Below are positions 1 through 64,000 of a stretch of DNA of 64,000 bases, in pieces. Origin of the DNA: Nitrospina sp. (GTDB lineage: Bacteria > Nitrospinota > Nitrospinia > Nitrospinales > JACRGP01); the NCBI GenBank assembly GCA_024648695.1, contig JACAVV010000007.1:1-64000 (forward strand), read 5' to 3'. The position numbers and the translations under genes were made by a program. Below the pieces are notes generated by a model. The model saw nothing but the letters and a program-made list of their open reading frames with translations, did no database searches and was not told the origin of the DNA. How positions within the stretch are numbered: the first letter of the stretch is position 1; the number at the start of each line of letters is the position of its first letter.

Positions 1-208
1 GGTCCGTCTTCAATCAGGTTTTTTCAATAGGAAGCCAAAGTTTTATAACAAATTCCCTCACCGAAATGCGCAATTTAAAATTCTCTCTCGATTTTAATAA
101 TTCTGAGACTCTCATGCAATATGCGGGCTAAGGTCCTTCACCTTGACAGCCTATCCTGAGGATTTTATTTAAAGAGAAATGAGATATTCTTCCTAATAGG
201 AGGGTGTG

Positions 209-334
209 ATGCGCTTCGACAGAATGATCGTTAAATCACAAGAAGCCTTCGCTGAAGTCCAGTCCCTATGTGACCGGGAGCGTCACTCTTCTATGGAAGG
301 GGAGCACTTGACAATCACTTTTTTACCAGAATGA
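209..334 (+). pseudogene. ClpB N-terminal fragment
   Basis: A 41-codon ORF with a strong ribosome-binding site (AGGAGGG, 5 nt before the ATG). Its product begins MRFDRM and continues with KSQEAFAEVQSL and a late EHL. This matches the start of the Clp N-domain of the disaggregase ClpB (family pattern M R x D ... QEAL x EAQSL ... EHLLLAL). The full protein is about 860 residues; here the frame stops right after the EHL helix and the next gene starts 9 bp later. It is therefore a truncated remnant or a captured translation-initiation region, not a working chaperone. Recognition is by eye from the N-terminal motif. Confidence 0.6.
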
Positions 335-342
335 GGTGAACT

Positions 343-1017
343 ATGAAAATAAAAATGGTTGCCCTAACGGGCATTGTTTTGGCGAGTCTCACTTACGGTT
401 GTGCGCAGACCAGTACACAGGTGTTACCTTCCCCCCTTTCCTCTCAGACTACCAGGGAGATGTCTGCAGAAGAGCATCAGGAGGCTGCCGACCTGTACCA
501 TGAACAGGCGAATCGGCTGAAAAACAAGGTGGCTAACCTGGAGCAACGGATGGAGCGGTTCAACAAGAACCCGTATCTGGATCCGAAAGGATTCAAACGA
601 CGAATGTGGAAGACACGTATAGGAACCTACCGTACGGAAATTTCGGAGCTTAATGAAAAAAACGCCTGGCATCATAGGGAGGCCGACCGCTTAAACGGGG
701 TGCTTGCAACGGTAGAGAAGATCGAACCCCTTCCCCTTTCCTCTCAATTTCCCAAAGAGTGGTCTGCAGAGGAGCACCGCGAGGCGGCCGACTTGCTTGA
801 TGAAGAGGCTGTACGACTGGAAGCCAAGGTGGTCCACCTGGAGGAACGGGTGGAGCGGATTAACAATAAGCCGTATCTGGACCCGAAAAAAACCAAACGA
901 CAAGAGTGGAAGGCGCTTATAAAAGCAAACCGTGACGAAATTTCGGAGCTTCGTGAACAAATTCTTTGGCATCAGAACAAGGCCAACCAATTAAACGGAG
1001 TGTTGCCATCTGGATGA
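343..1017 (+). CDS. Lipoprotein with two tandem copies of an ~85-residue coiled-coil domain
   Basis: A 224-residue protein with a lipoprotein signal peptide (lipobox LTYGC, Cys20), so it is probably anchored to a membrane facing the periplasm. The mature part is two copies of one unit, roughly residues 38-118 and 138-220. Each copy opens with WSAEEH/MSAEEH-EAADL, carries a heptad-like helix (LE.R.ER.N) and a K/NPYLDPK motif, then a second helix ending in a W-H...LNGV signature. The DNA copies are also clearly alike, suggesting a fairly recent duplication. The start is supported by GAGGTGAACTATG. I do not recognise the family; a role as a periplasmic helical spacer or scaffold is only a guess. 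It directly follows the ClpB fragment. Confidence 0.8.
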   Translation: MKIKMVALTGIVLASLTYGCAQTSTQVLPSPLSSQTTREMSAEEHQEAADLYHEQANRLKNKVANLEQRMERFNKNPYLDPKGFKRRMWKTRIGTYRTEISELNEKNAWHHREADRLNGVLATVEKIEPLPLSSQFPKEWSAEEHREAADLLDEEAVRLEAKVVHLEERVERINNKPYLDPKKTKRQEWKALIKANRDEISELREQILWHQNKANQLNGVLPSG

Positions 1018-1170
1018 TGCAATAGATGAGATTGGCGTGACCAGCGGGTCACCCGCTTGAGATATTCAATAATATTTTAAGCGGTTAATTTTTAAGGTTC
1101 GTGTAAGCCGTCACAATAATATGGATCAAAGTGGTGAGATTTTAAGAGACACCGTTTCATAGAGTTTTCG

Positions 1171-1221
1171 GCCTGTGGACTTGTGAGTAATGCCTTACAT
1201 TGTTGCACAGGGTCCACAGGC
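1171..1221. repeat. Long-loop inverted repeat
   Basis: The arms GCCTGTGGAC (1171-1180) and GTCCACAGGC (1212-1221) are perfect 10-bp inverted repeats around a 31-nt loop, in the gap after the duplicated lipoprotein. A shorter hairpin (AGCGGGT-C-ACCCGCT, about 1042-1056) lies just after the lipoprotein stop. Neither is followed by a T-run, so neither looks like a classical terminator. Confidence 0.5.
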
Positions 1222-1312
1222 TCTGCCACTACTGGTATTCATGTATTGTGAAAGTCAGGACTTAGGTTGACAAGTTTTGTTAAATTAAAGTTTTTCGACC
1301 GGAGAACCTGAC

Positions 1313-1487
1313 ATGACCTCTCTAACGGATCGAATATTTCAAAATTTAAGTGTCAACCTTTATAATCTTGTCCTTTTTGACGGCGGGAATCTGGATCATC
1401 GTGTAGAACCTGATCGCCATCAAGTTCGGCGGCTGGTACTGTTCCATCTGCGGAAGTAAGAATGTGAGTTGGGTAAAACTGACGTAA
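1313..1487 (+). pseudogene. Broken small membrane protein with zinc-ribbon-like end
   Basis: ATG at 1313 opens a frame reading MTSLTDRIFQNLSVNLYNLV. Shifting to the +1 frame near 1374 gives a hydrophobic stretch (LTAGIWIIV), a TAG stop, then NLIAIKFGGWYCSICGSKN, ending at a TAA at 1485-1487. Joined together this would be a protein of about 57 residues with one membrane helix and a C-x2-C knuckle. One frameshift plus one nonsense codon suggests a decayed gene. The original frame continues as a 48-codon ORF of no obvious character. Confidence 0.4.
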
Positions 1488-1738
1488 ATCAACCTACTCA
1501 ATCCTTTGTTTTACCAAGTGAGGCGCCCGCCTTCCTCTTGACGGTAGAAAGTAAGGATATAAAGTTTTTAAAGGTCGGTCAGGCTCTCGTCTTACATCCA
1601 GAAAATATCCAGGCTGGTATTATCGCGGGCGATGATTTATTCATAATTGTATTTTCTCCAAAAGCCTTCAGTTTTTTTCCCAATACGACTAACCAAACAG
1701 GAGGCTATGTAGGCAAACATGGTAAGTCGCCGATTTAG
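1469..1738 (+). CDS. Hypothetical protein, doubtful
   Basis: An 89-codon ORF with a TTG start and no clear ribosome-binding site, overlapping the tail of the broken small gene before it. The product has alternating hydrophobic and charged stretches, no signal peptide and no motif I recognise. It may not be a gene. Confidence 0.2.
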   Translation: MGKTDVNQPTQSFVLPSEAPAFLLTVESKDIKFLKVGQALVLHPENIQAGIIAGDDLFIIVFSPKAFSFFPNTTNQTGGYVGKHGKSPI

Positions 1739-1937
1739 TAGAAAGGCATAGCTGAAATCCTTATTTTGTATTCGTAATCATCTTCCAGCCTCTTTATAAT
1801 GGTGTGTAGAATGAATAATTTCTACAAGAACTAATTCTTTCCATAAAATCACAATGACTTTAGTCGTTTTTAAAATACAATTTTAATCGGGAACTGATAA
1901 ATACCTCTTGAATAAACAAACCGGAATAAATAATAAA

Positions 1938-3074
1938 ATGTTAACTCTAAAAAAATTAAAGTATTCAGAGTTTGCTAATGACCCAAGGGAATGGTCCGTG
2001 GAGGAATTTGACCTATTTCATATCAATCTTCTAGTCGGGAAAAATGCTACAGGAAAAACAAGAACCCTAAATGTTATAAATAGTTTGGCAGATCTATTGA
2101 GCGGTCGCATCCGCTCTGTTTTTTTGGAAGGGACTTATAGTGCCCATTTTACAGACGGTCAAAAATCATATTATTTTGAATTAATAATTAAAGAACGTCG
2201 AATCGAGAGGGAAGTATTAAGTATCGATGGAAATAAACTCCTTGAAAGAGGTGAGGGAGGAAAAGGTGAAATTTTTGCCGCACAGTTAAAAGAAAAAATT
2301 AAATTCCAAACGCCGGAAAATGAGCTTGCCTCTGTTTCCCGTAGGGACACCATTCAGCATCCCTATTTTGAAATGTTAAATACATGGGGGCAGGGAACTT
2401 TACATTACAGTTTTGGGACAAGTTTAGGCAAAGATCAATTCATGGTAACGCGCTCTGATCCAGAGAAAACACCACAGTTTGACTTAAAGGATACTGGGAA
2501 AGTCGTCCCTTTTTTTAATTTGGGTCTAAAAGCCAAAGGTGAAAAATTTAAAGATGCGATTAAGGAAAAAATGAACTCAATTGGTTATGAAATTGAGGAC
2601 ATAGAAATAATAAAATTAAAAGGAAAAAATATATCTGGTGATTTGGAAGGTATTGGGGTCAAAGAAAAAGGCCTGAATACTATGGTTACTCAGATGGAAT
2701 TATCGCAAGGGATGTTCCGGGTTCTTTCACTAATTATTCAACTGGAATATTGTCGGCAAAAAACGGAACCAAGCCTAATTTTGATTGATGACATTGGAGA
2801 AGGACTCGATTTTGAAAGAGCGGTCTCCCTTGTAAAATTACTGGTCGACGAGGAAGCTAACCCCAAGTTTCAATTAATCATGGCAACGAATGATCGATTT
2901 GTTATGAATAATATTCCCCTGGAATATTGGTCATTAATTCAAAGAAATGGAAGCCATTGCAAGATTTTCAATCATAAAAATTCCGCAGAAAAGTTCGAGG
3001 AGTTCAAGTTTACAGGCCTTTCAAATTTTGATTTTCTCGCTTCAGATTTTGTCAATAAAGTTGTTCAAAATTAA
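1938..3074 (+). CDS. AAA family ATPase of a two-gene defence-like pair
   Basis: About 378 residues from the ATG at 1938; an in-frame TTG lies 30 nt upstream. The fold is ABC/SMC-like ATPase (AAA_15/AAA_21 type). The Walker A GKNATGKT is near residue 36, a signature-like ELSQGM segment is near 263, Walker B is LILIDDIGEGLD near 294, and the ATND switch region lies about 35 residues later. The stop codon overlaps the next start (TAATG). This order, AAA ATPase then TOPRIM-like DUF4276, is that of AbiL/RloA-RloB phage-defence modules (cf. the PARIS and OLD-Gabija logic of ATPase sensor plus TOPRIM nuclease). Base composition is AT-richer than in most neighbours, consistent with horizontal acquisition. 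Function is inferred from architecture. Confidence 0.8.
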   Translation: MLTLKKLKYSEFANDPREWSVEEFDLFHINLLVGKNATGKTRTLNVINSLADLLSGRIRSVFLEGTYSAHFTDGQKSYYFELIIKERRIEREVLSIDGNKLLERGEGGKGEIFAAQLKEKIKFQTPENELASVSRRDTIQHPYFEMLNTWGQGTLHYSFGTSLGKDQFMVTRSDPEKTPQFDLKDTGKVVPFFNLGLKAKGEKFKDAIKEKMNSIGYEIEDIEIIKLKGKNISGDLEGIGVKEKGLNTMVTQMELSQGMFRVLSLIIQLEYCRQKTEPSLILIDDIGEGLDFERAVSLVKLLVDEEANPKFQLIMATNDRFVMNNIPLEYWSLIQRNGSHCKIFNHKNSAEKFEEFKFTGLSNFDFLASDFVNKVVQN

Positions 3075-3772
3075 TGAACAAGCTTGCAATATTTGTTGAG
3101 GGGCAAACTGAGGCCCAATTTATATACAAGCTATTATTAGAAATATTTGGTGAAGCAAATATTTCAATTCAGTACGAACAAAAGGAAATAGGAAAAAAGT
3201 TTAATATTATTAGAGCACATAATGATATTAGTGAAACCGGTTATTACGTCCTAATAAAAGATTGTATGGGAGATGGTTCCGTTAAATCAACCTTACTGGA
3301 GGATTGGGAACGATTAAAAGATAGTGGTTATAAAAAAATTTTGGGTCTAAGAGATGTTTATAGTTTTAAGATTTCTGAAGCTCCAAAATTAAAGGAATCT
3401 TTTAATAAAGATCTTCCCGATTCAATCCCAACCAAAATTCTTTTAGCGATCCACGAAACGGAAGCTTGGTTCATTGCAGAAAATTCTCATTTTGGTCGAA
3501 TAGATTCAAGATTAACAAAAGAGATGATAGAAAGTGAACTTTCTATAAATGTGAATCCATCAAATGTCGAGAATATAGAACATCCGGCAAAAGTATTGAA
3601 TGAAATATACGGTTTGGTAGGTAAAAAATATGACAAGAAAAGGTACACCCTTCCCATCACTATTGAAAATTTAGATTATGGAGAACTTTATTTAAGACTC
3701 ACCAAGGATATCTCAAGCCTAAAGGAATTAATTTCTGAATTAGACCAATTCATTCGCCCTCAGTTAAATTAA
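3074..3772 (+). CDS. DUF4276/RloB-like TOPRIM-type protein
   Basis: A 232-residue protein translated with the upstream ATPase (1-nt overlap). The N-terminus carries the IFVEGQTEAQF strand-turn motif typical of DUF4276/RloB-like TOPRIM folds, where the Glu is a metal-binding candidate. The middle has LAIHETEAWF, matching the HExE segment of that family, and the usual D-x-D position is replaced by a looser acidic region. In AbiL-type systems this component is the presumed effector nuclease. No signal peptide or membrane segment. The terminal helix is ordinary. Likely role: toxic or antiphage effector triggered by the ATPase. Assignment to DUF4276 rests on the VEGQTE and HETEAW motifs only. Confidence 0.75.
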   Translation: MNKLAIFVEGQTEAQFIYKLLLEIFGEANISIQYEQKEIGKKFNIIRAHNDISETGYYVLIKDCMGDGSVKSTLLEDWERLKDSGYKKILGLRDVYSFKISEAPKLKESFNKDLPDSIPTKILLAIHETEAWFIAENSHFGRIDSRLTKEMIESELSINVNPSNVENIEHPAKVLNEIYGLVGKKYDKKRYTLPITIENLDYGELYLRLTKDISSLKELISELDQFIRPQLN

Positions 3773-3825
3773 AATAAATGGTCGAACCTTTTCCCTGTTC
3801 GCTTATGTACAGACTTAGGCACTTG

Positions 3826-4434
3826 TTAGGTTTTTGAAGATGAGAACCGAGGGGGTCCTCCCCTTTTGTCTGGCTTTCCCATTTTTTTAAATGTCAAATA
3901 AGCCACTGGTTCTAGAATATATTCCTTGTTTTTATTCACAACCGCTCCCTCTTTATCAAAATCGATGCTTTCGTCAAACTTCCGAAAGTAGGTGAAGCCT
4001 TTTGCTCGGTAGGCAAGATCTAATCCTTTGGCAATCTCCACCACTTCGCTCAGTTCCTCTTCGTAGGGCAGGGACTGGATGTGTTCTGGAATTTCTGTTT
4101 TCCAGATGGAGGGGGCTAGCGCCAGGGTCCATACGGCGGTAGGGACTCTGTCGAAACGGAGGACGACACTGGGTTTGAATTTCTTCCTCAGTTCTTCCTC
4201 GTTTGCCAGAACCGTTTGTTTGAGCGTTGAATTAAACGTTTCTGGGGAAAGGTTCAAAACCTCCGGGATTTGCTCCCAAAAGGGAAAACCCTTGGGATCG
4301 CCACTTTCTAAAAATGATTCCAGATTGCGGATTCCCTTGGAAACGTTTTTGTAGCCCAGGGAACGCACCAGCTCCGGTTTGGAAAGATAAACCTCTTTAA
4401 GCTTATTGTAAATTAATAACTGCAGGGGGTTCAT
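3826..4434 (-). CDS. Hypothetical protein with HTH-like N-terminus
   Basis: A 202-residue protein with no signal peptide. Residues 10-45 (ELVRSLGYKNVSKGIRNLE) look like a short helix-turn-helix of the kind seen in phage or plasmid XRE-like proteins. The rest is a charged alpha/beta region of unknown fold with a lysine/arginine-rich tail. It is convergent to the ATPase/DUF4276 pair and divergent from the S24 repressor region. It could be a regulator belonging to the same accessory block, but nothing in the sequence proves it. Confidence 0.6.
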   Translation of the reverse strand: MNPLQLLIYNKLKEVYLSKPELVRSLGYKNVSKGIRNLESFLESGDPKGFPFWEQIPEVLNLSPETFNSTLKQTVLANEEELRKKFKPSVVLRFDRVPTAVWTLALAPSIWKTEIPEHIQSLPYEEELSEVVEIAKGLDLAYRAKGFTYFRKFDESIDFDKEGAVVNKNKEYILEPVAYLTFKKMGKPDKRGGPPRFSSSKT

Positions 4435-4545
4435 AACGTTTGTTCCGATTTTTTATATTTTAAAAAAGAAGACATCCTGAATTTTAACAGAAAAATATAA
4501 AATTTCTCTCCATAAGTTTTTAAAATTATATTGACCCCTTTGATA

Positions 4546-4716
4546 TCAGCAATCGAAAGAATCGTCGTCATCGCCGCCGAAAAAGAAGTCTACAAGAAAC
4601 AATCCTATTATAATGGCCAGCCACTTTTCAGGATGAGACTCGATGGCTTCCATTAGCTTTAACCAGATCAATAACAAAATTATTAAAACCCATTAGACGA
4701 CCAGGAATTCAACCAT
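4546..4716 (-). pseudogene. Small membrane protein interrupted by an early TAA
   Basis: An AGGAG site 8 nt before an ATG at 4716 starts MVEFLVV, then an in-frame TAA (4693-4695). The same frame then stays open for 48 codons: WVLIILLLIWLKLMEAIE, a second hydrophobic helix (WLAIIIGLFLVDFFFGG), then four Asp residues and a Cys before TGA at 4546. The good ribosome site, the continuous frame around the stop and two plausible membrane helices point to a real small gene broken by a single nonsense codon. Restart at the internal ATG (MEAIE...) could still make a 35-residue one-helix peptide. Confidence 0.5.
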
Positions 4717-4815
4717 AGCGGAATTCTCCTAAAAGTTTCGGGAATTTAATTGTTGTAAGCGGGATCTCAACATGATATTCATATTAGAATAATAAATCAA
4801 GTTTAAAATTATTTT

Positions 4816-5490
4816 ATGAATAATAAGATTGGGCCGCAACGCAATCCACAAATGGGGCAAAGGATACGAGCATTTCGGGGAAATTTAAATCAAAAGCAGT
4901 TTGCGGATATTGTTGGAATCTCGCAAGGTAATGTTTCCAAAATGGAAAAGGGCATGGTTCCTGATCCTAATATTCTTTTAAGAATTTCAAAGCTGGGAAA
5001 CACCTCTGTCGAGTTCCTTCTCACAGGCAAAAAACCGGAGCGGCTTTCGGTGGTTTCCTTTGGCAACAAACAGCTGCCGGAGGGTATTTCCCTCATCAGC
5101 AAACTGAAAGGTCCTGGAAGCGCCGGAACGGGAATCGAGCCGGATGACGAGGTGGATATCCAGTTGGCTTTCCGCGACGACTGGCTGGAAAAATTTGGCG
5201 GACCGGAAAAGCTGGTAGCCCTCGTTATTGAAGGCGATAGCATGGAGCCCACTCTGTTCGACAAGGATGTCGTGGTGGTGAATAAAAACATCACCGCTAT
5301 TCGTTCGGGCGGTGGGATCTATTCTCTGGTGTGGGACAACAAGCGGATGGTCAAACGGCTTCAACTCAATCCGCAGACCCATAGGGTTCGCGTCAAAAGC
5401 GACAGCCCCAGATATGACGATTTTGAGGTCGACCCTGAGACGATCAAAATCGAAGGCAAGCTGATCTGGTTTGGAAGGGAATTGAAATGA
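4816..5490 (+). CDS. LexA/CI-type repressor (XRE HTH + S24 peptidase)
   Basis: A 224-residue protein. Residues 12-68 form a helix-turn-helix of the XRE class (QKQFADIVGISQGNVSKMEKG). Residues 130-222 form an S24 self-cleaving domain with the nucleophile Ser in GDSMEPT and the general-base Lys in RMVKRL. A GSAGTG segment near residue 105 is a candidate Ala-Gly autocleavage site. Such proteins repress damage-inducible or prophage genes until RecA filaments trigger self-cleavage. The upstream gap holds an imperfect inverted repeat, TATTC-N6-GAATA (4776-4791), about 25 bp before the start, a possible auto-operator. It sits beside accessory genes, so it may be a relic or controller of a mobile block. 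Confidence 0.85.
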   Translation: MNNKIGPQRNPQMGQRIRAFRGNLNQKQFADIVGISQGNVSKMEKGMVPDPNILLRISKLGNTSVEFLLTGKKPERLSVVSFGNKQLPEGISLISKLKGPGSAGTGIEPDDEVDIQLAFRDDWLEKFGGPEKLVALVIEGDSMEPTLFDKDVVVVNKNITAIRSGGGIYSLVWDNKRMVKRLQLNPQTHRVRVKSDSPRYDDFEVDPETIKIEGKLIWFGRELK

Positions 5491-5512
5491 ACATTTGTAA
5501 AGAAACAAGACA

Positions 5513-5737
5513 ATGAGGTATCAATCTAAAGGGCATCGATGGAGTGAGGAACGGCTGTGTCCCAAGTGCGACTCGAACGATTTAGTTCGCATCGTTTATG
5601 GCTACCCAGCACCGGAGTTGCTGGAACAATTTGAAAAGGGCGAGCTGGAATCCGGTGGTTGCTGTATCGACAATGAAAGTCCCAAATGGAGATGCAGGAC
5701 ATGCAATGAGACCTTTGGGAACGCTTATTTTGATTGA
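5513..5737 (+). CDS. Small zinc-ribbon protein
   Basis: A 74-residue protein starting 23 bp after the S24 repressor and probably co-transcribed with it. It has two C-x2-C knuckles (LCPKCDSNDL near residue 17; WRCRTCNETF near residue 59) flanking a variable loop with an extra Cys pair (GCC). This is the layout of a single zinc ribbon. No further family assignment. Similar short ribbons appear as stand-alone hypothetical proteins in many genomes. Confidence 0.65.
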   Translation: MRYQSKGHRWSEERLCPKCDSNDLVRIVYGYPAPELLEQFEKGELESGGCCIDNESPKWRCRTCNETFGNAYFD

Positions 5738-5773
5738 TTATTTGGCTAATATAATTCCTTGAATGAGGAAGGG

Positions 5774-6238
5774 TCATCCTTCCCCCTCAGTCAAATTAAA
5801 GTAGATGGTCGAACCTTTGCCCTGTTCGCTGATGGACAGGCTCAGGCGTTGGTCGGTCTTTTTGAAGATGAGCACTGGGGGACCCCCGCTCGATAATTCC
5901 CATCCGGTGTGGTTCTCGGGTTTTTGGTAGAATTTGTAAACGGCGTCAACCGGGTCGGCGGTGCGGATGAGCCAGTGCTCGATCTGGTTGTCCCCCACGC
6001 GCGGCAGAAATTCGAATCCCCGCACGTGGGGATAGGGGGTGATGTATTTGGAGATCTCCTCTTCCCCGCGGGAACCCATCCACTGGAAATAGCCCACAAA
6101 CACCAGCAATCCGGTGAACACCAGAAACCCGGTTTGGGAATAACTGCGGAACGGATTGAACCGGGTGTCGAGAAAGCCCATGTAGAAACTTGTGGCACCC
6201 AGTATAATCAACAACAGCAGTAAGGCGTTGTGGCTCAT
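5774..6238 (-). CDS. Two-helix membrane protein, unknown
   Basis: 154 residues from the ATG at 6238, chosen because AAAGGA precedes it by about 9 nt and because a longer start would overlap the upstream gene by more than 100 nt. Two hydrophobic segments (about residues 4-22 and 37-55) are followed by a soluble domain of about 95 residues. It starts 14 bp after the EcsC-like gene ends, so the two form an operon. Family unknown. Confidence 0.7.
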   Translation of the reverse strand: MSHNALLLLLIILGATSFYMGFLDTRFNPFRSYSQTGFLVFTGLLVFVGYFQWMGSRGEEEISKYITPYPHVRGFEFLPRVGDNQIEHWLIRTADPVDAVYKFYQKPENHTGWELSSGGPPVLIFKKTDQRLSLSISEQGKGSTIYFNLTEGEG

Positions 6239-6251
6239 TGGACTGGGTCCT

Positions 6252-6920
6252 TTAAACACTGCCCTGGGCAGAAGGCTCGCGGTGGGCTTTTTCCAGGACT
6301 TCGCATTTGAAGTAGTAGAAATCCTCCGCCGCGGCACAGATGCTGGACAAGAAATAAAAATTGATCCCACCGCTCACGAGCGGACCCAGAAACGGGATGA
6401 ATCCTGCCGCCGCTTTGCCGCCGAGTTTGCTTCCGAATTTGGCTCCGATTTTCGTGCCGAATTTTTCGCTGAGTTTCGGTCCGGACCTGTACCCGCTTCC
6501 GGACAACATCATATGGGCCAGGCTTTTGGCCACGGATTTGTTAACCACCGTGGCCGCGACTTCGGCGGCACGCTGAGTGCTGATGCTGGCTTTCAGTTCC
6601 ATGTCCCCGGCCCACAGCGCCATCACCAGCGCGAAGTCGTCCTTTTCCAGGATATTGCCCCTTCCCAGTTGCTGACCGACAATGGATCCAATTCCGTAGC
6701 AGGCCACCGACATGCGGTTCATCAGGAATAGCAAGTCCCCTGCCAGCATGCCCAAATGCAGTCCGGGAATGGCGGCGCAAGCCGATCCGCTTCCGGTGAC
6801 CCAGTTTTCCTGTTTTTCTTCCCATTCGCGAAGGGATTCAAGCTTTGCGGATTCATAAACGTCGTCCAGATCAACTGCAATTTTTTCAAACATAGAAACT
6901 ACTAATTCATTAAAATGCAT
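6252..6920 (-). CDS. EcsC-like glycine/alanine-rich protein
   Basis: 222 residues from the ATG at 6920, selected over an upstream start because GGAG lies 6 nt before it. The centre is hydrophobic and glycine-rich (AAIPGLHLGMLAGDLLFLMNRM; GKAAAGFIPFLGPLVSGGINFYFL). These are the helices and GxGG/P-x-L pattern seen in EcsC-family proteins, a poorly understood membrane-associated group. The N-terminal 45 residues are charged. It is first in a two-gene operon with the two-helix membrane protein. The family call is tentative. Confidence 0.6.
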   Translation of the reverse strand: MHFNELVVSMFEKIAVDLDDVYESAKLESLREWEEKQENWVTGSGSACAAIPGLHLGMLAGDLLFLMNRMSVACYGIGSIVGQQLGRGNILEKDDFALVMALWAGDMELKASISTQRAAEVAATVVNKSVAKSLAHMMLSGSGYRSGPKLSEKFGTKIGAKFGSKLGGKAAAGFIPFLGPLVSGGINFYFLSSICAAAEDFYYFKCEVLEKAHREPSAQGSV

Positions 6921-7243
6921 AAAAACTCCAAAAGTTATTCTTTGTCCCCGCTCCAACCCTTCTTAGCACCGGGAAAGTTAAGGTATTTTATAATCCCGCA
7001 CACAAAAGTAGACGGTGGCCATGAGCCTAAACCTGCAAAATTCAAACAATCTTGATTTTCACCGAGATTTGCCCTCACTTGTGAATACTAAAAGAGCAAG
7101 AAGCGTTCCTTTTAAGGAAAAACGGGTCTTTGGAAAGGCGAGGACCGGGTAATCCATGGAAATCAGATTTTTCCATAAAAATCAAGTTTCTTATTAAAAA
7201 TCAAAACTTTACGCTTGAGAAAGGATTTCCAAAAGTATAAAAT

Positions 7244-7966
7244 ATGGACCATATGACTGACGATTCGACAGAAATTACCAATTCGGGTTCTCTGTTCATC
7301 GTCAGTACGCCGATCGGGAATCTGGGTGACATCAGCTTCCGATCCATCGAAATTCTACAGTCAGTTTCAATCATTGCGGCGGAGGACACGCGTCGTACCA
7401 AAGTTTTGCTCAACCACTACCAGGTGGCCACTCCCTTGACCAGTTACCATAGTTACAATTCAGCGAAAAAGACTCCGGAATTGATTTCCCGGCTCCAGAA
7501 GGGGCAATCGATTGCCCTGGTTTCGGACGCGGGCACACCGGGAGTATCGGATCCGCTTTACCACCTCGTACGGTCGGCGGTCGATCACGGTATTCCGGTG
7601 ATCTCGGCCCCCGGTGCCTGTGCGGCGATTTCTGCGCTGACGGTTTCCGGTTTGCCGATGGACCGTTTTGTGTTCGAGGGCTTTTTGCCGGTCAAGAAGC
7701 GCCGCAAGAAAACCCTGGAAACGCTGGCGGAGGAACCACGGACGGTGGTGCTTTACGAGTCTCCGCACCGCATCGCCAAAACTTTGAAAGAGGTTTACGA
7801 GGTTTTCGGGGACCGCCCGGCGGTCATCGCGCGGGAAATGACGAAAATGCATGAGGAAATCATTCGCGGCTCGCTTTCCGAGCTGGCGAGTTTAAATAGA
7901 CCCCATTGGAAAGGCGAGATCACTCTGGTGATCGGTGGCCGGCCCAAACCGGGAAAGGAGAACTGA
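7244..7966 (+). CDS. rsmI: 16S rRNA (cytidine-1402-2'-O)-methyltransferase RsmI
   Basis: A 240-residue SAM-dependent enzyme that 2'-O-methylates C1402 in the decoding centre of 16S rRNA. The tetrapyrrole-methylase fold is plain: LFIVSTPIGNLGDIS at the start, AAEDTRRTKVLL, the SAM-loop ALVSDAGTPGVSDP (about residue 88), APGACAAISALTVSG, and FEGFLPVKKRRK. Length is close to that of the minimal family members. Its stop overlaps the start of the ParA-like ATPase (TGATG), so the two are translationally coupled. Confidence 0.95.
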   Translation: MDHMTDDSTEITNSGSLFIVSTPIGNLGDISFRSIEILQSVSIIAAEDTRRTKVLLNHYQVATPLTSYHSYNSAKKTPELISRLQKGQSIALVSDAGTPGVSDPLYHLVRSAVDHGIPVISAPGACAAISALTVSGLPMDRFVFEGFLPVKKRRKKTLETLAEEPRTVVLYESPHRIAKTLKEVYEVFGDRPAVIAREMTKMHEEIIRGSLSELASLNRPHWKGEITLVIGGRPKPGKEN

Positions 7967-9273
7967 TGCCTGTTGTATCCATCATTGGCCCCAAGGGCGG
8001 GATTGGCAAGACCACCTTGTCGATCAACACCGCCGCGGCGCTCACCCGCCTTCTGCCCCCACGCGACCGGGATAACCGGGTGTGTCTGGTGGATCTGGAT
8101 TTACGTTTGCCGACGATTTCGAGTTTGCTCGACAGTCATCCACACAACACCTTTTACGATTTGTTCGAAACTCTGGCGAACCAGACCTTTCAGGTAGATT
8201 TCCTGCGCAGTGTGTATCAAATCCTGTCGCGGTTCACGCATCATCTGGACGGCCTGATCCCGGAAACCGACAAGGGATTGGCTGAGAGTTTGTCCTTATA
8301 TAAGAATCTGAACACGGATCATTTCAATTTCACAGAACTTCCCTTTGGAGAAGCCTTGTACGAGTTGTTTCTGGAGCGCGGGCAAATCCGGATTCCGGCA
8401 GATATCCGCAAGCTGGTGCCGGTGCTGTTTCGCATCGATCTGTGCGAGTTCAAGGAGGCGCTCAACAAGCGGGAGGAAAACTCCATTCCGCGAGTGGATG
8501 AATACATTAAATATATTGAAGAGTATCAACTCTCCCTGATCGGTGGAGAGATTCCGATTCTTGGCAAGAAGTCGCATCGGCAGAGGATCAACGATCCCGA
8601 GTATTTGCTGGTGTTCCTGGACGTGTTGAGCGAGGTGTTCCGCCGTTTCGATTATGTGATTCTGGACACCCCCGCAGGTGGCGTCAATCACCTGTCGCCG
8701 CTGATGAATTCCATCGACCAGACTTTGTTCGTGTTCGATTTGAGCAACACGATTGCCGTGAACGGAAGTATCGACGCGATTCATTCCTTCATCGATTACT
8801 ACGAGGATTTTTATGAGGATTATCGGGAAGGTCGGTTGACCGGACTGGACAAGGCCCACGTCAATCGTCTGTTAGCCCAAAAGGGCGAACGGGCTATCGA
8901 GACTTCCTTGAGGAACAAGAAACTGAGCTTGTTGTTCAACCGTTTTCAGGAGCCGCGCGACCTGAACAAGGCGCTGGATCATTTGCGTGAGTATCTGGAA
9001 ACCCTCGACAAATGGCAGGGCTATAAAGACCGGATTCATATTGTGGGGATGTTGCCCCATCACAAGGTGATCAACATCACCAACAACCACGGCGCCATGT
9101 TTTACAAGAAGGAGCAGACTCTGACCGCTCACATGGATCAGGTGGCGGGCTGTTTGATCGAAAATCAGGAGCAATGTCCGACCTTAAGCCAAAGCAATCG
9201 GGACATTCTGGATTTTTTGAAATCCAAAGGCTGGTTGTCCTGGACGCGGGGTTTGGGGAAGGCGGCTGTTTGA
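7966..9273 (+). CDS. ParA/MinD-like ATPase
   Basis: A 435-residue P-loop ATPase, started at the ATG overlapping the rsmI stop and preceded by GGAAAGGAG. The deviant Walker A is KGGIGKTT near residue 9, with the A' strand CLVDLDLRLPTISSLL near residue 45 and FDYVILDTPAG near residue 225. A large insertion of about 120 residues separates A' from the switch-II region, and the C-terminus holds a helical segment, making it much longer than MinD or Soj. It is followed by a bactofilin and an L,D-transpeptidase, so a likely job is positioning envelope-synthesis or cytoskeletal components rather than chromosome partition. No parB-like partner is visible. Confidence 0.8.
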   Translation: MPVVSIIGPKGGIGKTTLSINTAAALTRLLPPRDRDNRVCLVDLDLRLPTISSLLDSHPHNTFYDLFETLANQTFQVDFLRSVYQILSRFTHHLDGLIPETDKGLAESLSLYKNLNTDHFNFTELPFGEALYELFLERGQIRIPADIRKLVPVLFRIDLCEFKEALNKREENSIPRVDEYIKYIEEYQLSLIGGEIPILGKKSHRQRINDPEYLLVFLDVLSEVFRRFDYVILDTPAGGVNHLSPLMNSIDQTLFVFDLSNTIAVNGSIDAIHSFIDYYEDFYEDYREGRLTGLDKAHVNRLLAQKGERAIETSLRNKKLSLLFNRFQEPRDLNKALDHLREYLETLDKWQGYKDRIHIVGMLPHHKVINITNNHGAMFYKKEQTLTAHMDQVAGCLIENQEQCPTLSQSNRDILDFLKSKGWLSWTRGLGKAAV

Positions 9274-9324
9274 ATTTTTTTAGCCATTAATAATGGGAAT
9301 TAATCCTTTAAATAATAGAGACCT

Positions 9325-9849
9325 ATGTTTAAAAAGCTAAAAGTATTGTCGGAAGAAGAACTTGAATTCATGCTAGAAAAGGATCCGCAGGGGGTGTACC
9401 TGAAGGAAGTGCGGGAAAAATTTTTCTGGATCGTTGAGAAAATGCACCAGAACCGGGACCAGTGCTCCTGGTACGAACGCCGTTTGCTGAAAAAATTCCA
9501 GAGTATGCAACCCGGCCTTCTCATCGGCCCTAAAGCGATCATCAAAAATCCCATCAAGGCCGAACGCATCATGACCGTGGAAGGCCTGGTCAAAGTTCAG
9601 ATTCAAGTCATCCATTGGCTTCACGTCACGCCCAGCGGTTGCATCGAAGGCGATGTGTGGGCAGGATCGGTCATTTGCGAAGGGCGAATTGAAGGCACCG
9701 TACATGCAGAAAACAGTGTCGAGATTTTGCCCGGCGGCCGTATACTGGGTGAAGTCGATACCCCGTCCCTGCAAGTTGCCGAAGGCGCCTTTTTCGATGG
9801 CCGGTGTCTCATGCAAAAAAATCCCGTTCCAGCAGGCCACATCGAGTGA
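9325..9849 (+). CDS. Bactofilin with an extra N-terminal domain
   Basis: A 174-residue protein. Residues about 65-165 are a bactofilin beta-helix: short repeats with G-x-(I/V)-x-G turns (GCIEGDVWAGSVICEGRIEGTV...GGRILGEV), which polymerises without nucleotide to form cytoskeletal scaffolds. Residues 1-60 are not part of the usual family. They carry a KDPQGVYLKEVRE motif and a YERRLLKKF end, and match the first 60 residues of the next gene. The protein lies between the ParA-like ATPase and the L,D-transpeptidase, suggesting a scaffold that recruits the wall enzyme. An intrinsic terminator overlaps the stop codon. Confidence 0.85.
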   Translation: MFKKLKVLSEEELEFMLEKDPQGVYLKEVREKFFWIVEKMHQNRDQCSWYERRLLKKFQSMQPGLLIGPKAIIKNPIKAERIMTVEGLVKVQIQVIHWLHVTPSGCIEGDVWAGSVICEGRIEGTVHAENSVEILPGGRILGEVDTPSLQVAEGAFFDGRCLMQKNPVPAGHIE

Positions 9850-9860
9850 GCCTGCTTTTT
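9831..9860 (+). terminator. Intrinsic terminator at bactofilin 3' end
   Basis: AGCAGGC (9831-9837) pairs with GCCTGCT (9850-9856) and is followed by a T-run. The stem straddles the bactofilin stop codon. The L,D-transpeptidase start lies about 180 bp downstream, so that gene may have its own promoter. Confidence 0.6.
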
Positions 9861-10038
9861 CCCCTCGCCTCCCTCCTGTTTTTCGTTTAAAATTCTCCGC
9901 TTTCGGGCTACAATCGCTTTACCGGATGTTGAAACCTCTGGTTCTCAATAACATCCGTCTGCGTTTTCTTTCCCAGAACGAATATTAATCGTTCCCGTTC
10001 CTGTTTTTTCAATGACTGAAGTAATTCATGGGATTTGA

Positions 10039-11199
10039 ATGGCACTCAAACAACTCTCCGTATTAACTATCACCGAGTACAACCTGCTCGCCAATAAGGA
10101 TCCGCAGGGAAGTTACGACCGCAGTACCCGCGAGCATCTGGACAGCATCATCGTCAAATTGCGCAATCCCAGAAGGCCGTTGTCGCCTTTGGAAAACCGG
10201 TTGTATCAAAAATTCGAGCATGCCGAGTTCAAAGCGCTGGAGGCCAAGGAAAAACGGGTCAACCAGGAAGTCAGACGATACCGCCTGTCGAGTGGCGTCC
10301 AGCGGACCCTGAGCATTGCCGCTTCGGTGATCCTGACCCTGGCTTTGATCGGTGTGTTGACCTACCAGTTTGTGCTTTCAGCATCCGCTCGCAAAGAGGT
10401 GCAGTTGGCCTGGTACTCGGGATTGAACCGGGCGGGACTGGTCTCTAAGGAAGATTTTTTAAAGATTCGCCTGAACCTGGAAGTGGCCATTCGCAAACTG
10501 GAGGAAACCCAGAACGAGAATAAGGAATTAACCGCTCTGGTCGACCGTATGATTGTCAACAACAAAAAGAAAGAGAACCTGAAAGGAATCGTAAAAAAGA
10601 TCTATCAGGACCCGCGCACACAATACATCACCAAAAACGGCGAAGTTTTATTACGGTTTGAAGGCAGGGAAATCGCGCATTACAAGTCTGATCCGCAACT
10701 ATGGTACATGGTTGGAATTTTGGAAACCGGCGTGATCCGCCTGTACTATAATGATGAAGAACTGATGGATATCGAAACAATATTTGGCCGCAAAGGCGAG
10801 GAAACGCCGCTGGGAGAATATAAAATCCAGAATAAGGTGTACAAACCCACCTGGTACAAAAAAGAGCCGGTGGACGGCAAAATAAAAGTGCGCGCGATTC
10901 CCTTTGGAGACACCGACCACGAAATCGGGTACTGGTGGCTGGGCCTCAACCGGCTGGGCGATCCGGTTCCGGGAAGTTATGGCATACATGGAGTCAATAC
11001 CAGTAAGGCCAACGAATTTTTCCGCAAAAGTTTTGATTGGCGAAGCGGCAGTGCCGGTTGTCCCAACGTTCAGGAGTGGTTTCTCGATTTTCTTGCCAAA
11101 GTGGTGCCTCTGGGCACACGGGTGAGCGTGGTGCAGGAGGACCGCTGGATGAATGTCAACAACGACCGCTCAAAAGCGCGAAAGCCATCGTCGGCATGA
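10039..11199 (+). CDS. Membrane-anchored L,D-transpeptidase (YkuD) with the bactofilin-linked N-domain
   Basis: A 386-residue protein. Residues 1-60 repeat the domain found at the front of the bactofilin (NKDPQGSY...RE...P..NRLYQKFE). A membrane helix covers about residues 92-112. A coiled coil (about 145-172) leads to a YkuD domain (about 230-365) with GRKGEETPLGEY, YGIHGVNT and the catalytic SGSAGCPNV (Cys nucleophile in S-x-G-C). The usual Arg after the Cys is replaced by Pro-Asn. YkuD enzymes make 3-3 peptidoglycan cross-links or attach proteins to the wall. Topology would place the shared N-domain in the cytoplasm, where the bactofilin is, and the enzyme in the periplasm. Confidence 0.85.
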   Translation: MALKQLSVLTITEYNLLANKDPQGSYDRSTREHLDSIIVKLRNPRRPLSPLENRLYQKFEHAEFKALEAKEKRVNQEVRRYRLSSGVQRTLSIAASVILTLALIGVLTYQFVLSASARKEVQLAWYSGLNRAGLVSKEDFLKIRLNLEVAIRKLEETQNENKELTALVDRMIVNNKKKENLKGIVKKIYQDPRTQYITKNGEVLLRFEGREIAHYKSDPQLWYMVGILETGVIRLYYNDEELMDIETIFGRKGEETPLGEYKIQNKVYKPTWYKKEPVDGKIKVRAIPFGDTDHEIGYWWLGLNRLGDPVPGSYGIHGVNTSKANEFFRKSFDWRSGSAGCPNVQEWFLDFLAKVVPLGTRVSVVQEDRWMNVNNDRSKARKPSSA

Positions 11200-11245
11200 A
11201 ACGCATTTCCCGCTCGAATCATTTTACCCAAACCGAATCGATCAC

Positions 11246-12661
11246 ATGAAAAAACCCTGGGGTGGACGCTTTAAAGAGGCGACAGACGATATCATGGTCC
11301 GCTTTTCCGCATCGATTGGCTATGACCAACGCCTATATGCTTACGATATTCAGGGCAGTATCGCTCATTGCAAAATGTTGGCCAAGTGTAAAGTCATTAA
11401 ATCCACCGAAGCGAAAAAGATAGTTTCAGGACTACAAAAAATTTTAAAAGAATTCGAATCCGGGACTTTCGTTTGTGATGAAAAGCTCGAAGACATTCAT
11501 ATGAATATCGAGCGAAGGTTGATCGACCTCATCGGTCCTGTGGGGGGCAAGCTCCATACCGGACGCAGTCGAAACGATCAAGTCTGCCTCGACTTCAGGT
11601 TGTTCCTGCGCGCTGAAACCGAAGCCATTGTCGAAGGGATCACTCGCCTCAGCAAGGCCTTTTTGGCGCAGGCCAGAAAAAATGTGGATACCATCGTTCC
11701 CGGCTACACGCATTTGCAAAGAGCGCAACCGGTGCGATTGGCGCATCACCTGCTGGCATATGTTGAGATGCTTTTACGCGACCGCGACCGATTTCTGGAT
11801 GCTTACCCGCGCATCAATGTCATGCCTCTGGGATCTGCGGCACTCGCGGGGACAAATTTTCCTCTCGACCGCGAATACACCGCAAAACTGTTGGGTTTCC
11901 CGGAAATTTCACACAACAGCATGGACGCCGTAGGCGACCGTGATTTCGCGATAGAGTTTTGTTCTGCCTCAGCGATTCTGATGGCGCACCTTAGCCGGTT
12001 TTGTGAAGAGATCATATTATGGTGCAGTAGCGAATTCGATTGGGTGGAATTGAGCGATGCCTTCACTACCGGAAGCAGTATCATGCCGCAAAAGAAGAAT
12101 CCCGATGCCGCTGAATTGACGCGTGGAAAAAGTGGAAGGGTGTTTGGCAATCTGATGGCTTTACTCACCCTGCTGAAATCCTTACCGATGGCCTACAATC
12201 GCGATTTGCAGGAAGACAAGGAACCCGTTTTCGACACCGTCGATACGGTAAAATCCGTTTTGGATGTGATGACGGGAATGTTGAAAACCGCCCGGTTCAA
12301 AAAACCCGCCAAAGCGGATCTGGAAGCAAAAGGTTTCCTGACGGCGACCGATATGGCGGACTATCTGGTTTTGCAGGGAGTTCCCTTTCGCGAGGCGCAT
12401 GAGATCACCGGAAAAGCAGTGGCTTATTGCCTTGAGCAGAACAAACCGCTGGGGGAACTGGGAATGGAAGAATTAAAAACCCTGTGGCCCCGGTTTCGTG
12501 AAGACGTTTATGGTTACCTGCAACTGGAATCGTCTGTAGACCGCAAAGACGTTTATGGGGGACCCTCCAAACGACGCGTCCAGGCGCGCATCAATCAAAT
12601 CGATAAGAAACTGAAAACCAGCCGATCCGCATTGTTTAAAACGAAAGGCAGAAGGCCATGA
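11246..12661 (+). CDS. argH: Argininosuccinate lyase
   Basis: 471 residues from the ATG at 11246; a longer start would run into the previous gene. It splits argininosuccinate into arginine and fumarate, the last step of arginine synthesis. Hallmarks are the N-terminal KPWGGRF, GRSRNDQV, the HLQRAQPV region, the DAVGDRDF segment, and the fumarase-superfamily signature GSSIMPQKKNP containing the catalytic Ser. Length is normal. Its stop overlaps the next start (ATGA), coupling it to the small lipoprotein. Confidence 0.97.
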   Translation: MKKPWGGRFKEATDDIMVRFSASIGYDQRLYAYDIQGSIAHCKMLAKCKVIKSTEAKKIVSGLQKILKEFESGTFVCDEKLEDIHMNIERRLIDLIGPVGGKLHTGRSRNDQVCLDFRLFLRAETEAIVEGITRLSKAFLAQARKNVDTIVPGYTHLQRAQPVRLAHHLLAYVEMLLRDRDRFLDAYPRINVMPLGSAALAGTNFPLDREYTAKLLGFPEISHNSMDAVGDRDFAIEFCSASAILMAHLSRFCEEIILWCSSEFDWVELSDAFTTGSSIMPQKKNPDAAELTRGKSGRVFGNLMALLTLLKSLPMAYNRDLQEDKEPVFDTVDTVKSVLDVMTGMLKTARFKKPAKADLEAKGFLTATDMADYLVLQGVPFREAHEITGKAVAYCLEQNKPLGELGMEELKTLWPRFREDVYGYLQLESSVDRKDVYGGPSKRRVQARINQIDKKLKTSRSALFKTKGRRP

Positions 12662-12780
12662 AAAAAATTGTATTGTTAATTTTGGGAATAATGGTTTTAG
12701 CGGGGGGTGGAATCGGCTGTGGAACCAAAGCACCTCCAAAACCCCCGAAGGAGTCGTTGAATTTTAAACTTATTCATTGA
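12658..12780 (+). CDS. LptM-like mini-lipoprotein
   Basis: A 40-residue lipoprotein with signal sequence MKKIVLLILGIMVLAGG and lipobox GIGC, followed by GTKAPPKPPKE. The G-C-G-x-K-x-P start of the mature part and the position directly after argH (ATGA overlap) fit LptM/YifL, which in other bacteria sits between argH and lysA/dapF and aids LptD assembly. No lysA follows here. Confidence 0.7.
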   Translation: MKKIVLLILGIMVLAGGGIGCGTKAPPKPPKESLNFKLIH

Positions 12781-12946
12781 TTGAATGATTCCGCTCCAAA
12801 TAATTGATTGACATTTTCCTCATTTTTTCATACGGTGCGAGGCCATCGGAACACGTGCCCAATCTTTATCAACACCCTCTGGATATTTTGTTTCCTCAGA
12901 TTCTTTAAAAGGTGTCCAGGAGAATGACTCAGGAGTTTTTTACCTA

Positions 12947-13102
12947 ATGGACAAGCCGGAAATGAATCCCAATCCCTCGCAATTTCAAACTCCCGTTTAT
13001 GATCAGGAGTTTCCTGTCCCAAGTGCGCAAATAATCTCCGACGAACAACGTATCGAAAAACTGGAAAAAATGTACGGAAAAGAGTTTTTTGATTTGTGGT
13101 AA
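12947..13102 (+). CDS. Small hypothetical protein
   Basis: A 51-codon ORF with an AGGAG site about 11 nt before the ATG. The product is polar, proline-rich at the front (MDKPEMNPNPSQFQTPVY) with a charged helix at the end (DEQRIEKLEKMYGKEFFDLW). No family recognised. The surrounding gap (12781-13388) otherwise shows nothing clear. Confidence 0.45.
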   Translation: MDKPEMNPNPSQFQTPVYDQEFPVPSAQIISDEQRIEKLEKMYGKEFFDLW

Positions 13103-13388
13103 AAACCTTCCGATGGTCCCTGGTTCCCGATTCCTCCTAAATTCTCTCATCCTCCCCATCACGACCTCGCTCCAGGACATTGGATTTCTGGATTTTAAAT
13201 TTTCAATGAATTAATGGTCCATTAATTCCCACTAAGATAAATAAAATCCAAAACCCTATTAATTTTCAGTAAGTGTAATTGAGTTTTAGGGTGGGTTCCT
13301 CTATAATGTCAGAAATACATCCATAGCATGTAGGTTAAAAAAAGTTTTTAAAACTCATTTGGTCTAAGTTTGGCCTTTTCTTGTGATA

Positions 13389-15344
13389 ATGAAAAACACG
13401 CTGGATTTTTTATCAAAGTTATCCATTCGGGTCAAAATTCTCGTTAGCTTTGTTGGCGTTTTATTGAGTGTTTGGCTGATGGTTGTCACAATCACCATCC
13501 AGAACACAAAAGAATCTGCCTTGAAGTCTTATAAAAATGAAATTCGCAGTATGAACCGGATGGTAGCCGATACAACGGCGGCCAGTTTCAAAAATTTGGA
13601 CTTTGACCATTTGATGGAATCGATCAGTTGGTTGAAAAAAGATACTAAAGTTGTGTACCTGGAAATCTTTGATTCCAATGAAAAGAGTCTGGCCAGTTAC
13701 AACCCTGAACAACTTGAATTTCCATATTCTGACATGGCAAATAGGGAAGGGCCGCAATTTTTTGGTAAATATCTGCTTTCCTCAATGCCTATCATTCAGT
13801 TCAGCCAGTTCAGCCAACAGGAAACTTTTAGTGGGACCGTTTTTATAGGCTTGAATCTGACCGAACTGGACCAAACGATCTGGAGCCAGCAATTAAAATC
13901 GAGTTCCCTGGCATTGATCATTCTCGTTGTCGGAATCATTCTGATGGTGGTTATATCGAACCAGATCTCCAAACCTATTATCAATCTGGCTATGGTTTCC
14001 TCACAGGTTGCGGAAGAAGGTAAATACGACCTTCGAGTAAAAAAACAGAACAACGATGAACTGGGTGTTCTGGTGGACCGCTTTAACAATATGCTCTCAC
14101 AAATAGAAAACCAGAACCGTACTCTGAAAAATATTAATGAAGAACTGGAATCCAGAGTTCGGGAACGAACGCAGGAACTGGAAAAAAGCAAGGAGGATGC
14201 AGAGCAGGCAAATCAGGCGAAGGGCGAATTTTTAGCCCGCATGAGTCATGAACTCAGGACCCCTTTGAATGCAATCCTTGGATTCAGCCAGTTGCTCACT
14301 ATGAATACCCAGGATTCCCTTACAGATAACCAGAAAATCCAGTTGGATCAAATCATAAAGTCGGGTAACCACTTGTTGTCACTCATCAATGAGGTTCTGG
14401 ATTTATCACAAATCGAATCCGGAAAAATTGAAATCCAGGAGGAAGAAGTCGATTTTAAAGTATTGAAGGATGAGATTCTAAACCTCGTCGCCCCTCTTGC
14501 GATGGATAAGGAAGTCAGTCTCATCGATGGAATGAATATAGCCACTGGATCCCTGATAGTGCATGCAGATCGCGCTCGCTTGCGGCAAGTGCTACTCAAT
14601 TTGGTCAGTAATGGGTTGAAATACAATCAACCGGGAGGCAAGGTAATCATCCGTCATCAGGTCCAGGATGACGACAGAGTTCGTATATTTGTCAATGATA
14701 CCGGAATTGGAATTGAAGATCATCAAAAGGATCGCCTGTTTCAACCCTTCGAAAAATCCCATTTTGAAGATAGTGGCGTGGATGGTGCCGGTGTGGGTTT
14801 ATCCATTTCGAAAAAGCTCATCGAATTGATGGGAGGTTCCATCGATTTTGAAAGTAAGGTAGGTGAAGGCAGTTCATTTTTTATCGACCTTAAGATTGCG
14901 AAGGACACCACTCAATCAAAATCCGAAGGGTTGGATAACTTTTCAATTGAAAAAGAGGAAGAAGGTGAATTTAAAGTTTTGTATGTGGAAGACAACCGGG
15001 CCAACCTGGAATTGGTGGAAAGTGTTCTGGCAATGCGAAAATCGGTTAGACTGTTTTCAGCATCCCAGGCCCTGTTGGGGATAGAATTGGCACGGACGCA
15101 TCGACCTGATTTGATCCTTATGGATATCAATTTGCCGGAAATGGATGGCGTCACTGCAATGAGAATTTTAAAGGATGATTTGAGGACTCAAAACATTCCT
15201 GTTGTTGCTTTAAGCGCTGATGCCATGCAATCGGATATAAATAATGCCTTAAAGGAAGGGTTTACGCATTATTTTACCAAGCCCATTAATATAAAAAATT
15301 TCCTCAAATTCATCGATGAAATGATTAAAGTCAAAGGGATTTGA
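13389..15344 (+). CDS. Hybrid sensor histidine kinase
   Basis: About 651 residues from the ATG at 13389 (a GTG lies 6 nt upstream). Order: TM1 (about 18-38), periplasmic sensor of about 130 residues, TM2 (about 172-193), HAMP, coiled coil, HisKA with phospho-His in [10 protein letters not shown] (about 287), HATPase_c with N-box [10 protein letters not shown]1 DTGIGI and G2 GAGVGLSIS, then a receiver domain with Asp in [13 protein letters not shown] (about 579). It would autophosphorylate and pass the phosphate internally; an Hpt partner is not in view. It lies directly upstream of the electron-conduit genes and may sense a related signal, but no response-regulator gene follows. Confidence 0.9.
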
Positions 15345-15369
15345 GATAAGGTCATCATATCTAGATATT

Positions 15370-15840
15370 TTGAATTTAATAACCACAGATAAAACTTTTG
15401 TATCCTATTTTGAAAACATCTTGAGAGTTTTTTATTTTTTCGTTTTGTTTTGCGTTTTAATGAGTTCCACAGGGTTTTTGGTGGCAAACGCATTTTCTGA
15501 AGAACCCAGGGTTTTCATTACGCAACCTAAAGATGGAGAAGTGGTTCCTCGAAAATTTGAAGTTTGTATGGGGGTGGAGGGTTTGATTCTTGAACCCGCG
15601 GAAAATGGCGTTAATGAAGGCAAGGGGCATCATCATATTTTATTCAGTTCTTTGCCCACGGATTTGAGCAGACCGTTGAGGCGAAAGCAGGGTATTCATC
15701 TGGACAAGGCCCAAACTTGCGTTAACTTGAAAATGCCTGTTGGAAAACATGCGATCACCATTTTGTTTTCCTATGGTGATCATGTTCCCTACAACCCTCC
15801 CATTTATGACAAGATACTGGTGACGGTTGAGGACAATTAG
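15370..15840 (+). CDS. Exported DUF4399 protein
   Basis: About 156 residues if the TTG at 15370 is used. The true start is uncertain and may be a few codons further in. A long hydrophobic signal segment (residues 19-42) is followed by the DUF4399 core: VFITQPKDGEVVP, CMGVEGLILEPAENG, GKGHHHILF and GKHAITILFSYGDH. The GHHH block is the family hallmark and a plausible metal site. Two Cys occur in the mature part. It lies 10 bp before the decahaem cytochrome, so probably in one transcript with it and possibly a periplasmic accessory of the conduit. Confidence 0.8.
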   Translation: MNLITTDKTFVSYFENILRVFYFFVLFCVLMSSTGFLVANAFSEEPRVFITQPKDGEVVPRKFEVCMGVEGLILEPAENGVNEGKGHHHILFSSLPTDLSRPLRRKQGIHLDKAQTCVNLKMPVGKHAITILFSYGDHVPYNPPIYDKILVTVEDN

Positions 15841-15849
15841 CTACGATGT

Positions 15850-16881
15850 TTGACAATCAGGGTATTGATAAGAAGGTCCCGTTTGTTTTTGAATAAAGTT
15901 ACTAAAATTTTATTTTTCCTGCATTGTGCTTTCGTTTTATTGGGCTCATCCGCTTATGCTGAACGAAAGGTCAACTGGAAAGCAGTGAATCCTCTTTTGA
16001 AGGATTCTGTTCCAATAGCCCAATCAGGCAATCCTGATGACGAAACCGAATGTCTTCTTTGCCATAAGGGATATATCAAGGCATTCGGTAAAACGGTTCA
16101 TGCCAAAGCGCTCACAGCCCGGTTTGGCGCAGGGAAACTGGGAACTTTGTGCGAAACCTGCCACGGTCCCCTGAGCGGACACCTTAAGGAAATGGGCATC
16201 GGAAAGGGTGCGGGCAAGAAATCGAAGGATCCCCGTTTCATGGTTTCCTTCAAAAGGCATCCGGCTCCCGCTCCCGCGCGCAATGCGGTTTGCCTGCAAT
16301 GCCACCAGGGTTCCCAGGGTATGATGTGGAAGGGAAGCGCTCACGAAATGGGAGGCGTTACCTGCAACTCGTGCCATTATGTTTCAAGAAAAACCAAAAA
16401 ACACAAAAGACTGATCCTTCAGGATCCCAAAAAAGTCTGTTACCAATGCCACCGCGGCATACGCGCTAAAATGAGGCGGACCTCCCACATGCCTCTTTCC
16501 ACTGACAAATATGGGTGCCAGAGTTGCCACAATGCGCATGGTGGACCTGGACCGGCATTGTTAAACCGCTCTTCCGTGAACGAAACCTGCTATCAGTGCC
16601 ATCAGGAAAAACGCGGACCTTATATTTTCGAGCATGCACCGGTGCGTGAAAATTGTATGAACTGCCATCGGCCCCATGGTTCCAGTTTTATTCCCATGCT
16701 GAAACAAAAACCTCCATTTCTTTGCCAGCAATGCCACATGAACGTGTTTCATCCCAGCAATGTTTATGATGGCCAAAGCGTTCGCAACCGAAGCAGTTAT
16801 ATTGGACGCAAAGGTTGTGTGAATTGCCACAGCCTGATTCACGGCTCCAACCACCCCTCCGGTGCGAGATTTCAACGATGA
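15850..16881 (+). CDS. Decahaem c-type cytochrome, MtrA/DmsE family
   Basis: 343 residues from a TTG (a TTG 39 nt further on is also possible), with a signal peptide ending near SSAYA. Exactly ten CxxCH haem motifs are spread over residues 70-335: CLLCH, CETCH, CLQCH, CNSCH, CYQCH, CQSCH, CYQCH, CMNCH, CQQCH and CVNCH. Size and haem count match MtrA/DmsE/PioA, the periplasmic wire that inserts into an outer-membrane barrel. Its stop overlaps the start of the MtrB/PioB gene (ATGA). No outer-surface MtrC-like multihaem gene is adjacent. It could carry electrons outward (mineral or partner reduction) or inward (Fe(II) or other extracellular donor oxidation). Confidence 0.93.
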   Translation: MTIRVLIRRSRLFLNKVTKILFFLHCAFVLLGSSAYAERKVNWKAVNPLLKDSVPIAQSGNPDDETECLLCHKGYIKAFGKTVHAKALTARFGAGKLGTLCETCHGPLSGHLKEMGIGKGAGKKSKDPRFMVSFKRHPAPAPARNAVCLQCHQGSQGMMWKGSAHEMGGVTCNSCHYVSRKTKKHKRLILQDPKKVCYQCHRGIRAKMRRTSHMPLSTDKYGCQSCHNAHGGPGPALLNRSSVNETCYQCHQEKRGPYIFEHAPVRENCMNCHRPHGSSFIPMLKQKPPFLCQQCHMNVFHPSNVYDGQSVRNRSSYIGRKGCVNCHSLIHGSNHPSGARFQR

Positions 16882-19199
16882 GGTTTCATCCAAATAATCA
16901 TCTGGGAGGCCTTTGCCTGGGTCTTGGCTTGTCTTTTTTGGCGCTGGTTCCCCCTGCCGAAGCTGATCCGCTCGACGTTTCCGGCGATGAGGAAGTCGTG
17001 TTTGAGGTTATGGAGGGTGGCGAATTTGTTTCTCCAGAAGAAGAGGACTGGGTGCAGGAAGGATTGGATGCCGAGGTTCGAGCGGGTGCCGGCGGCGTGA
17101 AACTTTCGCGGGAGACGTCCCGTTTCGGGCGCATGCTGGGTATCGACGACGATGAGGGATTCGCGGTCGGAGATTTTGACCTGGATTACCACCGCAAAAA
17201 CTATTTCATGGAATTTACCGGCGATAACCTGGGATTGGACAACCGTAAGATTCGCCTGGAAACCGGAAAATACGAAAGCTTTAAATTATCCGCTGAATAC
17301 GACCAGCAACCTTTCCAGACTCTGGATCGAGCCAGAACCATTTTTAACGGAGCGGGTAGTTCCAACCTGACTCTCCCGCAGGATTTCACCCGCGCCGCTA
17401 CGTTCACGACAGGGAACATCACCAACAGCAAGGATATCGATTTAAGTATTGATGACCGCCAAACGGCCAGCTTTTCCGCAACCAAAACGATCGGGAATCA
17501 CGCGTTTAATGTTCAATACAAACGAATTGAGAAGGAGGGGCTGTTGGCCCTGGGAGGTGTGGTGGGTGACCATCCCGCCAATCCGCGCTCCACTATTTTG
17601 CCTTTGGGCATCGATTTCCTGACCAATGAAGTGACCTCCTCCTGGTCTTACGATGGGGAAGATGCGCAATTGAAACTGGAATACTTTGGATCCTTTTTCG
17701 AAAACCGGCAAACGGTTCTTGCCTTTGAAAATCCCTTTGAGGATCTGGTCCCATTTTTTGGAGGCATTCCCTCGATGATTGGACCGCTTCCTGACAATGG
17801 TTTAATTTCACGCGAGCCGGACAATGAATTGCATCGGGTCAGCGCTTCCGGAGGCATTGACCTGCCCGGGTCCACCCGGATCACAGCCGTGGGTGAATAC
17901 AGCTTTTCCGCACAGGATGAAAACCTGCTGAATTATTCCGTTGATACCGGTTCCGATTTGCTTCCTCGCCAAAGCGCTGAGGCGGAAATTCAGACTTTGC
18001 ATTTTAATCTGCGTGCGAACTCAAGGCCTTTGCCCAAATTGTCTTTAAATGCAGAGTACCGGTTTTACCAGACCATCAACGACACTCCGCAAACATTTTT
18101 CCAGGCGGTTGTCAATGACACCAACGGTCAGGTTGGCATCGACGGCGACCGGACTCTTGCCAATTTGCCCTTTGATTACACTCAAAACCAGATAAAACTG
18201 GAATCCGTTTATCGGGTTTGGAAAGCGACGTACCTTGAATTGGGGTATGAACTGGACCACTACAACCGAGACAAACGGGAACGCGATGAAACGCTGGAAA
18301 ACACATTTAAAATCGGGGCACGTAGCCGGGCGGGATCCTGGGCGCAGGTGCGTGCGAAGTTCCGTTTTTCCAATCGAACAGGTGATAATTATAATGCACA
18401 GGGAACCGCGAATATTCGCCATACCGCAGAACATTTAGCCGTCGCCACGCCGAGGCCGTCCGGGGGCCACCTGGAATTGAGGAAATTCGATATTGCCGAT
18501 CGCCAACGATACCGTAGCAATTTCAATGTTTCAATCTTCCCCTTCGATTCGCTCACTCTGGGACTGGGATACCAAATGGACCTGAACGATTACAGCGACA
18601 GCGCAATTGGTCTGCAGGAATCTTTCATTCATGATATCACTTTTGATGTGGATTACACTCCCAGCGAGACTCGGTCTTACTACGGATTTTTTACTTTCAA
18701 CCGGGGAGATCAGTTGCAAATCGGCCGCTCCCATTCATTTACCGCAGGGACAAGCGAGGATGTAGAACGAGACTGGGAACTCGATCTGGCGGATAACTCT
18801 TATACCGTCGGGGCGGGCATGAACTGGAGTTTTTTAAAGGACAACAAGCTCAACCTCAAGGTGGATTACTCATTCACCCAAAGCGTGTCCGAATTTGATC
18901 TTTCCGCAGGATCCGATCCCTCGGTAGCGAATCCTGAAGATCCGGCAAACCTGGATTCCATCACGCACACCATAACCTCCACGCTGGAATACAAATTCAC
19001 CCCAAAACTTACGTTTGGAATGACCTATTTATACGAAAACTTTGCTTATCGCGATTTTCAGCAGGAAAGTTTCAATGCCCTGACGACCCTGGAGACCTCT
19101 TCGGAAAACCTTACCGAAGTTCTATTACTGAGCGACCCCTTGCAGGAATACGAAGCTCATCTTGCTATGATTTACGCCACCTATAGGTTTGGCCTTTGA
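16878..19199 (+). CDS. MtrB/PioB-family outer-membrane beta-barrel
   Basis: 773 residues from the ATG overlapping the cytochrome stop. Signal peptide of about 33 residues (to AEA). The rest is a series of alternating amphipathic strands ending in an aromatic-rich strand (IYATYRFGL), as expected for a large porin. The pattern of repeated LxLxYEY/KLSLNAEYRF strands and the pairing with a decahaem cytochrome identify MtrB/PioB, the sheath that holds MtrA in the outer membrane. The short CxxC motif present in the N-terminus of Shewanella MtrB is not seen; PioB-type proteins also lack it. Confidence 0.9.
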   Translation: MRFHPNNHLGGLCLGLGLSFLALVPPAEADPLDVSGDEEVVFEVMEGGEFVSPEEEDWVQEGLDAEVRAGAGGVKLSRETSRFGRMLGIDDDEGFAVGDFDLDYHRKNYFMEFTGDNLGLDNRKIRLETGKYESFKLSAEYDQQPFQTLDRARTIFNGAGSSNLTLPQDFTRAATFTTGNITNSKDIDLSIDDRQTASFSATKTIGNHAFNVQYKRIEKEGLLALGGVVGDHPANPRSTILPLGIDFLTNEVTSSWSYDGEDAQLKLEYFGSFFENRQTVLAFENPFEDLVPFFGGIPSMIGPLPDNGLISREPDNELHRVSASGGIDLPGSTRITAVGEYSFSAQDENLLNYSVDTGSDLLPRQSAEAEIQTLHFNLRANSRPLPKLSLNAEYRFYQTINDTPQTFFQAVVNDTNGQVGIDGDRTLANLPFDYTQNQIKLESVYRVWKATYLELGYELDHYNRDKRERDETLENTFKIGARSRAGSWAQVRAKFRFSNRTGDNYNAQGTANIRHTAEHLAVATPRPSGGHLELRKFDIADRQRYRSNFNVSIFPFDSLTLGLGYQMDLNDYSDSAIGLQESFIHDITFDVDYTPSETRSYYGFFTFNRGDQLQIGRSHSFTAGTSEDVERDWELDLADNSYTVGAGMNWSFLKDNKLNLKVDYSFTQSVSEFDLSAGSDPSVANPEDPANLDSITHTITSTLEYKFTPKLTFGMTYLYENFAYRDFQQESFNALTTLETSSENLTEVLLLSDPLQEYEAHLAMIYATYRFGL

Positions 19200-19232
19200 T
19201 GCACTGAAGTTTGAGACCAAACCCGATCCCCC

Positions 19233-19676
19233 TTATTCGCATTCCACATTAAATTTTTTCTCGGCAATGAAATCGCCGTCTAGAAACACTTTGGCTTTCC
19301 ATTCACCGTTCAATCGCACCTTGTGAATATCCGCCAAAAGCAATTCGCGTTTTTGTTGTTCGTTGAGGAAGCTGAGGGATATCCAGTTTCTGGCACGTTT
19401 GGTGGAGGAAACAAACTTCAGGTCATACTCGTTTTCCTGTTCACCATCCGGGTTATACCAAATAGCGGTAGCCTTATGTATACCGTCACCCAAATCATTC
19501 CAGGTAAACACCAGATATACATTTTTCCGGCAATTGATGGTATCGACAGGTTTTCGATAAATGATGTCATCGGTGACAATAATTTTAGCCGGATCTTCCC
19601 CGGCCCATGCGGGTGTCGAAACAAGAAAAATTGCGAATCCAAAAATGGGAATAAAAAGACGTAAATAACCATTCAT
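19233..19676 (-). CDS. Secreted beta-rich protein, unknown
   Basis: 147 residues with a clear signal peptide (ending TPAWA) and an AGGAAAT site before the ATG. The mature part is one compact domain with two Cys (NCRK near residue 49 and the C-terminal VECE) that could form a disulfide. I do not recognise the family. It is convergent with the MtrB gene. Confidence 0.7.
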   Translation of the reverse strand: MNGYLRLFIPIFGFAIFLVSTPAWAGEDPAKIIVTDDIIYRKPVDTINCRKNVYLVFTWNDLGDGIHKATAIWYNPDGEQENEYDLKFVSSTKRARNWISLSFLNEQQKRELLLADIHKVRLNGEWKAKVFLDGDFIAEKKFNVECE

Positions 19677-19731
19677 GAGAATTTCCTGGATGTGAAACGA
19701 GTGATGAAATGAACCTTATCGAATCGATTCC

Positions 19732-20466
19732 CTATTGAGGAGGAGGGTTCCCGCGTACAGCATGACCGTGCAGGTCCTTGGGTTTGCCTTGCAGGCGGTC
19801 AAGTACGCTGGTCATATGGGAAACTCCAAAGCCATTACCTAAGTCCTTGAACGTATTGCGCGCCTGAGTGAACAACACGATGGCCTCATCCTGTTTTTTC
19901 TGCTTCCAAAGCAGTTGGCCGAGCGCTTCCTGGACGTTGGCCAATACGATATTGGGGTCGCCACCCACGGTCACAGACAAACCTTTGCGGTAAGCCACTT
20001 CTGCCTGATCTTCCTTTTTCCATAGGACCATCATATCGCCCAGCAACTTCAGGGCGCGGGCCTGTCCCACCGGATTGTTGATCCGCTCATGATAACGGGC
20101 CGCTTCTTCATATTGAATTTGCGCCTCCCTGGGCTCGTTAGCGAATTTGTACAGGTCCCCCAGGGATTCATAAGTCCTGGCGGCTTTAGTCAGTTCGTTT
20201 CTATTTTCATAGACCAGAATAGCCTTGCGATAATTTTCAGCCCCTTTGGCAAACTCATGAAAAAAGTAGTTTTCCGAAGCCTGGTGAATCAAGGCTTCTG
20301 CCTCGTCTTTGGGGATAGCCGGAGAAGCAAAAGGTTCGTCACGGATTTGGGACGGGGATTGTTTCGGATTCATCCAGATGGAAACGGAAATCAGGACCAC
20401 GACGGTGATCACGATCGTCACATTTCCTTTTCTTGAGAAAAATTTTCGCATGGAACGGCCAGACAT
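19732..20466 (-). CDS. Membrane-anchored TPR protein
   Basis: 244 residues. An N-terminal membrane anchor (about residues 15-33) is followed by a linker and about four tetratricopeptide-type helix pairs (e.g. AARTYESLGDLYKFANEPREAQIQYEEAARYHE; AQVAYRKGLS region). TPR arrays bind partner proteins, and the topology puts them in the periplasm. It has its own start about 55 bp from the secreted protein downstream. An in-frame start 15 nt further in is equally possible. Confidence 0.75.
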   Translation of the reverse strand: MSGRSMRKFFSRKGNVTIVITVVVLISVSIWMNPKQSPSQIRDEPFASPAIPKDEAEALIHQASENYFFHEFAKGAENYRKAILVYENRNELTKAARTYESLGDLYKFANEPREAQIQYEEAARYHERINNPVGQARALKLLGDMMVLWKKEDQAEVAYRKGLSVTVGGDPNIVLANVQEALGQLLWKQKKQDEAIVLFTQARNTFKDLGNGFGVSHMTSVLDRLQGKPKDLHGHAVRGNPPPQ

Positions 20467-20683
20467 AGTGGTTGAGGCTTACTTAACCATTATCACACAT
20501 TTCAACACTAAATAGAAATCCTCTCGTACACAATAAATTTTATCGAGTATTGTAAATTTTCGTGGGTGGCTTTTAAAGCAGGAGCAGGTAATTCCCGGAA
20601 AGTCAGAGATGTTTCAGTGGGTTGGTGTTAAGGAGGAAAAAGCATGAACCAATCATTCTCTATTTTTAAGGAAGAGTCATTAT

Positions 20684-20725
20684 TCCCCTACCCTTTTCCT
20701 GGAGGGGGAAGACAAGGGTGAGGAG
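20684..20725. repeat. Dispersed CCCTC/GAGGG palindrome, copy 1
   Basis: An intergenic imperfect hairpin: a CCCCTACCCTTTTCC arm, a short loop, then GGAGGGGGAAGACAAGGGT. Similar elements occur at 24841-24880, 25491-25531, 32850-32885, 46590-46625 and 56472-56592. A 25-codon ORF with a perfect AAGGAGG site (ATG 20644) runs into it and is probably a by-product. The gap 20467-20819 holds nothing else clear. Confidence 0.45.
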
Positions 20726-20819
20726 GATAAATAAGACCGAAAACCATCCTGTATTATCGGTGAATTAATCATTCCATAACTTGGATGAACAGAGGTTTTT
20801 TTTGATGTCGAACCCCAAA

Positions 20820-21386
20820 TCAAGAATCGCTTGAATAGTTTCGCATCATTTCAACCGCAAAGCGGTTGCGGGTGAGATTTTCCGTAGCCGAGGCGATCAC
20901 TTCTCCTGTGACGATGTCAGTCATGGTGATGTGCCAATCGATATTGGTTCCGATGTCAGTGATCTTGCCGCTGATGAGCGATTGCGCGTGCAGGGCCTTG
21001 CCTATTCTTCGAGCTTCCTCGGTGGTGTATACGGGGGAGTGGGCGAGATTGAGCCGCGACAGCACTTCTCCCACTTCGCCTTTTTGGGCGACCCTGTAAT
21101 ATCGTTTCGCCGCAATCGCCTCGATCAGGCGCGAGGACAAGTATTCTCCCAGCACCGGGACCCGGCCTTCTTCGTTCACGAAATCGAGTACAGCCAGCTT
21201 GTTGATATCGTATTCTTTCGATACTTTGGATATCTGTTTCACCAGCGACTTGGCTTTATCGCGGTAGTATGTGGAATCCGATTCGGTTCCAAACCATTTA
21301 CGCCAATAGCCCGAAGGCGCCATGTTCACTTCACACGCTGATAAAAAAAGAACAGCGATCAGGCCTAGCACTAACTTAATTTTCAT
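20820..21386 (-). CDS. FlgO-like lipoprotein
   Basis: 188 residues with lipobox LSAC (Cys18) and a GGAG site before the ATG. The core, about residues 55-180, fits the FlgO/CsgG-like fold: INKLAVLDFVNEEGRVPVLGEYLSSRLIEAIA, YYRVAQKGEVGEVLSRL, and AHSLISGKITDIGTNIDWHITMTDIVTGEVIASA. FlgO proteins are outer-membrane lipoproteins near flagella, but the same domain is found in many non-flagellar lipoproteins. No flagellar genes are in the window. Function here is unknown. Confidence 0.8.
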   Translation of the reverse strand: MKIKLVLGLIAVLFLSACEVNMAPSGYWRKWFGTESDSTYYRDKAKSLVKQISKVSKEYDINKLAVLDFVNEEGRVPVLGEYLSSRLIEAIAAKRYYRVAQKGEVGEVLSRLNLAHSPVYTTEEARRIGKALHAQSLISGKITDIGTNIDWHITMTDIVTGEVIASATENLTRNRFAVEMMRNYSSDS

Positions 21387-21615
21387 TCCAACGTTCTCCT
21401 GAATCCGGGACGATCTTTCCTTTTCAAGTAACTAAAGCAATCCGCATGCCGTGCGGGACGTTTTCTTCAGCGGTTCTCCCAGTCAGGACCGTAAATACAA
21501 TCATTCATTAACTTAAGAGTTGTCTTTCCTGAAAGATTTATCGGGCAAAAAACCACCGCGCGAAAAAAATATCAGGATTCAGGGATCCATTCAAAATATT
21601 GACACCCATCAAATC

Positions 21616-22152
21616 CTAAAACTTTCGCAAGCGGGCAGTCCCTCGCATTCCCCCGGAAACGGGACCCAGAGCCCTGGCCGGACCTCGAATTCCCCGGTCC
21701 CGCCAAAATCGCTGAATGATCTTCCGTTGCAATTTTTGCCGAAACCTGTTTTGCCTGAACGCCTGCCGTTGTCGCTTTAAAAACTGATTGCGCAAAAAGG
21801 GTCGATACAATCGTTTGCTGGGAGGCTTGATTCGTGAACTTGTGATCGATTTGGACCGGCTATCCCGTTTGGGCGATTGCAGGCTTCTTTGCCTTGAGGT
21901 ACGGGAATGCTTCAGATTGGATCGACGCATTTCCCTTAGGTGGCGATTGAAATGAGAACTGTCCGGTGCCTTTGCAGAAGGTAAGACCTTGGCTTTTTCC
22001 CTTATCGCGCCGGGAATTTTTCCCGGATCGTCGGTGAATTTCAGGTTGCCCCGGGCATCGGTCCATTTATACAAAACCGCATGGGCATTCGATGAAAACA
22101 ATCCCGCGATAAATACAAAAAATATCATAAGGACCGGTTTGGCAAATTTCAT
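21616..22152 (-). CDS. DUF4124 protein with a very basic tail
   Basis: 178 residues with a signal peptide (ending SNAHA). Residues 26-50 are a DUF4124 module (LYKWTDARGNLKFTDDPGKIP), a short exported domain that binds unknown ligands. From about residue 65 to the end the chain is extremely rich in Arg, Lys, Gln and Ser, including FLKRQRQAFRQNRFRQKLQRK. It would be strongly positively charged in the periplasm and could bind nucleic acid, lipopolysaccharide or acidic peptidoglycan. The start has a GGGAGG site. Confidence 0.75.
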   Translation of the reverse strand: MKFAKPVLMIFFVFIAGLFSSNAHAVLYKWTDARGNLKFTDDPGKIPGAIREKAKVLPSAKAPDSSHFNRHLREMRRSNLKHSRTSRQRSLQSPKRDSRSKSITSSRIKPPSKRLYRPFLRNQFLKRQRQAFRQNRFRQKLQRKIIQRFWRDRGIRGPARALGPVSGGMRGTARLRKF

Positions 22153-22292
22153 AAGGGAATCCCTCCCAAAAATGACTGGAGTGCCTGCTTTTTTCTATTA
22201 TAGAAAAAAATTCCTTTCAAAGCCAAGCAATAGATACCATAATACTTGGCAGAATCAATTCCTCGATAATTTTTAACAAGAGCTGTGTAGTA

Positions 22293-23132
22293 ATGAACAA
22301 GACCTGTAAAATTTTCATGGGCCTGGTTTTGGTCCCTTTGCTTTTCGGCGTTTGGAGCTGTGGCGACTCCTCCAAACTTCAAGACTCCAAACCTCTGCCT
22401 CTGGCGATGGACGTGCCGAATCCCAATCGCAATATCAAAAAGTCCAAGGAAGAGGTGACGGGCAAAACGGTTCCCAAAGTGGAAAAAGCTAAAATTGAGT
22501 TTAAAATCGCCGATTCTGAATTGGATAAACGCTTGGCGGAATCACCTGTCACCGACGAAGCTTCCTGTCTGGAGAAGGTTAAACCTCTGGAAGTAAAAGT
22601 CCACTCTGTGCAACGGGACGGCGGTATGTGGGGTCACATAGAGCAGGCCGATTTGAAGGAGTATTCTCCCATCGGTATGCAGTTGGATTCGAAGGTCAAT
22701 AAAATGATGTTTTCTTTAAGGTATATTTGCGAAACCGCCAAAGGCAAACCGGAAACCGATCTCGCCCGCTATGTGAGAGAAGGGCTGGAAGAAAAAGGCG
22801 AAAAGAAGTTTCGCGAGCATTTGAAACTCCTGGGCGAAGCCCCTGAGGACATCGATAAATTGATCAACTTTGGAAAATTCTCGCAGGAAATCAAAAATCG
22901 CGACATTGATTATTCCACTGTCCACCGCACCATTCTTTTTGGTGAATTGTATGTGAATAAATACGATGAATTCGCCAAAAACCTGTTAAAGGAAAATGCG
23001 AAAAACAATGCTTTGCCCAACGTGATGGCTCTGCATGACGCGGTGACCGATTTCATCGCCTCCGACGAATTCGTCGCGATGTCGCTCCACGAAGACCTGC
23101 AATCGCCGCAAAAGTTTCCGGGTCAGATGTAG
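22293..23132 (+). CDS. Lipoprotein of unknown function
   Basis: 279 residues with lipobox VWSC (Cys23). After a low-complexity linker rich in Lys and Pro comes a folded region (about 85-270) with two Cys (ASCLEKV; YICETAK) that may form a disulfide. The end is helical and acidic. No family recognised. It is divergent from the DUF4124 gene. Confidence 0.65.
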   Translation: MNKTCKIFMGLVLVPLLFGVWSCGDSSKLQDSKPLPLAMDVPNPNRNIKKSKEEVTGKTVPKVEKAKIEFKIADSELDKRLAESPVTDEASCLEKVKPLEVKVHSVQRDGGMWGHIEQADLKEYSPIGMQLDSKVNKMMFSLRYICETAKGKPETDLARYVREGLEEKGEKKFREHLKLLGEAPEDIDKLINFGKFSQEIKNRDIDYSTVHRTILFGELYVNKYDEFAKNLLKENAKNNALPNVMALHDAVTDFIASDEFVAMSLHEDLQSPQKFPGQM

Positions 23133-23287
23133 AAGGAACTTATTTCCAAAAGGAGCAATAAAGGGTGTTAATCGATCTTGATAAACCTTGGTTACCCCCC
23201 AAAAATATTCTTTCCTGGTAGAAATAATTTTCGTTCGATTTGAAAACTTAAACGATATTGCACCTTAAGTCTTTGCCAGGGTTTGAC

Positions 23288-24220
23288 CTACGCAGGCTTA
23301 ACACATCGAAATCCGAAAGTGGGATTTTTGAGTGAGGGGTCGACGATGTTTTGGAAGGAGACTTTGGAAACGTCGGCAGGACTCGACCAACTCCCGCCTT
23401 TGACCATCCGCAAGGTTTGCACTTTCGACGGATTCGGATTGCCGGGTCCCGAAGACGGGCGGTAAGGTGTGATCACCCATTCCCATACATTGCCGACCAT
23501 ATCAAACACACCGAAAGGACTCGCCCCTTTGGGAAACGAACCACCGGGAGCGACGCCTCTGTATCCATCTTCTTCTCCCAGCAAATTAGCGTGCTTTGCG
23601 GTGAGGGTCCTGCCCCACGGCCAATCCTGTAACCGGTTGGCGATGGCCGCCTGCTTCCATTCCTTCTCCGTGGGCAAGCGTTTGCCGAACTTCAAACAAT
23701 AATCATTGGCCTGAAACCAGTCGATCCCCATAGCCGGACATTTGGGACAAGCCTTGCCGTGAGTAAAAACCGTTTCATCATAATCCGGTTTGAACGTTTT
23801 GAACTGTTCGACACTGATCTCTTTTTGGTCCATGTAAAAGGACCGCGACTCGGAACGCAGGTACGCGTTATCCAGATAAAAGTCACCCTTATCACGTCCA
23901 CCGGATTGATCCGCAGGGTCGTCGGACCGAATGAGCACCATAACCGATTTATCCTCGGGATGCAAAATAGATGGCAGTTGGTTGAGGCTGATTCGGGACC
24001 GTGCACGCGGACGCGGGCGGGTGGATACTGTTCGTGTGGTTTGGGGAGGAGCGGGTGCAGGATCCGGTGTTACCGTCTCTCTCACCATTTCCGGTTCGGA
24101 GCGAACCACAGGTTCTCTTGGCCGCGCTTCGTACTGGACCGGTCGCGGGGACGCGCATCCGGTAAAGACGGTCAAGCATAAAACAAAGGCAAAACCGTGG
24201 CGTAATAGTTTCCAGTTCAT
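23288..24220 (-). CDS. Lipoprotein with formylglycine-generating-enzyme-like domain
   Basis: 310 residues; lipobox FTGC (Cys23), then a Pro/Arg-rich linker to about residue 80. Residues 100-308 form an FGE-sulfatase/SUMF1-type domain: FYMDQKEISVEQF, MGIDWFQANDYCLKFGKRLPTEKEWKQAA, GNVWEWVITPY, RMVKGGSWSSP and FGFRCV. The two active-site cysteines of true FGE are not evident, so it is more likely a binding or scaffold member of this family than a sulfatase activator. Its start overlaps the stop of the TPR lipoprotein (ATGA), forming an operon. Confidence 0.85.
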   Translation of the reverse strand: MNWKLLRHGFAFVLCLTVFTGCASPRPVQYEARPREPVVRSEPEMVRETVTPDPAPAPPQTTRTVSTRPRPRARSRISLNQLPSILHPEDKSVMVLIRSDDPADQSGGRDKGDFYLDNAYLRSESRSFYMDQKEISVEQFKTFKPDYDETVFTHGKACPKCPAMGIDWFQANDYCLKFGKRLPTEKEWKQAAIANRLQDWPWGRTLTAKHANLLGEEDGYRGVAPGGSFPKGASPFGVFDMVGNVWEWVITPYRPSSGPGNPNPSKVQTLRMVKGGSWSSPADVSKVSFQNIVDPSLKNPTFGFRCVKPA

Positions 24221-24624
24221 TCGTTTAATAGTTTATCCATCTTCATTTTCAAATCTTTGTAAATCTCGTATTCCTTCTCCGCCTCTTCCTTTTTGCCCAT
24301 ATTCTCGTAGGTGAAACCCAGGCTGTAATGGGCGTTGAAATAAGTCGGGTCCAGCAAAAGGGCTTTTTTAAATTGTTCTGCGGCTTCAGGGAAACGTTTC
24401 TTGTAATTGTAGATTCCCCCCAGGCCATAATAGGCTCTGGGATTTTTGGGATCTTTTTCGATCGCCTTCAGGAAAGAACCAATCGCCTGATCGTATTGTT
24501 GAAAATCAGTGAATTGGATTCCCTCTTCTACGTATTCAAAACTAGATTTGTTATCGGAACATTGTGTCAAAAACATGAGTGCGGCGATTAGGAGGAACGT
24601 CCTCGGAAGGAGCCAGGTTTTCAT
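24217..24624 (-). CDS. TPR lipoprotein
   Basis: 135 residues from the ATG at 24624, which gives a clean signal peptide and lipobox LTQC (Cys18); a longer frame upstream would spoil the signal. About three TPR units follow (IQFTDFQQYDQAIGSFLKAIE; AYYGLGGIYNYKKRFPEAAEQF; AHYSLGFTYENMGKKEEAEKEY). It is coupled to the FGE-like lipoprotein gene. Likely a periplasmic or outer-membrane protein-protein adaptor. Confidence 0.8.
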   Translation of the reverse strand: MKTWLLPRTFLLIAALMFLTQCSDNKSSFEYVEEGIQFTDFQQYDQAIGSFLKAIEKDPKNPRAYYGLGGIYNYKKRFPEAAEQFKKALLLDPTYFNAHYSLGFTYENMGKKEEAEKEYEIYKDLKMKMDKLLNE

Positions 24625-24840
24625 AGGGAAACCTATCGAAAAATTTTTTAAGTGAGCAGACTCCAACCGTATCAACCCGTGAGCCAAGCCATTCGAATAA
24701 TAGTATCATGAACCCGGGTATCGCGGAAAAAAATGCTGGCTTAATTGATCTGAGTTTTTTATCTATGCCGTTATGTTAAGAAATAAAATATATAAGGTGA
24801 GGTCGGGCTATTCATGGTATCAGGGAGGGTGCCTGGCTTG

Positions 24841-24880
24841 ACCCTCACCCCGTCTTTCCTGGAAGGAGAGAAGCGGGGGT
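24841..24880. repeat. Dispersed CCCTC/GAGGG palindrome, copy 2
   Basis: ACCCTCACCCCGTCTTTCCT is followed by GGAAGGAGAGAAGCGGGGGT, forming an imperfect hairpin of about 20-nt arms. It belongs to the same family as the other copies in this window and lies between two transcription units. Confidence 0.5.
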
Positions 24881-24937
24881 TGGCTTAATTGCCAGGAGAT
24901 TCATCCAGGGATAAATCTAAAGGTATTCCAAAGCAAT

Positions 24938-25417
24938 TTATTGGTAATACTTTTCGATGTCGGGAAAGTTTGCATTGGGAGTGTTAAGGATAAAGTCGAA
25001 AAAATCCATATCAATGCTCGTAAAAACAGGGGGCAATGGAAAACTCATAGCTCCGGGACTGAACCAAAACCATAAGTCAGAGGGTGAAGGTGGAAAGGAC
25101 GCAGTGTCCGGAAGGTAATCAAAAAAGATAATCCCGAACAAAAAAGCAAAACTGTTGATCGTTAAATTTTGTCCAATGATACCTTTTCAACCACAACAAC
25201 CTTTTCTGCATTCGAAGAAAATTACATGCTTTCATTTTTTTTCAGTTTGATGATTTCCTCCAAAATCATTCCACCTTTATTAAATAAAGCCCCTTTGATT
25301 CGCTTACTGGGTTCGTCCTCCATAGTTGTGGTGCCCTTAAGGATAATATCCTGGGCTTGAAATCAAAAAAGAAACCGTTAGAAAAAGGCTAAACAATATA
25401 GAATAAAGTGGACCCAT
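24938..25417 (-). pseudogene. Decayed secreted protein gene
   Basis: GGAGGAG precedes an ATG (25417) that opens a signal peptide (MGPLYSILFSLFLTVSFLIS). The frame then stops, but a neighbouring frame continues with AQDIILKGTTTMEDEPSKRIKG-like sequence through to KKNESM and a TAA, then KVVVVEKVSLDKI and another TAA. A third frame supplies TINSFAFLFGIIFFDYLPD and an aromatic/Pro-rich end to 24938. At least two frameshifts and two nonsense codons break what was once an exported protein of about 155 residues. Family unknown. Confidence 0.55.
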
Positions 25418-25490
25418 ATGCTCCTCCATAGAATCAGTTTTTATTTAACCCGAGTTATGGAAAAAACAGGAGCATCTCAGCCTTAAAATT

Positions 25491-25531
25491 TCTCCCAACC
25501 CATCCTCTCCCGCGAGGGGGAACAGGGGGGA
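25491..25531. repeat. Dispersed CCCTC/GAGGG palindrome, copy 3
   Basis: CTCCCAACCCATCCTCTCCC, a short CGCG centre, then GAGGGGGAACAGGGGG. Same family as the other copies. The rest of the gap 25418-25960 is AT-rich with no convincing gene. Confidence 0.5.
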
Positions 25532-25960
25532 ATTCTATCCAGAACCGGGTTAATCTATACAGATTAGAAGGAAAGCTATAAAAAAACCTAAGTGAATTGC
25601 AACGCTTACTTTTGCTCCGTCCTTACGAGCATCTAAAAGACATTAAAATTCAAAACTATAAAAATCAAGTTGGATATCAATTTAGTTCAGACTTTCGGTA
25701 TTCAATGCTTTGATCAGGGTGCTTTCGTCTTTTTTCAAATGAAGGAAGGGGAATTAAAATTTTGGACAAAACGGGACATTTCTACTTTGGTGTTACAGAT
25801 AAATCTAATTGATTGAAATTGTTTAAAAAATATTGCAGTATTCAACCCACCTGATTAAAGTCGCTTGATATAAGGTTATGCTGGAGTGTATATTCTTTGA
25901 GACAAAAAGAAACACAAAAATAAAGTCAAAAAAGAATCACAAACTATCAAAAACGACTAG

Positions 25961-26043
<83 letters not shown>

Positions 26044-26150
26044 CCTGGCGGTGGGGCCAAATGGCTGAACGTTTTCCCGAGACCAGCCTTCCTTTTGGGC
26101 GGTTCGAAAAGTTCTGGTTCGAACATTCTCCGCTTAACTGCACCACCTTG
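26044..26150 (+). repeat. tRNA-Leu downstream element, copy 1
   Basis: About 85 bp directly after tRNA-Leu(UAG), including GGCTGAACGTTTTCCC, CTTCCTTTTGGGCGGTTCGA and GGTTCGAACATTC. It aligns along its whole length, with small gaps, with the stretch directly after tRNA-Leu(UAA) on the other strand (33000-33092). It also forms the abrupt new end of the MBL-hydrolase pseudogene. Confidence 0.65.
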
Positions 26151-26157
26151 CGGTTCG

Positions 26158-26478
26158 GCCAGCCGCTTGTTTACCATGGATTCAATTACCAAAACGCCTT
26201 TATCACCCACCACAAACCCACCCGATGTGGCTACAGGATAACCTTTTGGGTTCTTCTCCCTGGCATCCGTTGGGTAATAGGCATAAACGCCATCGGACAA
26301 TTTTTCCATTTCGAGCTGAACGCTTCCGGCATCCCATACCAGCTGTTCTTTTTTTTTCATCTGTTTTATTGCCTTCTGCATGAACTGGGGTTGTTGCGTA
26401 AAGAACAGCCAATACAGTTGCAAAATTAAGCAGGACTCCTAAGGAAAACAGTTTTTTGGCTTTGTTCCTTAAATTCAT
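26158..26478 (-). pseudogene. Truncated, frameshifted MBL-fold hydrolase
   Basis: The ATG at 26478 overlaps the pirin stop (ATGA) and begins a signal peptide (KKLFSLGVLLNFATVLAVLYA...VHAEG). A run of nine A (complement of 26349-26357) shifts the frame; with eight A it would continue into KEQLVWDAGSVQLEMEKLSDGVYAYYP and TSGGFVVGDKGVLVIESMVNKRLA. That is the N-terminal half of a periplasmic metallo-beta-lactamase-fold hydrolase. The HxHxDH metal site, expected next, is absent because the gene runs straight into the element after tRNA-Leu. It was the last gene of the sigma-54 operon. Confidence 0.7.
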
Positions 26479-27275
26479 GATCCATTCCCTTCTCCATATA
26501 ATGGATAATCCACACTTGCAGGTATTTGGATAATGGCCAGGCGAAGTTTTTCTTCCTGATCTGCCCTAAAAAAAACCTGACCATACTCTTTCGCATGTAT
26601 AACTGCAAACTCCTTATTCTTTATAGAGTCTTTGCTTCCATTCACTTCATCAATAATCAAGCCGCTACCTTCGATGACTACAATGGCCAGAGAATAATTC
26701 TCCTGAAGTTGCCAGGTGAACTGATGACCTGGAGCAAGGGTAATCTCTTTCATGACCGCTTCCGTTTTGATTGCAACCGGTCCGGCTTCGCCAATGACCG
26801 ATTTAATGGCAACACCTTCAAACGATTCCGTTGGGAATTCTTCCGGAGACAATTCCTGATACGTTGGAGTCTGATGCATGGTTTCGCTAATATTGGGATC
26901 AAACCATATTTGAAAAAACTCATTATGCTCTCCCAGGGTTTGTTCTTCATGAGAAACCCCTGAACCGGTCTGCATCACCTGAGCGCCGCCGGCTTTCACT
27001 CGACTGTGATTCCCCAGGGTATCGTAATGGCCGATTTCGCCTTCCAACGCGTAACTCATAATTTCAAATGCCCGGTGCGGGTGAAGGCCAATTTTTCCGT
27101 ACCCTTTGGCTGTGGCCCAGGCCCAGTAAAACAAGGGACCGGTGTGGGCCACATGCGGACCGTGTCCGGGAAAGGCTATGGGTTTGGTTTCTGTAATTCT
27201 TCCACCATCAAACTGCCCGACCCCTTGAACACCCAAAGGGTATACTTTTATTTCCAGTGCGGTCGTGTCTTTCAT
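26475..27275 (-). CDS. Pirin family protein
   Basis: A 266-residue bicupin. The N-terminal cupin has the pirin metal site (GLHPHRAFEIMSYALEGEIGHYDTLGNHS: His, His, His, Glu) and the second contains GSGVSHEEQ. Pirins are iron proteins, some with quercetinase activity and some acting in redox-responsive control. It follows the glyoxalase-like gene by 12 bp in an operon with a CDGSH protein, suggesting a redox or electrophile-stress unit. It has no signal peptide. Confidence 0.9.
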   Translation of the reverse strand: MKDTTALEIKVYPLGVQGVGQFDGGRITETKPIAFPGHGPHVAHTGPLFYWAWATAKGYGKIGLHPHRAFEIMSYALEGEIGHYDTLGNHSRVKAGGAQVMQTGSGVSHEEQTLGEHNEFFQIWFDPNISETMHQTPTYQELSPEEFPTESFEGVAIKSVIGEAGPVAIKTEAVMKEITLAPGHQFTWQLQENYSLAIVVIEGSGLIIDEVNGSKDSIKNKEFAVIHAKEYGQVFFRADQEEKLRLAIIQIPASVDYPLYGEGNGS

Positions 27276-27287
27276 GACCTGTTTCCA

Positions 27288-27713
27288 TTATTTAGTGAAG
27301 TTAATTTCCAACTGATGGCCGTCAGGATCACGGAAATAAACAGATACGCTTTTTCCCCAATCACGCGGCTCACCATCCATCGCCACCCCTGCTTCTTTCA
27401 GAGCTTCAAGTGTGGCATCGAACCGATTATAAGAAGCATCGAACGCGAAATGCAGGTAACCGTCTTTTGTCATGATTTGATGCGCGGACTCCAGATTCAG
27501 GTCGGGCGATTCAAAAAGAGCGATTGCCACGTTTCCGGCATCTAATTCGATATGTTGCAGTCCCGCTTTGGTTTGAGTTCGCATTAGAACCGGAAACCCC
27601 AGAGTTTCGGTATAAAACTTTTCAGCCCGTTTCATGTTGGTGACGTTCAAAGCAAAATGACTGATTCCATTCAATTGAATTTTTGATTCCTTAAATGTTT
27701 CATTGGCATTCAT
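27288..27713 (-). CDS. Glyoxalase/VOC family protein
   Basis: A 141-residue protein of the vicinal oxygen chelate fold. It has two beta-alpha-beta-beta-beta units: HFALNVTNMKRAEKFYTETLGFPV ... HIELDAGNVAIALFE and YLHFAFDASYNRFDATLEALKEAG ... SVYFRDPDGHQLEINF. Metal ligands expected for the family are visible as His near the start of each unit and the terminal Glu. Substrate unknown (methylglyoxal adducts, fosfomycin-like or aromatic ring cleavage are all found in the family). It sits between CDGSH and pirin genes. Confidence 0.85.
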   Translation of the reverse strand: MNANETFKESKIQLNGISHFALNVTNMKRAEKFYTETLGFPVLMRTQTKAGLQHIELDAGNVAIALFESPDLNLESAHQIMTKDGYLHFAFDASYNRFDATLEALKEAGVAMDGEPRDWGKSVSVYFRDPDGHQLEINFTK

Positions 27714-27725
27714 TTTGTTTTCCTT

Positions 27726-27956
27726 TCATTTCTTAGTATGAGATCCATCGCAAAATGGGGAATTATCCGTTTGACCGCAACCGCAAATAGCGACCTTTTT
27801 CGGTTCGGAAATGTCTACGGTGGCGGGAGATTTTCCTGTGTTGCTGTTTTCGTGGGACCCGTCACAATAGGGCTTGTTCGTGGACTCGCCACAGGCACAA
27901 TAATGTTTGGTTCCTGATGTTTCATCCACCAGGTAAGGTTCGTATTGGTAAGCCAT
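27726..27956 (-). CDS. Dual CDGSH iron-sulfur protein
   Basis: 76 residues with two CDGSH motifs: [16 protein letters not shown] and [16 protein letters not shown], each giving the 3-Cys, 1-His ligand set of a 2Fe-2S cluster of the mitoNEET type. First gene of the operon downstream of the sigma-54 promoter; AAGGA precedes the ATG. Likely cytoplasmic redox or cluster-transfer protein. Confidence 0.92.
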
Positions 27957-28005
27957 TTCATCGTTCCTTGATTCTGAGGTTAAATCGAGCTGTCACTTTA
28001 TAGAG

Positions 28006-28021
28006 AGCATATCCCGTGCCA
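28006..28021 (-). promoter_or_regulatory. Sigma-54 (-24/-12) promoter
   Basis: Read on the minus strand: TGGCACGGGATATGCT. It matches the consensus TGGCACG-N4-TTGCW with exact GG-to-GC spacing and one mismatch in the -12 element. It points at the CDGSH start at 27956, about 50 bp away. Confidence 0.75.
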
Positions 28022-28089
28022 AACTGCCTCAGTCACCCCAAAGCCTTTTGTTATAAATAGTTACTACAAATCCACCGGACATCTCTTTG

Positions 28090-28134
28090 CTACTCAAATG
28101 AGTAGATTGCGAAATATAGTAGAAAAACTACTCA
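28090..28134. promoter_or_regulatory. Putative activator binding sites (UAS)
   Basis: A palindrome CTACTCA-AA-TGAGTAG (28090-28105) and a second pair AGTAG-N5-CTACT (28118-28132), which repeats the CTACTCA half-site (28128-28134). They lie about 70-115 bp upstream of the sigma-54 promoter and just before the divergent activator gene. This is where enhancer sites for sigma-54 activators are usually found. Confidence 0.6.
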
Positions 28135-28198
28135 AAACCGTATAGCATTGCTGGCCGTACCTTTCCTGATATATCAATCTGAAACTGGAGACATCAAG

Positions 28199-29641
28199 GT
28201 GGAGAAAAGGAACAGCTTAAAGAGAAAGTTGGAACTGGCAGAGTTCACTATTGAACATTCTGGAGACGGTATTTTCTTTCACGATTGTCTTGGCAATATA
28301 TTAAAGGCTAATCCATCGGCATGCAGACTATTCGCTTATTCTGAAAATGAATTTTCCCGTTTGACCGTTCAAGACATCAATCCTCATTCCACCCATAAGT
28401 CCTGGCAAAAGTTCTGGAAGAATCTCAAAAAGTCTAAAACGCTGTCTTTTGAAGAGAACCACCATACCAGGGAAGGAAACGAAATTCCTTTGGACGTGAC
28501 GGCTAATTATTTGGAATTTGACGGTCAGGAATATGCGGTCTCCTTCATTCGGGACATCTCAAGTCGAAAAAAAATTGAAGAAGAAAAAGAAAAAGCTTTT
28601 GAGGAGATTTGCAGACTGCGCAGTCAGTTGGAAATGGAAAATGAATACCTCAATGAAGAGGTGCAGGAACTTCAGGCCTTTGGCACCATCATTGGAAAAA
28701 GTTTTCCTTTGCAAAATATATTGCAACAGATCAGGATGGTTTCTCCCACAGATGCCAACGTTCTGATTACCGGAGAATCCGGAACCGGCAAAGAGCTTAT
28801 CGCCCACGAAATTCACAAACAAAGTCCAAGGGCCTCCCGACCTTTGATTCGAGTCAACTGTGCTTCCATTCCAGGGGAGTTGTATGAAAGTGAATTTTTT
28901 GGTCACGTTAAAGGAGCTTTCACCGGGGCCATAAAGGATCGTGTAGGACGATTCGAACTGGCAAACGGAGGAACGCTCTTTTTGGATGAGGTTGGTGAAA
29001 TTCCTTTGGAATTGCAAAGCAAATTACTTCGAGTCCTTCAGGAAGGCACCTTCGAACGCGTAGGTGATGAAAAGACCTTTAAGACAGATGTAAGATTAAT
29101 AGTTGCAACCAATCGGAACTTAAAGAAAGAGGTTGACAATGGAAATTTCAGAGAAGACCTTTTTTATCGATTAAACGTCTTTCCTGTTGAAGTGCCACCT
29201 TTAAGGGAAAGAAAGGAAGACATCCCTTTATTGGCCCACCATTTTTTTAAACTTGCTCAGAAAAAGTTTCATCGAGCTGGAATCAAATTGTCCAGGGCCG
29301 ATTTAATCGAACTGCAAAATTATGATTGGCCGGGAAACATCAGAGAACTTCAAAATATAATAGAGCGCGCTGTGATCATTGCTCAATCTGGAAAATTGGA
29401 ATTTGATTTACCCAGGGGTTCTCAAAAAATAAACATATCTTCTCCAGATCAACATGGAAAAATTTCTGAAAACGTTCTAACTTTTAAAGAGATGAAACGA
29501 TTGGAGCGTGAAAATATTCTCCGCGCCTTGAAAAACACCAACTGGAAGATCTTCGGGAAGGATGGAGCCGCTGTCTTGTTGGGAATTCCCCCTACTACAC
29601 TGACCACCCGGATTAAAAGAATGGATTTGAAAAAGACATAG
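28199..29641 (+). CDS. PAS-domain sigma-54 activator
   Basis: 480 residues from the GTG at 28199, chosen because GGAG lies 8 nt upstream; a TTG 51 nt earlier has no site. N-terminal PAS sensor (about 15-130), a linker helix, a sigma-54 AAA+ domain (Walker A GESGTGKE, the sigma-54-contacting GAFTGA loop, Walker [15 protein letters not shown]-fingers in [22 protein letters not shown]), and a C-terminal Fis-type helix-turn-helix. No receiver domain, so it is controlled by its PAS ligand. It diverges from the CDGSH operon, which has a sigma-54 promoter, and is the obvious candidate activator. Its paralogue sits at the right edge of the window. Confidence 0.92.
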
Positions 29642-29643
29642 TT

Positions 29644-30491
29644 GGCCCTGAAAAAAGGGTGATTTCCCCAGGAAGTCCCTGATTCAGGTAAATTTTTTAT
29701 ACGGGAATAGTTTGAAGTTTCCATTTTCGGCACCATTGAAAAAGAAACCATAAGAAAGCCCGGAGGAGCTTTCTGATATTGTGGCCTGAGCAACATAGCA
29801 GGGCGTTGATCCGGTTCCCTTCTTTTCCAAGCAGGTAGTTCCTTCCCATACATCCATCGTTTTTCATGTGTCCGACCACCGGTTCAATGGCCGATCTGCG
29901 TTTCAATCATTTTCTCAGCGAAGGCTTTTTTTTCCTCTTGCCCCGATTCCCGATGTGCACCCTGGGATTGCCTTGGCTATTGTGGCCCCGGTATCCCAAG
30001 TCAACGAAAACTTCTTTTGTTCTACGTTCTGTCAGGCGTTCAGCCTGTTCTACTGCTTGGTTCAAGGTATGTCCATCATAAGGATTGCCATGCAAAGCAT
30101 GAATCCCCACCACAAAAGTATTGCCAGTAAGGGTTTTCCATCCATTGACTCACCACTTCCTCATCACTCAACCCATGCGCATGTTTCAGGTAGTGCAAGC
30201 CCACCATCAAACGGGTTGGCTTCGCTGGGCGACTCTGTTCGCTATAAAGCGCTCCAAACGTCTTATCGAATTCGGACCACTCGATCACCGACGATAAACG
30301 GACCAAAGGGTGCTTCTCGTCACACAAAAAAATCCAGGTTCACTTCGAATAAATTCTGTTGAGGATCTCGCGCTTTCGCTTGAATAAAATCACCAGCTTT
30401 CGAAGGTTTTTCAACAAGTTTTGGCGATTTTACTATACTTAAAATCCCGGTTCAGCCTTTATTAACGCGCTTATAATACTTTTTCAGGGAC
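29644..30491 (-). mobile_element. Degraded IS5-type insertion sequence
   Basis: Ends GGCCCTGAAAAA (29644) and, inverted, GTCCCTGAAAAA (30491) form near-perfect terminal repeats. Inside are pieces of an IS5-like DDE transposase on the minus strand: the N-terminal piece at about 30330-30130 (MVGLHYLKHAHGLSDEEVV, NPYWQYFCGG), then an internal deletion, then GIHALHGNPYDGHTL and EVFVDLGYRGHN, then in another frame SAIEPVVGHMKNDGCMGRN and INALLCCSGHNIRKLLR. About 850 bp remain, less than a complete element. It lies 2 bp after the stop of the sigma-54 activator. No clear target duplication. Confidence 0.75.
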
Positions 30492-30601
30492 GACTCAATA
30501 ACATTGAGTTTTGGGGAAGGGCTTGCCGGAAGCCGGATTCGTTGACTCCGCCTGATATTCGACAAGGCTTATTAACGCTAGGGTTAGGGTATAAATCAAC
30601 G

Positions 30602-30709
30602 ATGAACATTTACCCTGTCAATTCTTTAATCCTTCTGGTTGTCTTGCTTTTCCCCGTAAATTTGTTGGGAGGCGAAAGGACCCTTCTGATTTCTGAGGAG
30701 AAATTCTAA
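30602..30709 (+). CDS. Tiny exported peptide or signal-peptide remnant
   Basis: 35 codons: a signal-like hydrophobic stretch (SLILLVVLLFPVNLLGG) followed by 11 polar residues and a stop. No clear ribosome site. It may be the front of a lost secreted gene. The gap up to 30919 otherwise holds nothing clear. Confidence 0.25.
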   Translation: MNIYPVNSLILLVVLLFPVNLLGGERTLLISEEKF

Positions 30710-30919
30710 AAAAATCGTCACCTCCATTTTCGAATATTTTGCGGTATCTCTCGCCTAGTATATAAGGGCTCTTTTATTCGGGATTTAATGATTTAGTTTA
30801 TAGCTATTAAAATACTTGACCCACTTAAGACCTCGTTAAAATATTGAAATTATTGCGTATAGGGCTCGCGTTGGGTTATAATTTCACCAACAATACATTA
30901 AGGGTTTTCAAATTTAAAA

Positions 30920-31687
30920 ATGGCACAAAAATCAACCATAGAATGGACAAACGCAACATGGAATCCCGTAACGGGTTGTACAAAAATCAGTGCTGGTTGC
31001 GATAATTGTTATGCAGAGCGTTTTTCAGAGCGTTTTAGAGGTGTGAAGGGTCACCCATTTGAAACTGGTTTTGACCTTACACTTAGACCTGATCGTGTTA
31101 AACAGCCGCTCACGTGGAAGAAATCGAAAATGGTGTTCGTAAATTCCATGAGCGACTTATTCCAAAAAGAAATACCAAAAGAATACATAACAAGTGTTTT
31201 TGAAACGATGGAGAAGGCAGACTGGCATATATTCCAAGTGCTAACAAAGCGTAGCTCCCTCATGCGAGACTTTATCAATGATCGTTATAAGAATGACGCT
31301 GTTCCAGAGCATATTTGGTTGGGAACATCAGTCGAAGACTATACTAAACGTTCACGGATCAAACATATTCAAGATACCAATGCCAAAGTACGCTTCCTGT
31401 CAATTGAGCCACTTATAGGTTCGCCGGGGGAAATGAATTTATCGGGTATTCAATGGGTCATTGTGGGTGGTGAAAGCGGCCCCTATGCAAGACCTATGCA
31501 ATTGTCTTGGGCGCGCTCTATACGCGATCAATGTGTTGAGCAGGAAGTCCCTTTCTTCTTTAAACAATGGGGGGGATTTAGGCCTAAATCAGGCGGAAGA
31601 GAACTAGATGGAAAAGAATGGAATGAATTTCCACAACTGTCAAAACGTAGCTCTGCCCCTCAAGAACTATATGTAGCCGCAGAGTGA
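30920..31687 (+). CDS. DUF5131 (phage Gp37/Gp68-type) three-Cys protein
   Basis: A 255-residue protein of the Gp37/Gp68 family. The N-terminus holds the family hallmark IEWTNATWNPVTGC, then C20-x6-C27-x2-C30 with CYAERF, a pattern reminiscent of radical SAM cluster binding. Other conserved blocks: FVNSMSDLF, FQVLTKR, IWLGTSVED, LSIEPLIG, WVIVGGESG and FFFKQWGG. Biochemical role unknown. It ends 4 bp before TcmP, the usual partner. AT-rich compared with the flanks, and located inside the tRNA-bounded segment. Confidence 0.9.
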   Translation: MAQKSTIEWTNATWNPVTGCTKISAGCDNCYAERFSERFRGVKGHPFETGFDLTLRPDRVKQPLTWKKSKMVFVNSMSDLFQKEIPKEYITSVFETMEKADWHIFQVLTKRSSLMRDFINDRYKNDAVPEHIWLGTSVEDYTKRSRIKHIQDTNAKVRFLSIEPLIGSPGEMNLSGIQWVIVGGESGPYARPMQLSWARSIRDQCVEQEVPFFFKQWGGFRPKSGGRELDGKEWNEFPQLSKRSSAPQELYVAAE

Positions 31688-31691
31688 TCAA

Positions 31692-32816
31692 ATGTCTGAA
31701 GAAGGTTATTTATGGGAATGCCCACCTAGAACAAAGGCAAAACTAGAAATATTAAAAGATTATCTTGGTGCATGGTTTGGCATACTTGCCAATACAGGAT
31801 TCAGGCATGTTTATTACATTGATGGATTTTGCGGTCCGGGTGAATACCTAGGTGGTGAAGAGGGTTCCCCTGTAATAGCGGCTCGTCTTGCAAGTAGCAC
31901 AGCCCAGAAATATCAAGGATTTAAAGCTTCTTTGATATTCATCGATAGTGACCCCAAAGCCTTAACGCATTTAAGAACTCTTGATGCAATTAAAAATCAA
32001 CACTCTAACGTTAAGATAGTTCTTAAAGAAGGTGCATTTACAGATGAAACAGAAAGTATTAAAGAAGTATTGAATCAGAATCCCAATAGCCCAACGTTCA
32101 GTTTTATTGATCCATTTGGTTTTGGCCATAGCCCAATAGAAAAAATAAAACTATTAATGCACAACCAGAGAAGTGAAATATTTGTCAATTTCATGTGCGG
32201 CTTTATGAACCGCTTTAAAGAACATGAAAATGAAGAAATCACTGGAAAAATCAAAAACATGGTTGGTGAAGAGGATCTTAGTCCCATTAATAATGCTGAT
32301 GATTCCATAGATGCTTTTTGTTTAGCGTTTGAAAATAATTTAAAGAGTATTGGTCGCTTCACTTTAAAATTCTTGATGAGGGATGAAAATCATATTCGAG
32401 ATAATGCTTTTTTCTTCTGTGGTCGGAACGCTATGGGCTTTAAAAAAATTAAACAGGCAATGTGGAAAGTTGACCCTGAACACGGAAACTCTTTTTCGGC
32501 CCATCGAGTAGCATCAAAAAGCCAATTACAGACAGATCTATTTGAAATTGGACCACAAACATATCCTCTTTCTGGGATGATTCAAGAAAAATTTCAAGGC
32601 CGTCACAATGTTTCGGTTGAAGAAATTTTCAAATGGGTGGTTGAAGAAACCGATACCTTTCTTAGCCGCCACGCCAGAATTGAGCTAGAAAACCTGCTGG
32701 AAAAAGGCATTATTACATCTATAACGGACCCCTCAGGCTCTATACGTGCACGCCGTAAAAATAACTGGCCCGATCGCTTGTTATTGAATTTTGCAGAACA
32801 GCAAAATTCACACTAA
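31692..32816 (+). CDS. Three-Cys-motif partner protein TcmP
   Basis: A 374-residue protein. It starts with WECPPRTKAKLEILKDYLGAWF and YYIDGFCGPGEYLGGEEGSP, continues with FIDSDPKAL and SFIDPFGFG, and ends in a winged-helix-like region. The G-x-G loop and acidic D/E after successive strands resemble a Rossmann methyltransferase-like fold. TcmP genes are defined by sitting next to three-Cys-motif (DUF5131) genes, as here. The pair is sporadic in bacteria and phages; its activity is not established to my knowledge. A nucleic-acid-modifying or defence role is inference. Confidence 0.9.
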   Translation: MSEEGYLWECPPRTKAKLEILKDYLGAWFGILANTGFRHVYYIDGFCGPGEYLGGEEGSPVIAARLASSTAQKYQGFKASLIFIDSDPKALTHLRTLDAIKNQHSNVKIVLKEGAFTDETESIKEVLNQNPNSPTFSFIDPFGFGHSPIEKIKLLMHNQRSEIFVNFMCGFMNRFKEHENEEITGKIKNMVGEEDLSPINNADDSIDAFCLAFENNLKSIGRFTLKFLMRDENHIRDNAFFFCGRNAMGFKKIKQAMWKVDPEHGNSFSAHRVASKSQLQTDLFEIGPQTYPLSGMIQEKFQGRHNVSVEEIFKWVVEETDTFLSRHARIELENLLEKGIITSITDPSGSIRARRKNNWPDRLLLNFAEQQNSH

Positions 32817-32849
32817 TTAATTCAAATAAATTAGAAAAGGGTGCTTTGC

Positions 32850-32885
32850 AACCCTCCCTATCCGGGAAGGAAGGGGGTGAAGGGG
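32850..32885. repeat. Dispersed CCCTC/GAGGG palindrome, copy 4
   Basis: AACCCTCCCTATCC / GGGAAGGAAGGGGGTGAAGG, an imperfect hairpin just after TcmP. Same family as the other copies. Confidence 0.45.
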
Positions 32886-32999
32886 CCAAGTCTTTTATTG
32901 GACTATTGACTATAAATTTTCATCTGAAGGAGTTGCTGAAGTCGTCAGGTCAACTTGCCCCTCAATCTCAGGTTGGTTGAATGGGATGGTCCTGTTTCA

Positions 33000-33092
33000 T
33001 GGGAGGAAGTTTGAACAAAAAACTTTCGATTCGCCCAAAAGAAAGACTGAACGCTGGGAAACGTTCAGCAAGTCGGCTTCTCCGGCGAGGAG
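33000..33092 (-). repeat. tRNA-Leu downstream element, copy 2
   Basis: Read on the minus strand directly after tRNA-Leu(UAA): TGCTGAACGTTTCCC, then TCAGTCTTTCTTTTGGGCGA, then AATCGAAAGTTTTTTGTTCA. It aligns with the stretch after tRNA-Leu(UAG). The reverse strand of both copies reads as similar peptides (FE...PKRK...TFS...AKGG-RT-TV), so translation of the antisense of these tRNAs gives spurious ORFs. Confidence 0.65.
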
Positions 33093-33176
33093 TGCGAAGG
33101 GCGGGAATCGAACCCGCACGGTGTTTCCACCGCAGGATTTTAAGTCCTGTGCGTCTACCAGTTCCGCCACCCTCGC
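33093..33176 (-). tRNA. tRNA-Leu (UAA)
   Basis: A complete class-II tRNA on the minus strand: acceptor GCGAGGG/CCTTCGC, D-arm TAGACGC, anticodon stem-loop CAGGA-CTTAAAA-TCCTG with anticodon UAA, long variable arm GGTGGAAACACC, T-arm GCGGG-TTCGATT-CCCGC. The 3' end is A then CT, so CCA is not encoded, unlike the UAG gene. Confidence 0.96.
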
Positions 33177-33398
33177 ATGGTGTGTTCTATCTTATATTAT
33201 TTTGTCCGGTTCCCCAACTGGTTTTGCCTTCTGGGGAGACAGGCAGTCTCCCTGCTTGTGGACCGGGCTGAAATCTTATCAGGATTTTAAAAAAAATCAA
33301 TCGCACTCTTCCATATTTACTTGCAAATACTGACGGTTTGTTGACAATGAGGGACATACCCTGATTTTCATCGTTCAACCTTCCTTCTTTGTCTTGTC

Positions 33399-34226
33399 AT
33401 GCGATTTCCTCAGCGTGTTTTGAAAAAAATCCTCACTGCCGATTGCGATTTTCAGTCTCTTGAAGATACCGGTGAGCCCCTCGACCAATTCGTCGAAACC
33501 CTGCGCACCGCCCAGGAATGTCGCAAATCACGCACCTGGCTGATCGAACATGCGGGGTTCGATCCGGTGGTTTCGCCGGAGATGTTTTTTGCGCTGTTGG
33601 ATATCCGGGAAATCAATGTGGTGGAAACGCCCAACCGTGATCTGGATATCGATGTGATTCGTCTGAAAGATCAGCGAAATCCCGATGATCCGGTTTCTGT
33701 GGGCGACCTCAACCGGGTTCTCCGTGAACTGTTCCGCACCTTCAGCCAGTATCAGGAGGTGGTGACCCAGGATTTCCAAACGCTTTTCTTCAGAAAAGAC
33801 ATGACGGCGGACAAGGTGGTCCGGTTGGAAGCATGGATTGAAAAAATGAAAGCGCTTCAATGGAAACGGGTGGGGTATTTGTTCAATATCCTGAAGGTGC
33901 GTGCCCTGGAGCAGGAAATCCGGAAGGAATGCCCGAATTACGCAAACACGCCTCCCTTTCACGCGAGCCTGATTCCTTTGGAACGGGAGCTAAACTTGTA
34001 TCAACAAACTTTGGCTTTGAACGAAAAATGGCGGGCGCTGGGGCTCGACGGGTTTCGGCTCCTCCGAAACGACACGGTTTCCCTGACTTTACAGCATCTG
34101 GAAAAACTGGGCAACGGGGTCTGGTCCCTGGTTTACAATAGCCCCAACCTTGCAAAAACCCTGGAGTTGACGGGGATCCGGTTTGCGGATGTCACCACCA
34201 TTTTTGAGAATCCCCGCTTCCTTTGA
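33399..34226 (+). CDS. Hypothetical protein
   Basis: 275 residues, soluble, mostly helical by composition, with no signal peptide. No motif I recognise. It contains three Cys that are not in a metal-binding pattern. It stands alone between tRNA-Leu(UAA) and an LRR gene. Confidence 0.6.
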   Translation: MRFPQRVLKKILTADCDFQSLEDTGEPLDQFVETLRTAQECRKSRTWLIEHAGFDPVVSPEMFFALLDIREINVVETPNRDLDIDVIRLKDQRNPDDPVSVGDLNRVLRELFRTFSQYQEVVTQDFQTLFFRKDMTADKVVRLEAWIEKMKALQWKRVGYLFNILKVRALEQEIRKECPNYANTPPFHASLIPLERELNLYQQTLALNEKWRALGLDGFRLLRNDTVSLTLQHLEKLGNGVWSLVYNSPNLAKTLELTGIRFADVTTIFENPRFL

Positions 34227-34251
34227 AGTTCCGTGACATTCCTTTCCAGTT

Positions 34252-34806
34252 TCAATTCTGAACTGCTTTTACCTGGAAGCCTTCTTCCTTATCGAGAAGG
34301 AGTTGTTTGATATTGGTCAGTTTTTGCGCTTCCAGAAGAGCCTTCTTACCTTCTTCCTTGATTTTGTTCAAGCGCATATCGAGCCGGACCAGATTGGTGA
34401 ACAGGGGTAAAAATTTGGCTATCGCTCTGGCGCCTTCATCGGTCACGTTGTTGTCCGAGAGGTTGAGGCTGGTCAGGGTCAGCAGGTTGTCGGAAATGGC
34501 GACGTATTTCACCCCTTCGTTCCCCAACTCATTGTAGGTCAAATTGAGGCTTTTCAGGTTCACCAGATATTCCGAATTGGTGATGTGCCTGATCCCTTTA
34601 ACACCAATGAGATTGGTTCCCAGTTCCAGGGTGGTCAGATCTTTCAGTTTTTCGTAGCCTGCGAGGTCCTTGGTGCCGTACTCCCTGAGGTAACTGGCGG
34701 TCAAATCGAGCGTTTTGCCGTCTGGGGAAAGAGCTTCATCAATGAGAGCCCGGGTTTCATCTGATTTGGTATAACCTTTAGAATACTTGTTACCTGAATA
34801 ATCCAT
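34252..34806 (-). CDS. RNI-type leucine-rich-repeat protein
   Basis: 184 residues, cytoplasmic (no signal). About five ribonuclease-inhibitor-type repeats of 24-28 residues from residue 30 on, e.g. LKDLTTLELGTNLIGVKGIRHI, LVNLKSLNLTYNELGNEGVKYV, LTSLNLSDNNVTDEGARAIA and LVRLDMRLNKIKEEGKKAL. Such proteins bind partner proteins through a curved solenoid. A larger relative is encoded at 42334-43683. No neighbour suggests the partner. Confidence 0.85.
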   Translation of the reverse strand: MDYSGNKYSKGYTKSDETRALIDEALSPDGKTLDLTASYLREYGTKDLAGYEKLKDLTTLELGTNLIGVKGIRHITNSEYLVNLKSLNLTYNELGNEGVKYVAISDNLLTLTSLNLSDNNVTDEGARAIAKFLPLFTNLVRLDMRLNKIKEEGKKALLEAQKLTNIKQLLLDKEEGFQVKAVQN

Positions 34807-35037
34807 GTGGGTACCTTATTAAATTTCCATTGATTTTGAATATTATCGCTTTTGAAATCAATAACATTTGGAGTGCTTTCTTATCTACAACATATTCTCG
34901 ATTCGTGAGAAACGCCTGGCAATTAAAAGGAAACACTTAAAGGGTTTGATTTTTGGACGAAATAATTTATGATATAGGCATTATATAATAAGAAATCAAA
35001 CTTTGTTCAACCTTTTAAAGCTTTCAGGAGTTTTTTA

Positions 35038-35571
35038 ATGGCCAATATTTATGAGTCCGATCTGGATGTCAGCCTTGGCAATAATGTGATTGTGACCCAG
35101 ATGACGCAAGCGATTAACTGGGCCAGGAAATATTCGTTTTTCATTTACCCTTTTATCACCGCATGTTGTGGAATGGAATTTATGTCGGTTGCAGGGCCAC
35201 GATACGACCTGGACCGGTTTGGGGCCGCGTTTCCACGCTTTTCTCCACGGCAAGCAGATTTGCTGATGGTGGTGGGAACGATCAGTCACAAGCAGGCGCC
35301 TATTCTGGTGAAGGTTTACAATCAAATGACTGAACCCAAATGGGTGGTGGCTTATGGTGTGTGCACGGTTTCCGGCGGATTCTACGACAATTACGCGACG
35401 GTTATGGGAATCGACACGCTGATCCCGGTAGACGTTTATATTCCGGGCTGTCCACCACGACCTGAAATGGTGATCGATGCCTTGATTCAATTGCAGGACA
35501 AGGTCCAGGGCGAAAGCCTGAGCGACCACGTTAAGGGTCCTGCCATGGTGACTCCAGCGAGCAAACTCTAG
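35038..35571 (+). CDS. nuoB: NADH-quinone oxidoreductase subunit B
   Basis: A 177-residue subunit of respiratory complex I that holds cluster N2, the last Fe-S centre before quinone. Ligand cysteines are visible: the adjacent pair in TACCGMEF, one in YGVCTVSGG and one in IPGCPPRPE. Other landmarks: ARYDLDRFG-like (PRYDLDRFGAAFPRFSPRQAD) and GTISHKQAP. AGGAG precedes the ATG. Unusually, no other nuo gene flanks it; it is a single-gene unit with its own strong terminator. Confidence 0.96.
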   Translation: MANIYESDLDVSLGNNVIVTQMTQAINWARKYSFFIYPFITACCGMEFMSVAGPRYDLDRFGAAFPRFSPRQADLLMVVGTISHKQAPILVKVYNQMTEPKWVVAYGVCTVSGGFYDNYATVMGIDTLIPVDVYIPGCPPRPEMVIDALIQLQDKVQGESLSDHVKGPAMVTPASKL

Positions 35572-35580
35572 TTCGACGTA

Positions 35581-36906
35581 TTACTTTAAAGAGCTTGAAT
35601 TCTGGGACTGCTTCCAGGCTTCAAGCTCTTTTTTTGTGCTTTCCTGCCAGGCCCGGGCGGCGTCTCTTTCAATGGCCGTCACTCCCTTTTGAGCGCTCCA
35701 GCGTCCCATAGCAGTCACCTGCCGTTCGACGTAAGTTATAAAATCGTCTGCGTTCTTCGGTACGAGGTCCAGCGTGCCATCTTCCTTGACATAATTATTC
35801 TTTAAAAAATGAAAATAGAGGACCAGGCGTTCGCGCGCATCGTTTATTTTCAGCTTGTATTGCATGAACAACAGGGCCTCTTTTTTGCGGTCGATTTTAT
35901 ATCCCAGAGCGGTGTTATCGATTTTATCCATTTGCTCTTTTAACAGAGGAAAACATTTCCCGGCTTGATCCGCGCTTAATAAAGATTCGGGAAGTTTCCA
36001 GGTTTTAGCGGCCACCAGGTCCAGCGCAATAGAGGGAATGCCGGTGCGGTCGCTCATATAGGCGATTTCCAAAGCGCGCTCCCTGTTTAAACGCGACACT
36101 TCTTTAAACAGTGGCCGCATTGTTTCGATCACTCGCTTCAACTGGCCCAGGGCTTCGGGATCAAATCCCTGTCCATACCATTGCACCTGTCTGGGAAGAG
36201 CGGAGTTTTCCTGAACGTCTTTCGCGAAAAACTTTTTTGTCAGACTGTTGAAATTCTTCATCCCATAGGCGCTCACCACATTTTCAAAGTAGGGGAAATT
36301 CAGGATCACGAAACGCGGGTCCGCCAGGGCATTCATGGAATAGGCTTCCAGTTCATTCACGTGGCCCAGGAAGGATTGCGCCAAATGCAGGGTTTCGTGC
36401 GAATGTGTCTCCCAATTGTAAGCATGCTTGTCGATCAGAATAGAACGGGGCGAAACGCGGATTGTATCGAAGGTGGCGTGCGCGAACTGCCCTTCCTGCA
36501 ATAGCGCATTCGGATAGCTTTGGATAATGTACTGTTGCAAGGGAAGGCGTTTCAGATCCGGGTTCGCGGCCAACAGTTTTTGCCGAATCCCCAGCATGCG
36601 GGTAGAAGCCGCATCAATGAGGTCTTCCCCTTGGTGGCATTGCCCGCATTGGAAATAGTGGAAACCGGGAATATAAAACCGGACGGGGGCTTCGCCGGAA
36701 CTCAATGGAACGCTTTGTTCAAAGGATTCCTCCTCGGTAAATTCGCGTTTTGATTCTTTAAGACCTGAATGCCGGGAGATGAGATGTTCCAATTCGCCCA
36801 AACCGACCTTTTTTTCATTCGCGAAAGCGGGTGCATTCAGGCACAAAAAAAAGAGGGCAGATACCAGGATCGACCCTCTTTTTAAAGTTTTATACAATGA
36901 TTTCAA
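35581..36906 (-). CDS. Secreted monohaem protein with an HExxH motif
   Basis: 441 residues from a TTG preceded by AAGG. Signal peptide ends near APAFA. One CxxCH haem site (YFQCGQCHQGEDL, about residue 90). About 75 residues later comes THSHETLHLAQSFLGHVNELEAY: an HETLH zinc-protease-type motif with a Glu about 15 residues on, as in gluzincins. The rest is helical. It could be a haem-linked metallopeptidase or a di-metal protein of unknown role. It lies downstream of the NxrC-like cytochrome on the same strand (gap of about 65 bp) and may be co-expressed with it. Confidence 0.7.
   Translation of the reverse strand: MKSLYKTLKRGSILVSALFFLCLNAPAFANEKKVGLGELEHLISRHSGLKESKREFTEEESFEQSVPLSSGEAPVRFYIPGFHYFQCGQCHQGEDLIDAASTRMLGIRQKLLAANPDLKRLPLQQYIIQSYPNALLQEGQFAHATFDTIRVSPRSILIDKHAYNWETHSHETLHLAQSFLGHVNELEAYSMNALADPRFVILNFPYFENVVSAYGMKNFNSLTKKFFAKDVQENSALPRQVQWYGQGFDPEALGQLKRVIETMRPLFKEVSRLNRERALEIAYMSDRTGIPSIALDLVAAKTWKLPESLLSADQAGKCFPLLKEQMDKIDNTALGYKIDRKKEALLFMQYKLKINDARERLVLYFHFLKNNYVKEDGTLDLVPKNADDFITYVERQVTAMGRWSAQKGVTAIERDAARAWQESTKKELEAWKQSQNSSSLK
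35589..35635 (+). terminator. Intrinsic terminator of nuoB
   Basis: AAGAGCTTGAA (35589-35599) and TTCAAGCTCTT (35620-35630), an 11-bp perfect stem followed by seven T in all. It lies inside the last codons of the convergent monohaem gene, so the same bases serve as terminator on + and coding sequence on -. Confidence 0.85.
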
Positions 36907-36971
36907 AATGAACCTTAGCGGTTAAAGCAGAACATAAGACGATTAATCTTTCTTGTATAAGGAAATATTTT

Positions 36972-38774
36972 CTACTTATGGAGAATGTTTAATCGTTGCC
37001 AGACGCTAATGACCTTACGACCGTTACGATCTTCCTTAACGCCGTCCCAGACCGCCAGCGCGATCAAAGCCGGATCGGTTCGGTTCGCCAACTTTACATC
37101 CCATTTGCCGGTCGCTTTTAGGTCGCGCAGGAACACCACCGTCCATTGACCGTCTTTCCACTCGCCGTAACCTTCGACGCTCTGGTTTTCCGGGTATTGC
37201 GGAGTGATGGTGCCGAAGCCTTCCGAGTTCAGTTCCTCAACTGCGTTCTCTTTCGTGTTGTTGAGGCCTTGCACCGGATTCGACATCAGCCCGCCATAGA
37301 TGAGCGCGTCCATATCGACACCCCCCGTCGAGTATTCCAGATCCCCTTCCGCTTCCAGGGTTTCGGTAAGACCCGCTTTCCAGTGCCAGATGTTCACCGG
37401 CTTGCCTCGATTACCCATTCCGAAGAAAGGCTCGTTATGACCATGCGTGTGCAAAGTGACCGATCCCAGAGCAAACTGAACAGCCGCTCCGTCGCGAAAA
37501 AAGTCCTGACGCGTCTCGACAAATTCGTTCAAGGTCGGGTCGCTCCAGCGCAAGCGGATGGCGATTTGCTCGCCGTTGTTTACAGAGGCAAAGTTCATCG
37601 TTTCCACCGCCCCCCGTCGTGCTGACAGCGGTTTCATCAGAATTTCGGTGCTCTTGATATCCTTCCAAACCGGATTGTTCACTTCGGTGTCCAATTCCAC
37701 ATCCACCTTATAGGAGAATACATCCGTTTCCGTTTCAGCCGGTTTGATATCCTTGATGAACCGCGAGCGCAAAAAATGTACTAGAGCCCATCGGTCCTCC
37801 TCCGGAAGGTCGGCGTACGACCTCATCGGCGTGCCATCCAGGCCTGTGGAGATGGTGCGATAAATATCCTTTGGTTCCGAGCCGGCCTTGTAGTAGGCAG
37901 GATTTGTGATGTCGTGTACAAACACCGCATGCTTCCAGGCATCCATCAGAGAGTCGGACAACTCGCCATCGCCGATTCCGGAATCGCCGTGACAGCGGTA
38001 GCATTTTTTCGCCTGATACAACTCTTTTCCTTTGGCGACAAGGGCAGGACTGGAAGCTATTTCTTTTATTTTTAAAGGTTCTCCCGGTGGCTCCTTGCGA
38101 AACTGGTTGGAAAAACTTTTGATCAGGTTCACCAGCGACCAGGCATCTTCGGGGGACAAGGCAGGTCCCCAGGCAGGCATTGACGTTCCTGGTACTCCAC
38201 GCACGATGGTTTTATAAAGGTCTGCATCCTGGGGAAGCGTTCCAGTAGGTGTGGAGCGGAACTTGAAAATGCCTTTGCGGAAATCCCGCGGCCAGGGGTA
38301 CAGGTAATCTACCGCCGCACCACCACCATTGCCGTCTTTGCCGTGACAGAATACGCACATGTGCAGATAGATATTGCGTCCGCGGGAAAGCAGGGCCTGG
38401 GAAGTTGTTGCGCCCGGTGCTGTTCCCATATGGTCGTGCGCCCCTCTAGTGCGGAAGCCTTCTTCAGGCTTTTCATGTCCCATTGAGGAATGATCCATCA
38501 TGTGGTCCATGTGGTCCATGGAATGGTCCATGCCTTTATTCTCTTCCTGGGCAGGTACCATGTACTCGCCACCGGGGGTTTCAGATTCTTGTCCGAACTC
38601 GATCATTCCTTCCGGTTTTTTCTCCAGGTTTTCGAGATCGTGCTTGTGTTCTCCAGGGCTATGCGCCAGGGCTCCCACGGGGAGAAAAAGAAAACCCGGT
38701 AAAAACAGGATCAGAACCATTCCAAAAACCGCATGCGCGCGGCCTCTGATTGACGAATACCTTAAAACTTCCAT
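36972..38774 (-). CDS. NxrC-like cytochrome: two haem c domains + ethylbenzene-dehydrogenase gamma-type domain
   Basis: 600 residues from the ATG at 38774 (AAGGGGG site 7 nt before); a start 30 nt upstream would lengthen the signal peptide. After the signal (ending GALAHS) comes a His/Met/Asp-rich stretch (MDHSMDHMDHMMDHSSMGH). Next is cytochrome c domain 1 (CVFCH, Met ligand region GTSMPAWG), domain 2 (CYRCH, GTPMRSY), then a C-terminal EB_dh-like b-haem domain from about residue 350 (NPVWKD ... IAIRLRW ... DGAAVQFALG ... NIWHWKAG). Gamma subunits of DMSO-reductase-family enzymes, including nitrite oxidoreductase, have this last domain. No alpha or beta subunit is in the window. Confidence 0.85.
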   Translation of the reverse strand: MEVLRYSSIRGRAHAVFGMVLILFLPGFLFLPVGALAHSPGEHKHDLENLEKKPEGMIEFGQESETPGGEYMVPAQEENKGMDHSMDHMDHMMDHSSMGHEKPEEGFRTRGAHDHMGTAPGATTSQALLSRGRNIYLHMCVFCHGKDGNGGGAAVDYLYPWPRDFRKGIFKFRSTPTGTLPQDADLYKTIVRGVPGTSMPAWGPALSPEDAWSLVNLIKSFSNQFRKEPPGEPLKIKEIASSPALVAKGKELYQAKKCYRCHGDSGIGDGELSDSLMDAWKHAVFVHDITNPAYYKAGSEPKDIYRTISTGLDGTPMRSYADLPEEDRWALVHFLRSRFIKDIKPAETETDVFSYKVDVELDTEVNNPVWKDIKSTEILMKPLSARRGAVETMNFASVNNGEQIAIRLRWSDPTLNEFVETRQDFFRDGAAVQFALGSVTLHTHGHNEPFFGMGNRGKPVNIWHWKAGLTETLEAEGDLEYSTGGVDMDALIYGGLMSNPVQGLNNTKENAVEELNSEGFGTITPQYPENQSVEGYGEWKDGQWTVVFLRDLKATGKWDVKLANRTDPALIALAVWDGVKEDRNGRKVISVWQRLNILHK

Positions 38775-38822
38775 GACAATCCCCCTTGAGAGATAATACG
38801 ACAATTGCCAAATGGGCCAATT

Positions 38823-39314
38823 TTATTTTGTGTTACGGACCAGACGGGCTCCCTGTTCCAGATCTGCAAGCTCTTTCAAATTGAAATAATTTTCCTTGTG
38901 TCCCAGACCGAAATACCAGGCGTTGTCCAGGCCGCGTTCATCGGCACTCCACACATAATAACTCCCGCCGCCGGTGAATTCTGCGGGAAGTCCTATGGCT
39001 TCCGTGTCTTTACTTTTTGATGGGCGCGTGCGATCCCACAAGGCGTTCCATTCTTTCATTGTGGGTAGGCGCCAATCGCTGAAGCCACCAAACTTTTCCG
39101 CGTTTTTCCGGTCGACATACTCCAGGGCGTCGTACCAGGTGACGCCTTTTTTCAATTCTAGAAAGGAGTCTCCTTTTTGCCACATCAGACCGGTTTTAGA
39201 ATCGGTGACGGTTTCGCCGTTGTCAACAAAGCGTGACTCGGCAAAGGCTGGGAAGGTGATGTTGAATAAAAACAAACTGAGAATCAAGACTGATAAAGAA
39301 ACCAACCGCGTCAT
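38823..39314 (-). CDS. Exported DUF1566 protein
   Basis: 163 residues with a signal peptide (ending PAFAES) and GGAG before the ATG. DUF1566 (C-type-lectin/FGE-like fold): VTDSKTGLMWQKGD, TWYDALEYVDRKNAEKFGGFSDWRLPTMKEWNALWD and YYVWSADERG. It lies about 50 bp upstream of the NxrC-like gene on the same strand, so the two may share a transcript. Function unknown. Confidence 0.85.
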   Translation of the reverse strand: MTRLVSLSVLILSLFLFNITFPAFAESRFVDNGETVTDSKTGLMWQKGDSFLELKKGVTWYDALEYVDRKNAEKFGGFSDWRLPTMKEWNALWDRTRPSKSKDTEAIGLPAEFTGGGSYYVWSADERGLDNAWYFGLGHKENYFNLKELADLEQGARLVRNTK

Positions 39315-39827
39315 AGGTTCTCCAAAGGTTAACGTTCGCTATTAAAAAAGAAAAATGACCATCGATTCGCAGGGTTGATTTTGGGCGGCCCATTTATCAA
39401 TGTGAGCCCAATAAATCCCGTAATTCGGGTAAGTTACCCAAACGAAAATATAATAATACCCATTATACTCGTCTCAAAAACCAAATCCCAATTTTTTCCA
39501 CTTCTCCGCGGAGGGCGGGCTTGCTGAAAGGTCAATTTTGATCGGCCTTCATTTAGGGGACGGAGAGGTAACAGTTGTGCGTCCAGGCATCTGCTTTTCT
39601 CCTGCGCGGACGGCGAATTTGCGAAAAATCTACTAAACAGAATTTTCCTCTTAAGACATAATTTCGGGTTGCCTTAAAAATAATGCAATCTGAGTTTTAT
39701 TTTGGCTTCCGGTTGATTAGATTTCCAGTAGTTAAAGCAACTTGAAATTTTATTTAAGGTGAAGCAGTCTTGAAGAATTGACTTTCTTATCTGACTTGAG
39801 CTAAAGCTAAATCAGGAGGGGGAGAAA
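39315..39827. other. Intergenic region, nothing clear
   Basis: About 510 bp between the DUF1566 gene start and the SBBP-type remnant. I see no gene, RNA or strong hairpin, except an AGGAGGGGGA ribosome site that belongs to the remnant. Confidence 0.5.
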
Positions 39828-40225
39828 ATGATGAGACCCTTGTTTTATTTTATAATTATTACTTATAAAAGTTGAAAACGCCTTCGCCAAAATGCCACTC
39901 CGTTTTGAAAAAAATGAAGGACAAGTGTCGGGCGAAGTGAAATTCCTCTCTAAAGGAAATGGCTACACCATGTACCTCACTCCCACCGAATCGGTGATGG
40001 TGCTGACTAAAACGGTTGATTCAGGAAGACAGAAAAACCATTTTGATCCCCTTAAGAAAATAGAGCCTCCCAAAACAGAAACCTCAATAGTACGCATGGA
40101 AGTTGTTGGTGCTAATCCAATTGGCCCAATATGATTCCCGGCAAAGCTTGATTATTGATCCAGTATTAAAGTACTCCACTTTCATAGGAGGCAGTAATTC
40201 TGATCGTGCAAAATCCATAACCTTA
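39828..40225 (+). pseudogene. Remnant of an SBBP-repeat (DUF7948-type) protein
   Basis: AGGAGG and an ATG at 39828 start a short leader, then a frameshift leads to FAKMPLRFEKNEGQVSGEVKFLSKGNGYTMYLTPTESV. After further loss, another frame gives SLIIDPVLKYSTFIGGSNSDRAKSI. In SBBP proteins the first block opens the exported protein and IDPVL-YSTFLGGS-D-A-I starts the beta-propeller repeats about 200 residues later. So the middle is deleted and the repeats are cut off at about 40225, where it is joined to the Pnkp fragment. Confidence 0.7.
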
Positions 40226-40235
40226 AAGGGAAAAA

Positions 40236-40575
40236 TTGGTGGACCGATCTGGTTGGAAAAGGGGGAGAAGGTAGGGTCGTAAAGCCACTGGACTTTTTCG
40301 CCTTCGATCGGCACGGACTCCTGCAACCAGCGGTGAAATGTCGCGGTCCGGAATACCTGCGCATTATTTATGGTCCCGAATATTCATTGCCGGAGAATCT
40401 GGATCGGCTTCGTAAATGCGGGTTATCGCGCAAGCATTCCCTGGCTTTGAAAGAGTTTGCCCTGGGACTGGAAGCGCTGGAACGTTTCGTCCGTAATGAG
40501 CCGCTCAGAAAAACCTATGAATGCGTATTTGGAGTTTTGGCGATGGAAAGTCAGCCTGTGGATCCCAGGCTATGA
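40236..40575 (+). pseudogene. C-terminal fragment of bacterial Pnkp (RNA repair)
   Basis: The open frame from about 40236 reads VGKGGEGRVVKPLDFFAF, then CRGPEYLRIIYGPEYSLPENLDRL, then a helical end with SLALKEFALGLEALERFV, ECVFGVLA and ESQPVDPRL. This is the end of the polynucleotide kinase-phosphatase-ligase used with Hen1 in bacterial RNA repair: the nucleotidyltransferase motif EG-VVKP and its C-terminal extension. The kinase, phosphatase and most of the ligase domain (over 700 residues in the intact protein) are missing. No hen1 is nearby. Confidence 0.75.
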
Positions 40576-40600
40576 GGAAATGTCCGGCGGAGATGTAAAT

Positions 40601-41794
40601 TTAAAGCGGAGTGGCGTCGAGTTGGCGGACGAGGTATTGGGTGATTTCGCTTTTGACCTCACTGGCAATTTTCAGGAAAGAAACCCCGATCTCGTATTCC
40701 GATTCAAAAACCTCAACGCGCACCACATCACCGATCAGGACAAAAGGGCCTTCCTGATCAGGAAGCGGAATCTGTAATTGAATCTTGGTGCCGATGTTGA
40801 TCGGATTTTTACTATGGAACAAGATGCCCCCAACGCTGAGATTTTTACCCGTTCCTATCACGTCCATAGGCGGCACTTTCCCAAGGATATGAGCGTTGAT
40901 ATCACCAAAAAAATCAACTCGTAAATATTGCCTTTTATCTTTTGAATATAACGAAATATTATTTTTCCCCGTGCCCTTGGCCGTATACATGGCCAGATCC
41001 GCGCATTTCACCAGTTCATTTGCATCTTTGGCATCAACCGGATAAGACGCCAAACCACCGCTTATGGTGATGTGAAACCGGTCTCCATTGAATTTGATGA
41101 CCATTTCATCAATTTTGCGGCGGATACGTTCAGCAATGACCAGGGATTTGATTTTATTCGTTTCCGGTAGAATCACCACCATTTCTTCTCCACCGTATCG
41201 GGCGGCAACATCTTCGGCGCGTTTTTCGGCGAGGATCAATTCGGCAATTCCTTTAAGGGCCATGTCACCCGCTTGATGTCCCATGGTGTCGTTTAAGGAT
41301 TTGAAATCATCCAGATCGAGAAACAGTAAGGAAAACTCCGTTCCGTATCGCCGTGCACGGTTGAGTTCTCCATTCAGGGCTTCATCGAAATAACTTCGAT
41401 TGAACAAACCGGTCAGGCCGTCGCAATTGGAAGTGTGTGCGGTCTTTTCGAAATCATTGAGTTCGATTACCTTCGGAGCCTGGAAGGTTTTGTGGATGGA
41501 GGAAAAATAATCGCAAATACTGGTCAACAAACTGACCGGCCTGCCCAGACATTCACCCAAATGGCTTTGATGCGCAAGGATGTCATTCCATTTTTGTTTG
41601 GCAGTACTCTTGTCAAAATCAAGATGGGTCAGCAATTTCAAAAGAACGGGAAATATGTGATCCCCCTCTTTTGATGCGATAAAATTAATCTCCCTGAGAA
41701 AGTCGTCTTCATTTTGAGCGTTCTCCGACAAGCAACGCAGAAGAGACTTCCTTAAAGGTTGTATGGAATTCTCATTCAATGTATTGATTCTCAA
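40601..41794 (-). CDS. Diguanylate cyclase (GGDEF) with PilZ domain
   Basis: 397 residues from a TTG with no clear ribosome site; the start is uncertain. The N-terminal part (1-130) is a helical sensor region of unknown type. GGDEF domain at about 130-290: DGLTGLFNRSYFDEAL, LDLDDFKSLND, an inhibitory RxxD site (RAED) and catalytic GGEEM, where the last residue is Met instead of Phe. A C-terminal PilZ-like domain (about 295-395) has RQYLRVD and NLSVGG (Asn where Asp is usual). It would make and bind cyclic di-GMP. No partner genes adjacent. Confidence 0.88.
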   Translation of the reverse strand: MRINTLNENSIQPLRKSLLRCLSENAQNEDDFLREINFIASKEGDHIFPVLLKLLTHLDFDKSTAKQKWNDILAHQSHLGECLGRPVSLLTSICDYFSSIHKTFQAPKVIELNDFEKTAHTSNCDGLTGLFNRSYFDEALNGELNRARRYGTEFSLLFLDLDDFKSLNDTMGHQAGDMALKGIAELILAEKRAEDVAARYGGEEMVVILPETNKIKSLVIAERIRRKIDEMVIKFNGDRFHITISGGLASYPVDAKDANELVKCADLAMYTAKGTGKNNISLYSKDKRQYLRVDFFGDINAHILGKVPPMDVIGTGKNLSVGGILFHSKNPINIGTKIQLQIPLPDQEGPFVLIGDVVRVEVFESEYEIGVSFLKIASEVKSEITQYLVRQLDATPL

Positions 41795-42333
41795 TAATCA
41801 GGCAAATGACCCGGTTTAAAAAAAATAGAAAAAGTTGATGGAAGGAATAGTGACACCAACAATCATTGTTTCTAACTTTAATGGCAAAACGAAAAATAAA
41901 CAATACCTCAATTGAGGTATTTTAAAAAACCGTATTACATCAACAAAATCAATAGGTTTTTACATGTAGCCGCCAAATAAGGCGAAAAAAATCAAACTAG
42001 GGCTTTTAGTCTTTTCGGAATGGAGCGGATTGTTGAAAAAAGCTGATATTAGTAAAAACCAATTTCACAAAAAAAAGAAGCAGTGTTTTTCTCTTATAAA
42101 TTATATCCTTAGAGGATTTGACGCAACAATAAATTCCATTAAATTTACTATTATAAACAAATTGGACAAAATTGTTTTGGTGGAACCGGACTTTTAAGAA
42201 ATCATTTTTTCTATTTTATTTAATGGCAAAAGCCCCATTTTTCTAAATATGGATTTTTACAGAAACAGGAATGAGTTTGACTAATTGAATTCCATCCAGG
42301 AGTTTATTGTCCAATCGATTGTAATTTAATGAC
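41795..42333. other. AT-rich intergenic region with a 20-bp palindrome
   Basis: About 540 bp upstream of the GGDEF-PilZ gene. The palindrome AATACCTCAATTGAGGTATT (41902-41921) is perfect and resembles the AAATACC...GGTATTT element at about 56934-56954. Otherwise AT-rich with no ORF I trust. Confidence 0.5.
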
Positions 42334-43683
42334 TTAAACTATTTCCAGAGTTTTCAGGTTGGCAAGGGCTTCAGATTTTTTCAATAGATCTTCCCCAAGT
42401 GGGGTAAGGCGGTTTCCAATGACATTGAGGAAGGTCAGTTGTGGAAGGTTACTGGAGTTGGCGAGGTGCCGGGCTCCTTCGTCGCCGATACGGTTGAGCC
42501 CCAGAACGAGTTTCTTGATATTCCCAAGGCACTTGGAGTCCGCTATACATTTGGCACCTTTGGCGTGTATGAAATTATCGATTTCCAAATGCAAGGTTTC
42601 AACACCCATAAGGTTTTGAGACATTGCCAGAGCCTCGATTCCTTCATCGGCAATATTATTGTCACTCAAAGCAAGCGTTTTTAATCCGGTAAACACGGGG
42701 CTTTCCGCAATGGCGACCGCGCCGGCGGCATTGAGTTTATTGGTTCCGAGATCAAGGTATTCCATACCCTCCATATTCGGTGAGGTCGCCAGTTCCTTAA
42801 CACCGGCGGCCCTGAGATCATTATTGTTCAGGTCGAGGTGCTTCAGTCTGGTAATGCTTTTGGAACGCGCCAGTGAAATGGCACTGTCTGCAGTGCTTCC
42901 AACATTTCTTAAATGCAATTCATTAAGACCGCCCAAGTGTGGCGAACCTGCTAGTTGATATAACCCGTCGTCGCCAACAGGGTTATTGTTCAGGTTCAAA
43001 CATTTCAAATGGGAGAACGCCTGGGAACGGGCGAAGTATTCCATTCCCAGGTCCGTGATCTCATTATCCGAAACATTCAGGTTTTGCAACTGGTTCATTT
43101 GGTTAGACTGGCACAGTTGCTCGATCCCCTCATTCCCGAGGCCCGTATCCGTGAGATTGAGTGAAACCAGACCCGCACCTAATTCCGATTCCGCAATCGC
43201 TTTGGCTCCAAATCCTTCAATACGGTTACTCTCCAAATTGAGCGTTTTCGGCCTGAGAGATTTCGACATCGCCAGGGCCTTGGCTCCCACGGCACCGATT
43301 TCATTGCGCGCGGCACTGAGCGTTTGCAGATTTCCAAGGTGGGGGCATTTGGAAAGATAAAAAATCCCTTCGTCATCGATATTATTGTCATCCATTTCCA
43401 GCGCTTCAAGATTGCGGAACACAGTCGACGATGCAAAGTGTTTGAGTCCGGCAGAATTCAGTTCCGTTCGGGAAAGCACCAGTTTTTTCAAAGAAGAAAG
43501 CACGGTCATTTCGGAAAGGATCCGAAAGTCTTTTTCGGAAACTGTGGTTCCCTGAAGGTTGAGTTGCGTGCGGTCGTTTGAAATCGTTTCCTGAACCAAA
43601 GCGACAAAACCTTTGGCTTCAGTGTATTTTTCAAAATAGCGAAGAAATTCCAGGCTATCGTCGATATCCTTTGCTTCGGTCAT
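42334..43683 (-). CDS. Large RNI-type leucine-rich-repeat protein
   Basis: 449 residues, no signal peptide. About 14 ribonuclease-inhibitor-type repeats of 24-27 residues from residue 45 to the end, consensus L-x-x-L-x-L-x-x-N-x-(I/L)-x-x-x-G-(A/I)-x-x-(L/I)A. It differs from the 184-residue relative at 34252 mainly in length. The N-terminal 40 residues are a short cap (DSLEFLRYFEKYTEAKGFVALV). Cytoplasmic scaffold or regulator; no partner suggested by the neighbours (GGDEF-PilZ and ppc). Confidence 0.88.
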   Translation of the reverse strand: MTEAKDIDDSLEFLRYFEKYTEAKGFVALVQETISNDRTQLNLQGTTVSEKDFRILSEMTVLSSLKKLVLSRTELNSAGLKHFASSTVFRNLEALEMDDNNIDDEGIFYLSKCPHLGNLQTLSAARNEIGAVGAKALAMSKSLRPKTLNLESNRIEGFGAKAIAESELGAGLVSLNLTDTGLGNEGIEQLCQSNQMNQLQNLNVSDNEITDLGMEYFARSQAFSHLKCLNLNNNPVGDDGLYQLAGSPHLGGLNELHLRNVGSTADSAISLARSKSITRLKHLDLNNNDLRAAGVKELATSPNMEGMEYLDLGTNKLNAAGAVAIAESPVFTGLKTLALSDNNIADEGIEALAMSQNLMGVETLHLEIDNFIHAKGAKCIADSKCLGNIKKLVLGLNRIGDEGARHLANSSNLPQLTFLNVIGNRLTPLGEDLLKKSEALANLKTLEIV

Positions 43684-43802
43684 TGGGGAGTCCTCTCGAT
43701 TGGATGATAGGCGAATTATATCATTCAGCGGGTAAGGACATCAAAAGAAAGCAGGTTTTTATATATTTCAAACACACATCAAAAACGATTTCCTATGAAC
43801 GG

Positions 43803-46499
43803 TCAACCTGTTACTCCCAGTCCGCAAGCAATGGCATTCACACTCAACAATAATTTTGGAAGCATAGCGATCCCGGTTTCAGTATCTGTATTTCGCCAAA
43901 TGCGCAACATTTCGATCTGATTTTTATGCAGGGGCTCTAAAAATTTAAAGCGTTCGGATTGCAGTTCATTCTCATTGAATTTTTTAATTGTGGGTGCCAG
44001 GCTATCCAAATAGTTTCTGGTACGATCAAGTTCAGCAAAAATCATTTTGAGAAATGTTTCCTTAATTACTTTATCTCCCACCAATTCCCCATAAGCTTGC
44101 ATTATGTTGGTATCAACCATATTGAGGCTGGCTTTAATGTTTTCAAAGATGTGACACAACAGAGGCGAATCCCGGTAGCTTTTTTGCAACCGGTCAAAAT
44201 TTTCAGGGTCCCGTGCCGCAAGTTGCTCCAGAGCCCAACCTGTACCATACCACCCGGAAATAAAAAACCGGGCTTGCCCCCAACCAAAGACCCAGGGAAT
44301 CGCTCTTAAATCGCTTAAGGTTTTTTGCCCACTTCGTCTTGCAGGCCGCGACCCGATAAAACTGGATTCGATAACATCAATCGGAGTTGCCTGCAGAAAA
44401 AAATCCATGAAACCATCGGTTTGAAGCAGGGACTCATAATGTGTTTGATTGTCTATCGAAATCTGGTTCAATATTTGTTCAAGCTGAGGTACCTCTGCGT
44501 GCCGTTGTTTGCCGGTCAACGAAACTTCCAAAGCACCGGCGACCAGAAGTTCCAGGTTGTATTCGGCGTTCAGGAAGTTGGCATATTTTTGAGATATGGT
44601 TTCGCCCTGTTCCGTCATTCGAACGCCCCCTTCAAGGCTATCCGGTGGCAATGCGCTGAGAAACCGATAGGTGGGAGCCGCCCCACGGCTTACAGAACCA
44701 CCGCGGCCATGAAAAAATTGAATCCCGACTCCATGCCGATTCCCCAACTCTACCAGTTCTCTCTGAACCCGATAGAGGTTCCACGAACTACTAAACGCCC
44801 CACCTTCCTTATTGCTGTCGCTATAACCGATCATTACCTGGACAAAAGGTTTATCGCCGGAATTTGATTTTTGCCAATAAGGGAGACTGCGTTTGGTTAC
44901 CGGGTGGGACAAAAAGTCATCTAAAATTTTCGGAGCTTGTTGCAGGTCCTCAATAGTTTCGAATAAGGGTGTTACCGGCAACCGGCAGACCAGCCCTTGT
45001 TCTGATTGGAAAGCCACTCCAGTCTCTCTTGCCAGAAGGTAGACCGTCAATAAGTCCAGAACGTTGTTCGTCATACTGACGATTATCGAATTCAAGCCCG
45101 CAGACCCGTTACGTTCCAGTTCATGAGCAAGCACTTTGTACAGATCCCTGCAGGATTTTGCTTCCGGTCCCAATAGCTTCGGGTTGTTACTAAAGGGTCG
45201 TGATGATTTCAGTTCTTTATTGATAATATCCAGACGGCCTTGATGGTTTGCCCTTTCGTACTCATTGCTATCGATGCCCGCGGCTTTAAAAAACTGCATA
45301 AGGGCTAATTCATGATATTGGCTGTTCTGTCTTATATCCAGTACGGCCAGATGAAATCCGAAAGTTTGCACGCATCTTAAAATAGGATCGAGGTTTTTAA
45401 AGGCAATCCTTTTCGCCTGGGTAGAAAGCAAACAATCCCTCAAAAACAAAAGATCTTCCATCAATGGGTCGGGAGAGGAATAACAGGTTTTATTGTTATT
45501 CAAACCCTCAGGAAGTCTGGTGATTATCAGGTTGACGGCCTGCCGCCAGGGCTCTTTATTATTTCGCGCAGAAGCCATTTGCCCTGCAGATCCAAGTTTC
45601 CTGATATTTGCTTGATTCCACTCAAGAAGTTTTTCAGGAACCCTGGAAAGGTAATCCGAAAGACTCAGCTTTTTAGCAAGATCAATCAACTGTTCTTTCA
45701 ATAAGGCAATCGCTTGCCTCCGCATATCATTCAGGCTTTCTCTGGTGACCTCTGCTGTGACCAAAGGATGACCATCCCGGTCTCCCCCGACCCAACTCCC
45801 AAAAGACAGTTTGGGCATGCCCTCTGGAAAATCGATCAGGGTTTTCGGAAACCGTTTTTCGTCCCAGGCCCAAAACAACCTGCGGTCCAGTTCCCTCAAC
45901 ACCAGTGGAAACACATTTTTAAAGTAATGGATAACATTACTGCGTTCATCCGCAATGCGTGGTTTTTCAAGATAAATTTCACCGGTAAAAAACAAACGTT
46001 CCAGTTCCGTCTTGATTTCTTCCTTCAGGTTTAAAAGTTCTGAGGGGGTCCAGACGGAGTTTTCCTTTTTCACCAGGAGCAAATAAATTCGCCGGTGGTG
46101 TTCCAGGACAGTGATGCGCTTGGCTTCCGTGGGATGGGCTGTAAGGACCGGTTCAATCCGGGTGCGGGACAAATGTCGAGCGATCTGCTCGGGTTGATAG
46201 CCTGAAGCTACCAATTGATCAAACGCATGGAGCCATAAGCCGGGAACCTCGTTTAACGCTCCTTCGCTTTCAAGCTTTCTTCGCTCCTGCACAACAGCAT
46301 TTTGCTCGACCATGTTAATGAGCTGAAAAAGAATCGAGTAAGCCTGGATATTCTTTTCAGACAGGTCGGTCTTTGAAATTAAATCGTTCGAACTTTCTAT
46401 GCGAATGGAAGAAGCAAGGGACTCTTCTCCCAAATCCGTTAAAACCTCCACGAAGCATTCCAGCAAGAACCTGAAGTCTTCAATTCTTTTACTACTCAT
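43803..46499 (-). CDS. ppc: Phosphoenolpyruvate carboxylase
   Basis: 898 residues from the ATG at 46499 (a TTG 15 nt upstream is possible). It makes oxaloacetate from PEP and bicarbonate. Motifs: VLTAHPTEAKR with the catalytic His, SFGSWVGGDRDGHP, MIGYSDSNKEGG, FHGRGGSVSRG, AIPWVFGWGQ and the C-terminal NAIACGLGVTG where the family usually ends in NTG. Length is normal. In an autotroph it would refill the reductive TCA cycle and supply aspartate. Confidence 0.97.
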   Translation of the reverse strand: MSSKRIEDFRFLLECFVEVLTDLGEESLASSIRIESSNDLISKTDLSEKNIQAYSILFQLINMVEQNAVVQERRKLESEGALNEVPGLWLHAFDQLVASGYQPEQIARHLSRTRIEPVLTAHPTEAKRITVLEHHRRIYLLLVKKENSVWTPSELLNLKEEIKTELERLFFTGEIYLEKPRIADERSNVIHYFKNVFPLVLRELDRRLFWAWDEKRFPKTLIDFPEGMPKLSFGSWVGGDRDGHPLVTAEVTRESLNDMRRQAIALLKEQLIDLAKKLSLSDYLSRVPEKLLEWNQANIRKLGSAGQMASARNNKEPWRQAVNLIITRLPEGLNNNKTCYSSPDPLMEDLLFLRDCLLSTQAKRIAFKNLDPILRCVQTFGFHLAVLDIRQNSQYHELALMQFFKAAGIDSNEYERANHQGRLDIINKELKSSRPFSNNPKLLGPEAKSCRDLYKVLAHELERNGSAGLNSIIVSMTNNVLDLLTVYLLARETGVAFQSEQGLVCRLPVTPLFETIEDLQQAPKILDDFLSHPVTKRSLPYWQKSNSGDKPFVQVMIGYSDSNKEGGAFSSSWNLYRVQRELVELGNRHGVGIQFFHGRGGSVSRGAAPTYRFLSALPPDSLEGGVRMTEQGETISQKYANFLNAEYNLELLVAGALEVSLTGKQRHAEVPQLEQILNQISIDNQTHYESLLQTDGFMDFFLQATPIDVIESSFIGSRPARRSGQKTLSDLRAIPWVFGWGQARFFISGWYGTGWALEQLAARDPENFDRLQKSYRDSPLLCHIFENIKASLNMVDTNIMQAYGELVGDKVIKETFLKMIFAELDRTRNYLDSLAPTIKKFNENELQSERFKFLEPLHKNQIEMLRIWRNTDTETGIAMLPKLLLSVNAIACGLGVTG

Positions 46500-46589
46500 A
46501 ACAATGGAGAACAAAAGTATAAAGACAATTTCTCTAACAGGTCATTCCAAGCCAATGAAAGAATGCCTTTATGCTAATGAGTCAGATTA

Positions 46590-46625
46590 TAATCCCTCTT
46601 CCGCTAAAGGAGAGAAGGTGCCCTT
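46590..46625. repeat. Dispersed CCCTC/GAGGG palindrome, copy 5
   Basis: AATCCCTCTTCCGCTAAAGGAGAGAAGG, a short version of the repeat, in the gap between ppc and smc. The rest of that gap (46500-46880) holds no gene I trust. Confidence 0.4.
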
Positions 46626-46880
46626 AATACATAAGAGAAAATGCCAAAATCAAAGTTAAAATATGAGGAGAAAATGATAATTGAATCCAAAGGCGAAAGA
46701 CAGAAGTAAAACTTTGCCATTTCAAAGAATCTGGCCGTTTTCTCAATCGGGAATTGCCGAGCGCCCAAAGCAAAGCTTGAGGACGCACCATTGAAAAAAG
46801 GAACCCACAGCATTCGTGCGGCGGTGGAATATTGAACAGGATCCCACGTTTCGCCGCATGCTTCTCGTAGCTGTAAACTA

Positions 46881-49800
46881 CTAGTTCAGGTTGACAGAGA
46901 CGACTTTGGAGACGCCGCGCTCTTCCATCGTCACGCCGTACAAAATGTCGGCGAAGGACATTGTCTTTTGATTGTGGGTGATGAGGATAAACTGGGTGTT
47001 ATCCGAAAGCTCCCTCAACATATCCTGAAAGCGGATCACGTTGGCTTCATCGAGAGGCGCATCGACCTCATCGAGCAGACAGAACGGACTGGGCCGGACG
47101 CGGAAGATCGAGAACATCAGCGCCACCGCCGTCATCGCCTTTTCACCTTGCGACAATAAAGTGATGCTTTGATTTTTCTTCCCGCGCGGTTGTGCCATGA
47201 TATCGATTCCCGATTCCAAGGGCGACTCCGGATCCAGCAGAATCAACTCAGCACGCCCGCCCTGGAACAGGCGAGTGAACGAGGTCTTGAAACTTTCGTT
47301 CACCTCATGAAACGTATCCAGAAACCGTTGCCTGGTGGTTTGGTTGATCTTTTCAATCGTCTCTCGCAAAGACTCGATAGAAGCCGTCAAGTCATCCTCC
47401 TGTCGTTTCAGGAAAGAGTAACGCTCATTCGTCTTTTCAAAATCCGATAAAGCCGCCAAATTGACTTCGCCCATACGGCCTACTTTATCCTTAAGTACTC
47501 GGATCTGCTCCTCCATCTCAGCCTCTTCTTCAACGGGCTCGCGGTAACGATCCAGCATTTCGTCGAGAGTGACGTTAAAATCATCGAAAGCCTTTTCCCC
47601 CAGGTGGGCGCACTGGATTTTCAATTCCGAACGCTTCAGGTCCAGCTGGGATATCAGCTCCGATAACTCCTGCACACGATGCGATTGAGTCTTCAACACC
47701 GCTTCACTTTCCTTCAAATGAGATTGCTTTTCATCGAGGATTTCATCTTCCTTCACGGTTTCCTCAACCAGCCGATCCTTCTCGCGTGCCTGGTCCAGAA
47801 TAGTTTGTTCCAGTTGGGCAATCTCTTCATTGTATTGCGCGATCTTTTCCGTATTGCTCACCTTTTCCTGTTCACGCCTCAGAATACGCTCGTTGAACTG
47901 GCCCTGTTGTGATTCAAACTGCTTGATCTCATTGAACAGGTTTTCACGTTTACCCGCCAGAGAAGTGAGGAGGATTTTAACCTTGCCAATCTCGTCCGAC
48001 ATCTCCTGCATATCCATGCGAAAACTTTCCAACTCGCTTTTAAGTCCCGAAAGGGAAGCCTCCTCTCGCTCTTTTTCATGCTCAGAAGTAGTCATCTCCT
48101 GAACCAGAGATTCGCTTTCGCCCTTCAATTCTTGAAGTTCCTGATTACCCGTGTAGGCTTCGTACTCCACAGTCGATCGCTTTTGCTCCAGACGCTGAAC
48201 TTCTTTTTCCAACTGCTCCTTATCTCGCAAACTATTATTCACCCGAATCTCCGCAGACCGCTCACTGATAAGACATTCATTCAACTCACCCTCCAGAGTT
48301 TCCAGGTGTTGCACCGACTCCTCACACTGCTTTGCCGCCTGATCGAGTTTGGATTTCCAATTCTCCACGTCCGAAGTCAATTCATCAATCTCCCGGTTCT
48401 GGGCCAACAGGCCAGAGCGATCTGACTTCAAATCGCCGCCCGAAACCACACCCTGAGAATCAATCACCTCGCCATTACGTGTGACCACCGTTCCGTGAAA
48501 ATCATCATGCGCGTGCAGGGCAAACGCCGTTTCCAGGTCTTCCACCAACACCACTCCCTGGAGCAGGTGATTGAGGATGGGGCGATACTCTTCGCGACAT
48601 TGAACAAAATTTTCCGCGATCCCCAACACGCCGCTATCGCCATTCAGGTTCAGAGCCAGTGACGGAATCTTCTTCGGTTGCATGGGAACGAATGACCCGC
48701 GCCCGGTATGCTCGGTGTTCAGATAATCAATAGCCCTGACCGAATCCGAATAGGATTCCACAATCACACTTTGCAGTTTTTCGCCCAACACCGCCTCAAA
48801 CGCCGTTTCAAATTCTTCCGGCGTTTGCAGAACATCAACCAGCACCTCACGCAAACCCTGGATGCGATTGCCGTTCGTGTTGTGCGCCATCAAGGCCTTG
48901 ACCCCTTCCTGATAGCCCTCGAACTTGTTTCGCAATTCTGTCAGGGAATTGAGCAGAGACGAACGTTGCAAAAACGTTTCGCGAAGTTCACCGTGCTCCT
49001 TCTCCAGACGGCTTTTTGATTCGCGTGCCTCCTGCACCCGGGACTTCAACGATTCTTTTTGCGCCTGCACCTCTTGGAAAGACTTTACCGCCGACTCATG
49101 ATCGACCGACTGATCCGAAATTTGCGCTTCCGCTTCCGAAATTTGGGCCAGCGTTTCGTCCAACTCCTTGCGCAGGGATCCACCCCGTTTTTCCAAAAAC
49201 TCAATGCGCGTGGTGAGCGCTGTGATGTCGTTTTTCTTTTGCGCGATGCTTTGGAACAAACCCAGAATCTGGCGTTCGCCCAAACGGACCGCTTCTTCCT
49301 TGTAGCGAAGGCTCTCCTGAGCCTGCTCGTAGATGCGGGTTTTCTCCTGGCACAAAGCCTCCTGCGCATTGATGTCCTCTGAAACCGAACTCAAAGTCGA
49401 CCGGCAATGCTCCACGCCCGCATTCAAACGCTCGATCTCCTCGCGCATTTGAACTACTTCCTCTTCGCCCGCCTGGTTATCCCGGTTGGCCTGGTCGATT
49501 TGGTGACGCTTCAACTCGATGCTACTTTCATCCTTGCCGATCTGAACCGTCAGTTTCTGAATCGTTTCCTTTTTCTCCTTGAGAACCGCAGACATCTCGT
49601 CAATGGCGATGCGCAGTTCACTCAATTCGTTGTCGAGAGTCGAAATCTGGGCCGAAATCTGTACTTTTTCCTCTTCGTTCTCTTTATACTCCGCTTCAAT
49701 GTTTTGTAAACGTTCGCGGTATCCGCGAATCTTGTGGGAGAATAAATGGAGGGATAGCTCCTTCACCTCGCCCTGTAGAGTTTTGTAACGCTCCGCCTTG

Positions 49801-50444
49801 GCCGCCTGCCGCTTGAGCGATTCCACCTGGCGTCCGAGTTCCTGAACAATGTCACCAATGCGCTCCAGGTTTTGCCCTGAAGAATCCAGCTTGCGAAGCG
49901 CCTCGTCGCGACGATGTTTGAATTTCAGAATCCCCGCCGCCTCCTCAATAAGAATGCGCCGGTCCTCCGGTTTGGAGGAAATCAGGTTGTGAATGTGCGT
50001 TTGCTCGATGATGGTGAGCACCTTCGGGCTGATGCCCAAATCGAGGAACAGGTCCGTGATGTCCTTCAAGCGGCAAGGCACCTGGTTGATATAGAACTCA
50101 CTTTCGCCCGAGCGGTGGTAGCACCGCGTCACACGAATTTCCTCACCGACATGCGGAACATTGGCAATACGGATACCCGAGGGCACGTTGCCTAGGGTGA
50201 GCGTGATTTCCGTGCGGTTGACCGGTTTCCTGCCTTCACTGCCGTTGAAGATCAGGTCACTGGACTTGGTACCGCGCAGGTTTTTGGAGCTTTGCTCGCC
50301 GATGACCCAGCGGATAGCGTCGGAGATATTACTTTTGCCACATCCGTTGGGACCCACCACAGCGGTGAAGCCGTTATTGAAGTCCATCCTCGTCGGGTCG
50401 ACAAAGGATTTGAATCCGTGGAGTTCCAGGCTTTTGAGAATCAT
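46881..50444 (-). CDS. smc: Chromosome segregation protein SMC
   Basis: A 1187-residue SMC ATPase. N-terminal Walker A FTAVVGPNGCGKSNISDAIRWV (about 28-50), long coiled coils, a hinge domain near residues 515-640 with IQGLREVLVDVLQTPEEF and GRGSFVPM, the returning coil, then signature LLSQGEKAMTAVALMFSIF and Walker B PFCLLDEVDAPLD near the end. Forms ring-shaped dimers that load at the origin and extrude DNA; needs ScpA/ScpB, which are not in this window. Single gene, normal length. Confidence 0.97.
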   Translation of the reverse strand: MILKSLELHGFKSFVDPTRMDFNNGFTAVVGPNGCGKSNISDAIRWVIGEQSSKNLRGTKSSDLIFNGSEGRKPVNRTEITLTLGNVPSGIRIANVPHVGEEIRVTRCYHRSGESEFYINQVPCRLKDITDLFLDLGISPKVLTIIEQTHIHNLISSKPEDRRILIEEAAGILKFKHRRDEALRKLDSSGQNLERIGDIVQELGRQVESLKRQAAKAERYKTLQGEVKELSLHLFSHKIRGYRERLQNIEAEYKENEEEKVQISAQISTLDNELSELRIAIDEMSAVLKEKKETIQKLTVQIGKDESSIELKRHQIDQANRDNQAGEEEVVQMREEIERLNAGVEHCRSTLSSVSEDINAQEALCQEKTRIYEQAQESLRYKEEAVRLGERQILGLFQSIAQKKNDITALTTRIEFLEKRGGSLRKELDETLAQISEAEAQISDQSVDHESAVKSFQEVQAQKESLKSRVQEARESKSRLEKEHGELRETFLQRSSLLNSLTELRNKFEGYQEGVKALMAHNTNGNRIQGLREVLVDVLQTPEEFETAFEAVLGEKLQSVIVESYSDSVRAIDYLNTEHTGRGSFVPMQPKKIPSLALNLNGDSGVLGIAENFVQCREEYRPILNHLLQGVVLVEDLETAFALHAHDDFHGTVVTRNGEVIDSQGVVSGGDLKSDRSGLLAQNREIDELTSDVENWKSKLDQAAKQCEESVQHLETLEGELNECLISERSAEIRVNNSLRDKEQLEKEVQRLEQKRSTVEYEAYTGNQELQELKGESESLVQEMTTSEHEKEREEASLSGLKSELESFRMDMQEMSDEIGKVKILLTSLAGKRENLFNEIKQFESQQGQFNERILRREQEKVSNTEKIAQYNEEIAQLEQTILDQAREKDRLVEETVKEDEILDEKQSHLKESEAVLKTQSHRVQELSELISQLDLKRSELKIQCAHLGEKAFDDFNVTLDEMLDRYREPVEEEAEMEEQIRVLKDKVGRMGEVNLAALSDFEKTNERYSFLKRQEDDLTASIESLRETIEKINQTTRQRFLDTFHEVNESFKTSFTRLFQGGRAELILLDPESPLESGIDIMAQPRGKKNQSITLLSQGEKAMTAVALMFSIFRVRPSPFCLLDEVDAPLDEANVIRFQDMLRELSDNTQFILITHNQKTMSFADILYGVTMEERGVSKVVSVNLN

Positions 50445-51139
50445 ATTAAGCGAATCCTATCAAACAATACATTGAACAAGAGGGTGTCATTTAGCTACCC
50501 GGTAGACCTTTCCTGAAGCCCGAAGCCTATCGCAAGACTTTAGCCAAGTAAAGACAATTATACTATTTCTGGTATAAAATTTCTATAGTGCCACAATATA
50601 TTGTGGTTGAGGGGAAATTCCCGGTTTTTCAGGGAATGGTGGAAAACTTTGAGATTAAAGGTTTGTTTTAATGAGGAATTATGTAAATGCTCCTGGTTCT
50701 TAAAAATCCCGATAAGGCTTAAACAAAGGTATCCATGATGAAAACGGACAAATCTAATCTATCGATAAACCCCGCCGGACCTTCTTTTGCTGACAGGCAA
50801 ATGTCCAGAGCATCCAGGAAAATGTAGGAGCTGGTTTTTTTTTCGCAGATCTTCCAATATCGGTGTCTTTCCAATCTGATGCGAACTCGTTATAAGGATC
50901 ACCTTTAAATAAATCCTTGTTCGCCTCCAAAATCTGCTGTGATAGAGTGGCTCAATATACATGGCAAAATCCGACTAATTTAGAATCAGACTTAAAAATA
51001 GTCGAATTTCGAAGCTTTTGAAAATTCCATAAACCAATGCTTAAAAGTATCAATTGTAACAATTTTCTAATTCAAGGCCGAAATGAGTTAAAATATCTAA
51101 AAAAAAACGTTCTACATATAAAAATCAAGAGGATCTGAG
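50445..51139. other. Intergenic region, nothing clear
   Basis: About 690 bp between the divergent smc start and the ArsC/Spx-like gene. ORFs here lack family motifs and ribosome sites. I see no RNA gene. Confidence 0.4.
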
Positions 51140-51484
51140 ATGAAATTTTATGGATATAACAAGTGTGGTACCTGCAGAAAGGCGAAAAAGTTTTTGGATG
51201 AAAGCGGCGTTTCTTATCAGGATATAGACATCACTATCACACCACCGCCAAAGACGGTGTTAAAAAAAGCTATCCAACAAAAAGGATTGGGAAAATTGTT
51301 CAACACCAGCGGCGTGCTCTACCGCGAAATGAATATGAAAGACAAAGTGAAAACTATGAGCGAAAAGGATGCGGTAGACTTATTGGCTTCTGAAGGAAAA
51401 CTCATCAAACGACCCATCGTGGTGGATGGCGACACCATCACTGTCGGTTTCGACGAAAAGGAATTTTCTGCCACCTGGAAGTGA
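51140..51484 (+). CDS. ArsC/Spx-like reductase family protein
   Basis: 114 residues of thioredoxin-like fold: CGTCRKAKKFLDESG (redox C-x2-C at positions 10 and 13), KGLGKLFNTSGVLYREM and the KRPIVVDGDTITVGF cis-proline segment. This is the ArsC/Spx/YffB superfamily. A C-x2-C is more typical of Spx-like or YjbD-type members than of ArsC. Substrate unknown. It precedes a Nudix hydrolase by about 40 bp. Confidence 0.88.
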   Translation: MKFYGYNKCGTCRKAKKFLDESGVSYQDIDITITPPPKTVLKKAIQQKGLGKLFNTSGVLYREMNMKDKVKTMSEKDAVDLLASEGKLIKRPIVVDGDTITVGFDEKEFSATWK

Positions 51485-51524
51485 TCCCGAATCGTCAGAC
51501 CGCTTCCTCTAACATCATCTCTCC

Positions 51525-52076
51525 ATGAACCTCCTCATCCTTCAAACCCGAATCCAGCAAGAGTTTCCCGTCCAGCGCGAAACGGTAGAGTTTCATCCGC
51601 AAAGGGCCGCGGTGCTGGTGATCCTGTATCCCAAATTCAACGGCACCAATATTCTGATGATGAAACGCGCGACCCATTTACGCAACCATGCGGGTGAAAT
51701 TTCCTTTCCCGGCGGGGTCTATCAGGAAGAGGATGGCGACTTACTGATGACCGCTCTGCGCGAAACGGAAGAAGAACTGAACCTGGAAGTTGGGGAATCT
51801 GATGTCATTGGACGCCTTGACAGGGTCAATACGCTCACCGGATTCGAAGTAACACCTTACATCGCGTTTCTGGATGACAACCCCGTTTTCGAAGGCAGTC
51901 GCGACGAAGTGGCAGAAGTGCTGGAAATCCCTCTGGCCCCATTACTAGCAACACAGAGAAGAGACGTGGGGTATAAACCCTCAGACGAGATGTATGTTTT
52001 CTGGTTCCAGGAGCACAAAATATGGGGCGCCACCGCACGGATACTTCACCAGATTGCTGAATTGAATCATTTGTAG
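51525..52076 (+). CDS. Nudix hydrolase, CoA pyrophosphatase-like
   Basis: 183 residues. Nudix box GGVYQEEDGDLLMTALRETEEELNL (the REx2EE core binds Mg2+), preceded by HLRNHAGEISFPGG, the NuCoA-type element of CoA/acyl-CoA pyrophosphatases (NudL). It would hydrolyse CoA or acyl-CoA to 3'-phospho-ADP and phosphopantetheine. Probably in one transcript with the ArsC/Spx-like gene. Confidence 0.88.
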   Translation: MNLLILQTRIQQEFPVQRETVEFHPQRAAVLVILYPKFNGTNILMMKRATHLRNHAGEISFPGGVYQEEDGDLLMTALRETEEELNLEVGESDVIGRLDRVNTLTGFEVTPYIAFLDDNPVFEGSRDEVAEVLEIPLAPLLATQRRDVGYKPSDEMYVFWFQEHKIWGATARILHQIAELNHL

Positions 52077-52140
52077 TCAAGGAAGGTCAAGGAGGCAATG
52101 ACTTATTCTTGTTTTTTGAGAAACTCATGAAACAAGCGGG

Positions 52141-53811
52141 TTAGTTTTGGACGCGAAAAACGTCGTCGGGAAGCTCGTCGCCGATTTTAGTATTGCGACG
52201 GATGACATCGGCGAGTGTGGTGTTCTCGATTTCCGTTAATTGGTCACCGGTAAAGAACGGGTCGTTCTCGTACCAGAAGCGATCGCCATCACGCAGGCGC
52301 AAAAACTGGTCGACCAAAATAGCGTGGACCGTTTCACCCACAAACGCACCGGGAACATGGTTTTCGGCCAGGCCGCCAACCCAGAGATCGATAGTATTAA
52401 CGTTATCGTAAGCCTCCGACAATGCATCTTGAACGTCCTTATCAGCAGGTATATCCGTGAATTCGGATAAAGGAGCAAGACCATATTCCAGACGCACGCT
52501 GTTATAGTCCACAATCCCGTGGTCGCGGCCTCTCTGTATGTTTGCAGAGGCCAGGTCGAAGCCGCCCTCACCGGGGTCTCCAAAGAGGAAATTGCGAACC
52601 GCGTCAACAGTTTTGTTGTCCACCTCCTGCGCCTGTTGCATTGCCAGACCTCGAATGATGGAATCGATACCACCTGCTCTGAAAATGAGGAAAGGATTGA
52701 AGAAGGCTTCATTCAAAGGAATGGACGTGATGCCATATCTCTGGAGGCGAGGGTTGATGAAGGCTTTTTTCATCAACTCGCGGTTCCATCGATAATATCG
52801 CTTATCAACCAGTAGCAAGCCCGGTGACAGCATGCTGTGGCCGAATCGATACGCCGCACCAGAAAATTCATTGCTGATAGTGGGATCTATCTGGTCATTG
52901 TAACCCCCATATGGCGGGATAGCGGTTGGTCCCAGAAGGAGAGGCAAGAACTCTTTGTAGGTAATGACCTGCATCTGGGCCCCTACAATTTTGCGAGCAC
53001 GCTGGTAAATTTCTTCTCCATCCAGGCCCGATCCGGCCATTTCATCACACAGCCTGTTGTGCTCGCGCATGAAGAGAGTGTGCATGGCTGTCAGGGCAAT
53101 TTGTTCATTGGCGCGGATGTCTCCCGCCAAGAACAGTCGTCTGTTATCGTCACCACCGGCATTGGGCAACCCTTCCCGGTTGAAAGGGAGGAATCTCCCG
53201 CGCATGAGACTCTTCAGCTTGCCCGAACCATCCATTTTGCGCAGTGCCGTAGCTCTATCCTCATCCGAACCATAAACGTTGGACGCGTCAATGAAGGAAG
53301 TGATCGTGTTGATTTGCTGTCGCGGATTGCTTGTGCCCGTGCTGTCGTCATAGACGGATCGATTGAAGACGATGGTCTGGCCTCCGGTGGCTGAGGGATC
53401 AAAGTAGGCGTCACCCTTGGGGACCGGAATCGACCAGGATTCTTCGATCTCAGTCGTCAGATCGATATCATGGTCGAGAAACTGGCCCCATTGCCAAAGG
53501 AAATCGCTGGCTCCCAGGCTGTTCAGGATGGACTCCTCCTGAGCGGCCATAATGTTACTGATCTCTCGTGGGCTTTTCCTTTCAGCACCAGTTGTCTGAC
53601 CTGCGGGCTGGGAAATACCGTCGGTATAGTCCGCTGGCATGGTTCTACGAAGCTGGATTCCGGCACTACCCCATAGCGGATTGCTAATATTATTGCCTGT
53701 GCCATCCATAGAACGAAAATCGCCTGAATGGGCTATAGATATCGTGGCGAATATCATAAGCAAATTGAAAGTAAGGCTCAATGTTCTATGAAGTGGTCGG
53801 TTTTTTTGCAT
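52141..53811 (-). CDS. Animal-type haem peroxidase, exported
   Basis: 556 residues from the ATG at 53811 (AGAGGG 8 nt upstream); a longer frame lacks a signal sequence. The signal peptide ends near AHSG. The peroxidase domain of the animal/peroxidasin family follows: WQWGQFLDHDIDL (distal His and Ca-binding Asp), NTITSFIDASNVYGSD, LFMREHNRL, TYKEFLPLLLG, YRFGHSMLS (proximal His) and NIQRGRDHG. It would oxidise halides or organics with H2O2 in the periplasm or outside. A CRP-like palindrome lies 250 bp upstream. Confidence 0.93.
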   Translation of the reverse strand: MQKNRPLHRTLSLTFNLLMIFATISIAHSGDFRSMDGTGNNISNPLWGSAGIQLRRTMPADYTDGISQPAGQTTGAERKSPREISNIMAAQEESILNSLGASDFLWQWGQFLDHDIDLTTEIEESWSIPVPKGDAYFDPSATGGQTIVFNRSVYDDSTGTSNPRQQINTITSFIDASNVYGSDEDRATALRKMDGSGKLKSLMRGRFLPFNREGLPNAGGDDNRRLFLAGDIRANEQIALTAMHTLFMREHNRLCDEMAGSGLDGEEIYQRARKIVGAQMQVITYKEFLPLLLGPTAIPPYGGYNDQIDPTISNEFSGAAYRFGHSMLSPGLLLVDKRYYRWNRELMKKAFINPRLQRYGITSIPLNEAFFNPFLIFRAGGIDSIIRGLAMQQAQEVDNKTVDAVRNFLFGDPGEGGFDLASANIQRGRDHGIVDYNSVRLEYGLAPLSEFTDIPADKDVQDALSEAYDNVNTIDLWVGGLAENHVPGAFVGETVHAILVDQFLRLRDGDRFWYENDPFFTGDQLTEIENTTLADVIRRNTKIGDELPDDVFRVQN

Positions 53812-54060
53812 GACACATTCCCTCTTTCCGGAAAATTCCAAGGTAAAATCTGATTGTTTTGAGTGTTTTAAAAAAATTAATACATAAATTTGTTTCAATA
53901 ATACGTTATGAATATTAAAAATTCGTTCCAGGAATGCCACAGATTTGTTACAGCAGTTTATTAGCGTTGAAAGTAGAGTCGAAAATTATTTTTAAAATTA
54001 TTCGACAGCGAAAATCATCATCCACGGATGTCTTCAATATAGTCCTGCTCATTCCAAAAA

Positions 54061-54080
54061 TATGTGATTCAGGTCACATA
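54061..54080. promoter_or_regulatory. CRP/FNR-type palindrome
   Basis: TATGTGATTCAGGTCACATA is a perfect 7-bp-arm palindrome (TATGTGA-N6-TCACATA), matching the CRP consensus TGTGA-N6-TCACA. It lies in the gap upstream of the peroxidase gene, 250 bp before its start. No other gene in this gap. Confidence 0.65.
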
Positions 54081-54277
54081 ATTGAAAAATTGCTGATAAA
54101 TCCTGTGGAGAAGTTTTTGAAGAAGTTTTACTGAGGAGGATCATTGAGGATGTATGTGGGTAATTATTCCAGACTGACCGATCCGTCAAGGATGCAATCT
54201 CAATGTGGAATTTACAATCCCGGTCGGAATGGTATCGATTTATCTTGTACTGGAATTGCCGGGGTTAATAACTCGGG

Positions 54278-54835
54278 TTAATTAGATGTGCAATGTTTCA
54301 GCATGTCGCCAAGTTTTTTATGGTTAGCCATAATGCCGTCCATCAAAAGAATGTAATCCTCCTTATTGGATAATTCCTGATTTCAAAATTCCCTCATTTT
54401 CTCCCAATCAGAATGCCCATTGTTGACTTGTTTCAAGGCCTCAATGCTATTGGAAAGCTTTCTGTAGGTTTCATCTTCCTACATCAAATTACTATGATCT
54501 TTCTTCGACCAATCTAATGTTGGAAAATTGAGTCCATCCATTTGTCATGGAAAACCTTTTGGGATCATATTCAATTAAATACAGACCTTTTAATTTTCTG
54601 GCTTCGGCCAAAGCGATTCGCAAATCCCTGTTGATCCCGGCAAGTTCCTTGAATTCGTGCCTGGAGTTTATGATTTGTTTATAAAAACCGGTTTGAAATT
54701 GTTTTTAAGTTCAAAGGCGCTTTTGGTAAGATTGGCCAAACAATCGGCCATTTGGGTTTCCTGCCCCTGAACGGAAAATCCTGTTTGGTCCGCCAGGGCA
54801 AAGCAAAAAATTGCTGTCAGTGTTCGAAATTTCAT
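54278..54835 (-). pseudogene. Decayed exported helical protein
   Basis: ATG at 54835 starts a signal-like MKFRTLTAIFCFALA, then QMADCLANLTKSAFELKN. A frame change leads to FYKQIINSRHEFKELAGINRDLRIAL and LKGLYLIEYDPKRFS, ending EERS*. Another change gives EDETYRKLSNSIEALKQ, an in-frame TGA, and NQELSNKEDYILLMDGIM ... HCTSN before the final TAA. All parts read as one helical exported protein of about 185 residues broken by two frameshifts and two stops. Family unknown. Confidence 0.6.
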
Positions 54836-55005
54836 GGTAAAGAAACCCAAAATGCAAGTTTGGAATGTATGCAAAAATGTCTGAGAATAATCATAAATGG
54901 TTGTTTGATAGGCTCTTTTAGCATGGTTGATTCTGGGTTTTCTACCTGATACATTACATAATACAAAGATAACGCTAAATATGCTTTAAAGCGCAAGGAT
55001 ATTAA

Positions 55006-55350
55006 ATGGACGATTGCCTGTTTTGCAAAATCAATAAGGGAGAGATTCCTGCCAAAAAGGTTTATGATGGCGACGAAGTGTTTGCCATTGAAGATATCAA
55101 TCCGCAAGCCCCGACACACTTGCTGATCATTCCTAAAAAGCATCATGCGACGTTGCTGGACCTCACGAAAGAAGACCACGCGATGATCGGCTCGATTCCT
55201 ACTATCGCCAACGACCTTGCCAGGGAGCGCGGACTCGACCAGTCCGGTTACCGTCTGGTAGTCAATTGTGGTGCCGGTGCGGGGCAGTCAGTGTTCCACA
55301 TACATTTTCATCTGCTGGGCGGACGGCCCCTGCAATGGCCGCCGGGTTAA
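55006..55350 (+). CDS. HIT family hydrolase (HinT-like)
   Basis: 114 residues: CLFCKINKGEIPAKKVYD (zinc-like C-x2-C start of bacterial HinT), AIEDINPQAPTHLLIIPKKH, and the catalytic triad motif VFHIHFHLLGG. Hydrolyses nucleoside phosphoramidates such as AMP-lysine. It ends 3 bp before nadA, so the two share a transcript. Confidence 0.93.
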   Translation: MDDCLFCKINKGEIPAKKVYDGDEVFAIEDINPQAPTHLLIIPKKHHATLLDLTKEDHAMIGSIPTIANDLARERGLDQSGYRLVVNCGAGAGQSVFHIHFHLLGGRPLQWPPG

Positions 55351-55353
55351 ATC

Positions 55354-56373
55354 ATGGCCACTCAAGAAGAGCTTTATGAAAAGCTGAGGCACGTGAAGGT
55401 GGGCAGTCCGCTGTGCGAGTTCACCGAAGAACATTGCGGGCAATTGCTACCCACCATCCGCCGTATCGAGGAATTGAAGCGCGAACACAACGCGGTCATC
55501 CTGGCGCATAATTACGTTGCGCCGGAAATCCTGTATGGTGTGGCGGATTTTACTGGCGACTCCTATGGACTTTCCAAAGCCGCCAAGGGAACTTCTGCCG
55601 ATGTCATCGTATTTGCGGCGGTGCGCTTCATGGCCGAGACGGCAAAGATTTTGAATCCCGAGAAGACCGTGATCAATCCCAATCCGAATCCGGGTTGCAC
55701 TTTGGCGGATGCGATTACGGCAGAGGATGTTGCGCGCTTGCGAGAGCAGTTTCCCGACCACACCTTTGTATGCTACATCAACACGACGGCAGAAGTGAAA
55801 GCTTACTGCGATGTGTGTGTGACTTCGTCCAACGTGTATCAAATCATCGAGGCCATTGAGAACGATAATATTTATTTTCTGCCCGACCGTTTGATGGGAC
55901 TCAATGTGATTCATCATCTGCAGGCAAAGGGTATTAATAAGAACATCGAGCTGTTCAACGGTACCTGTTACGTGCATGAGGAGTATGAATCGGATAGCGT
56001 CGATTTCGTACGCAAGAACAATCCGGGAGTGGAGATCCTGGTGCATCCGGAATGCAAGCCGGAGGTGGTGCAGAAAGCGGACTATGTGGGGAGCACCACG
56101 GGAATGCTCAATCACGTCCGCGGCTCGGGGAATGAATCGTTTTTTTTACTCACCGAGTGTGGTCTCACCGGTGTGTTACAAACAGAATATCCCGAAAAAC
56201 GCTTCGTCGGAAGCTGTACTTTATGCAAATACATGAAGTCCAATTCACTTCAGGACATACTGCAGGTGCTGGAGCGGCCCCGAGCCGCTGACGTGATTGA
56301 GCTTTCCCCGGAAGTGCAACAAAAAGCTCTCCGTTGTATTGAGGCGATGTTCGAGCTTGTAGAGAAGCAATAA
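55354..56373 (+). CDS. nadA: Quinolinate synthase
   Basis: A 339-residue 4Fe-4S enzyme that condenses iminoaspartate and dihydroxyacetone phosphate to quinolinate for NAD synthesis. Landmarks: AVILAHNYVAPEI, DFTGDSYGLSKAA, VFAAVRFMAETAKILNP, CTLADAI, YINTTAEVKAYCDVCVTSSN, HPECKPEVV, GSTTGM and the C-terminal SCTLCKYMK. Three cluster Cys are visible. No nadB or nadC nearby. Confidence 0.96.
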   Translation: MATQEELYEKLRHVKVGSPLCEFTEEHCGQLLPTIRRIEELKREHNAVILAHNYVAPEILYGVADFTGDSYGLSKAAKGTSADVIVFAAVRFMAETAKILNPEKTVINPNPNPGCTLADAITAEDVARLREQFPDHTFVCYINTTAEVKAYCDVCVTSSNVYQIIEAIENDNIYFLPDRLMGLNVIHHLQAKGINKNIELFNGTCYVHEEYESDSVDFVRKNNPGVEILVHPECKPEVVQKADYVGSTTGMLNHVRGSGNESFFLLTECGLTGVLQTEYPEKRFVGSCTLCKYMKSNSLQDILQVLERPRAADVIELSPEVQQKALRCIEAMFELVEKQ

Positions 56374-56471
56374 GCGATTTGCTTGAATCCCCTTCCTGAA
56401 CCCTCTTCGCAAATATAATTTTGTTTAGATTTAAATGAGGTTGACCTTCGGCCTAAAAAAAGAAAAGTATC

Positions 56472-56592
56472 ATTCCCCTCATCCTTGCTCTCTCGCCGTG
56501 GGGAAATGGGAAAGCAAACCCACTCGCCGTATTTTTCCTCCAACCTGATAATATTAGGGGGAGAGGGATGTTAGAGGGTGCACCCCTCTCCC
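56472..56592. repeat. Dispersed CCCTC/GAGGG palindromes, copies 6 and 7
   Basis: Copy 6: TTCCCCTCATCCTTGCTCTC with a facing GGGGAAATGGGAAAGC arm. Copy 7: GGGGGAGAGGG (about 56556) faces CCCCTCTCCC (56583-56592) and is followed by A7. They lie after nadA. The rest of 56374-57181 is AT-rich with the palindromic AAATACC...GGTATTT at about 56934-56954; I see no gene there. Confidence 0.5.
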
Positions 56593-57181
56593 AAAAAAAC
56601 TCTGGAGGTCCAGGGTAACCAGAGCTTTTATTTTTTTTAATCCGCGATCATTGCAGTGTAACCACTACTCCACCCGGAAACAGCGTGGCCTCTTAAGGAA
56701 CGACCTGCCAGTAGTTTTAAAAACACCCTAACCCGCGTATTTAATTACATAAAATTTAAGAATTTATTATTTATTCTCAAATAACAAGATAAACTTAATT
56801 CATAATCCCATTTAAGAAAACAAGACACATTATACTCTGGAATGAGTGGTTATTTATTAACTGATTTCTTATTTATGGCATTGATTATGACTGCATTTAT
56901 TTATATATAATAAAACCAAATAGTCAAACCATAAATACCCCTAACGAGGTATTTTATTGCCAATCCGCCAAATCGTTTATTGGTCGTTCTCCAAAGGCTT
57001 GAAATTTAGTGATTTAACCGATTTAAAACCTCAAAAAAAATGATTCAATCGTTGAAAAAACCGGGGCCTGAAGATTAAAACATTCGGAAACCTAATATGT
57101 TACACTGCGAAAGTTGAATTTCGCCCGGTTTTCCCGGCCCTAACCGCTCCATTCAATACCCTATAAAACCCCTGATCCTCT

Positions 57182-58618
57182 ATGGCCCGAACATTATTCC
57201 TGCTCGCTATTCCATTTGGCTATTATGGCGTGTTATTGTCATTTTATGGCGTGTACGTAATCGACACCGATGGCTGGGGCATCCTCAACGCTTGTCAGGC
57301 TTTATTGCAAGGTAAAGCTTATTATGTGGATGCTAACAAATCCCTCATTTACCTGATCGCGTTTCTACCAGCCGCTTTGGATGCGGCGTGGGTGTTTCAG
57401 GTCATCACAGCTTTAGCGGGATCGCTTACCTGTGTGTTTTTTTTCTATTGGATTCGGCAGTTGACGGAAAGCACCGCCTTAGCCTTTGCAGGATGGGCCG
57501 GCATGTTGATGTCGCCGATGTTGTTCTGGCAGGGAATCAGTTGCAACAGCATGGTGTACGTGACCTGCTTTTTATCCGGGGCTTTGCTGTTTTTCTCACG
57601 TAGGAGCTGGATGCAAACGGCCCTATGGCTCACCCTGGCCGGCCTTGCGCGACCTGAGCCGTTTCCTTTAATAGCGTTATGCTTTCTGTATTTCGTGGTT
57701 TTGTTTCGCCGGGACGAAATTTCCAGAACATCCATGATCCGGCTGGGCGCATTGTTAGCGGTAAGTCCGGTCTGGTGGTTCCTGTTCAATATGGGAGCCA
57801 CGAGTAGCGGCCTGTTTTCGTTCAAACACGTGGTGAAATTTGGCGAGTCCATCGCCCCCGATTTCAATCCGCTGATGTTTCCCAAAATGTTCTGGGACAT
57901 CCTCACCCGATTTTATATGAAGCCCATAATGGCGATTATCTGCCTGGCCGGAACCTTCTATTGCCTGAAACATTTTCGCAAACACGCGTATTCCCTCGCT
58001 TGTTTCTTCGTATTGTTCCTGGGCTATTGGACGCTGGGATTTTTCAATATCGTTTTGATGGAACGGTACTTGTTGCCCGTATCAATTGTCTTGCTGGCTT
58101 TCGGTATTCTACTGGTTCAGGCACTGGCGTTAAAACTGGAAAATTATTTGAGCAACCGCAAGATATCCATGAAAATTGTGGCAATCATTGTAATTGTCTT
58201 AAGCTTGCATTTGCAGGGTCAATCTCAGGCTCACCGTATTTTAAAGTTTCACGGCAGTTTCAATCGCGATACGCACCTGGCCACAGAATTCTTTAAAAAA
58301 ATCACCACAGACAAAGAAAAGCCCACGATTCTCCTGTCGGTGCGACGCCAATCTCCGTTCAAGTTTTTCATGAAAGAAACATATAACCGCTATCAATACG
58401 TTACTTATCGCGACCTGTATTTCAGTCGATCCGATTTGAATAGCAAGCAGGTCACCTGGGTGCTGTACATGCCCGACGATTTGTTTCCCTGGAACAGTGC
58501 CGTGTACAATTTCGATTTGTTGTCTGAGGAAGGAATGGAGAAGCAAAAGTTAAAAGTGACCGAAAAACAAGGCCTCTCGAAACAAACGGAATTGTGGCAA
58601 ATCAACAATAACACCTAA
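57182..58618 (+). CDS. Polytopic GT-C-like membrane protein
   Basis: 478 residues with about ten membrane helices. After the first helix comes VYVIDTDGWGILNACQALLQGKAYYVD, an acidic motif in the first periplasmic loop that resembles the catalytic loop of GT-C glycosyltransferases (PMT/ArnT type), which transfer sugars from lipid-phosphate donors. The C-terminal 110 residues are soluble. No glycan genes adjacent; donor and acceptor unknown. Confidence 0.65.
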   Translation: MARTLFLLAIPFGYYGVLLSFYGVYVIDTDGWGILNACQALLQGKAYYVDANKSLIYLIAFLPAALDAAWVFQVITALAGSLTCVFFFYWIRQLTESTALAFAGWAGMLMSPMLFWQGISCNSMVYVTCFLSGALLFFSRRSWMQTALWLTLAGLARPEPFPLIALCFLYFVVLFRRDEISRTSMIRLGALLAVSPVWWFLFNMGATSSGLFSFKHVVKFGESIAPDFNPLMFPKMFWDILTRFYMKPIMAIICLAGTFYCLKHFRKHAYSLACFFVLFLGYWTLGFFNIVLMERYLLPVSIVLLAFGILLVQALALKLENYLSNRKISMKIVAIIVIVLSLHLQGQSQAHRILKFHGSFNRDTHLATEFFKKITTDKEKPTILLSVRRQSPFKFFMKETYNRYQYVTYRDLYFSRSDLNSKQVTWVLYMPDDLFPWNSAVYNFDLLSEEGMEKQKLKVTEKQGLSKQTELWQINNNT

Positions 58619-58647
58619 AAAAAAGGACCCCGCCGAAGCAGGGTCCC
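58617..58647 (-). terminator. Intrinsic terminator with UUCG tetraloop
   Basis: On the minus strand: GGACCCTGC-TTCG-GCGGGGTCC (58646-58625), a 9-bp stem with a stable TTCG loop, followed by eight T (58624-58617). It ends transcription of the GCTPGYWK protein gene; without a T-run on the other side it should be weaker for the + strand gene. Confidence 0.85.
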
Positions 58648-58668
58648 GGGATTCATTCTAGAAAATTG

Positions 58669-59806
58669 CTACTTGTTGCGGCTTTTACCCCTACCTTTTC
58701 CAGGGGTTGTCGTGCCTGGAGAGGAAGAAGTTCCTTCCGTTTCTTCGATAACATTGTCATGTTTATCCAACGGACAACCACTTTCGTTTTCATCCTGCAA
58801 CTCATTTTTAGTTGCTTTGAATGTTCCGTTGGCATAAGCATCCTGAACTTTCTGAATCACTTCCGCAGGAGTGAAAGCGTAATCCACGCCAGGATGATAG
58901 GCGTTTAACAGACCCGCTACTGCATGGCGTCCAAGAGCGATTTCACCGCCGCCACCCTGCCACATGGTCAGAACCAGGTTCAGAGTAAACGATGCATCAA
59001 TACCAAAGGTAGTTTCATAATCGTCGTTTGGATTCAACACAGTCCAGGAAGGCCAATGATGAGGCACTTTCCAGTATCCAGGAGTACAACCTTGCCCACC
59101 GCGTTCTTCTTGTTCAAATACCAGATCGTCAATAGCGCCAGAACCGTTCAAATGAACGACCATGGTCACAACCCCAGGAACACTGCCCAGGTCCAATACG
59201 ACCACACCGTTGTCGCCCACATCAGGAATCGGAATTGAGGAAAGGAGAACATTGGCTCCATTAAACAATTCCACCCGCGGATTGGGAGCGTTAAATTCAT
59301 CAACATCTGCGATAGTCAAACTGTGAACGATAACTGATGTAAGCTGGGAAAAATCAAAAACAATGTTGGAACCATCCATAGCCGTTCCAATATCGTCCGG
59401 ATCGTCGATAAGATCATCATTGTTTGCGTCTACCAAATCTTCGGCCAAAATCAAGACCTTGCCCATTGGCGTACAGTTTTCAAAAGGCTCTCCCGGAGCG
59501 CCATCGGCCCCAATTCCGGGTCCGCCACCAGGACAATCTTCATTGGGACTACCCAAATCGACGTCACCACCCGTCACATTTGCCGTATCAAAAATGATAG
59601 CGGTGTTGAGATCGCCCTGACCATTAACCAGAGTGTTTCCTTCTACAAAGATCGGACCGCTACCCAAGTCACCCAGCACCTGATCCACAACAGCCCCAGC
59701 GGCAAAGTTTTCGAAATTAACAATTTCTACGGCCGCCCAGGAATTTGAAATCCCCCCAAAAATGAGTGAGATTGAAAAAGCCAAGTTTAAAAAAAAACTT
59801 TTTCAT
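58669..59806 (-). CDS. Exported GCTPGYWK-motif protein with a frame-breaking A/T9 run
   Basis: GAAGGGGAGC precedes an ATG at 59806 that encodes MKKFF and then a run of nine T (complement of 59789-59797). With eight T the frame gives MKKFFLNLAFSISLIFGG, a normal signal peptide, and continues through 371 residues. As written the frame is shifted, and only a TTG at 59784 opens the main frame. The mature part: an Asp/Gly-rich beta domain (about 20-220), then GCTPGYWKVPHHWPSW, a motif seen at the start of a small extracellular domain in many bacteria, and a Ser/Thr/Lys-rich tail. Role unknown, probably surface or extracellular. A strong UUCG terminator follows. Confidence 0.7.
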
Positions 59807-60147
59807 TGTTGCTCCCCTTCTGAAATTAAAAAAATTTGAATACGCGATAAATAATTATAATGGGTTTAAATCAATAATCAATAAAAAAATTACCCTGCTT
59901 GAGGTGGTTTAAGGTTTGATTATGATAAAATTATTAGTAGCAAGTTTAATTAAAATCAGGTTTTATTGAATAATATTAAATTTTCATTAAAACCAAGTTT
60001 TTTAGTGGGTTAGATTAATTAAATAAAATCAATTGCTTAAAATAATAACCCAGGAACCTTGAAATGAAAAAATACCGGGTTATTTCGGTTACCCTGGATT
60101 AGGTAGCAAACAGGAAAGGAGAAAGGCCAAATTATTGGTGAGCGTGG

Positions 60148-60765
60148 TTACTTCGTAATTTTTTCTGACGACTTCTTAAATTCAATTCTATCCAGAATCA
60201 GTTTCCATAGTTCTTTGCGCCCCCAGTCGTTTTTGCTGGAATACAGGAGCAATTCCCCGCCGGGACCGTCCTTCGAAAAGACTTCGCGGAGCCTTTGGAT
60301 TTGCTTTTTTCGTTCGTGGCCCTTGAGCTTGTCGGATTTGGTGGCGACGGCGATATAGTCGATACCGCAGGTCTCCAGCCAATGTTTCATATCCAGATCG
60401 AGATCTCCGGGTTTTCGCCGGATGTCCACCAAAAAAACCACGGCCACCAGAGCCTCCCGGTCCAGCAGATAACCTTCTATCAGCTTTTGCCATTTTTTTT
60501 TGACGGCGTGCGGCACCTTGGCGAATCCGTAACCGGGCAAATCGGCGAACATGAATTGTTTGTTCACCTCGAAAAAATTGATCATCTGGGTTTTGCCGGG
60601 AGTGGAACTGGTTTTCACCAGCTTCTTGCGGTTGAGGAGGGAGTTGAGCAAGGACGATTTACCCACATTGGACCGGCCCACAAAGGCTAATTCCGGAAGC
60701 TCCGGCGGAGGGTATTGTTTCGGCCCCACGGCACTGGTTACAAAATTCGCGGTGATGATTTTCAT
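60148..60765 (-). CDS. engB: Ribosome biogenesis GTPase EngB/YsxC
   Basis: 205 residues. G1 FVGRSNVGKSSLLN, G2 Thr in SSTPGKTQMINFF, G3 DLPGYGFAKV, G4 TKSDKL, all as in EngB/YihA, which helps assemble the 50S subunit. Its start overlaps the stop of the DUF1015 gene (ATGA). Normal length. Confidence 0.96.
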   Translation of the reverse strand: MKIITANFVTSAVGPKQYPPPELPELAFVGRSNVGKSSLLNSLLNRKKLVKTSSTPGKTQMINFFEVNKQFMFADLPGYGFAKVPHAVKKKWQKLIEGYLLDREALVAVVFLVDIRRKPGDLDLDMKHWLETCGIDYIAVATKSDKLKGHERKKQIQRLREVFSKDGPGGELLLYSSKNDWGRKELWKLILDRIEFKKSSEKITK

Positions 60766-62060
60766 TCTTCGAACGCATTGATCACCAAACCGGAAAGCAG
60801 TTTGGGATAAAAATAAGTCGACTTCTGCGGCAAACGAATTCCCTTTTCTGCGAGATCCCGCACCTGAGCCACCGGGGTCGGATTGAGAAAAAAGGCCAGA
60901 TCGAATGAACCGGCATCCACATTGTTCTGCGCTTCACTAATGTCGATAGTGTAGGACAGGCTGGATTGGTTCGACGGGTCTTTGGTATCGATTCCAAGCA
61001 AGCCTTTCAGGATCAGCGTATGCAATTGCACCACATCCAGAATTTTCAGTTCGGGTGACTCGCCGGAATCGAGATGGGCGATCACAGCATCGGGATTCTG
61101 AACTTTAATCAAATAATACGATCCCTTGCCTAAATACATGGATAACACATTGCCCGATTGCGCTTGTTCTTCCAATCGCGATTTCACTTCAGTCGCCGAA
61201 ATGTTTTGCGGCAGAAGTTCCAAATCGAAATATTCGCTCATTTGGGCGAGGAAGGAATTCTTATCAAATGTGTTCGGACAACGCACCTGACGATGGATAG
61301 GATAGACCGAAAGCGAGGGGGCATCGAGGTTGGTTAGAAACATCATGATATGTGCTGAATCGGGCACCTTATTTCCAAATTCCTTATGGTACGCGAGTGC
61401 CGTCTCGTAGCGATGGTGTCCATCGGCGATATAAATTTTTCTATCCTGCATTCGCTCCGAAATGAATTCCAATGTTTGCGGATCAGTCACGCGCCAGAAT
61501 CGATTGAGGATGTCTCCATCCTGAACCTCTCCCAAAGTTTCAGAATGCTGTGTGACCTTTTCCAGACACGTATCAATCTGGTGTTCCGTATCCGAAAACA
61601 GGCCGAAGACCGGACTGAAATTCGCTTTGCAGGCCTTAATCAATTGTGATCGATCCTTCTTCGCTTTGGCCAAAGTAAATTCGTGCGGACAGATACTGCC
61701 CGCTGAAAAATCTTCGAGCCGGACTCGCGCGAAAAATCCGGTGCGAGTGACCGTTTTGCCTTCAAAGGAATACTCCTGCTGATACACGTAATACGAGGGA
61801 GCCTCGTCTTGCACTAATATCCTGTCCGCGCGCCACTCTTTAAACGTCTGCGCCGTGCGCGTGTAACGATTGTCGGTTTCCGAATCGCTTTCCAATTCCT
61901 TTGCCAGAATCAGACGAACGATGTTGTGGGGATGAATCGCATACAGCGCTTCCTGCTGATCGGCCTTGATGACATCATAGGGAGGGGCGGTGAGCTGGTC
62001 CAGTGGACCTGTAAATTCTGAATTGTAACGATAGCCCTGAAAAGGACAGATATCGACCAT
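60762..62060 (-). CDS. DUF1015 family protein
   Basis: 432 residues. Family blocks: PFQGYRYN at the start, LTAPPYDVIKADQQEALY, SYYVYQQEYSFEGKTVTRTGFFARV, HEFTLAKAKKDRSQLIKACKANFSPVFGLF, and IYIADGHHRYETALAY, the most conserved segment with a likely metal-binding GHHR. Function is not firmly known; related genes lie near serine or sugar-acid metabolism in other genomes. Coupled to engB. Confidence 0.93.
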   Translation of the reverse strand: MVDICPFQGYRYNSEFTGPLDQLTAPPYDVIKADQQEALYAIHPHNIVRLILAKELESDSETDNRYTRTAQTFKEWRADRILVQDEAPSYYVYQQEYSFEGKTVTRTGFFARVRLEDFSAGSICPHEFTLAKAKKDRSQLIKACKANFSPVFGLFSDTEHQIDTCLEKVTQHSETLGEVQDGDILNRFWRVTDPQTLEFISERMQDRKIYIADGHHRYETALAYHKEFGNKVPDSAHIMMFLTNLDAPSLSVYPIHRQVRCPNTFDKNSFLAQMSEYFDLELLPQNISATEVKSRLEEQAQSGNVLSMYLGKGSYYLIKVQNPDAVIAHLDSGESPELKILDVVQLHTLILKGLLGIDTKDPSNQSSLSYTIDISEAQNNVDAGSFDLAFFLNPTPVAQVRDLAEKGIRLPQKSTYFYPKLLSGLVINAFEE

Positions 62061-62206
62061 AAGAGGATTCCCTGTTAATTTTTATATTGGTGTGATATTA
62101 CCCTGTCATTATAACACTGACCCCAGAGGGTTGGAAGCCACCCTGAAAATGGGGAAATGTTTCTCCAAAGTAAGGAATATTTTTTTGACACGTTCCCTGA
62201 CATTAC

Positions 62207-62620
62207 CTATAAATTGCCGGGTAACCCCTCAAACCTTGGAATTTTTTCCAGATTTTCATCCCAATTTGCTTTATCTGCAATAAAAATATGTGCCGTTGGT
62301 TTCATTGAGAATGCATTGTCAAGACTCCCCGCTGGAACCATTAGAAGCTTTCCTTCCATTTGGATATTTGGCATGGCAGAACCACAGGTTGAACAAAAGC
62401 TCTTGGTGTGCTGTGTTCCAGGAAGGTTAAATGTTTTTCTATTGTCCTGGCCTGAAATCCACTTGAGTTTTGCTGTAGACGAAAATAAATTTGCGGCATG
62501 AGCTGAACCACTGTCCTTTCGGCAACGAATGCAATGACAAAGATAGAAACTCTCAAACACTCCTTCTATTTCAAAGGTAATCATTTTGCAAAGGCATGAG
62601 CCTGTAACTTTAACGGCCAT
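62207..62620 (-). CDS. GFA/CENP-V-type zinc protein
   Basis: 137 residues. GFA-family zinc pattern: GSCLCKMITFEIEG, LCHCIRCRKDSGSAHAANLF and FCSTCGSAMPNI. Named for glutathione-dependent formaldehyde activation but mostly of unknown substrate. It lies downstream of a sigma-54 activator gene on the same strand (about 105 bp gap). Confidence 0.92.
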   Translation of the reverse strand: MAVKVTGSCLCKMITFEIEGVFESFYLCHCIRCRKDSGSAHAANLFSSTAKLKWISGQDNRKTFNLPGTQHTKSFCSTCGSAMPNIQMEGKLLMVPAGSLDNAFSMKPTAHIFIADKANWDENLEKIPRFEGLPGNL

Positions 62621-62725
62621 ATTATTTCCTGACGAATAATGTGATTTGATTAAGCCTCAGATTTATGCGGGTTTTACAACTCTCATTAGCAAAGTATGTT
62701 ATCCAAAGTTTAATGGATGCATGTT

Positions 62726-64000
62726 TTATTTGGGAAGGTATCTTTTTTTCAGGCCCATCGCATGAATGCGCGTAGCTAGAGTGGTCGGTTTGATTCCCAA
62801 AAGTTTTGCCGCTCCACCCTCCCCGTAAATTTTCCCGTCACTTTGATCCAGAGCGCGAAGGATATTTTCCTTCTCCCGGCGCTTCATTTCTTTTTCCGTA
62901 ATCACTTCGTTGTCAAAACTGTTTGAAGGGGGCTTCTCTTTCGCCACAGGATTTGCTTTATCTGCTTCGGGAAATTCAATGCTTATTCTACCGTTTTGGG
63001 AAATTATGACAGCGCGTTCAATCAGATTTTGAAGCTCTCTGATATTTCCCGGCCAAGGGTAGTTCTGAAGCCTGGACATTTTCCCTGCAGACAACGACTT
63101 GATCGGTTTATTAAATTTTCTGGATGCCAACTCCAAAAAATGGTTTGCTAGAAGGGGTATGTCTTCATTACGCTCATTCAAGGGGGGCAGTTCGATGGGA
63201 AATACATTCAAGCGGTAAAATAGATCCTCCCGAAATGAACCTCTTTTCACCTCTTGCTTTAGATCGCGGTTGGTTGCCGACAGAATTCGCACGTCCGTCT
63301 TGCTGGTTCGCTCGTCACCAATCCTTTCGTATTCCCCTTCCTGAATCACCCGCAACAATTTGCTTTGAACATCCAGGGGAATCTCACCCACCTCATCCAG
63401 AAACAGGGTGCCCCCGTTTGCCAGATCAAACCGTCCTCTTCGATCCTGAATGGCTCCAGTGAATGAGCCCTTCACGTGACCAAAAAACTCACTTTCATAA
63501 AGATCCCTTGGAATCGACGCACAATTCACTTTTATCAAGGGTCTTTTGGACCGGTTGCTTCTCTGATGAATTTCGCGTGCGACCAGTTCTTTTCCAGTGC
63601 CAGATTCCCCGGTGATCAAAACACTGGCATCCGTTCCGGAAACCATCTCAATTTGACGAACCACTGTTTTCAGAGACGGACTCTGACCAAGAATTTCTCC
63701 ATAAGCGGCGGACTCTTCCAGTTCCTGATTCAAGTATTCATTCTCTTCCGCCAATTGCTTGTTGAGTTGCTCGATCTTTTCGAAGGCTTCGGCGTTCGTG
63801 ATGGAAGCGGCAAGATGATCCGCAATCAGTCGACCCCAGAACAAGCCTTCCCCCTTCATGTCCAGATCAACGTCCGGTACAAAACTATTCACCCCAAGCA
63901 CTTTTCCCTGAAACACCACGGGTATGACAGCGAGCCCTAAAGCGTTCACTCGTCGCGCCCAGCGTTTTGAAACCGAAAAATCGAGATCGTCCTCAAACGA
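62726..64000 (-). CDS. GAF-domain sigma-54 activator (5' end outside window)
   Basis: The frame is open to the window edge, so only the last 424 or so residues are seen. Part of a GAF sensor (LGLAVIPVVFQGKVLGVNSFV), a linker coil, the sigma-54 AAA+ domain (GESGTGKE, a GSFTGA loop with Ser in place of the usual Ala, [32 protein letters not shown]) and a Fis-type helix-turn-helix at the end. It is a close paralogue of the PAS-type activator at 28199; the two differ mainly in the sensor. The GFA gene downstream may be its target or may be unrelated. Confidence 0.92.
   Translation of the reverse strand, partial: SFEDDLDFSVSKRWARRVNALGLAVIPVVFQGKVLGVNSFVPDVDLDMKGEGLFWGRLIADHLAASITNAEAFEKIEQLNKQLAEENEYLNQELEESAAYGEILGQSPSLKTVVRQIEMVSGTDASVLITGESGTGKELVAREIHQRSNRSKRPLIKVNCASIPRDLYESEFFGHVKGSFTGAIQDRRGRFDLANGGTLFLDEVGEIPLDVQSKLLRVIQEGEYERIGDERTSKTDVRILSATNRDLKQEVKRGSFREDLFYRLNVFPIELPPLNERNEDIPLLANHFLELASRKFNKPIKSLSAGKMSRLQNYPWPGNIRELQNLIERAVIISQNGRISIEFPEADKANPVAKEKPPSNSFDNEVITEKEMKRREKENILRALDQSDGKIYGEGGAAKLLGIKPTTLATRIHAMGLKKRYLPK

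Follow-up and report, generated by a model that had tools for sequence, protein, structure and literature searches.

Between rsmI and argH, the analysed window (the whole stretch of 64,000 nucleotides from Nitrospina sp., contig JACAVV010000007.1) carries three genes encoding a MinD/FleN/ParA-type ATPase (ParA3), a bactofilin (BacN) and an L,D-transpeptidase (LDT), and the last two proteins begin with a common N-terminal domain (Table 1). An earlier note, made from the letters alone, had proposed ParA-like, bactofilin and L,D-transpeptidase reading frames here, and all three were present at the coordinates it gave. In most relatives, parA, parB and a plain bactofilin gene are located just upstream of the three genes; in the window's own genome, the parAB–bactofilin set is found on a different contig.

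Table 1. Coordinates and supporting evidence of the features in the rsmI–argH region (positions in the window)
Feature	Position	Strand	Evidence and remarks
rsmI, 16S rRNA methyltransferase	7244..7966	+	Pfam TP_methylase 107 bits; upstream flank of module, conserved in relatives
ParA3, MinD/FleN/ParA-type ATPase, 435 aa	7966..9273	+	Pfam AAA_31/CbiA
BacN (bactofilin), 174 aa	9325..9849	+	Pfam Bactofilin, residues 66-161
BacN shared N-terminal domain, residues 1-66	9325..9522	+	BLASTP, profile tests, AlphaFold2
BacN bactofilin beta-helix core	9520..9807	+	PF04519 69.3 bits; Foldseek to BacA 2n3d
LDT (L,D-transpeptidase), 386 aa	10039..11199	+	Pfam YkuD, residues 234-364
LDT shared N-terminal domain, residues 1-67, cytoplasmic (predicted)	10039..10239	+	BLASTP, AlphaFold2, profile tests
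LDT transmembrane segment, residues ~90-110	10306..10368	+	Hydropathy maximum at residues 89-109
LDT YkuD catalytic domain, residues 234-364	10738..11130	+	PF03734 57.3 bits; conservation
argH, argininosuccinate lyase, start taken at MKKPWGG	11246..12661	+	Pfam Lyase_1 277 bits; downstream flank, conserved in relatives

ParA3 possesses the hallmarks of the ParA/MinD family, namely, a deviant Walker A motif with the signature lysine, Walker A' and Walker B, and its motifs KGGIGKTT (including the signature Lys), DLDLRLPT and DTPAGG are conserved in 43 orthologues. The protein scored above the cut-off of Pfam AAA_31 and CbiA, and below that of the NCBIfam subfamily models (MinD, ParA and BcsQ) and of Pfam MipZ/BcsQ. 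The closest PDB sequence matches were FleN (best match, 2.6e-5, residues 2-68) and a MinD-type cell division inhibitor (1g3q). ParA3 resembles MinD and FlhG (FleN) in its intact ATPase motifs, and its conserved C-terminal tail is weakly amphipathic (tail moment), as in MinD. However, ParA3 is approximately 438 residues long, contains a long conserved middle region unmatched in FleN or MinD, reaches no named NCBIfam subfamily and is encoded next to an L,D-transpeptidase gene.

BacN was assigned to the bactofilins by its core (PF04519, 69.3 bits against a cut-off of 27.9), which is all-beta in the AlphaFold2 model and matched BacA (2n3d) in Foldseek with a TM-score of 0.89 (normalised on BacA), an rmsd of 1.6 and an E-value of 1e-3, in keeping with a BacA-like right-handed beta-helix. 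A survey of 14,337 bactofilins described short N-terminal motifs and rare transmembrane helices (PMC12448750); the flanks of bactofilins are variable, and family membership of BacN therefore rests on the core. The N-terminus of BacN is a predicted folded three-helix domain rather than a short disordered tail with a membrane-targeting peptide, and the model is rigid over both parts (pTM 0.82), with the N-domain continuing directly into the first beta strand. Bactofilins polymerise independently of nucleotides, and BacN would be expected to polymerise as well.

LDT matched PF03734 with 57.3 bits (cut-off 23.4) over profile positions 15-146 of 146 and reached the cut-off of no named NCBIfam subfamily. 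His317 and Cys341 (IHGVN...SAGCPN) are conserved at at least 97% in 45 orthologues, and the enzyme would carry out 3-3 cross-linking or another YkuD reaction, such as 1-3 cross-linking, Lpp attachment or hydrolysis. The transmembrane segment has a basic flank on its N side, the preceding sequence being EKRVNQEVRRYRLSSGVQR; thus, an N-in/C-out topology is predicted, with a cytoplasmic N-domain that ends approximately 20 residues before the membrane, one transmembrane helix, a helical periplasmic stalk and the YkuD domain. Mean column conservation was 0.73 in the N-domain, 0.81 in the catalytic domain and 0.61 in the linker and transmembrane part, and the N-domain is under strong constraint. LDT shares the YkuD domain with its His and S-x-G-C motif with other YkuD L,D-transpeptidases (ErfK/YcfS/YnhG type; Caulobacter LdtD/LdtX), and differs from them in its cytoplasmic N-domain and bitopic topology. 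The Caulobacter enzymes LdtD and LdtX are not concentrated at the stalk base, a site marked by bactofilin (PMC6373972).

The similarity between the two N-termini, which the earlier note had aligned by eye over residues 1-60, is not due to chance, and residues 1-66 of both proteins are homologous. The gapless BLASTP alignment contains 22 identities in 58 positions (E=2e-12), and hhalign of independent family profiles, the comparison by which that claim could have failed, returned 99.8% and E=5.5e-29. A profile built from 45 LDT N-domains alone recovered 40/40 bactofilin N-domains at a median E of 1.6e-16 (the first sequence outside the family had E 1.1), and the reverse profile recovered 45/45 LDTs (median E 7.5e-21). 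AlphaFold2 predicted three helices at the same residue numbers in both proteins, namely, H10-17, H27-41 and H49-58 in the LDT domain (pLDDT 88.8) and H10-18, H27-42 and H49-58, followed by the beta-helix, in BacN (pLDDT 92.6); the domain is approximately 60-66 residues long.

This domain appears to be undescribed because no convincing match was obtained in Pfam, NCBIfam, PHROGs, PDB sequences or PDB folds, and the suspicion that it lies outside the known families held, in that none of the bactofilin extensions found in the literature corresponds to it. Pfam and NCBIfam placed no family over the N-terminal segment of either protein. The best PDB sequence hit of the domain profile was a colicin Ia helix at E 0.08, regarded as chance; Foldseek yielded only J-domains in the PDB (best E 1.0, TM 0.34) and a best E of 1.4 against viral models, neither counting as a match; and the PHROGs search gave nothing below 0.02. 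A 14-row alignment of the domain was used for the collection scan. Phage_tail_C (PF24243), a 26-residue model, matched 9 of 56 N-domains at E<=1 (best 3.9e-5), but the match spans only the first 20 or so residues and one domain scored in detail obtained 12.7 bits against a cut-off of 23.7; it was taken as a short common motif or chance.

Within the window's order, 48 of 64 genomes contain the N-domain, as against none of 13 genomes from other orders of Nitrospinota. It is present in all 45 intact LDTs, and BacN and LDT are its only carriers in the genomes searched. The search for further carriers, which the earlier note had called for, produced candidates in C-terminal helical stretches of membrane proteins of approximately 710 residues (E 0.002-0.04), which disappeared at E 0.001 with a deeper profile and were dismissed as chance. 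In the domain tree, the LDT and BacN copies form two sides of one supported branch, and the copies separated a single time, before the radiation of the order. Gene conversion between them was rejected because of this branch and because pairs from the same genome are no more alike than pairs from different genomes (0.382 and 0.385, respectively).

Gene losses reveal which members of the module travel together. The 43 genomes that encode ParA3 are also those with an intact LDT; the two exceptions, G058 and G039, are genes truncated at contig ends. A Fisher test of co-occurrence was given no weight because the genomes are related. ParA3 is missing from G012 and G057, where LDT is reduced to debris, and G005, G008 and G053 retain rsmI and argH with none of the three genes. 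On the argH+rsmI tree, ParA3 and LDT each change seven times and always jointly; on its well-supported branches, 4/4 contrasts agree (sign test, p 0.125). A single deletion does not account for this joint loss because BacN, which lies between the two genes, is kept in four genomes of two clades (G014/G043 and G031/G042) that lost both neighbours. Conversely, BacN is absent from nine genomes, representing at least three or four independent losses, that keep ParA3 and an LDT with a well conserved N-domain, and no bacN remnants were found in the ParA3–LDT gaps of G035 and G050. The pattern suggests that BacN is a dispensable member and that ParA3, rather than BacN, is the inseparable partner of LDT.

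Evolutionary rates also connect LDT with the ATPase. When species distance is corrected for, LDT N-domain distances follow those of ParA3 with a partial r of 0.59, and the relation persists once the catalytic domain is corrected for as well (partial r 0.48, p 0.0002). The N-domain is not alone in this because the periplasmic stalk of LDT shows an even tighter relation to ParA3 (r 0.71).

The best explanation, to which we assign a probability of roughly 0.4 as a whole, is that the three genes between rsmI and argH form an envelope-patterning module confined to a single Nitrospinota order, with ParA3 and LDT as the core pair. The N-domain would be a cytoplasmic docking domain that couples the membrane-anchored LDT to ParA3, which may place or regulate the enzyme, thereby directing 3-3 cross-linking (or another YkuD reaction) to chosen sites. 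BacN would bear a second, paralogous docking domain in rigid connection with its polymer-forming core and, where present, would act as an auxiliary, dispensable scaffold binding the same partner. This reading is preferred because of the co-occurrence and joint changes of ParA3 and LDT, the constraint on the N-domain, the rate tracking and the precedent of LmdC, where an N-terminal tail in the cytoplasm is able to position a wall enzyme of the periplasm (PMC10945521). The homology, predicted fold, sequence-derived topology, intact catalytic motifs, gene order and joint loss are results of the analysis, whereas the binding of the N-domain to ParA3, the positioning of LDT by ParA3, the reaction of LDT and the polymerisation of BacN are inferred. 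It is possible, albeit doubtful, that an undescribed adaptor domain couples a cytoplasmic ParA/MinD-type ATPase to a periplasmic L,D-transpeptidase such that alternative cross-linking is ATP-positioned, and that duplication of this domain onto a bactofilin recruited the filament to the same ATPase.

The earlier note had envisaged a shared docking module that brings the cross-linking enzyme to the bactofilin scaffold; in such a model, the two N-domains would pair by homotypic or heterotypic docking. The shared, undescribed cytoplasmic domain and the conserved link to a ParA-type ATPase stood, but docking of LDT on BacN was weakened and now appears rather unlikely. The same domain occurs in neighbouring genes, and domains arising from one duplication often retain the ability to pair. 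Bactofilins recruit wall enzymes elsewhere, including LmdC (PMC10945521) and PbpC (PMC12448750). In the BacN-less genus g9, the ratio of N-domain to catalytic divergence in LDT rose to 2.37 (1.0-1.75 for comparison); however, other BacN-less LDTs showed no relaxation (0.89 and 1.54). Moreover, the repeated BacN losses left the LDT N-domain intact, residual co-variation between the two N-domains was absent (partial r 0.07, p 0.27), as was pair-specific similarity, which is indirect evidence against a strict dependence of LDT on BacN.

Alternatively, the two copies might have a binding partner in common that is not part of the module, such as the neighbouring ParAB system with its plain bactofilin, the divisome or the membrane surface. 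This alternative, which we consider unlikely, accounts for the persistence of either copy alone: in G031/G042, the N-domain of BacN is well conserved (distance 0.148 vs 0.222 for the core) without ParA3 or LDT, and the domain must therefore have another use at least there. The upstream position of parA, parB and the plain bactofilin in most relatives agrees with it, but their separate contig in the window's genome does not, and the strict co-retention of ParA3 and LDT would be unexplained unless ParA3 acts separately. Self-association, by which the domain would dimerise LDT and, in BacN, pack on one end of the beta-helix to limit or shape polymerisation, is improbable: it would suit the rigid BacN model with its N-domain running into the first strand, the end-to-end growth of bactofilin filaments via N-N and C-C core contacts (PMC12364344) and the helical stalk of LDT, but capping a beta-helix has no meaning for a domain located shortly before a membrane helix.

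The ParA3–LDT module is best read as working like the coupling of LmdC, an M23 endopeptidase, to the bactofilin BacA that recruits it in Hyphomonas neptunium and Rhodospirillum rubrum (PMC10945521), except that the domain is new and the enzyme is of another kind. In both systems, the wall-enzyme and bactofilin genes are adjacent, and the enzyme is bitopic, with a cytoplasmic N-terminal part, one transmembrane helix, a coiled-coil periplasmic part and a C-terminal catalytic domain. LDT differs in carrying a YkuD transpeptidase instead of an M23 peptidase, and a three-helix domain of approximately 60 residues instead of a short tail with a beta-hairpin; furthermore, BacN carries the same domain as the enzyme, a ParA-type ATPase belongs to the module and the bactofilin is dispensable. 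A ParA-family ATPase is likewise tied to bactofilins in the BacNOP–PadC–ParA system of Myxococcus xanthus (PMC5703909), but in that system the chromosomal ParA serves as the ATPase, a ParB-like adaptor binds the C-terminal extension of the bactofilin, and neither a wall enzyme nor such an N-domain is involved. No PadC-like gene was found in the rsmI–argH interval of the loci read.

Recruitment by bactofilins is known for wall hydrolases and for PBPs (in Caulobacter, PbpC; PMC12448750), and the present finding bears on whether scaffolds and ATPases also reach L,D-transpeptidases across the membrane. At a single locus that also encodes an ATPase, one small domain links a scaffold with an L,D-transpeptidase. 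The roles of these proteins are already set apart by losses that occurred in nature, with LDT tracking the ATPase and not the scaffold. The question can be directly tested with fragments of approximately 70 residues. The module would represent a Nitrospinota-specific wall-patterning system in a major group of marine nitrite oxidisers whose cell biology has been little studied.

The first 58–66 residues of the bactofilin BacN (174 aa) and of the adjacent L,D-transpeptidase LDT (386 aa) aligned without gaps (BLASTP E=2e-12), and the N-terminal similarity described in the earlier note proved real. In the strongest homology test, a reciprocal one built without any shared alignment, a profile of 45 LDT N-domains recovered 40 of 40 BacN N-domains, a profile of BacN N-domains recovered 45 of 45 LDTs, and no non-member scored below E=0.09. 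Comparison of the two profiles by hhalign was highly significant (99.8%, E=5.5e-29). Both copies carried the signature K-L-x-V-L-T-x2-E-Y-x2-L-x2-K-D-P-x-G-x-Y-D-x2-T-R-E-x-L-x3-I-x-K-L-x(10)-E-x6-F-x2-A-x-F, and Glu52 (LDT numbering) was invariant in them. AlphaFold2 predicted helices at residues 10–17, 27–41 and 49–58 of the LDT N-domain (pLDDT 88.8), and at 10–18, 27–42 and 49–58 of whole BacN (pLDDT 92.6, pTM 0.82), followed by a beta-helix whose predicted core superposed on Caulobacter BacA (PDB 2n3d; TM 0.89).

The N-domain looks new, as had been suspected for the bactofilin and YkuD families. No convincing family was found in Pfam, NCBIfam or PHROGs, no match among PDB sequences, PDB folds or viral structure models, and no structured N-terminal extension recurring on a wall enzyme in the open-licence literature searched; among 14,337 bactofilins surveyed elsewhere, the N-termini were described as having short motifs and TM helices only (PMC12448750). 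The motif L-T-x2-E-Y-x2-L-x2-K-D-P (N-domain residues 1–25, e.g. window 10039–10113) is similar, through common origin or convergence, to a 26-residue motif of phage tail tips, PF24243 (Phage_tail_C), which matched the first ~20 residues of some N-domains, mostly weakly (best E 3.9e-5 among 56; the single member scored in detail fell below cut-off).

The N-domain occurred in 48 of 77 Nitrospinota genomes, all within the order of the window (48/64 vs 0/13 from other orders). Every match at E 0.001 was a BacN-sized or LDT-sized frame, and the window's own genome (4.2 Mb) carried it in these two proteins only. Across 84,980 species genomes, the 33 confirmed loci all carried Nitrospinota names, apart from one labelled 'Nitrospirae bacterium'; reach beyond the phylum was assessed by this pattern-based scan alone, which can miss distant versions. 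BacN and LDT copies formed two sides of a single branch in a 64-column tree (SH-aLRT 96), indicating one duplication before the order radiated. No later exchange between them was seen in the tree, and LDT/BacN identity within a genome (0.382) equalled that between genomes (0.385).

Genes of the module and its flanks in the window (contig C23)
Gene	Product	Position	Strand
rsmI		7244–7966	+
ParA3	ParA-like ATPase	7966–9273	+
BacN	bactofilin	9325–9849	+
LDT	L,D-transpeptidase	10039–11199	+
argH		from 11246	+

No terminator-like site was found on the + strand from the start of ParA3 to argH. With flanking genes named by sequence resemblance, the order in most relatives was etfA-rsmG-parA-parB-bactofilin(130 aa)-rsmI-ParA3-BacN-LDT-argH, the 130-aa bactofilin lacking the N-domain. 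The bactofilin-parB-parA-rsmG-etfA block, which abuts rsmI in most relatives, is split off in the window's lineage, where it lies on contig C8 (L060, 5381–9654). The plain bactofilin directly downstream of chromosomal parA-parB was conserved across the order (L043, L049, L056, L057 and others), an arrangement recalling the Myxococcus bactofilin-ParABS link. A further Bactofilin domain in the same genome (L002/L061, C56, ~29772–30059) sits within a ~683-aa open frame, far longer than usual bactofilins. Elsewhere in the window, an AAA_21 ATPase gene overlaps a DUF4276 gene (1938–3772, +); both have hits among the candidate defence models of PADLOC (AbiLi/AriA-like and HEC-01A for one, HEC-01B for the other) and look like a candidate anti-phage or abortive-infection pair. 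Nearby is a LexA/CI-like self-cleaving repressor (HTH_3 + Peptidase_S24; 4816–5490, +), and downstream of a sensor kinase lies a multihaem cytochrome c (15850–16881, +) in which CXXCH occurs several times (Paired_CXXCH_1).

ParA3 (435 aa) and intact LDT were each present in 44 genomes and together in 43, the two mismatches (G058, G039) falling at contig ends. LDT fragments persisted without ParA3 in G012 and G057, and G005, G008 and G053 retained rsmI and argH with none of the three genes. Nine genomes had ParA3 and LDT without BacN (G024, G035, G044, G050, G037, G048, G055, G059, G064), and four (G014, G043, G031, G042) kept BacN alone, between the two lost genes. On the argH+rsmI tree, ParA3 and LDT each changed 7 times, always jointly (4/4 on strongly supported branches), and BacN changed 6 times, largely independently; the functional unit is thus ParA3+LDT, with BacN separable, and the losses suggest that the partner LDT cannot do without is ParA3. 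One bin, G025, held the whole module twice (L136 on C107, L137 on C138); it is probably mixed, because one copy was at zero distance from another species, G019, in that tree.

The earlier note had the N-domain docking LDT on a BacN scaffold; this is partly right, with BacN probably misassigned as the partner, since the losses tie LDT to ParA3. The two N-domains may pair with each other; in distance-matrix tests over 28 genomes, however, their partial r was 0.07, against 0.59 for the LDT N-domain with ParA3 (BacN N-domain with ParA3, -0.24). The LDT stalk also tracked ParA3 (0.71), so the correlation backs a link between the LDT and ParA3 proteins, not the N-domain specifically. Column conservation in LDT was 0.73 for the N-domain, 0.81 for the catalytic domain and 0.61 for the linker/TM. 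N:catalytic ratios were 0.89, 1.54 and 2.37 in BacN-less groups and 1.0–1.75 with BacN present, and BacN loss brought no consistent relaxation of the LDT N-domain. After ParA3 and LDT loss, the BacN N-domain changed fast in G014/G043 (0.44 vs core 0.23) and not in G031/G042 (0.15 vs core 0.22). The partner may instead lie outside the module, or the N-domain may serve self-association or capping of the beta-helix.

LDT had a single hydrophobic helix (residues ~90–110) with a basic flank on its N side, which by the positive-inside rule predicts a cytoplasmic N-domain and a periplasmic YkuD domain, in line with the membrane-spanning wall enzyme of the earlier note. His317 and Cys341 were conserved throughout orthologues, so an active enzyme is expected. 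ParA3 had a complete set of ATPase motifs, with FleN and a MinD-type protein as best PDB relatives; the C-terminal tail, itself conserved, showed slight amphipathicity (moment 0.64, against a 95th percentile of 0.61), a weak hint of membrane contact.

Given the loss pattern and two precedents, we favour a reading in which the N-domain would couple LDT to ParA3 and BacN would join the same partner via its own copy, the binding step being one that we infer. LmdC is a wall enzyme of the periplasm that can be positioned through its N-terminal tail in the cytoplasm (PMC10945521), and PadC is an adaptor through which bactofilins can hold ParA (PMC5703909). Coupling of a cytoplasmic scaffold or ATPase to a periplasmic wall enzyme is a known kind of system, of which the present one is a variant and not a new category.

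Follow-up and report, generated by a model that had tools for sequence, protein, structure and literature searches.

The window, a 64,000-nucleotide stretch of Nitrospina sp. DNA, lies on a contig of 230,293 bases (C23) in a 4.21-Mb assembly that is 97% complete. Four neighbouring genes on its forward strand are the subject of this analysis. A membrane-bound hybrid sensor histidine kinase (13389..15344), with HAMP, HisKA, HATPase_c and receiver domains recognised by Pfam, is followed by a DUF4399 protein (15370..15840; Pfam DUF4399, E-value 1.8e-16), probably periplasmic as judged by eye from a signal-like N-terminus. Then come a periplasmic decahaem c-type cytochrome of the MtrA/DmsE family, which begins with TTG (15850..16881), and an outer-membrane β-barrel of the MtrB/PioB family with its ATG at 16878 (16878..19199). 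The kinase and DUF4399 genes are 25 bases apart, the DUF4399 stop precedes the cytochrome by 9 bases, and the TGA of the cytochrome overlaps the ATG of the barrel as ATGA. The next two genes (19233-19676 and 19732-20466) are both on the reverse strand and match no HiPIP-type family in Pfam. Given the short gaps, the ATGA overlap and the opposite strand of the downstream genes, we infer that the four genes form one operon. The preliminary description of this DNA listed ten CxxCH motifs, the ATGA overlap and a large barrel next, with a DUF4399 protein and a hybrid kinase upstream; all of these are present, the cytochrome and barrel at 15850-19199. Cytochrome and barrel are each single-copy in the genome, other matches falling far below the cut-offs. 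A phage link was considered and dropped, because the barrel has no relative in a scan of viral contigs.

The cytochrome carries ten CxxCH motifs in 343 residues, far above chance: among 2000 shuffled versions of this sequence the average was 0.07 motifs and none had more than 2. Its TIGR03508 score is 239 bits, above the cut-off of 192.2, and its best relative among all solved structures is MtrA (6r2q chain A, E-value 1.3e-60). Ten further histidines are conserved: His84, His111, His165, His213, His230, His262, His276, His301, His331 and His335. Each is a histidine in 73 to 96 of the 96 aligned rows, and all ten align with histidines of S. baltica MtrA in 6r2q. These are the putative distal haem ligands, with a His-to-haem pairing that we infer.

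The barrel scores 361.8 bits against TIGR03509 (cut-off 240.05) and matches PF11854 with an E-value of 3.5e-117. Its best relative among all solved structures is MtrB (6r2q chain B, E-value 7.4e-35). A model predicted from 10 sequences (mean pLDDT 69.8, pTM 0.65) contains 29 strand elements, of which 26 span at least 8 residues. The top structural match of this model is 6r2q_B (E-value 1.1e-37, TM 0.70 by query), and the next barrel follows at 2.1e-8. MtrB in the MtrAB complex has 26 strands, the first four of which are shorter (PMC7198977); the first four strands of our model have 15, 12, 8 and 9 residues, and most others are longer. The predicted fold is a 26-strand, MtrB-like barrel. On homology and prediction, the decahaem cytochrome inside this barrel very probably constitutes a haem wire across the outer membrane, of the MtrAB type. 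An MtrA/MtrB-type conduit had been proposed in the preliminary description, and the TIGR models, the 6r2q matches, the ten distal His positions and the predicted fold bear it out.

The whole genome contains no match to TIGR03507, the OmcA/MtrC family, in agreement with the earlier claim of a conduit without an outer-surface MtrC-like cytochrome. No CymA-type quinol exit was seen in the genome either, its one match to the Pfam NapC/NirT family being NrfH, beside NrfA. Three Pfam models reveal further multihaem proteins: two ExtM-like ones, two with three CxxCH motifs and an unassigned one with four, a list that is unlikely to be exhaustive. The two ExtM-like large cytochromes (C23, 220-226 kb) were considered as the missing surface cytochrome and rejected; a relative of one of them occurs in 57 of the 77 genomes of the phylum regardless of whether a conduit is present, so the pair is not tied to the conduit.

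The distribution of the conduit is patchy, with 12 of 77 genomes of the phylum carrying it. The barrel is above the cut-off in ten of the 77 and is also clear in G043, where it is split over two contigs, and in G072 (207.9 bits); a thirteenth genome has a short barrel fragment. Within the window's order, ten of 64 genomes have the conduit, and within its family one of five, the other four assemblies being 71-86% complete.

A tree of the cytochrome was built with 96 rows. As it used the best 80 of 551 confirmed relatives, it favours near relatives, and no verified MtoA is among its rows. Sequences of 150 bits or less or with fewer than 8 CxxCH motifs were dropped, as were L026, L030 and L034 (copies of L045, L044 and L046). 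All ten Nitrospinales rows fall into a single clade (97/90). Its sisters are labelled Nitrospirota OFTM308 and Deltaproteobacteria RIFCSPHIGHO2_02_FULL_43_33 (the twelve together, 100/98); these are MAG labels, and the assignment to Nitrospirota and Deltaproteobacteria may reflect mis-binning. Two Nitrospinota rows, G003 and G072, fall outside the Nitrospinales clade. The Shewanella MtrA, MtrD and DmsE rows group together elsewhere (100/100), the labels MtrD and PioA having been assigned by gene order or organism; MtrC was verified in L107 only, and DmsA and DmsB in L118 only, as neighbours. Rows of family f3 appear in two places of the tree, and a test that held the six as one clade disfavoured this arrangement (p-AU 0.023). 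The result is no more than a hint of transfer or loss inside the order, because the group was named after the tree had been seen. The barrel tree, a quick one calculated without bootstrap from 81 of 88 rows (six rows below 550 residues and L073_3127 were left out), agrees in placing its nine Nitrospinales rows together (SH-aLRT 99). The trees are evidence that the conduit cytochromes of Nitrospinales form one clade apart from the Mtr and Dms sets. Phylogeny had been named as a check in the preliminary description, and in it the window cytochrome joins other Nitrospinales and a genome labelled Nitrospirota, apart from both Shewanella Mtr and DmsE.

Kinase, DUF4399 protein, cytochrome and barrel occur together in the window genome (G000) and in G008, G009 and G010; in G011, the kinase and DUF4399 genes end one contig (C58) and the cytochrome begins another (C7). 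These five genomes form one subclade (cytochrome tree, 100/98; barrel tree, 96). The same four-gene order had been suggested as something to look for in relatives. The set does recur, in three Nitrospinales genomes and, split, in a fourth, but a kinase on the same strand was seen in the window genome alone; the four relatives have it in divergent orientation. Over most of their length, the G008, G009 and G010 kinases align with that of the window, with 32-38% identity in the sensor part. A homologous kinase accompanies the module subclade in all five genomes and is absent from the other Nitrospinota conduits; the kinase homologues lie beside the conduits of loci L025, L030 and L032, and on L162. 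The window kinase is a receiver-bearing hybrid with no separate regulator adjoining it. Elsewhere in the phylum, the conduits of G015, G018 and G019 lie near pentahaem, Rieske-like and cytochrome b-like genes (the last two identified by eye), and the conduit neighbour in G003 is a c554-like protein with three CxxCH motifs. The partnership of kinase and DUF4399 protein is conserved in the module subclade and is the least explained part of the set.

We had considered DUF4399 as a conduit-only gene. The family is present in 60 of the 77 genomes, with five matches in the window genome, and so is not restricted to conduits; only the conduit-linked subfamily is special. Conduit-linked copies score 226-282 bits against a profile made from four of them, compared with at most 132 bits for 31 other copies, and the G011 copy, which was outside the profile, scores 225.7 bits. 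Among the named neighbourhoods of the best 80 of 551 relatives, many of which are cut by contig ends, DUF4399 is near a conduit only at L044, a copy of G010. Six histidines are invariant in 25 members of the family. The predicted structure is a β-sandwich with only common β-sandwich matches (Foldseek best E-value 6.9e-5; VIA best Z 9.4 over 86 residues at 2.7 Å), and no solved sequence relative was found at E-values up to 1. CopC appears weakly among the Foldseek rows and is a lead only. The publications found on DUF4399, judged by their titles or the beginnings of their abstracts, include none on electron transfer. A search of the literature on Nitrospinota and Nitrospina conduits, with preprints and most subscription papers outside its reach, found no account of the kinase–DUF4399 partnership.

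The host belongs to the Nitrospinota and is, by its genes, a nitrite oxidiser. The last 358 bases of C23 encode NxrA residues 1-113, with a twin-arginine-like start and 95.6% identity to NxrA of G009, and contig C50 encodes NxrA residues 461-1153 followed by nxrB. The conduit and the beginning of an nxr operon are thus on the same contig, which argues against mis-binning. Among the best 80 of 551 relatives, the closest cytochromes are those of Nitrospina sp. HKST-UBA01, a Nitrospinae CG11 MAG and an uncultured Nitrospina. The probable nitrite-oxidiser lineage that the preliminary description had read from gene flavour is thus substantiated, by both the nxr genes and the relatives. In G009, a single-contig genome, one nxrABC copy lies ~9.4 kb from the conduit barrel. 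NxrB was found in 8 of the 12 conduit genomes (not in G008, G011, G043 or G072) and in 23 of the 77 overall. Repeated near-identical NxrB copies of N. gracilis failed to assemble from reads (PMC3578206), so NxrB may often be lost from assemblies. The window also encodes an EB_dh protein with two cytochrome c domains (36972-38804), which resembles the alt_NxrC described for N. gracilis in the same source. NrfHA in the genome makes some anaerobic respiration possible.

How might such a cell use the conduit? As there is no MtrC, the wire would contact its partner directly at its outer end, a mode that has been proposed for the Fe(II) oxidisers with MtoAB or PioAB. Most likely, Fe(II) or a comparable external donor would supply the wire with electrons, which would go on to small c-type cytochromes of the periplasm, a pool that nitrite oxidoreductase (NXR) also feeds; from soluble cytochrome c the electrons would then reach a terminal oxidase. 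The co-encoded kinase would act as the switch that turns the set on. For the DUF4399 protein, our guess is an accessory role in the periplasm, binding metal at the inner end of the wire. Fe(II) uptake through an MtrAB-type wire into the NXR-fed cytochrome pool is the best explanation we can offer as a whole, and we give it an even chance of being right. A more specific version would be a kinase-controlled four-gene module in which a previously undescribed, His-rich DUF4399 subfamily of the periplasm is a working part of the conduit, for example an inner-end metal or electron partner that replaces CymA or PioC, with NXR-bearing cells drawing on Fe(II) by way of the shared cytochrome pool. We consider this version unlikely.

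Inflow fits better than outflow given that no CymA-type quinol exit was seen, and with NXR in the periplasm, the simplest route leads through soluble cytochrome c to a terminal oxidase. The presence of NXR on the conduit contig and of NxrB in two-thirds of the conduit genomes also counts for Fe(II) uptake into the NXR-fed pool. On the other hand, an 11-CxxCH cytochrome with a NapC/NirT start adjoins the conduit in G015, G018 and G019 (L027-L029), and a NapC/NirT-like tetrahaem adjoins that of the Nitrospirota sister L047. Such NapC-type neighbours suit quinol-linked flow in either direction and, together with NrfHA in the window genome, weigh against inflow. The inward direction is about as likely as not. 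MtrAB wires can run both ways, and the same neighbours and the anaerobic capacity implied by NrfHA favour reverse flow, in which electrons from stored carbon, formate or hydrogen would, once oxygen is exhausted, be passed to Fe(III) or Mn(IV) or to another cell. Electrons from nitrite are too oxidising to reach iron oxides by such a wire, so a different donor would be required for export. Their potential is about +430 mV (PMC3578206). Against reverse flow, neither MtrC nor any NapC-family protein besides NrfH was found in the 97% complete window genome, and we regard it as a less likely alternative.

The name of model TIGR03508, 'DmsE family', raises the question of a Dms-type set, in which decahaem and barrel would supply a molybdenum enzyme on the cell surface that reduces a soluble acceptor. 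The window cytochrome stands apart from the three DmsE rows of the tree, and none of the four PF00384 places in the 97% complete genome is DmsA: they are the 3' part of nxrA, an FdhF/YdeP-like protein, a large NuoG/Fdh-like protein and a gene in a complex I-like operon, the last identified by gene order only. The preliminary description had itself pointed to this alternative; it is largely refuted and we consider it extremely improbable. Kinase conservation in all five subclade genomes, and its hybrid form without a separate neighbouring regulator, could also mean that the wire serves chiefly as a redox valve or for sensing, under the kinase, and not as an energy-conserving pathway. Kinases beside respiratory gene sets are common, however, and the other Nitrospinota conduits lack this one; we consider such a role improbable.

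The preliminary description knew such conduits from metal reducers and Fe(II) oxidisers; cases in Nitrospinota had already been reported. Three Nitrospinaceae MAGs are reported to encode MtoAB, and others to have cyc2-like genes (PMC11995701); MtoA is recorded in four Nitrospinota MAGs (PMC11442690). The main text of a 2022 survey of MtrCAB clusters (PMC8805035) contains no word beginning with Nitrospin. The kind of conduit is thus already known in the phylum, and the kinase–DUF4399 pair is an unexplained accessory. Nitrospinota are called the most abundant known oceanic nitrite oxidisers in PMC8026999. A dedicated conduit would allow some of them to link nitrogen cycling to iron cycling, an idea already put forward on the basis of subsea-tunnel genomes, and conduit-bearing nitrite oxidisers may also trade electrons with minerals. 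Our analysis adds a 97% complete carrier with NXR on the conduit contig, a count over the whole phylum, a Nitrospinales clade apart from Mtr and Dms, and the conserved kinase–DUF4399 partnership as a concrete target for tests.

Compared with Shewanella MtrCAB (6r2q), the window pair has the same decahaem and MtrB/PioB barrel, the ten distal His positions and, by our prediction, the 26 strands; it differs in that no MtrC or CymA was found in the genome, that the cytochrome belongs to a separate clade, and that the barrel's only cysteine sits in its signal-like N-terminus. The Shewanella DmsEF-AB set matches the same family models, but the window genome has no DmsAB and the DmsE rows lie inside the Shewanella clade. 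PioABC of Rhodopseudomonas shares the decahaem, the barrel and the lack of MtrC; unlike it, the window pair has no HiPIP-like (PioC) neighbour, and the rows labelled PioA, from gene order or organism, are elsewhere in the tree. MtoAB sets have CymA/MtoC and MtoD as neighbours. No CymA/MtoC, MtoD or small cytochrome gene adjoins the window pair. The likeness to MtoAB of Sideroxydans and of the Nitrospinaceae MAGs, as described in PMC11995701, lies in a two-gene conduit without a surface cytochrome, and the MAGs belong to the same phylum as our genome.

The nxr genes of the window's own genome are interrupted by a contig gap that splits nxrA. Residues 1-113 are encoded at the end of the window's contig (C23, about 229936-230293, in stretch L042), and contig C50 opens with residues 461-1153 together with nxrB (1-3445, stretch L039). 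In G009, a Nitrospinales relative represented by a single contig, the conduit and one nxrABC copy (9517-15505 of stretch L161) lie about 9.4 kb apart.

The window's contig also encodes two adjoining large ExtM-like cytochromes with 10 and 11 CxxCH motifs (L042 8138-14083; C23 220-226 kb). Because a relative of the second is present in 57 of the 77 Nitrospinota genomes searched, the ExtM-like cytochromes are apparently a core feature of the window's order. An 11-CxxCH cytochrome with a NapC/NirT start adjoins the conduit in three Nitrospinota genomes (L027, where it occupies 7840-8724, L028 and L029); within the window's own family, two genomes (L182, L183) also have it, although no conduit was found in either.

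Elsewhere, the window contains two tRNA-Leu genes, with anticodons tag (25961-26043, plus strand) and taa (33092-33176, minus strand), and encodes an animal haem peroxidase family protein (52141-53940, minus strand; E = 1.2e-163). The protein encoded at 36972-38804 on the minus strand combines two cytochrome c domains with an EB_dh domain, and resembles alt_NxrC of Nitrospina gracilis as described in PMC3578206.
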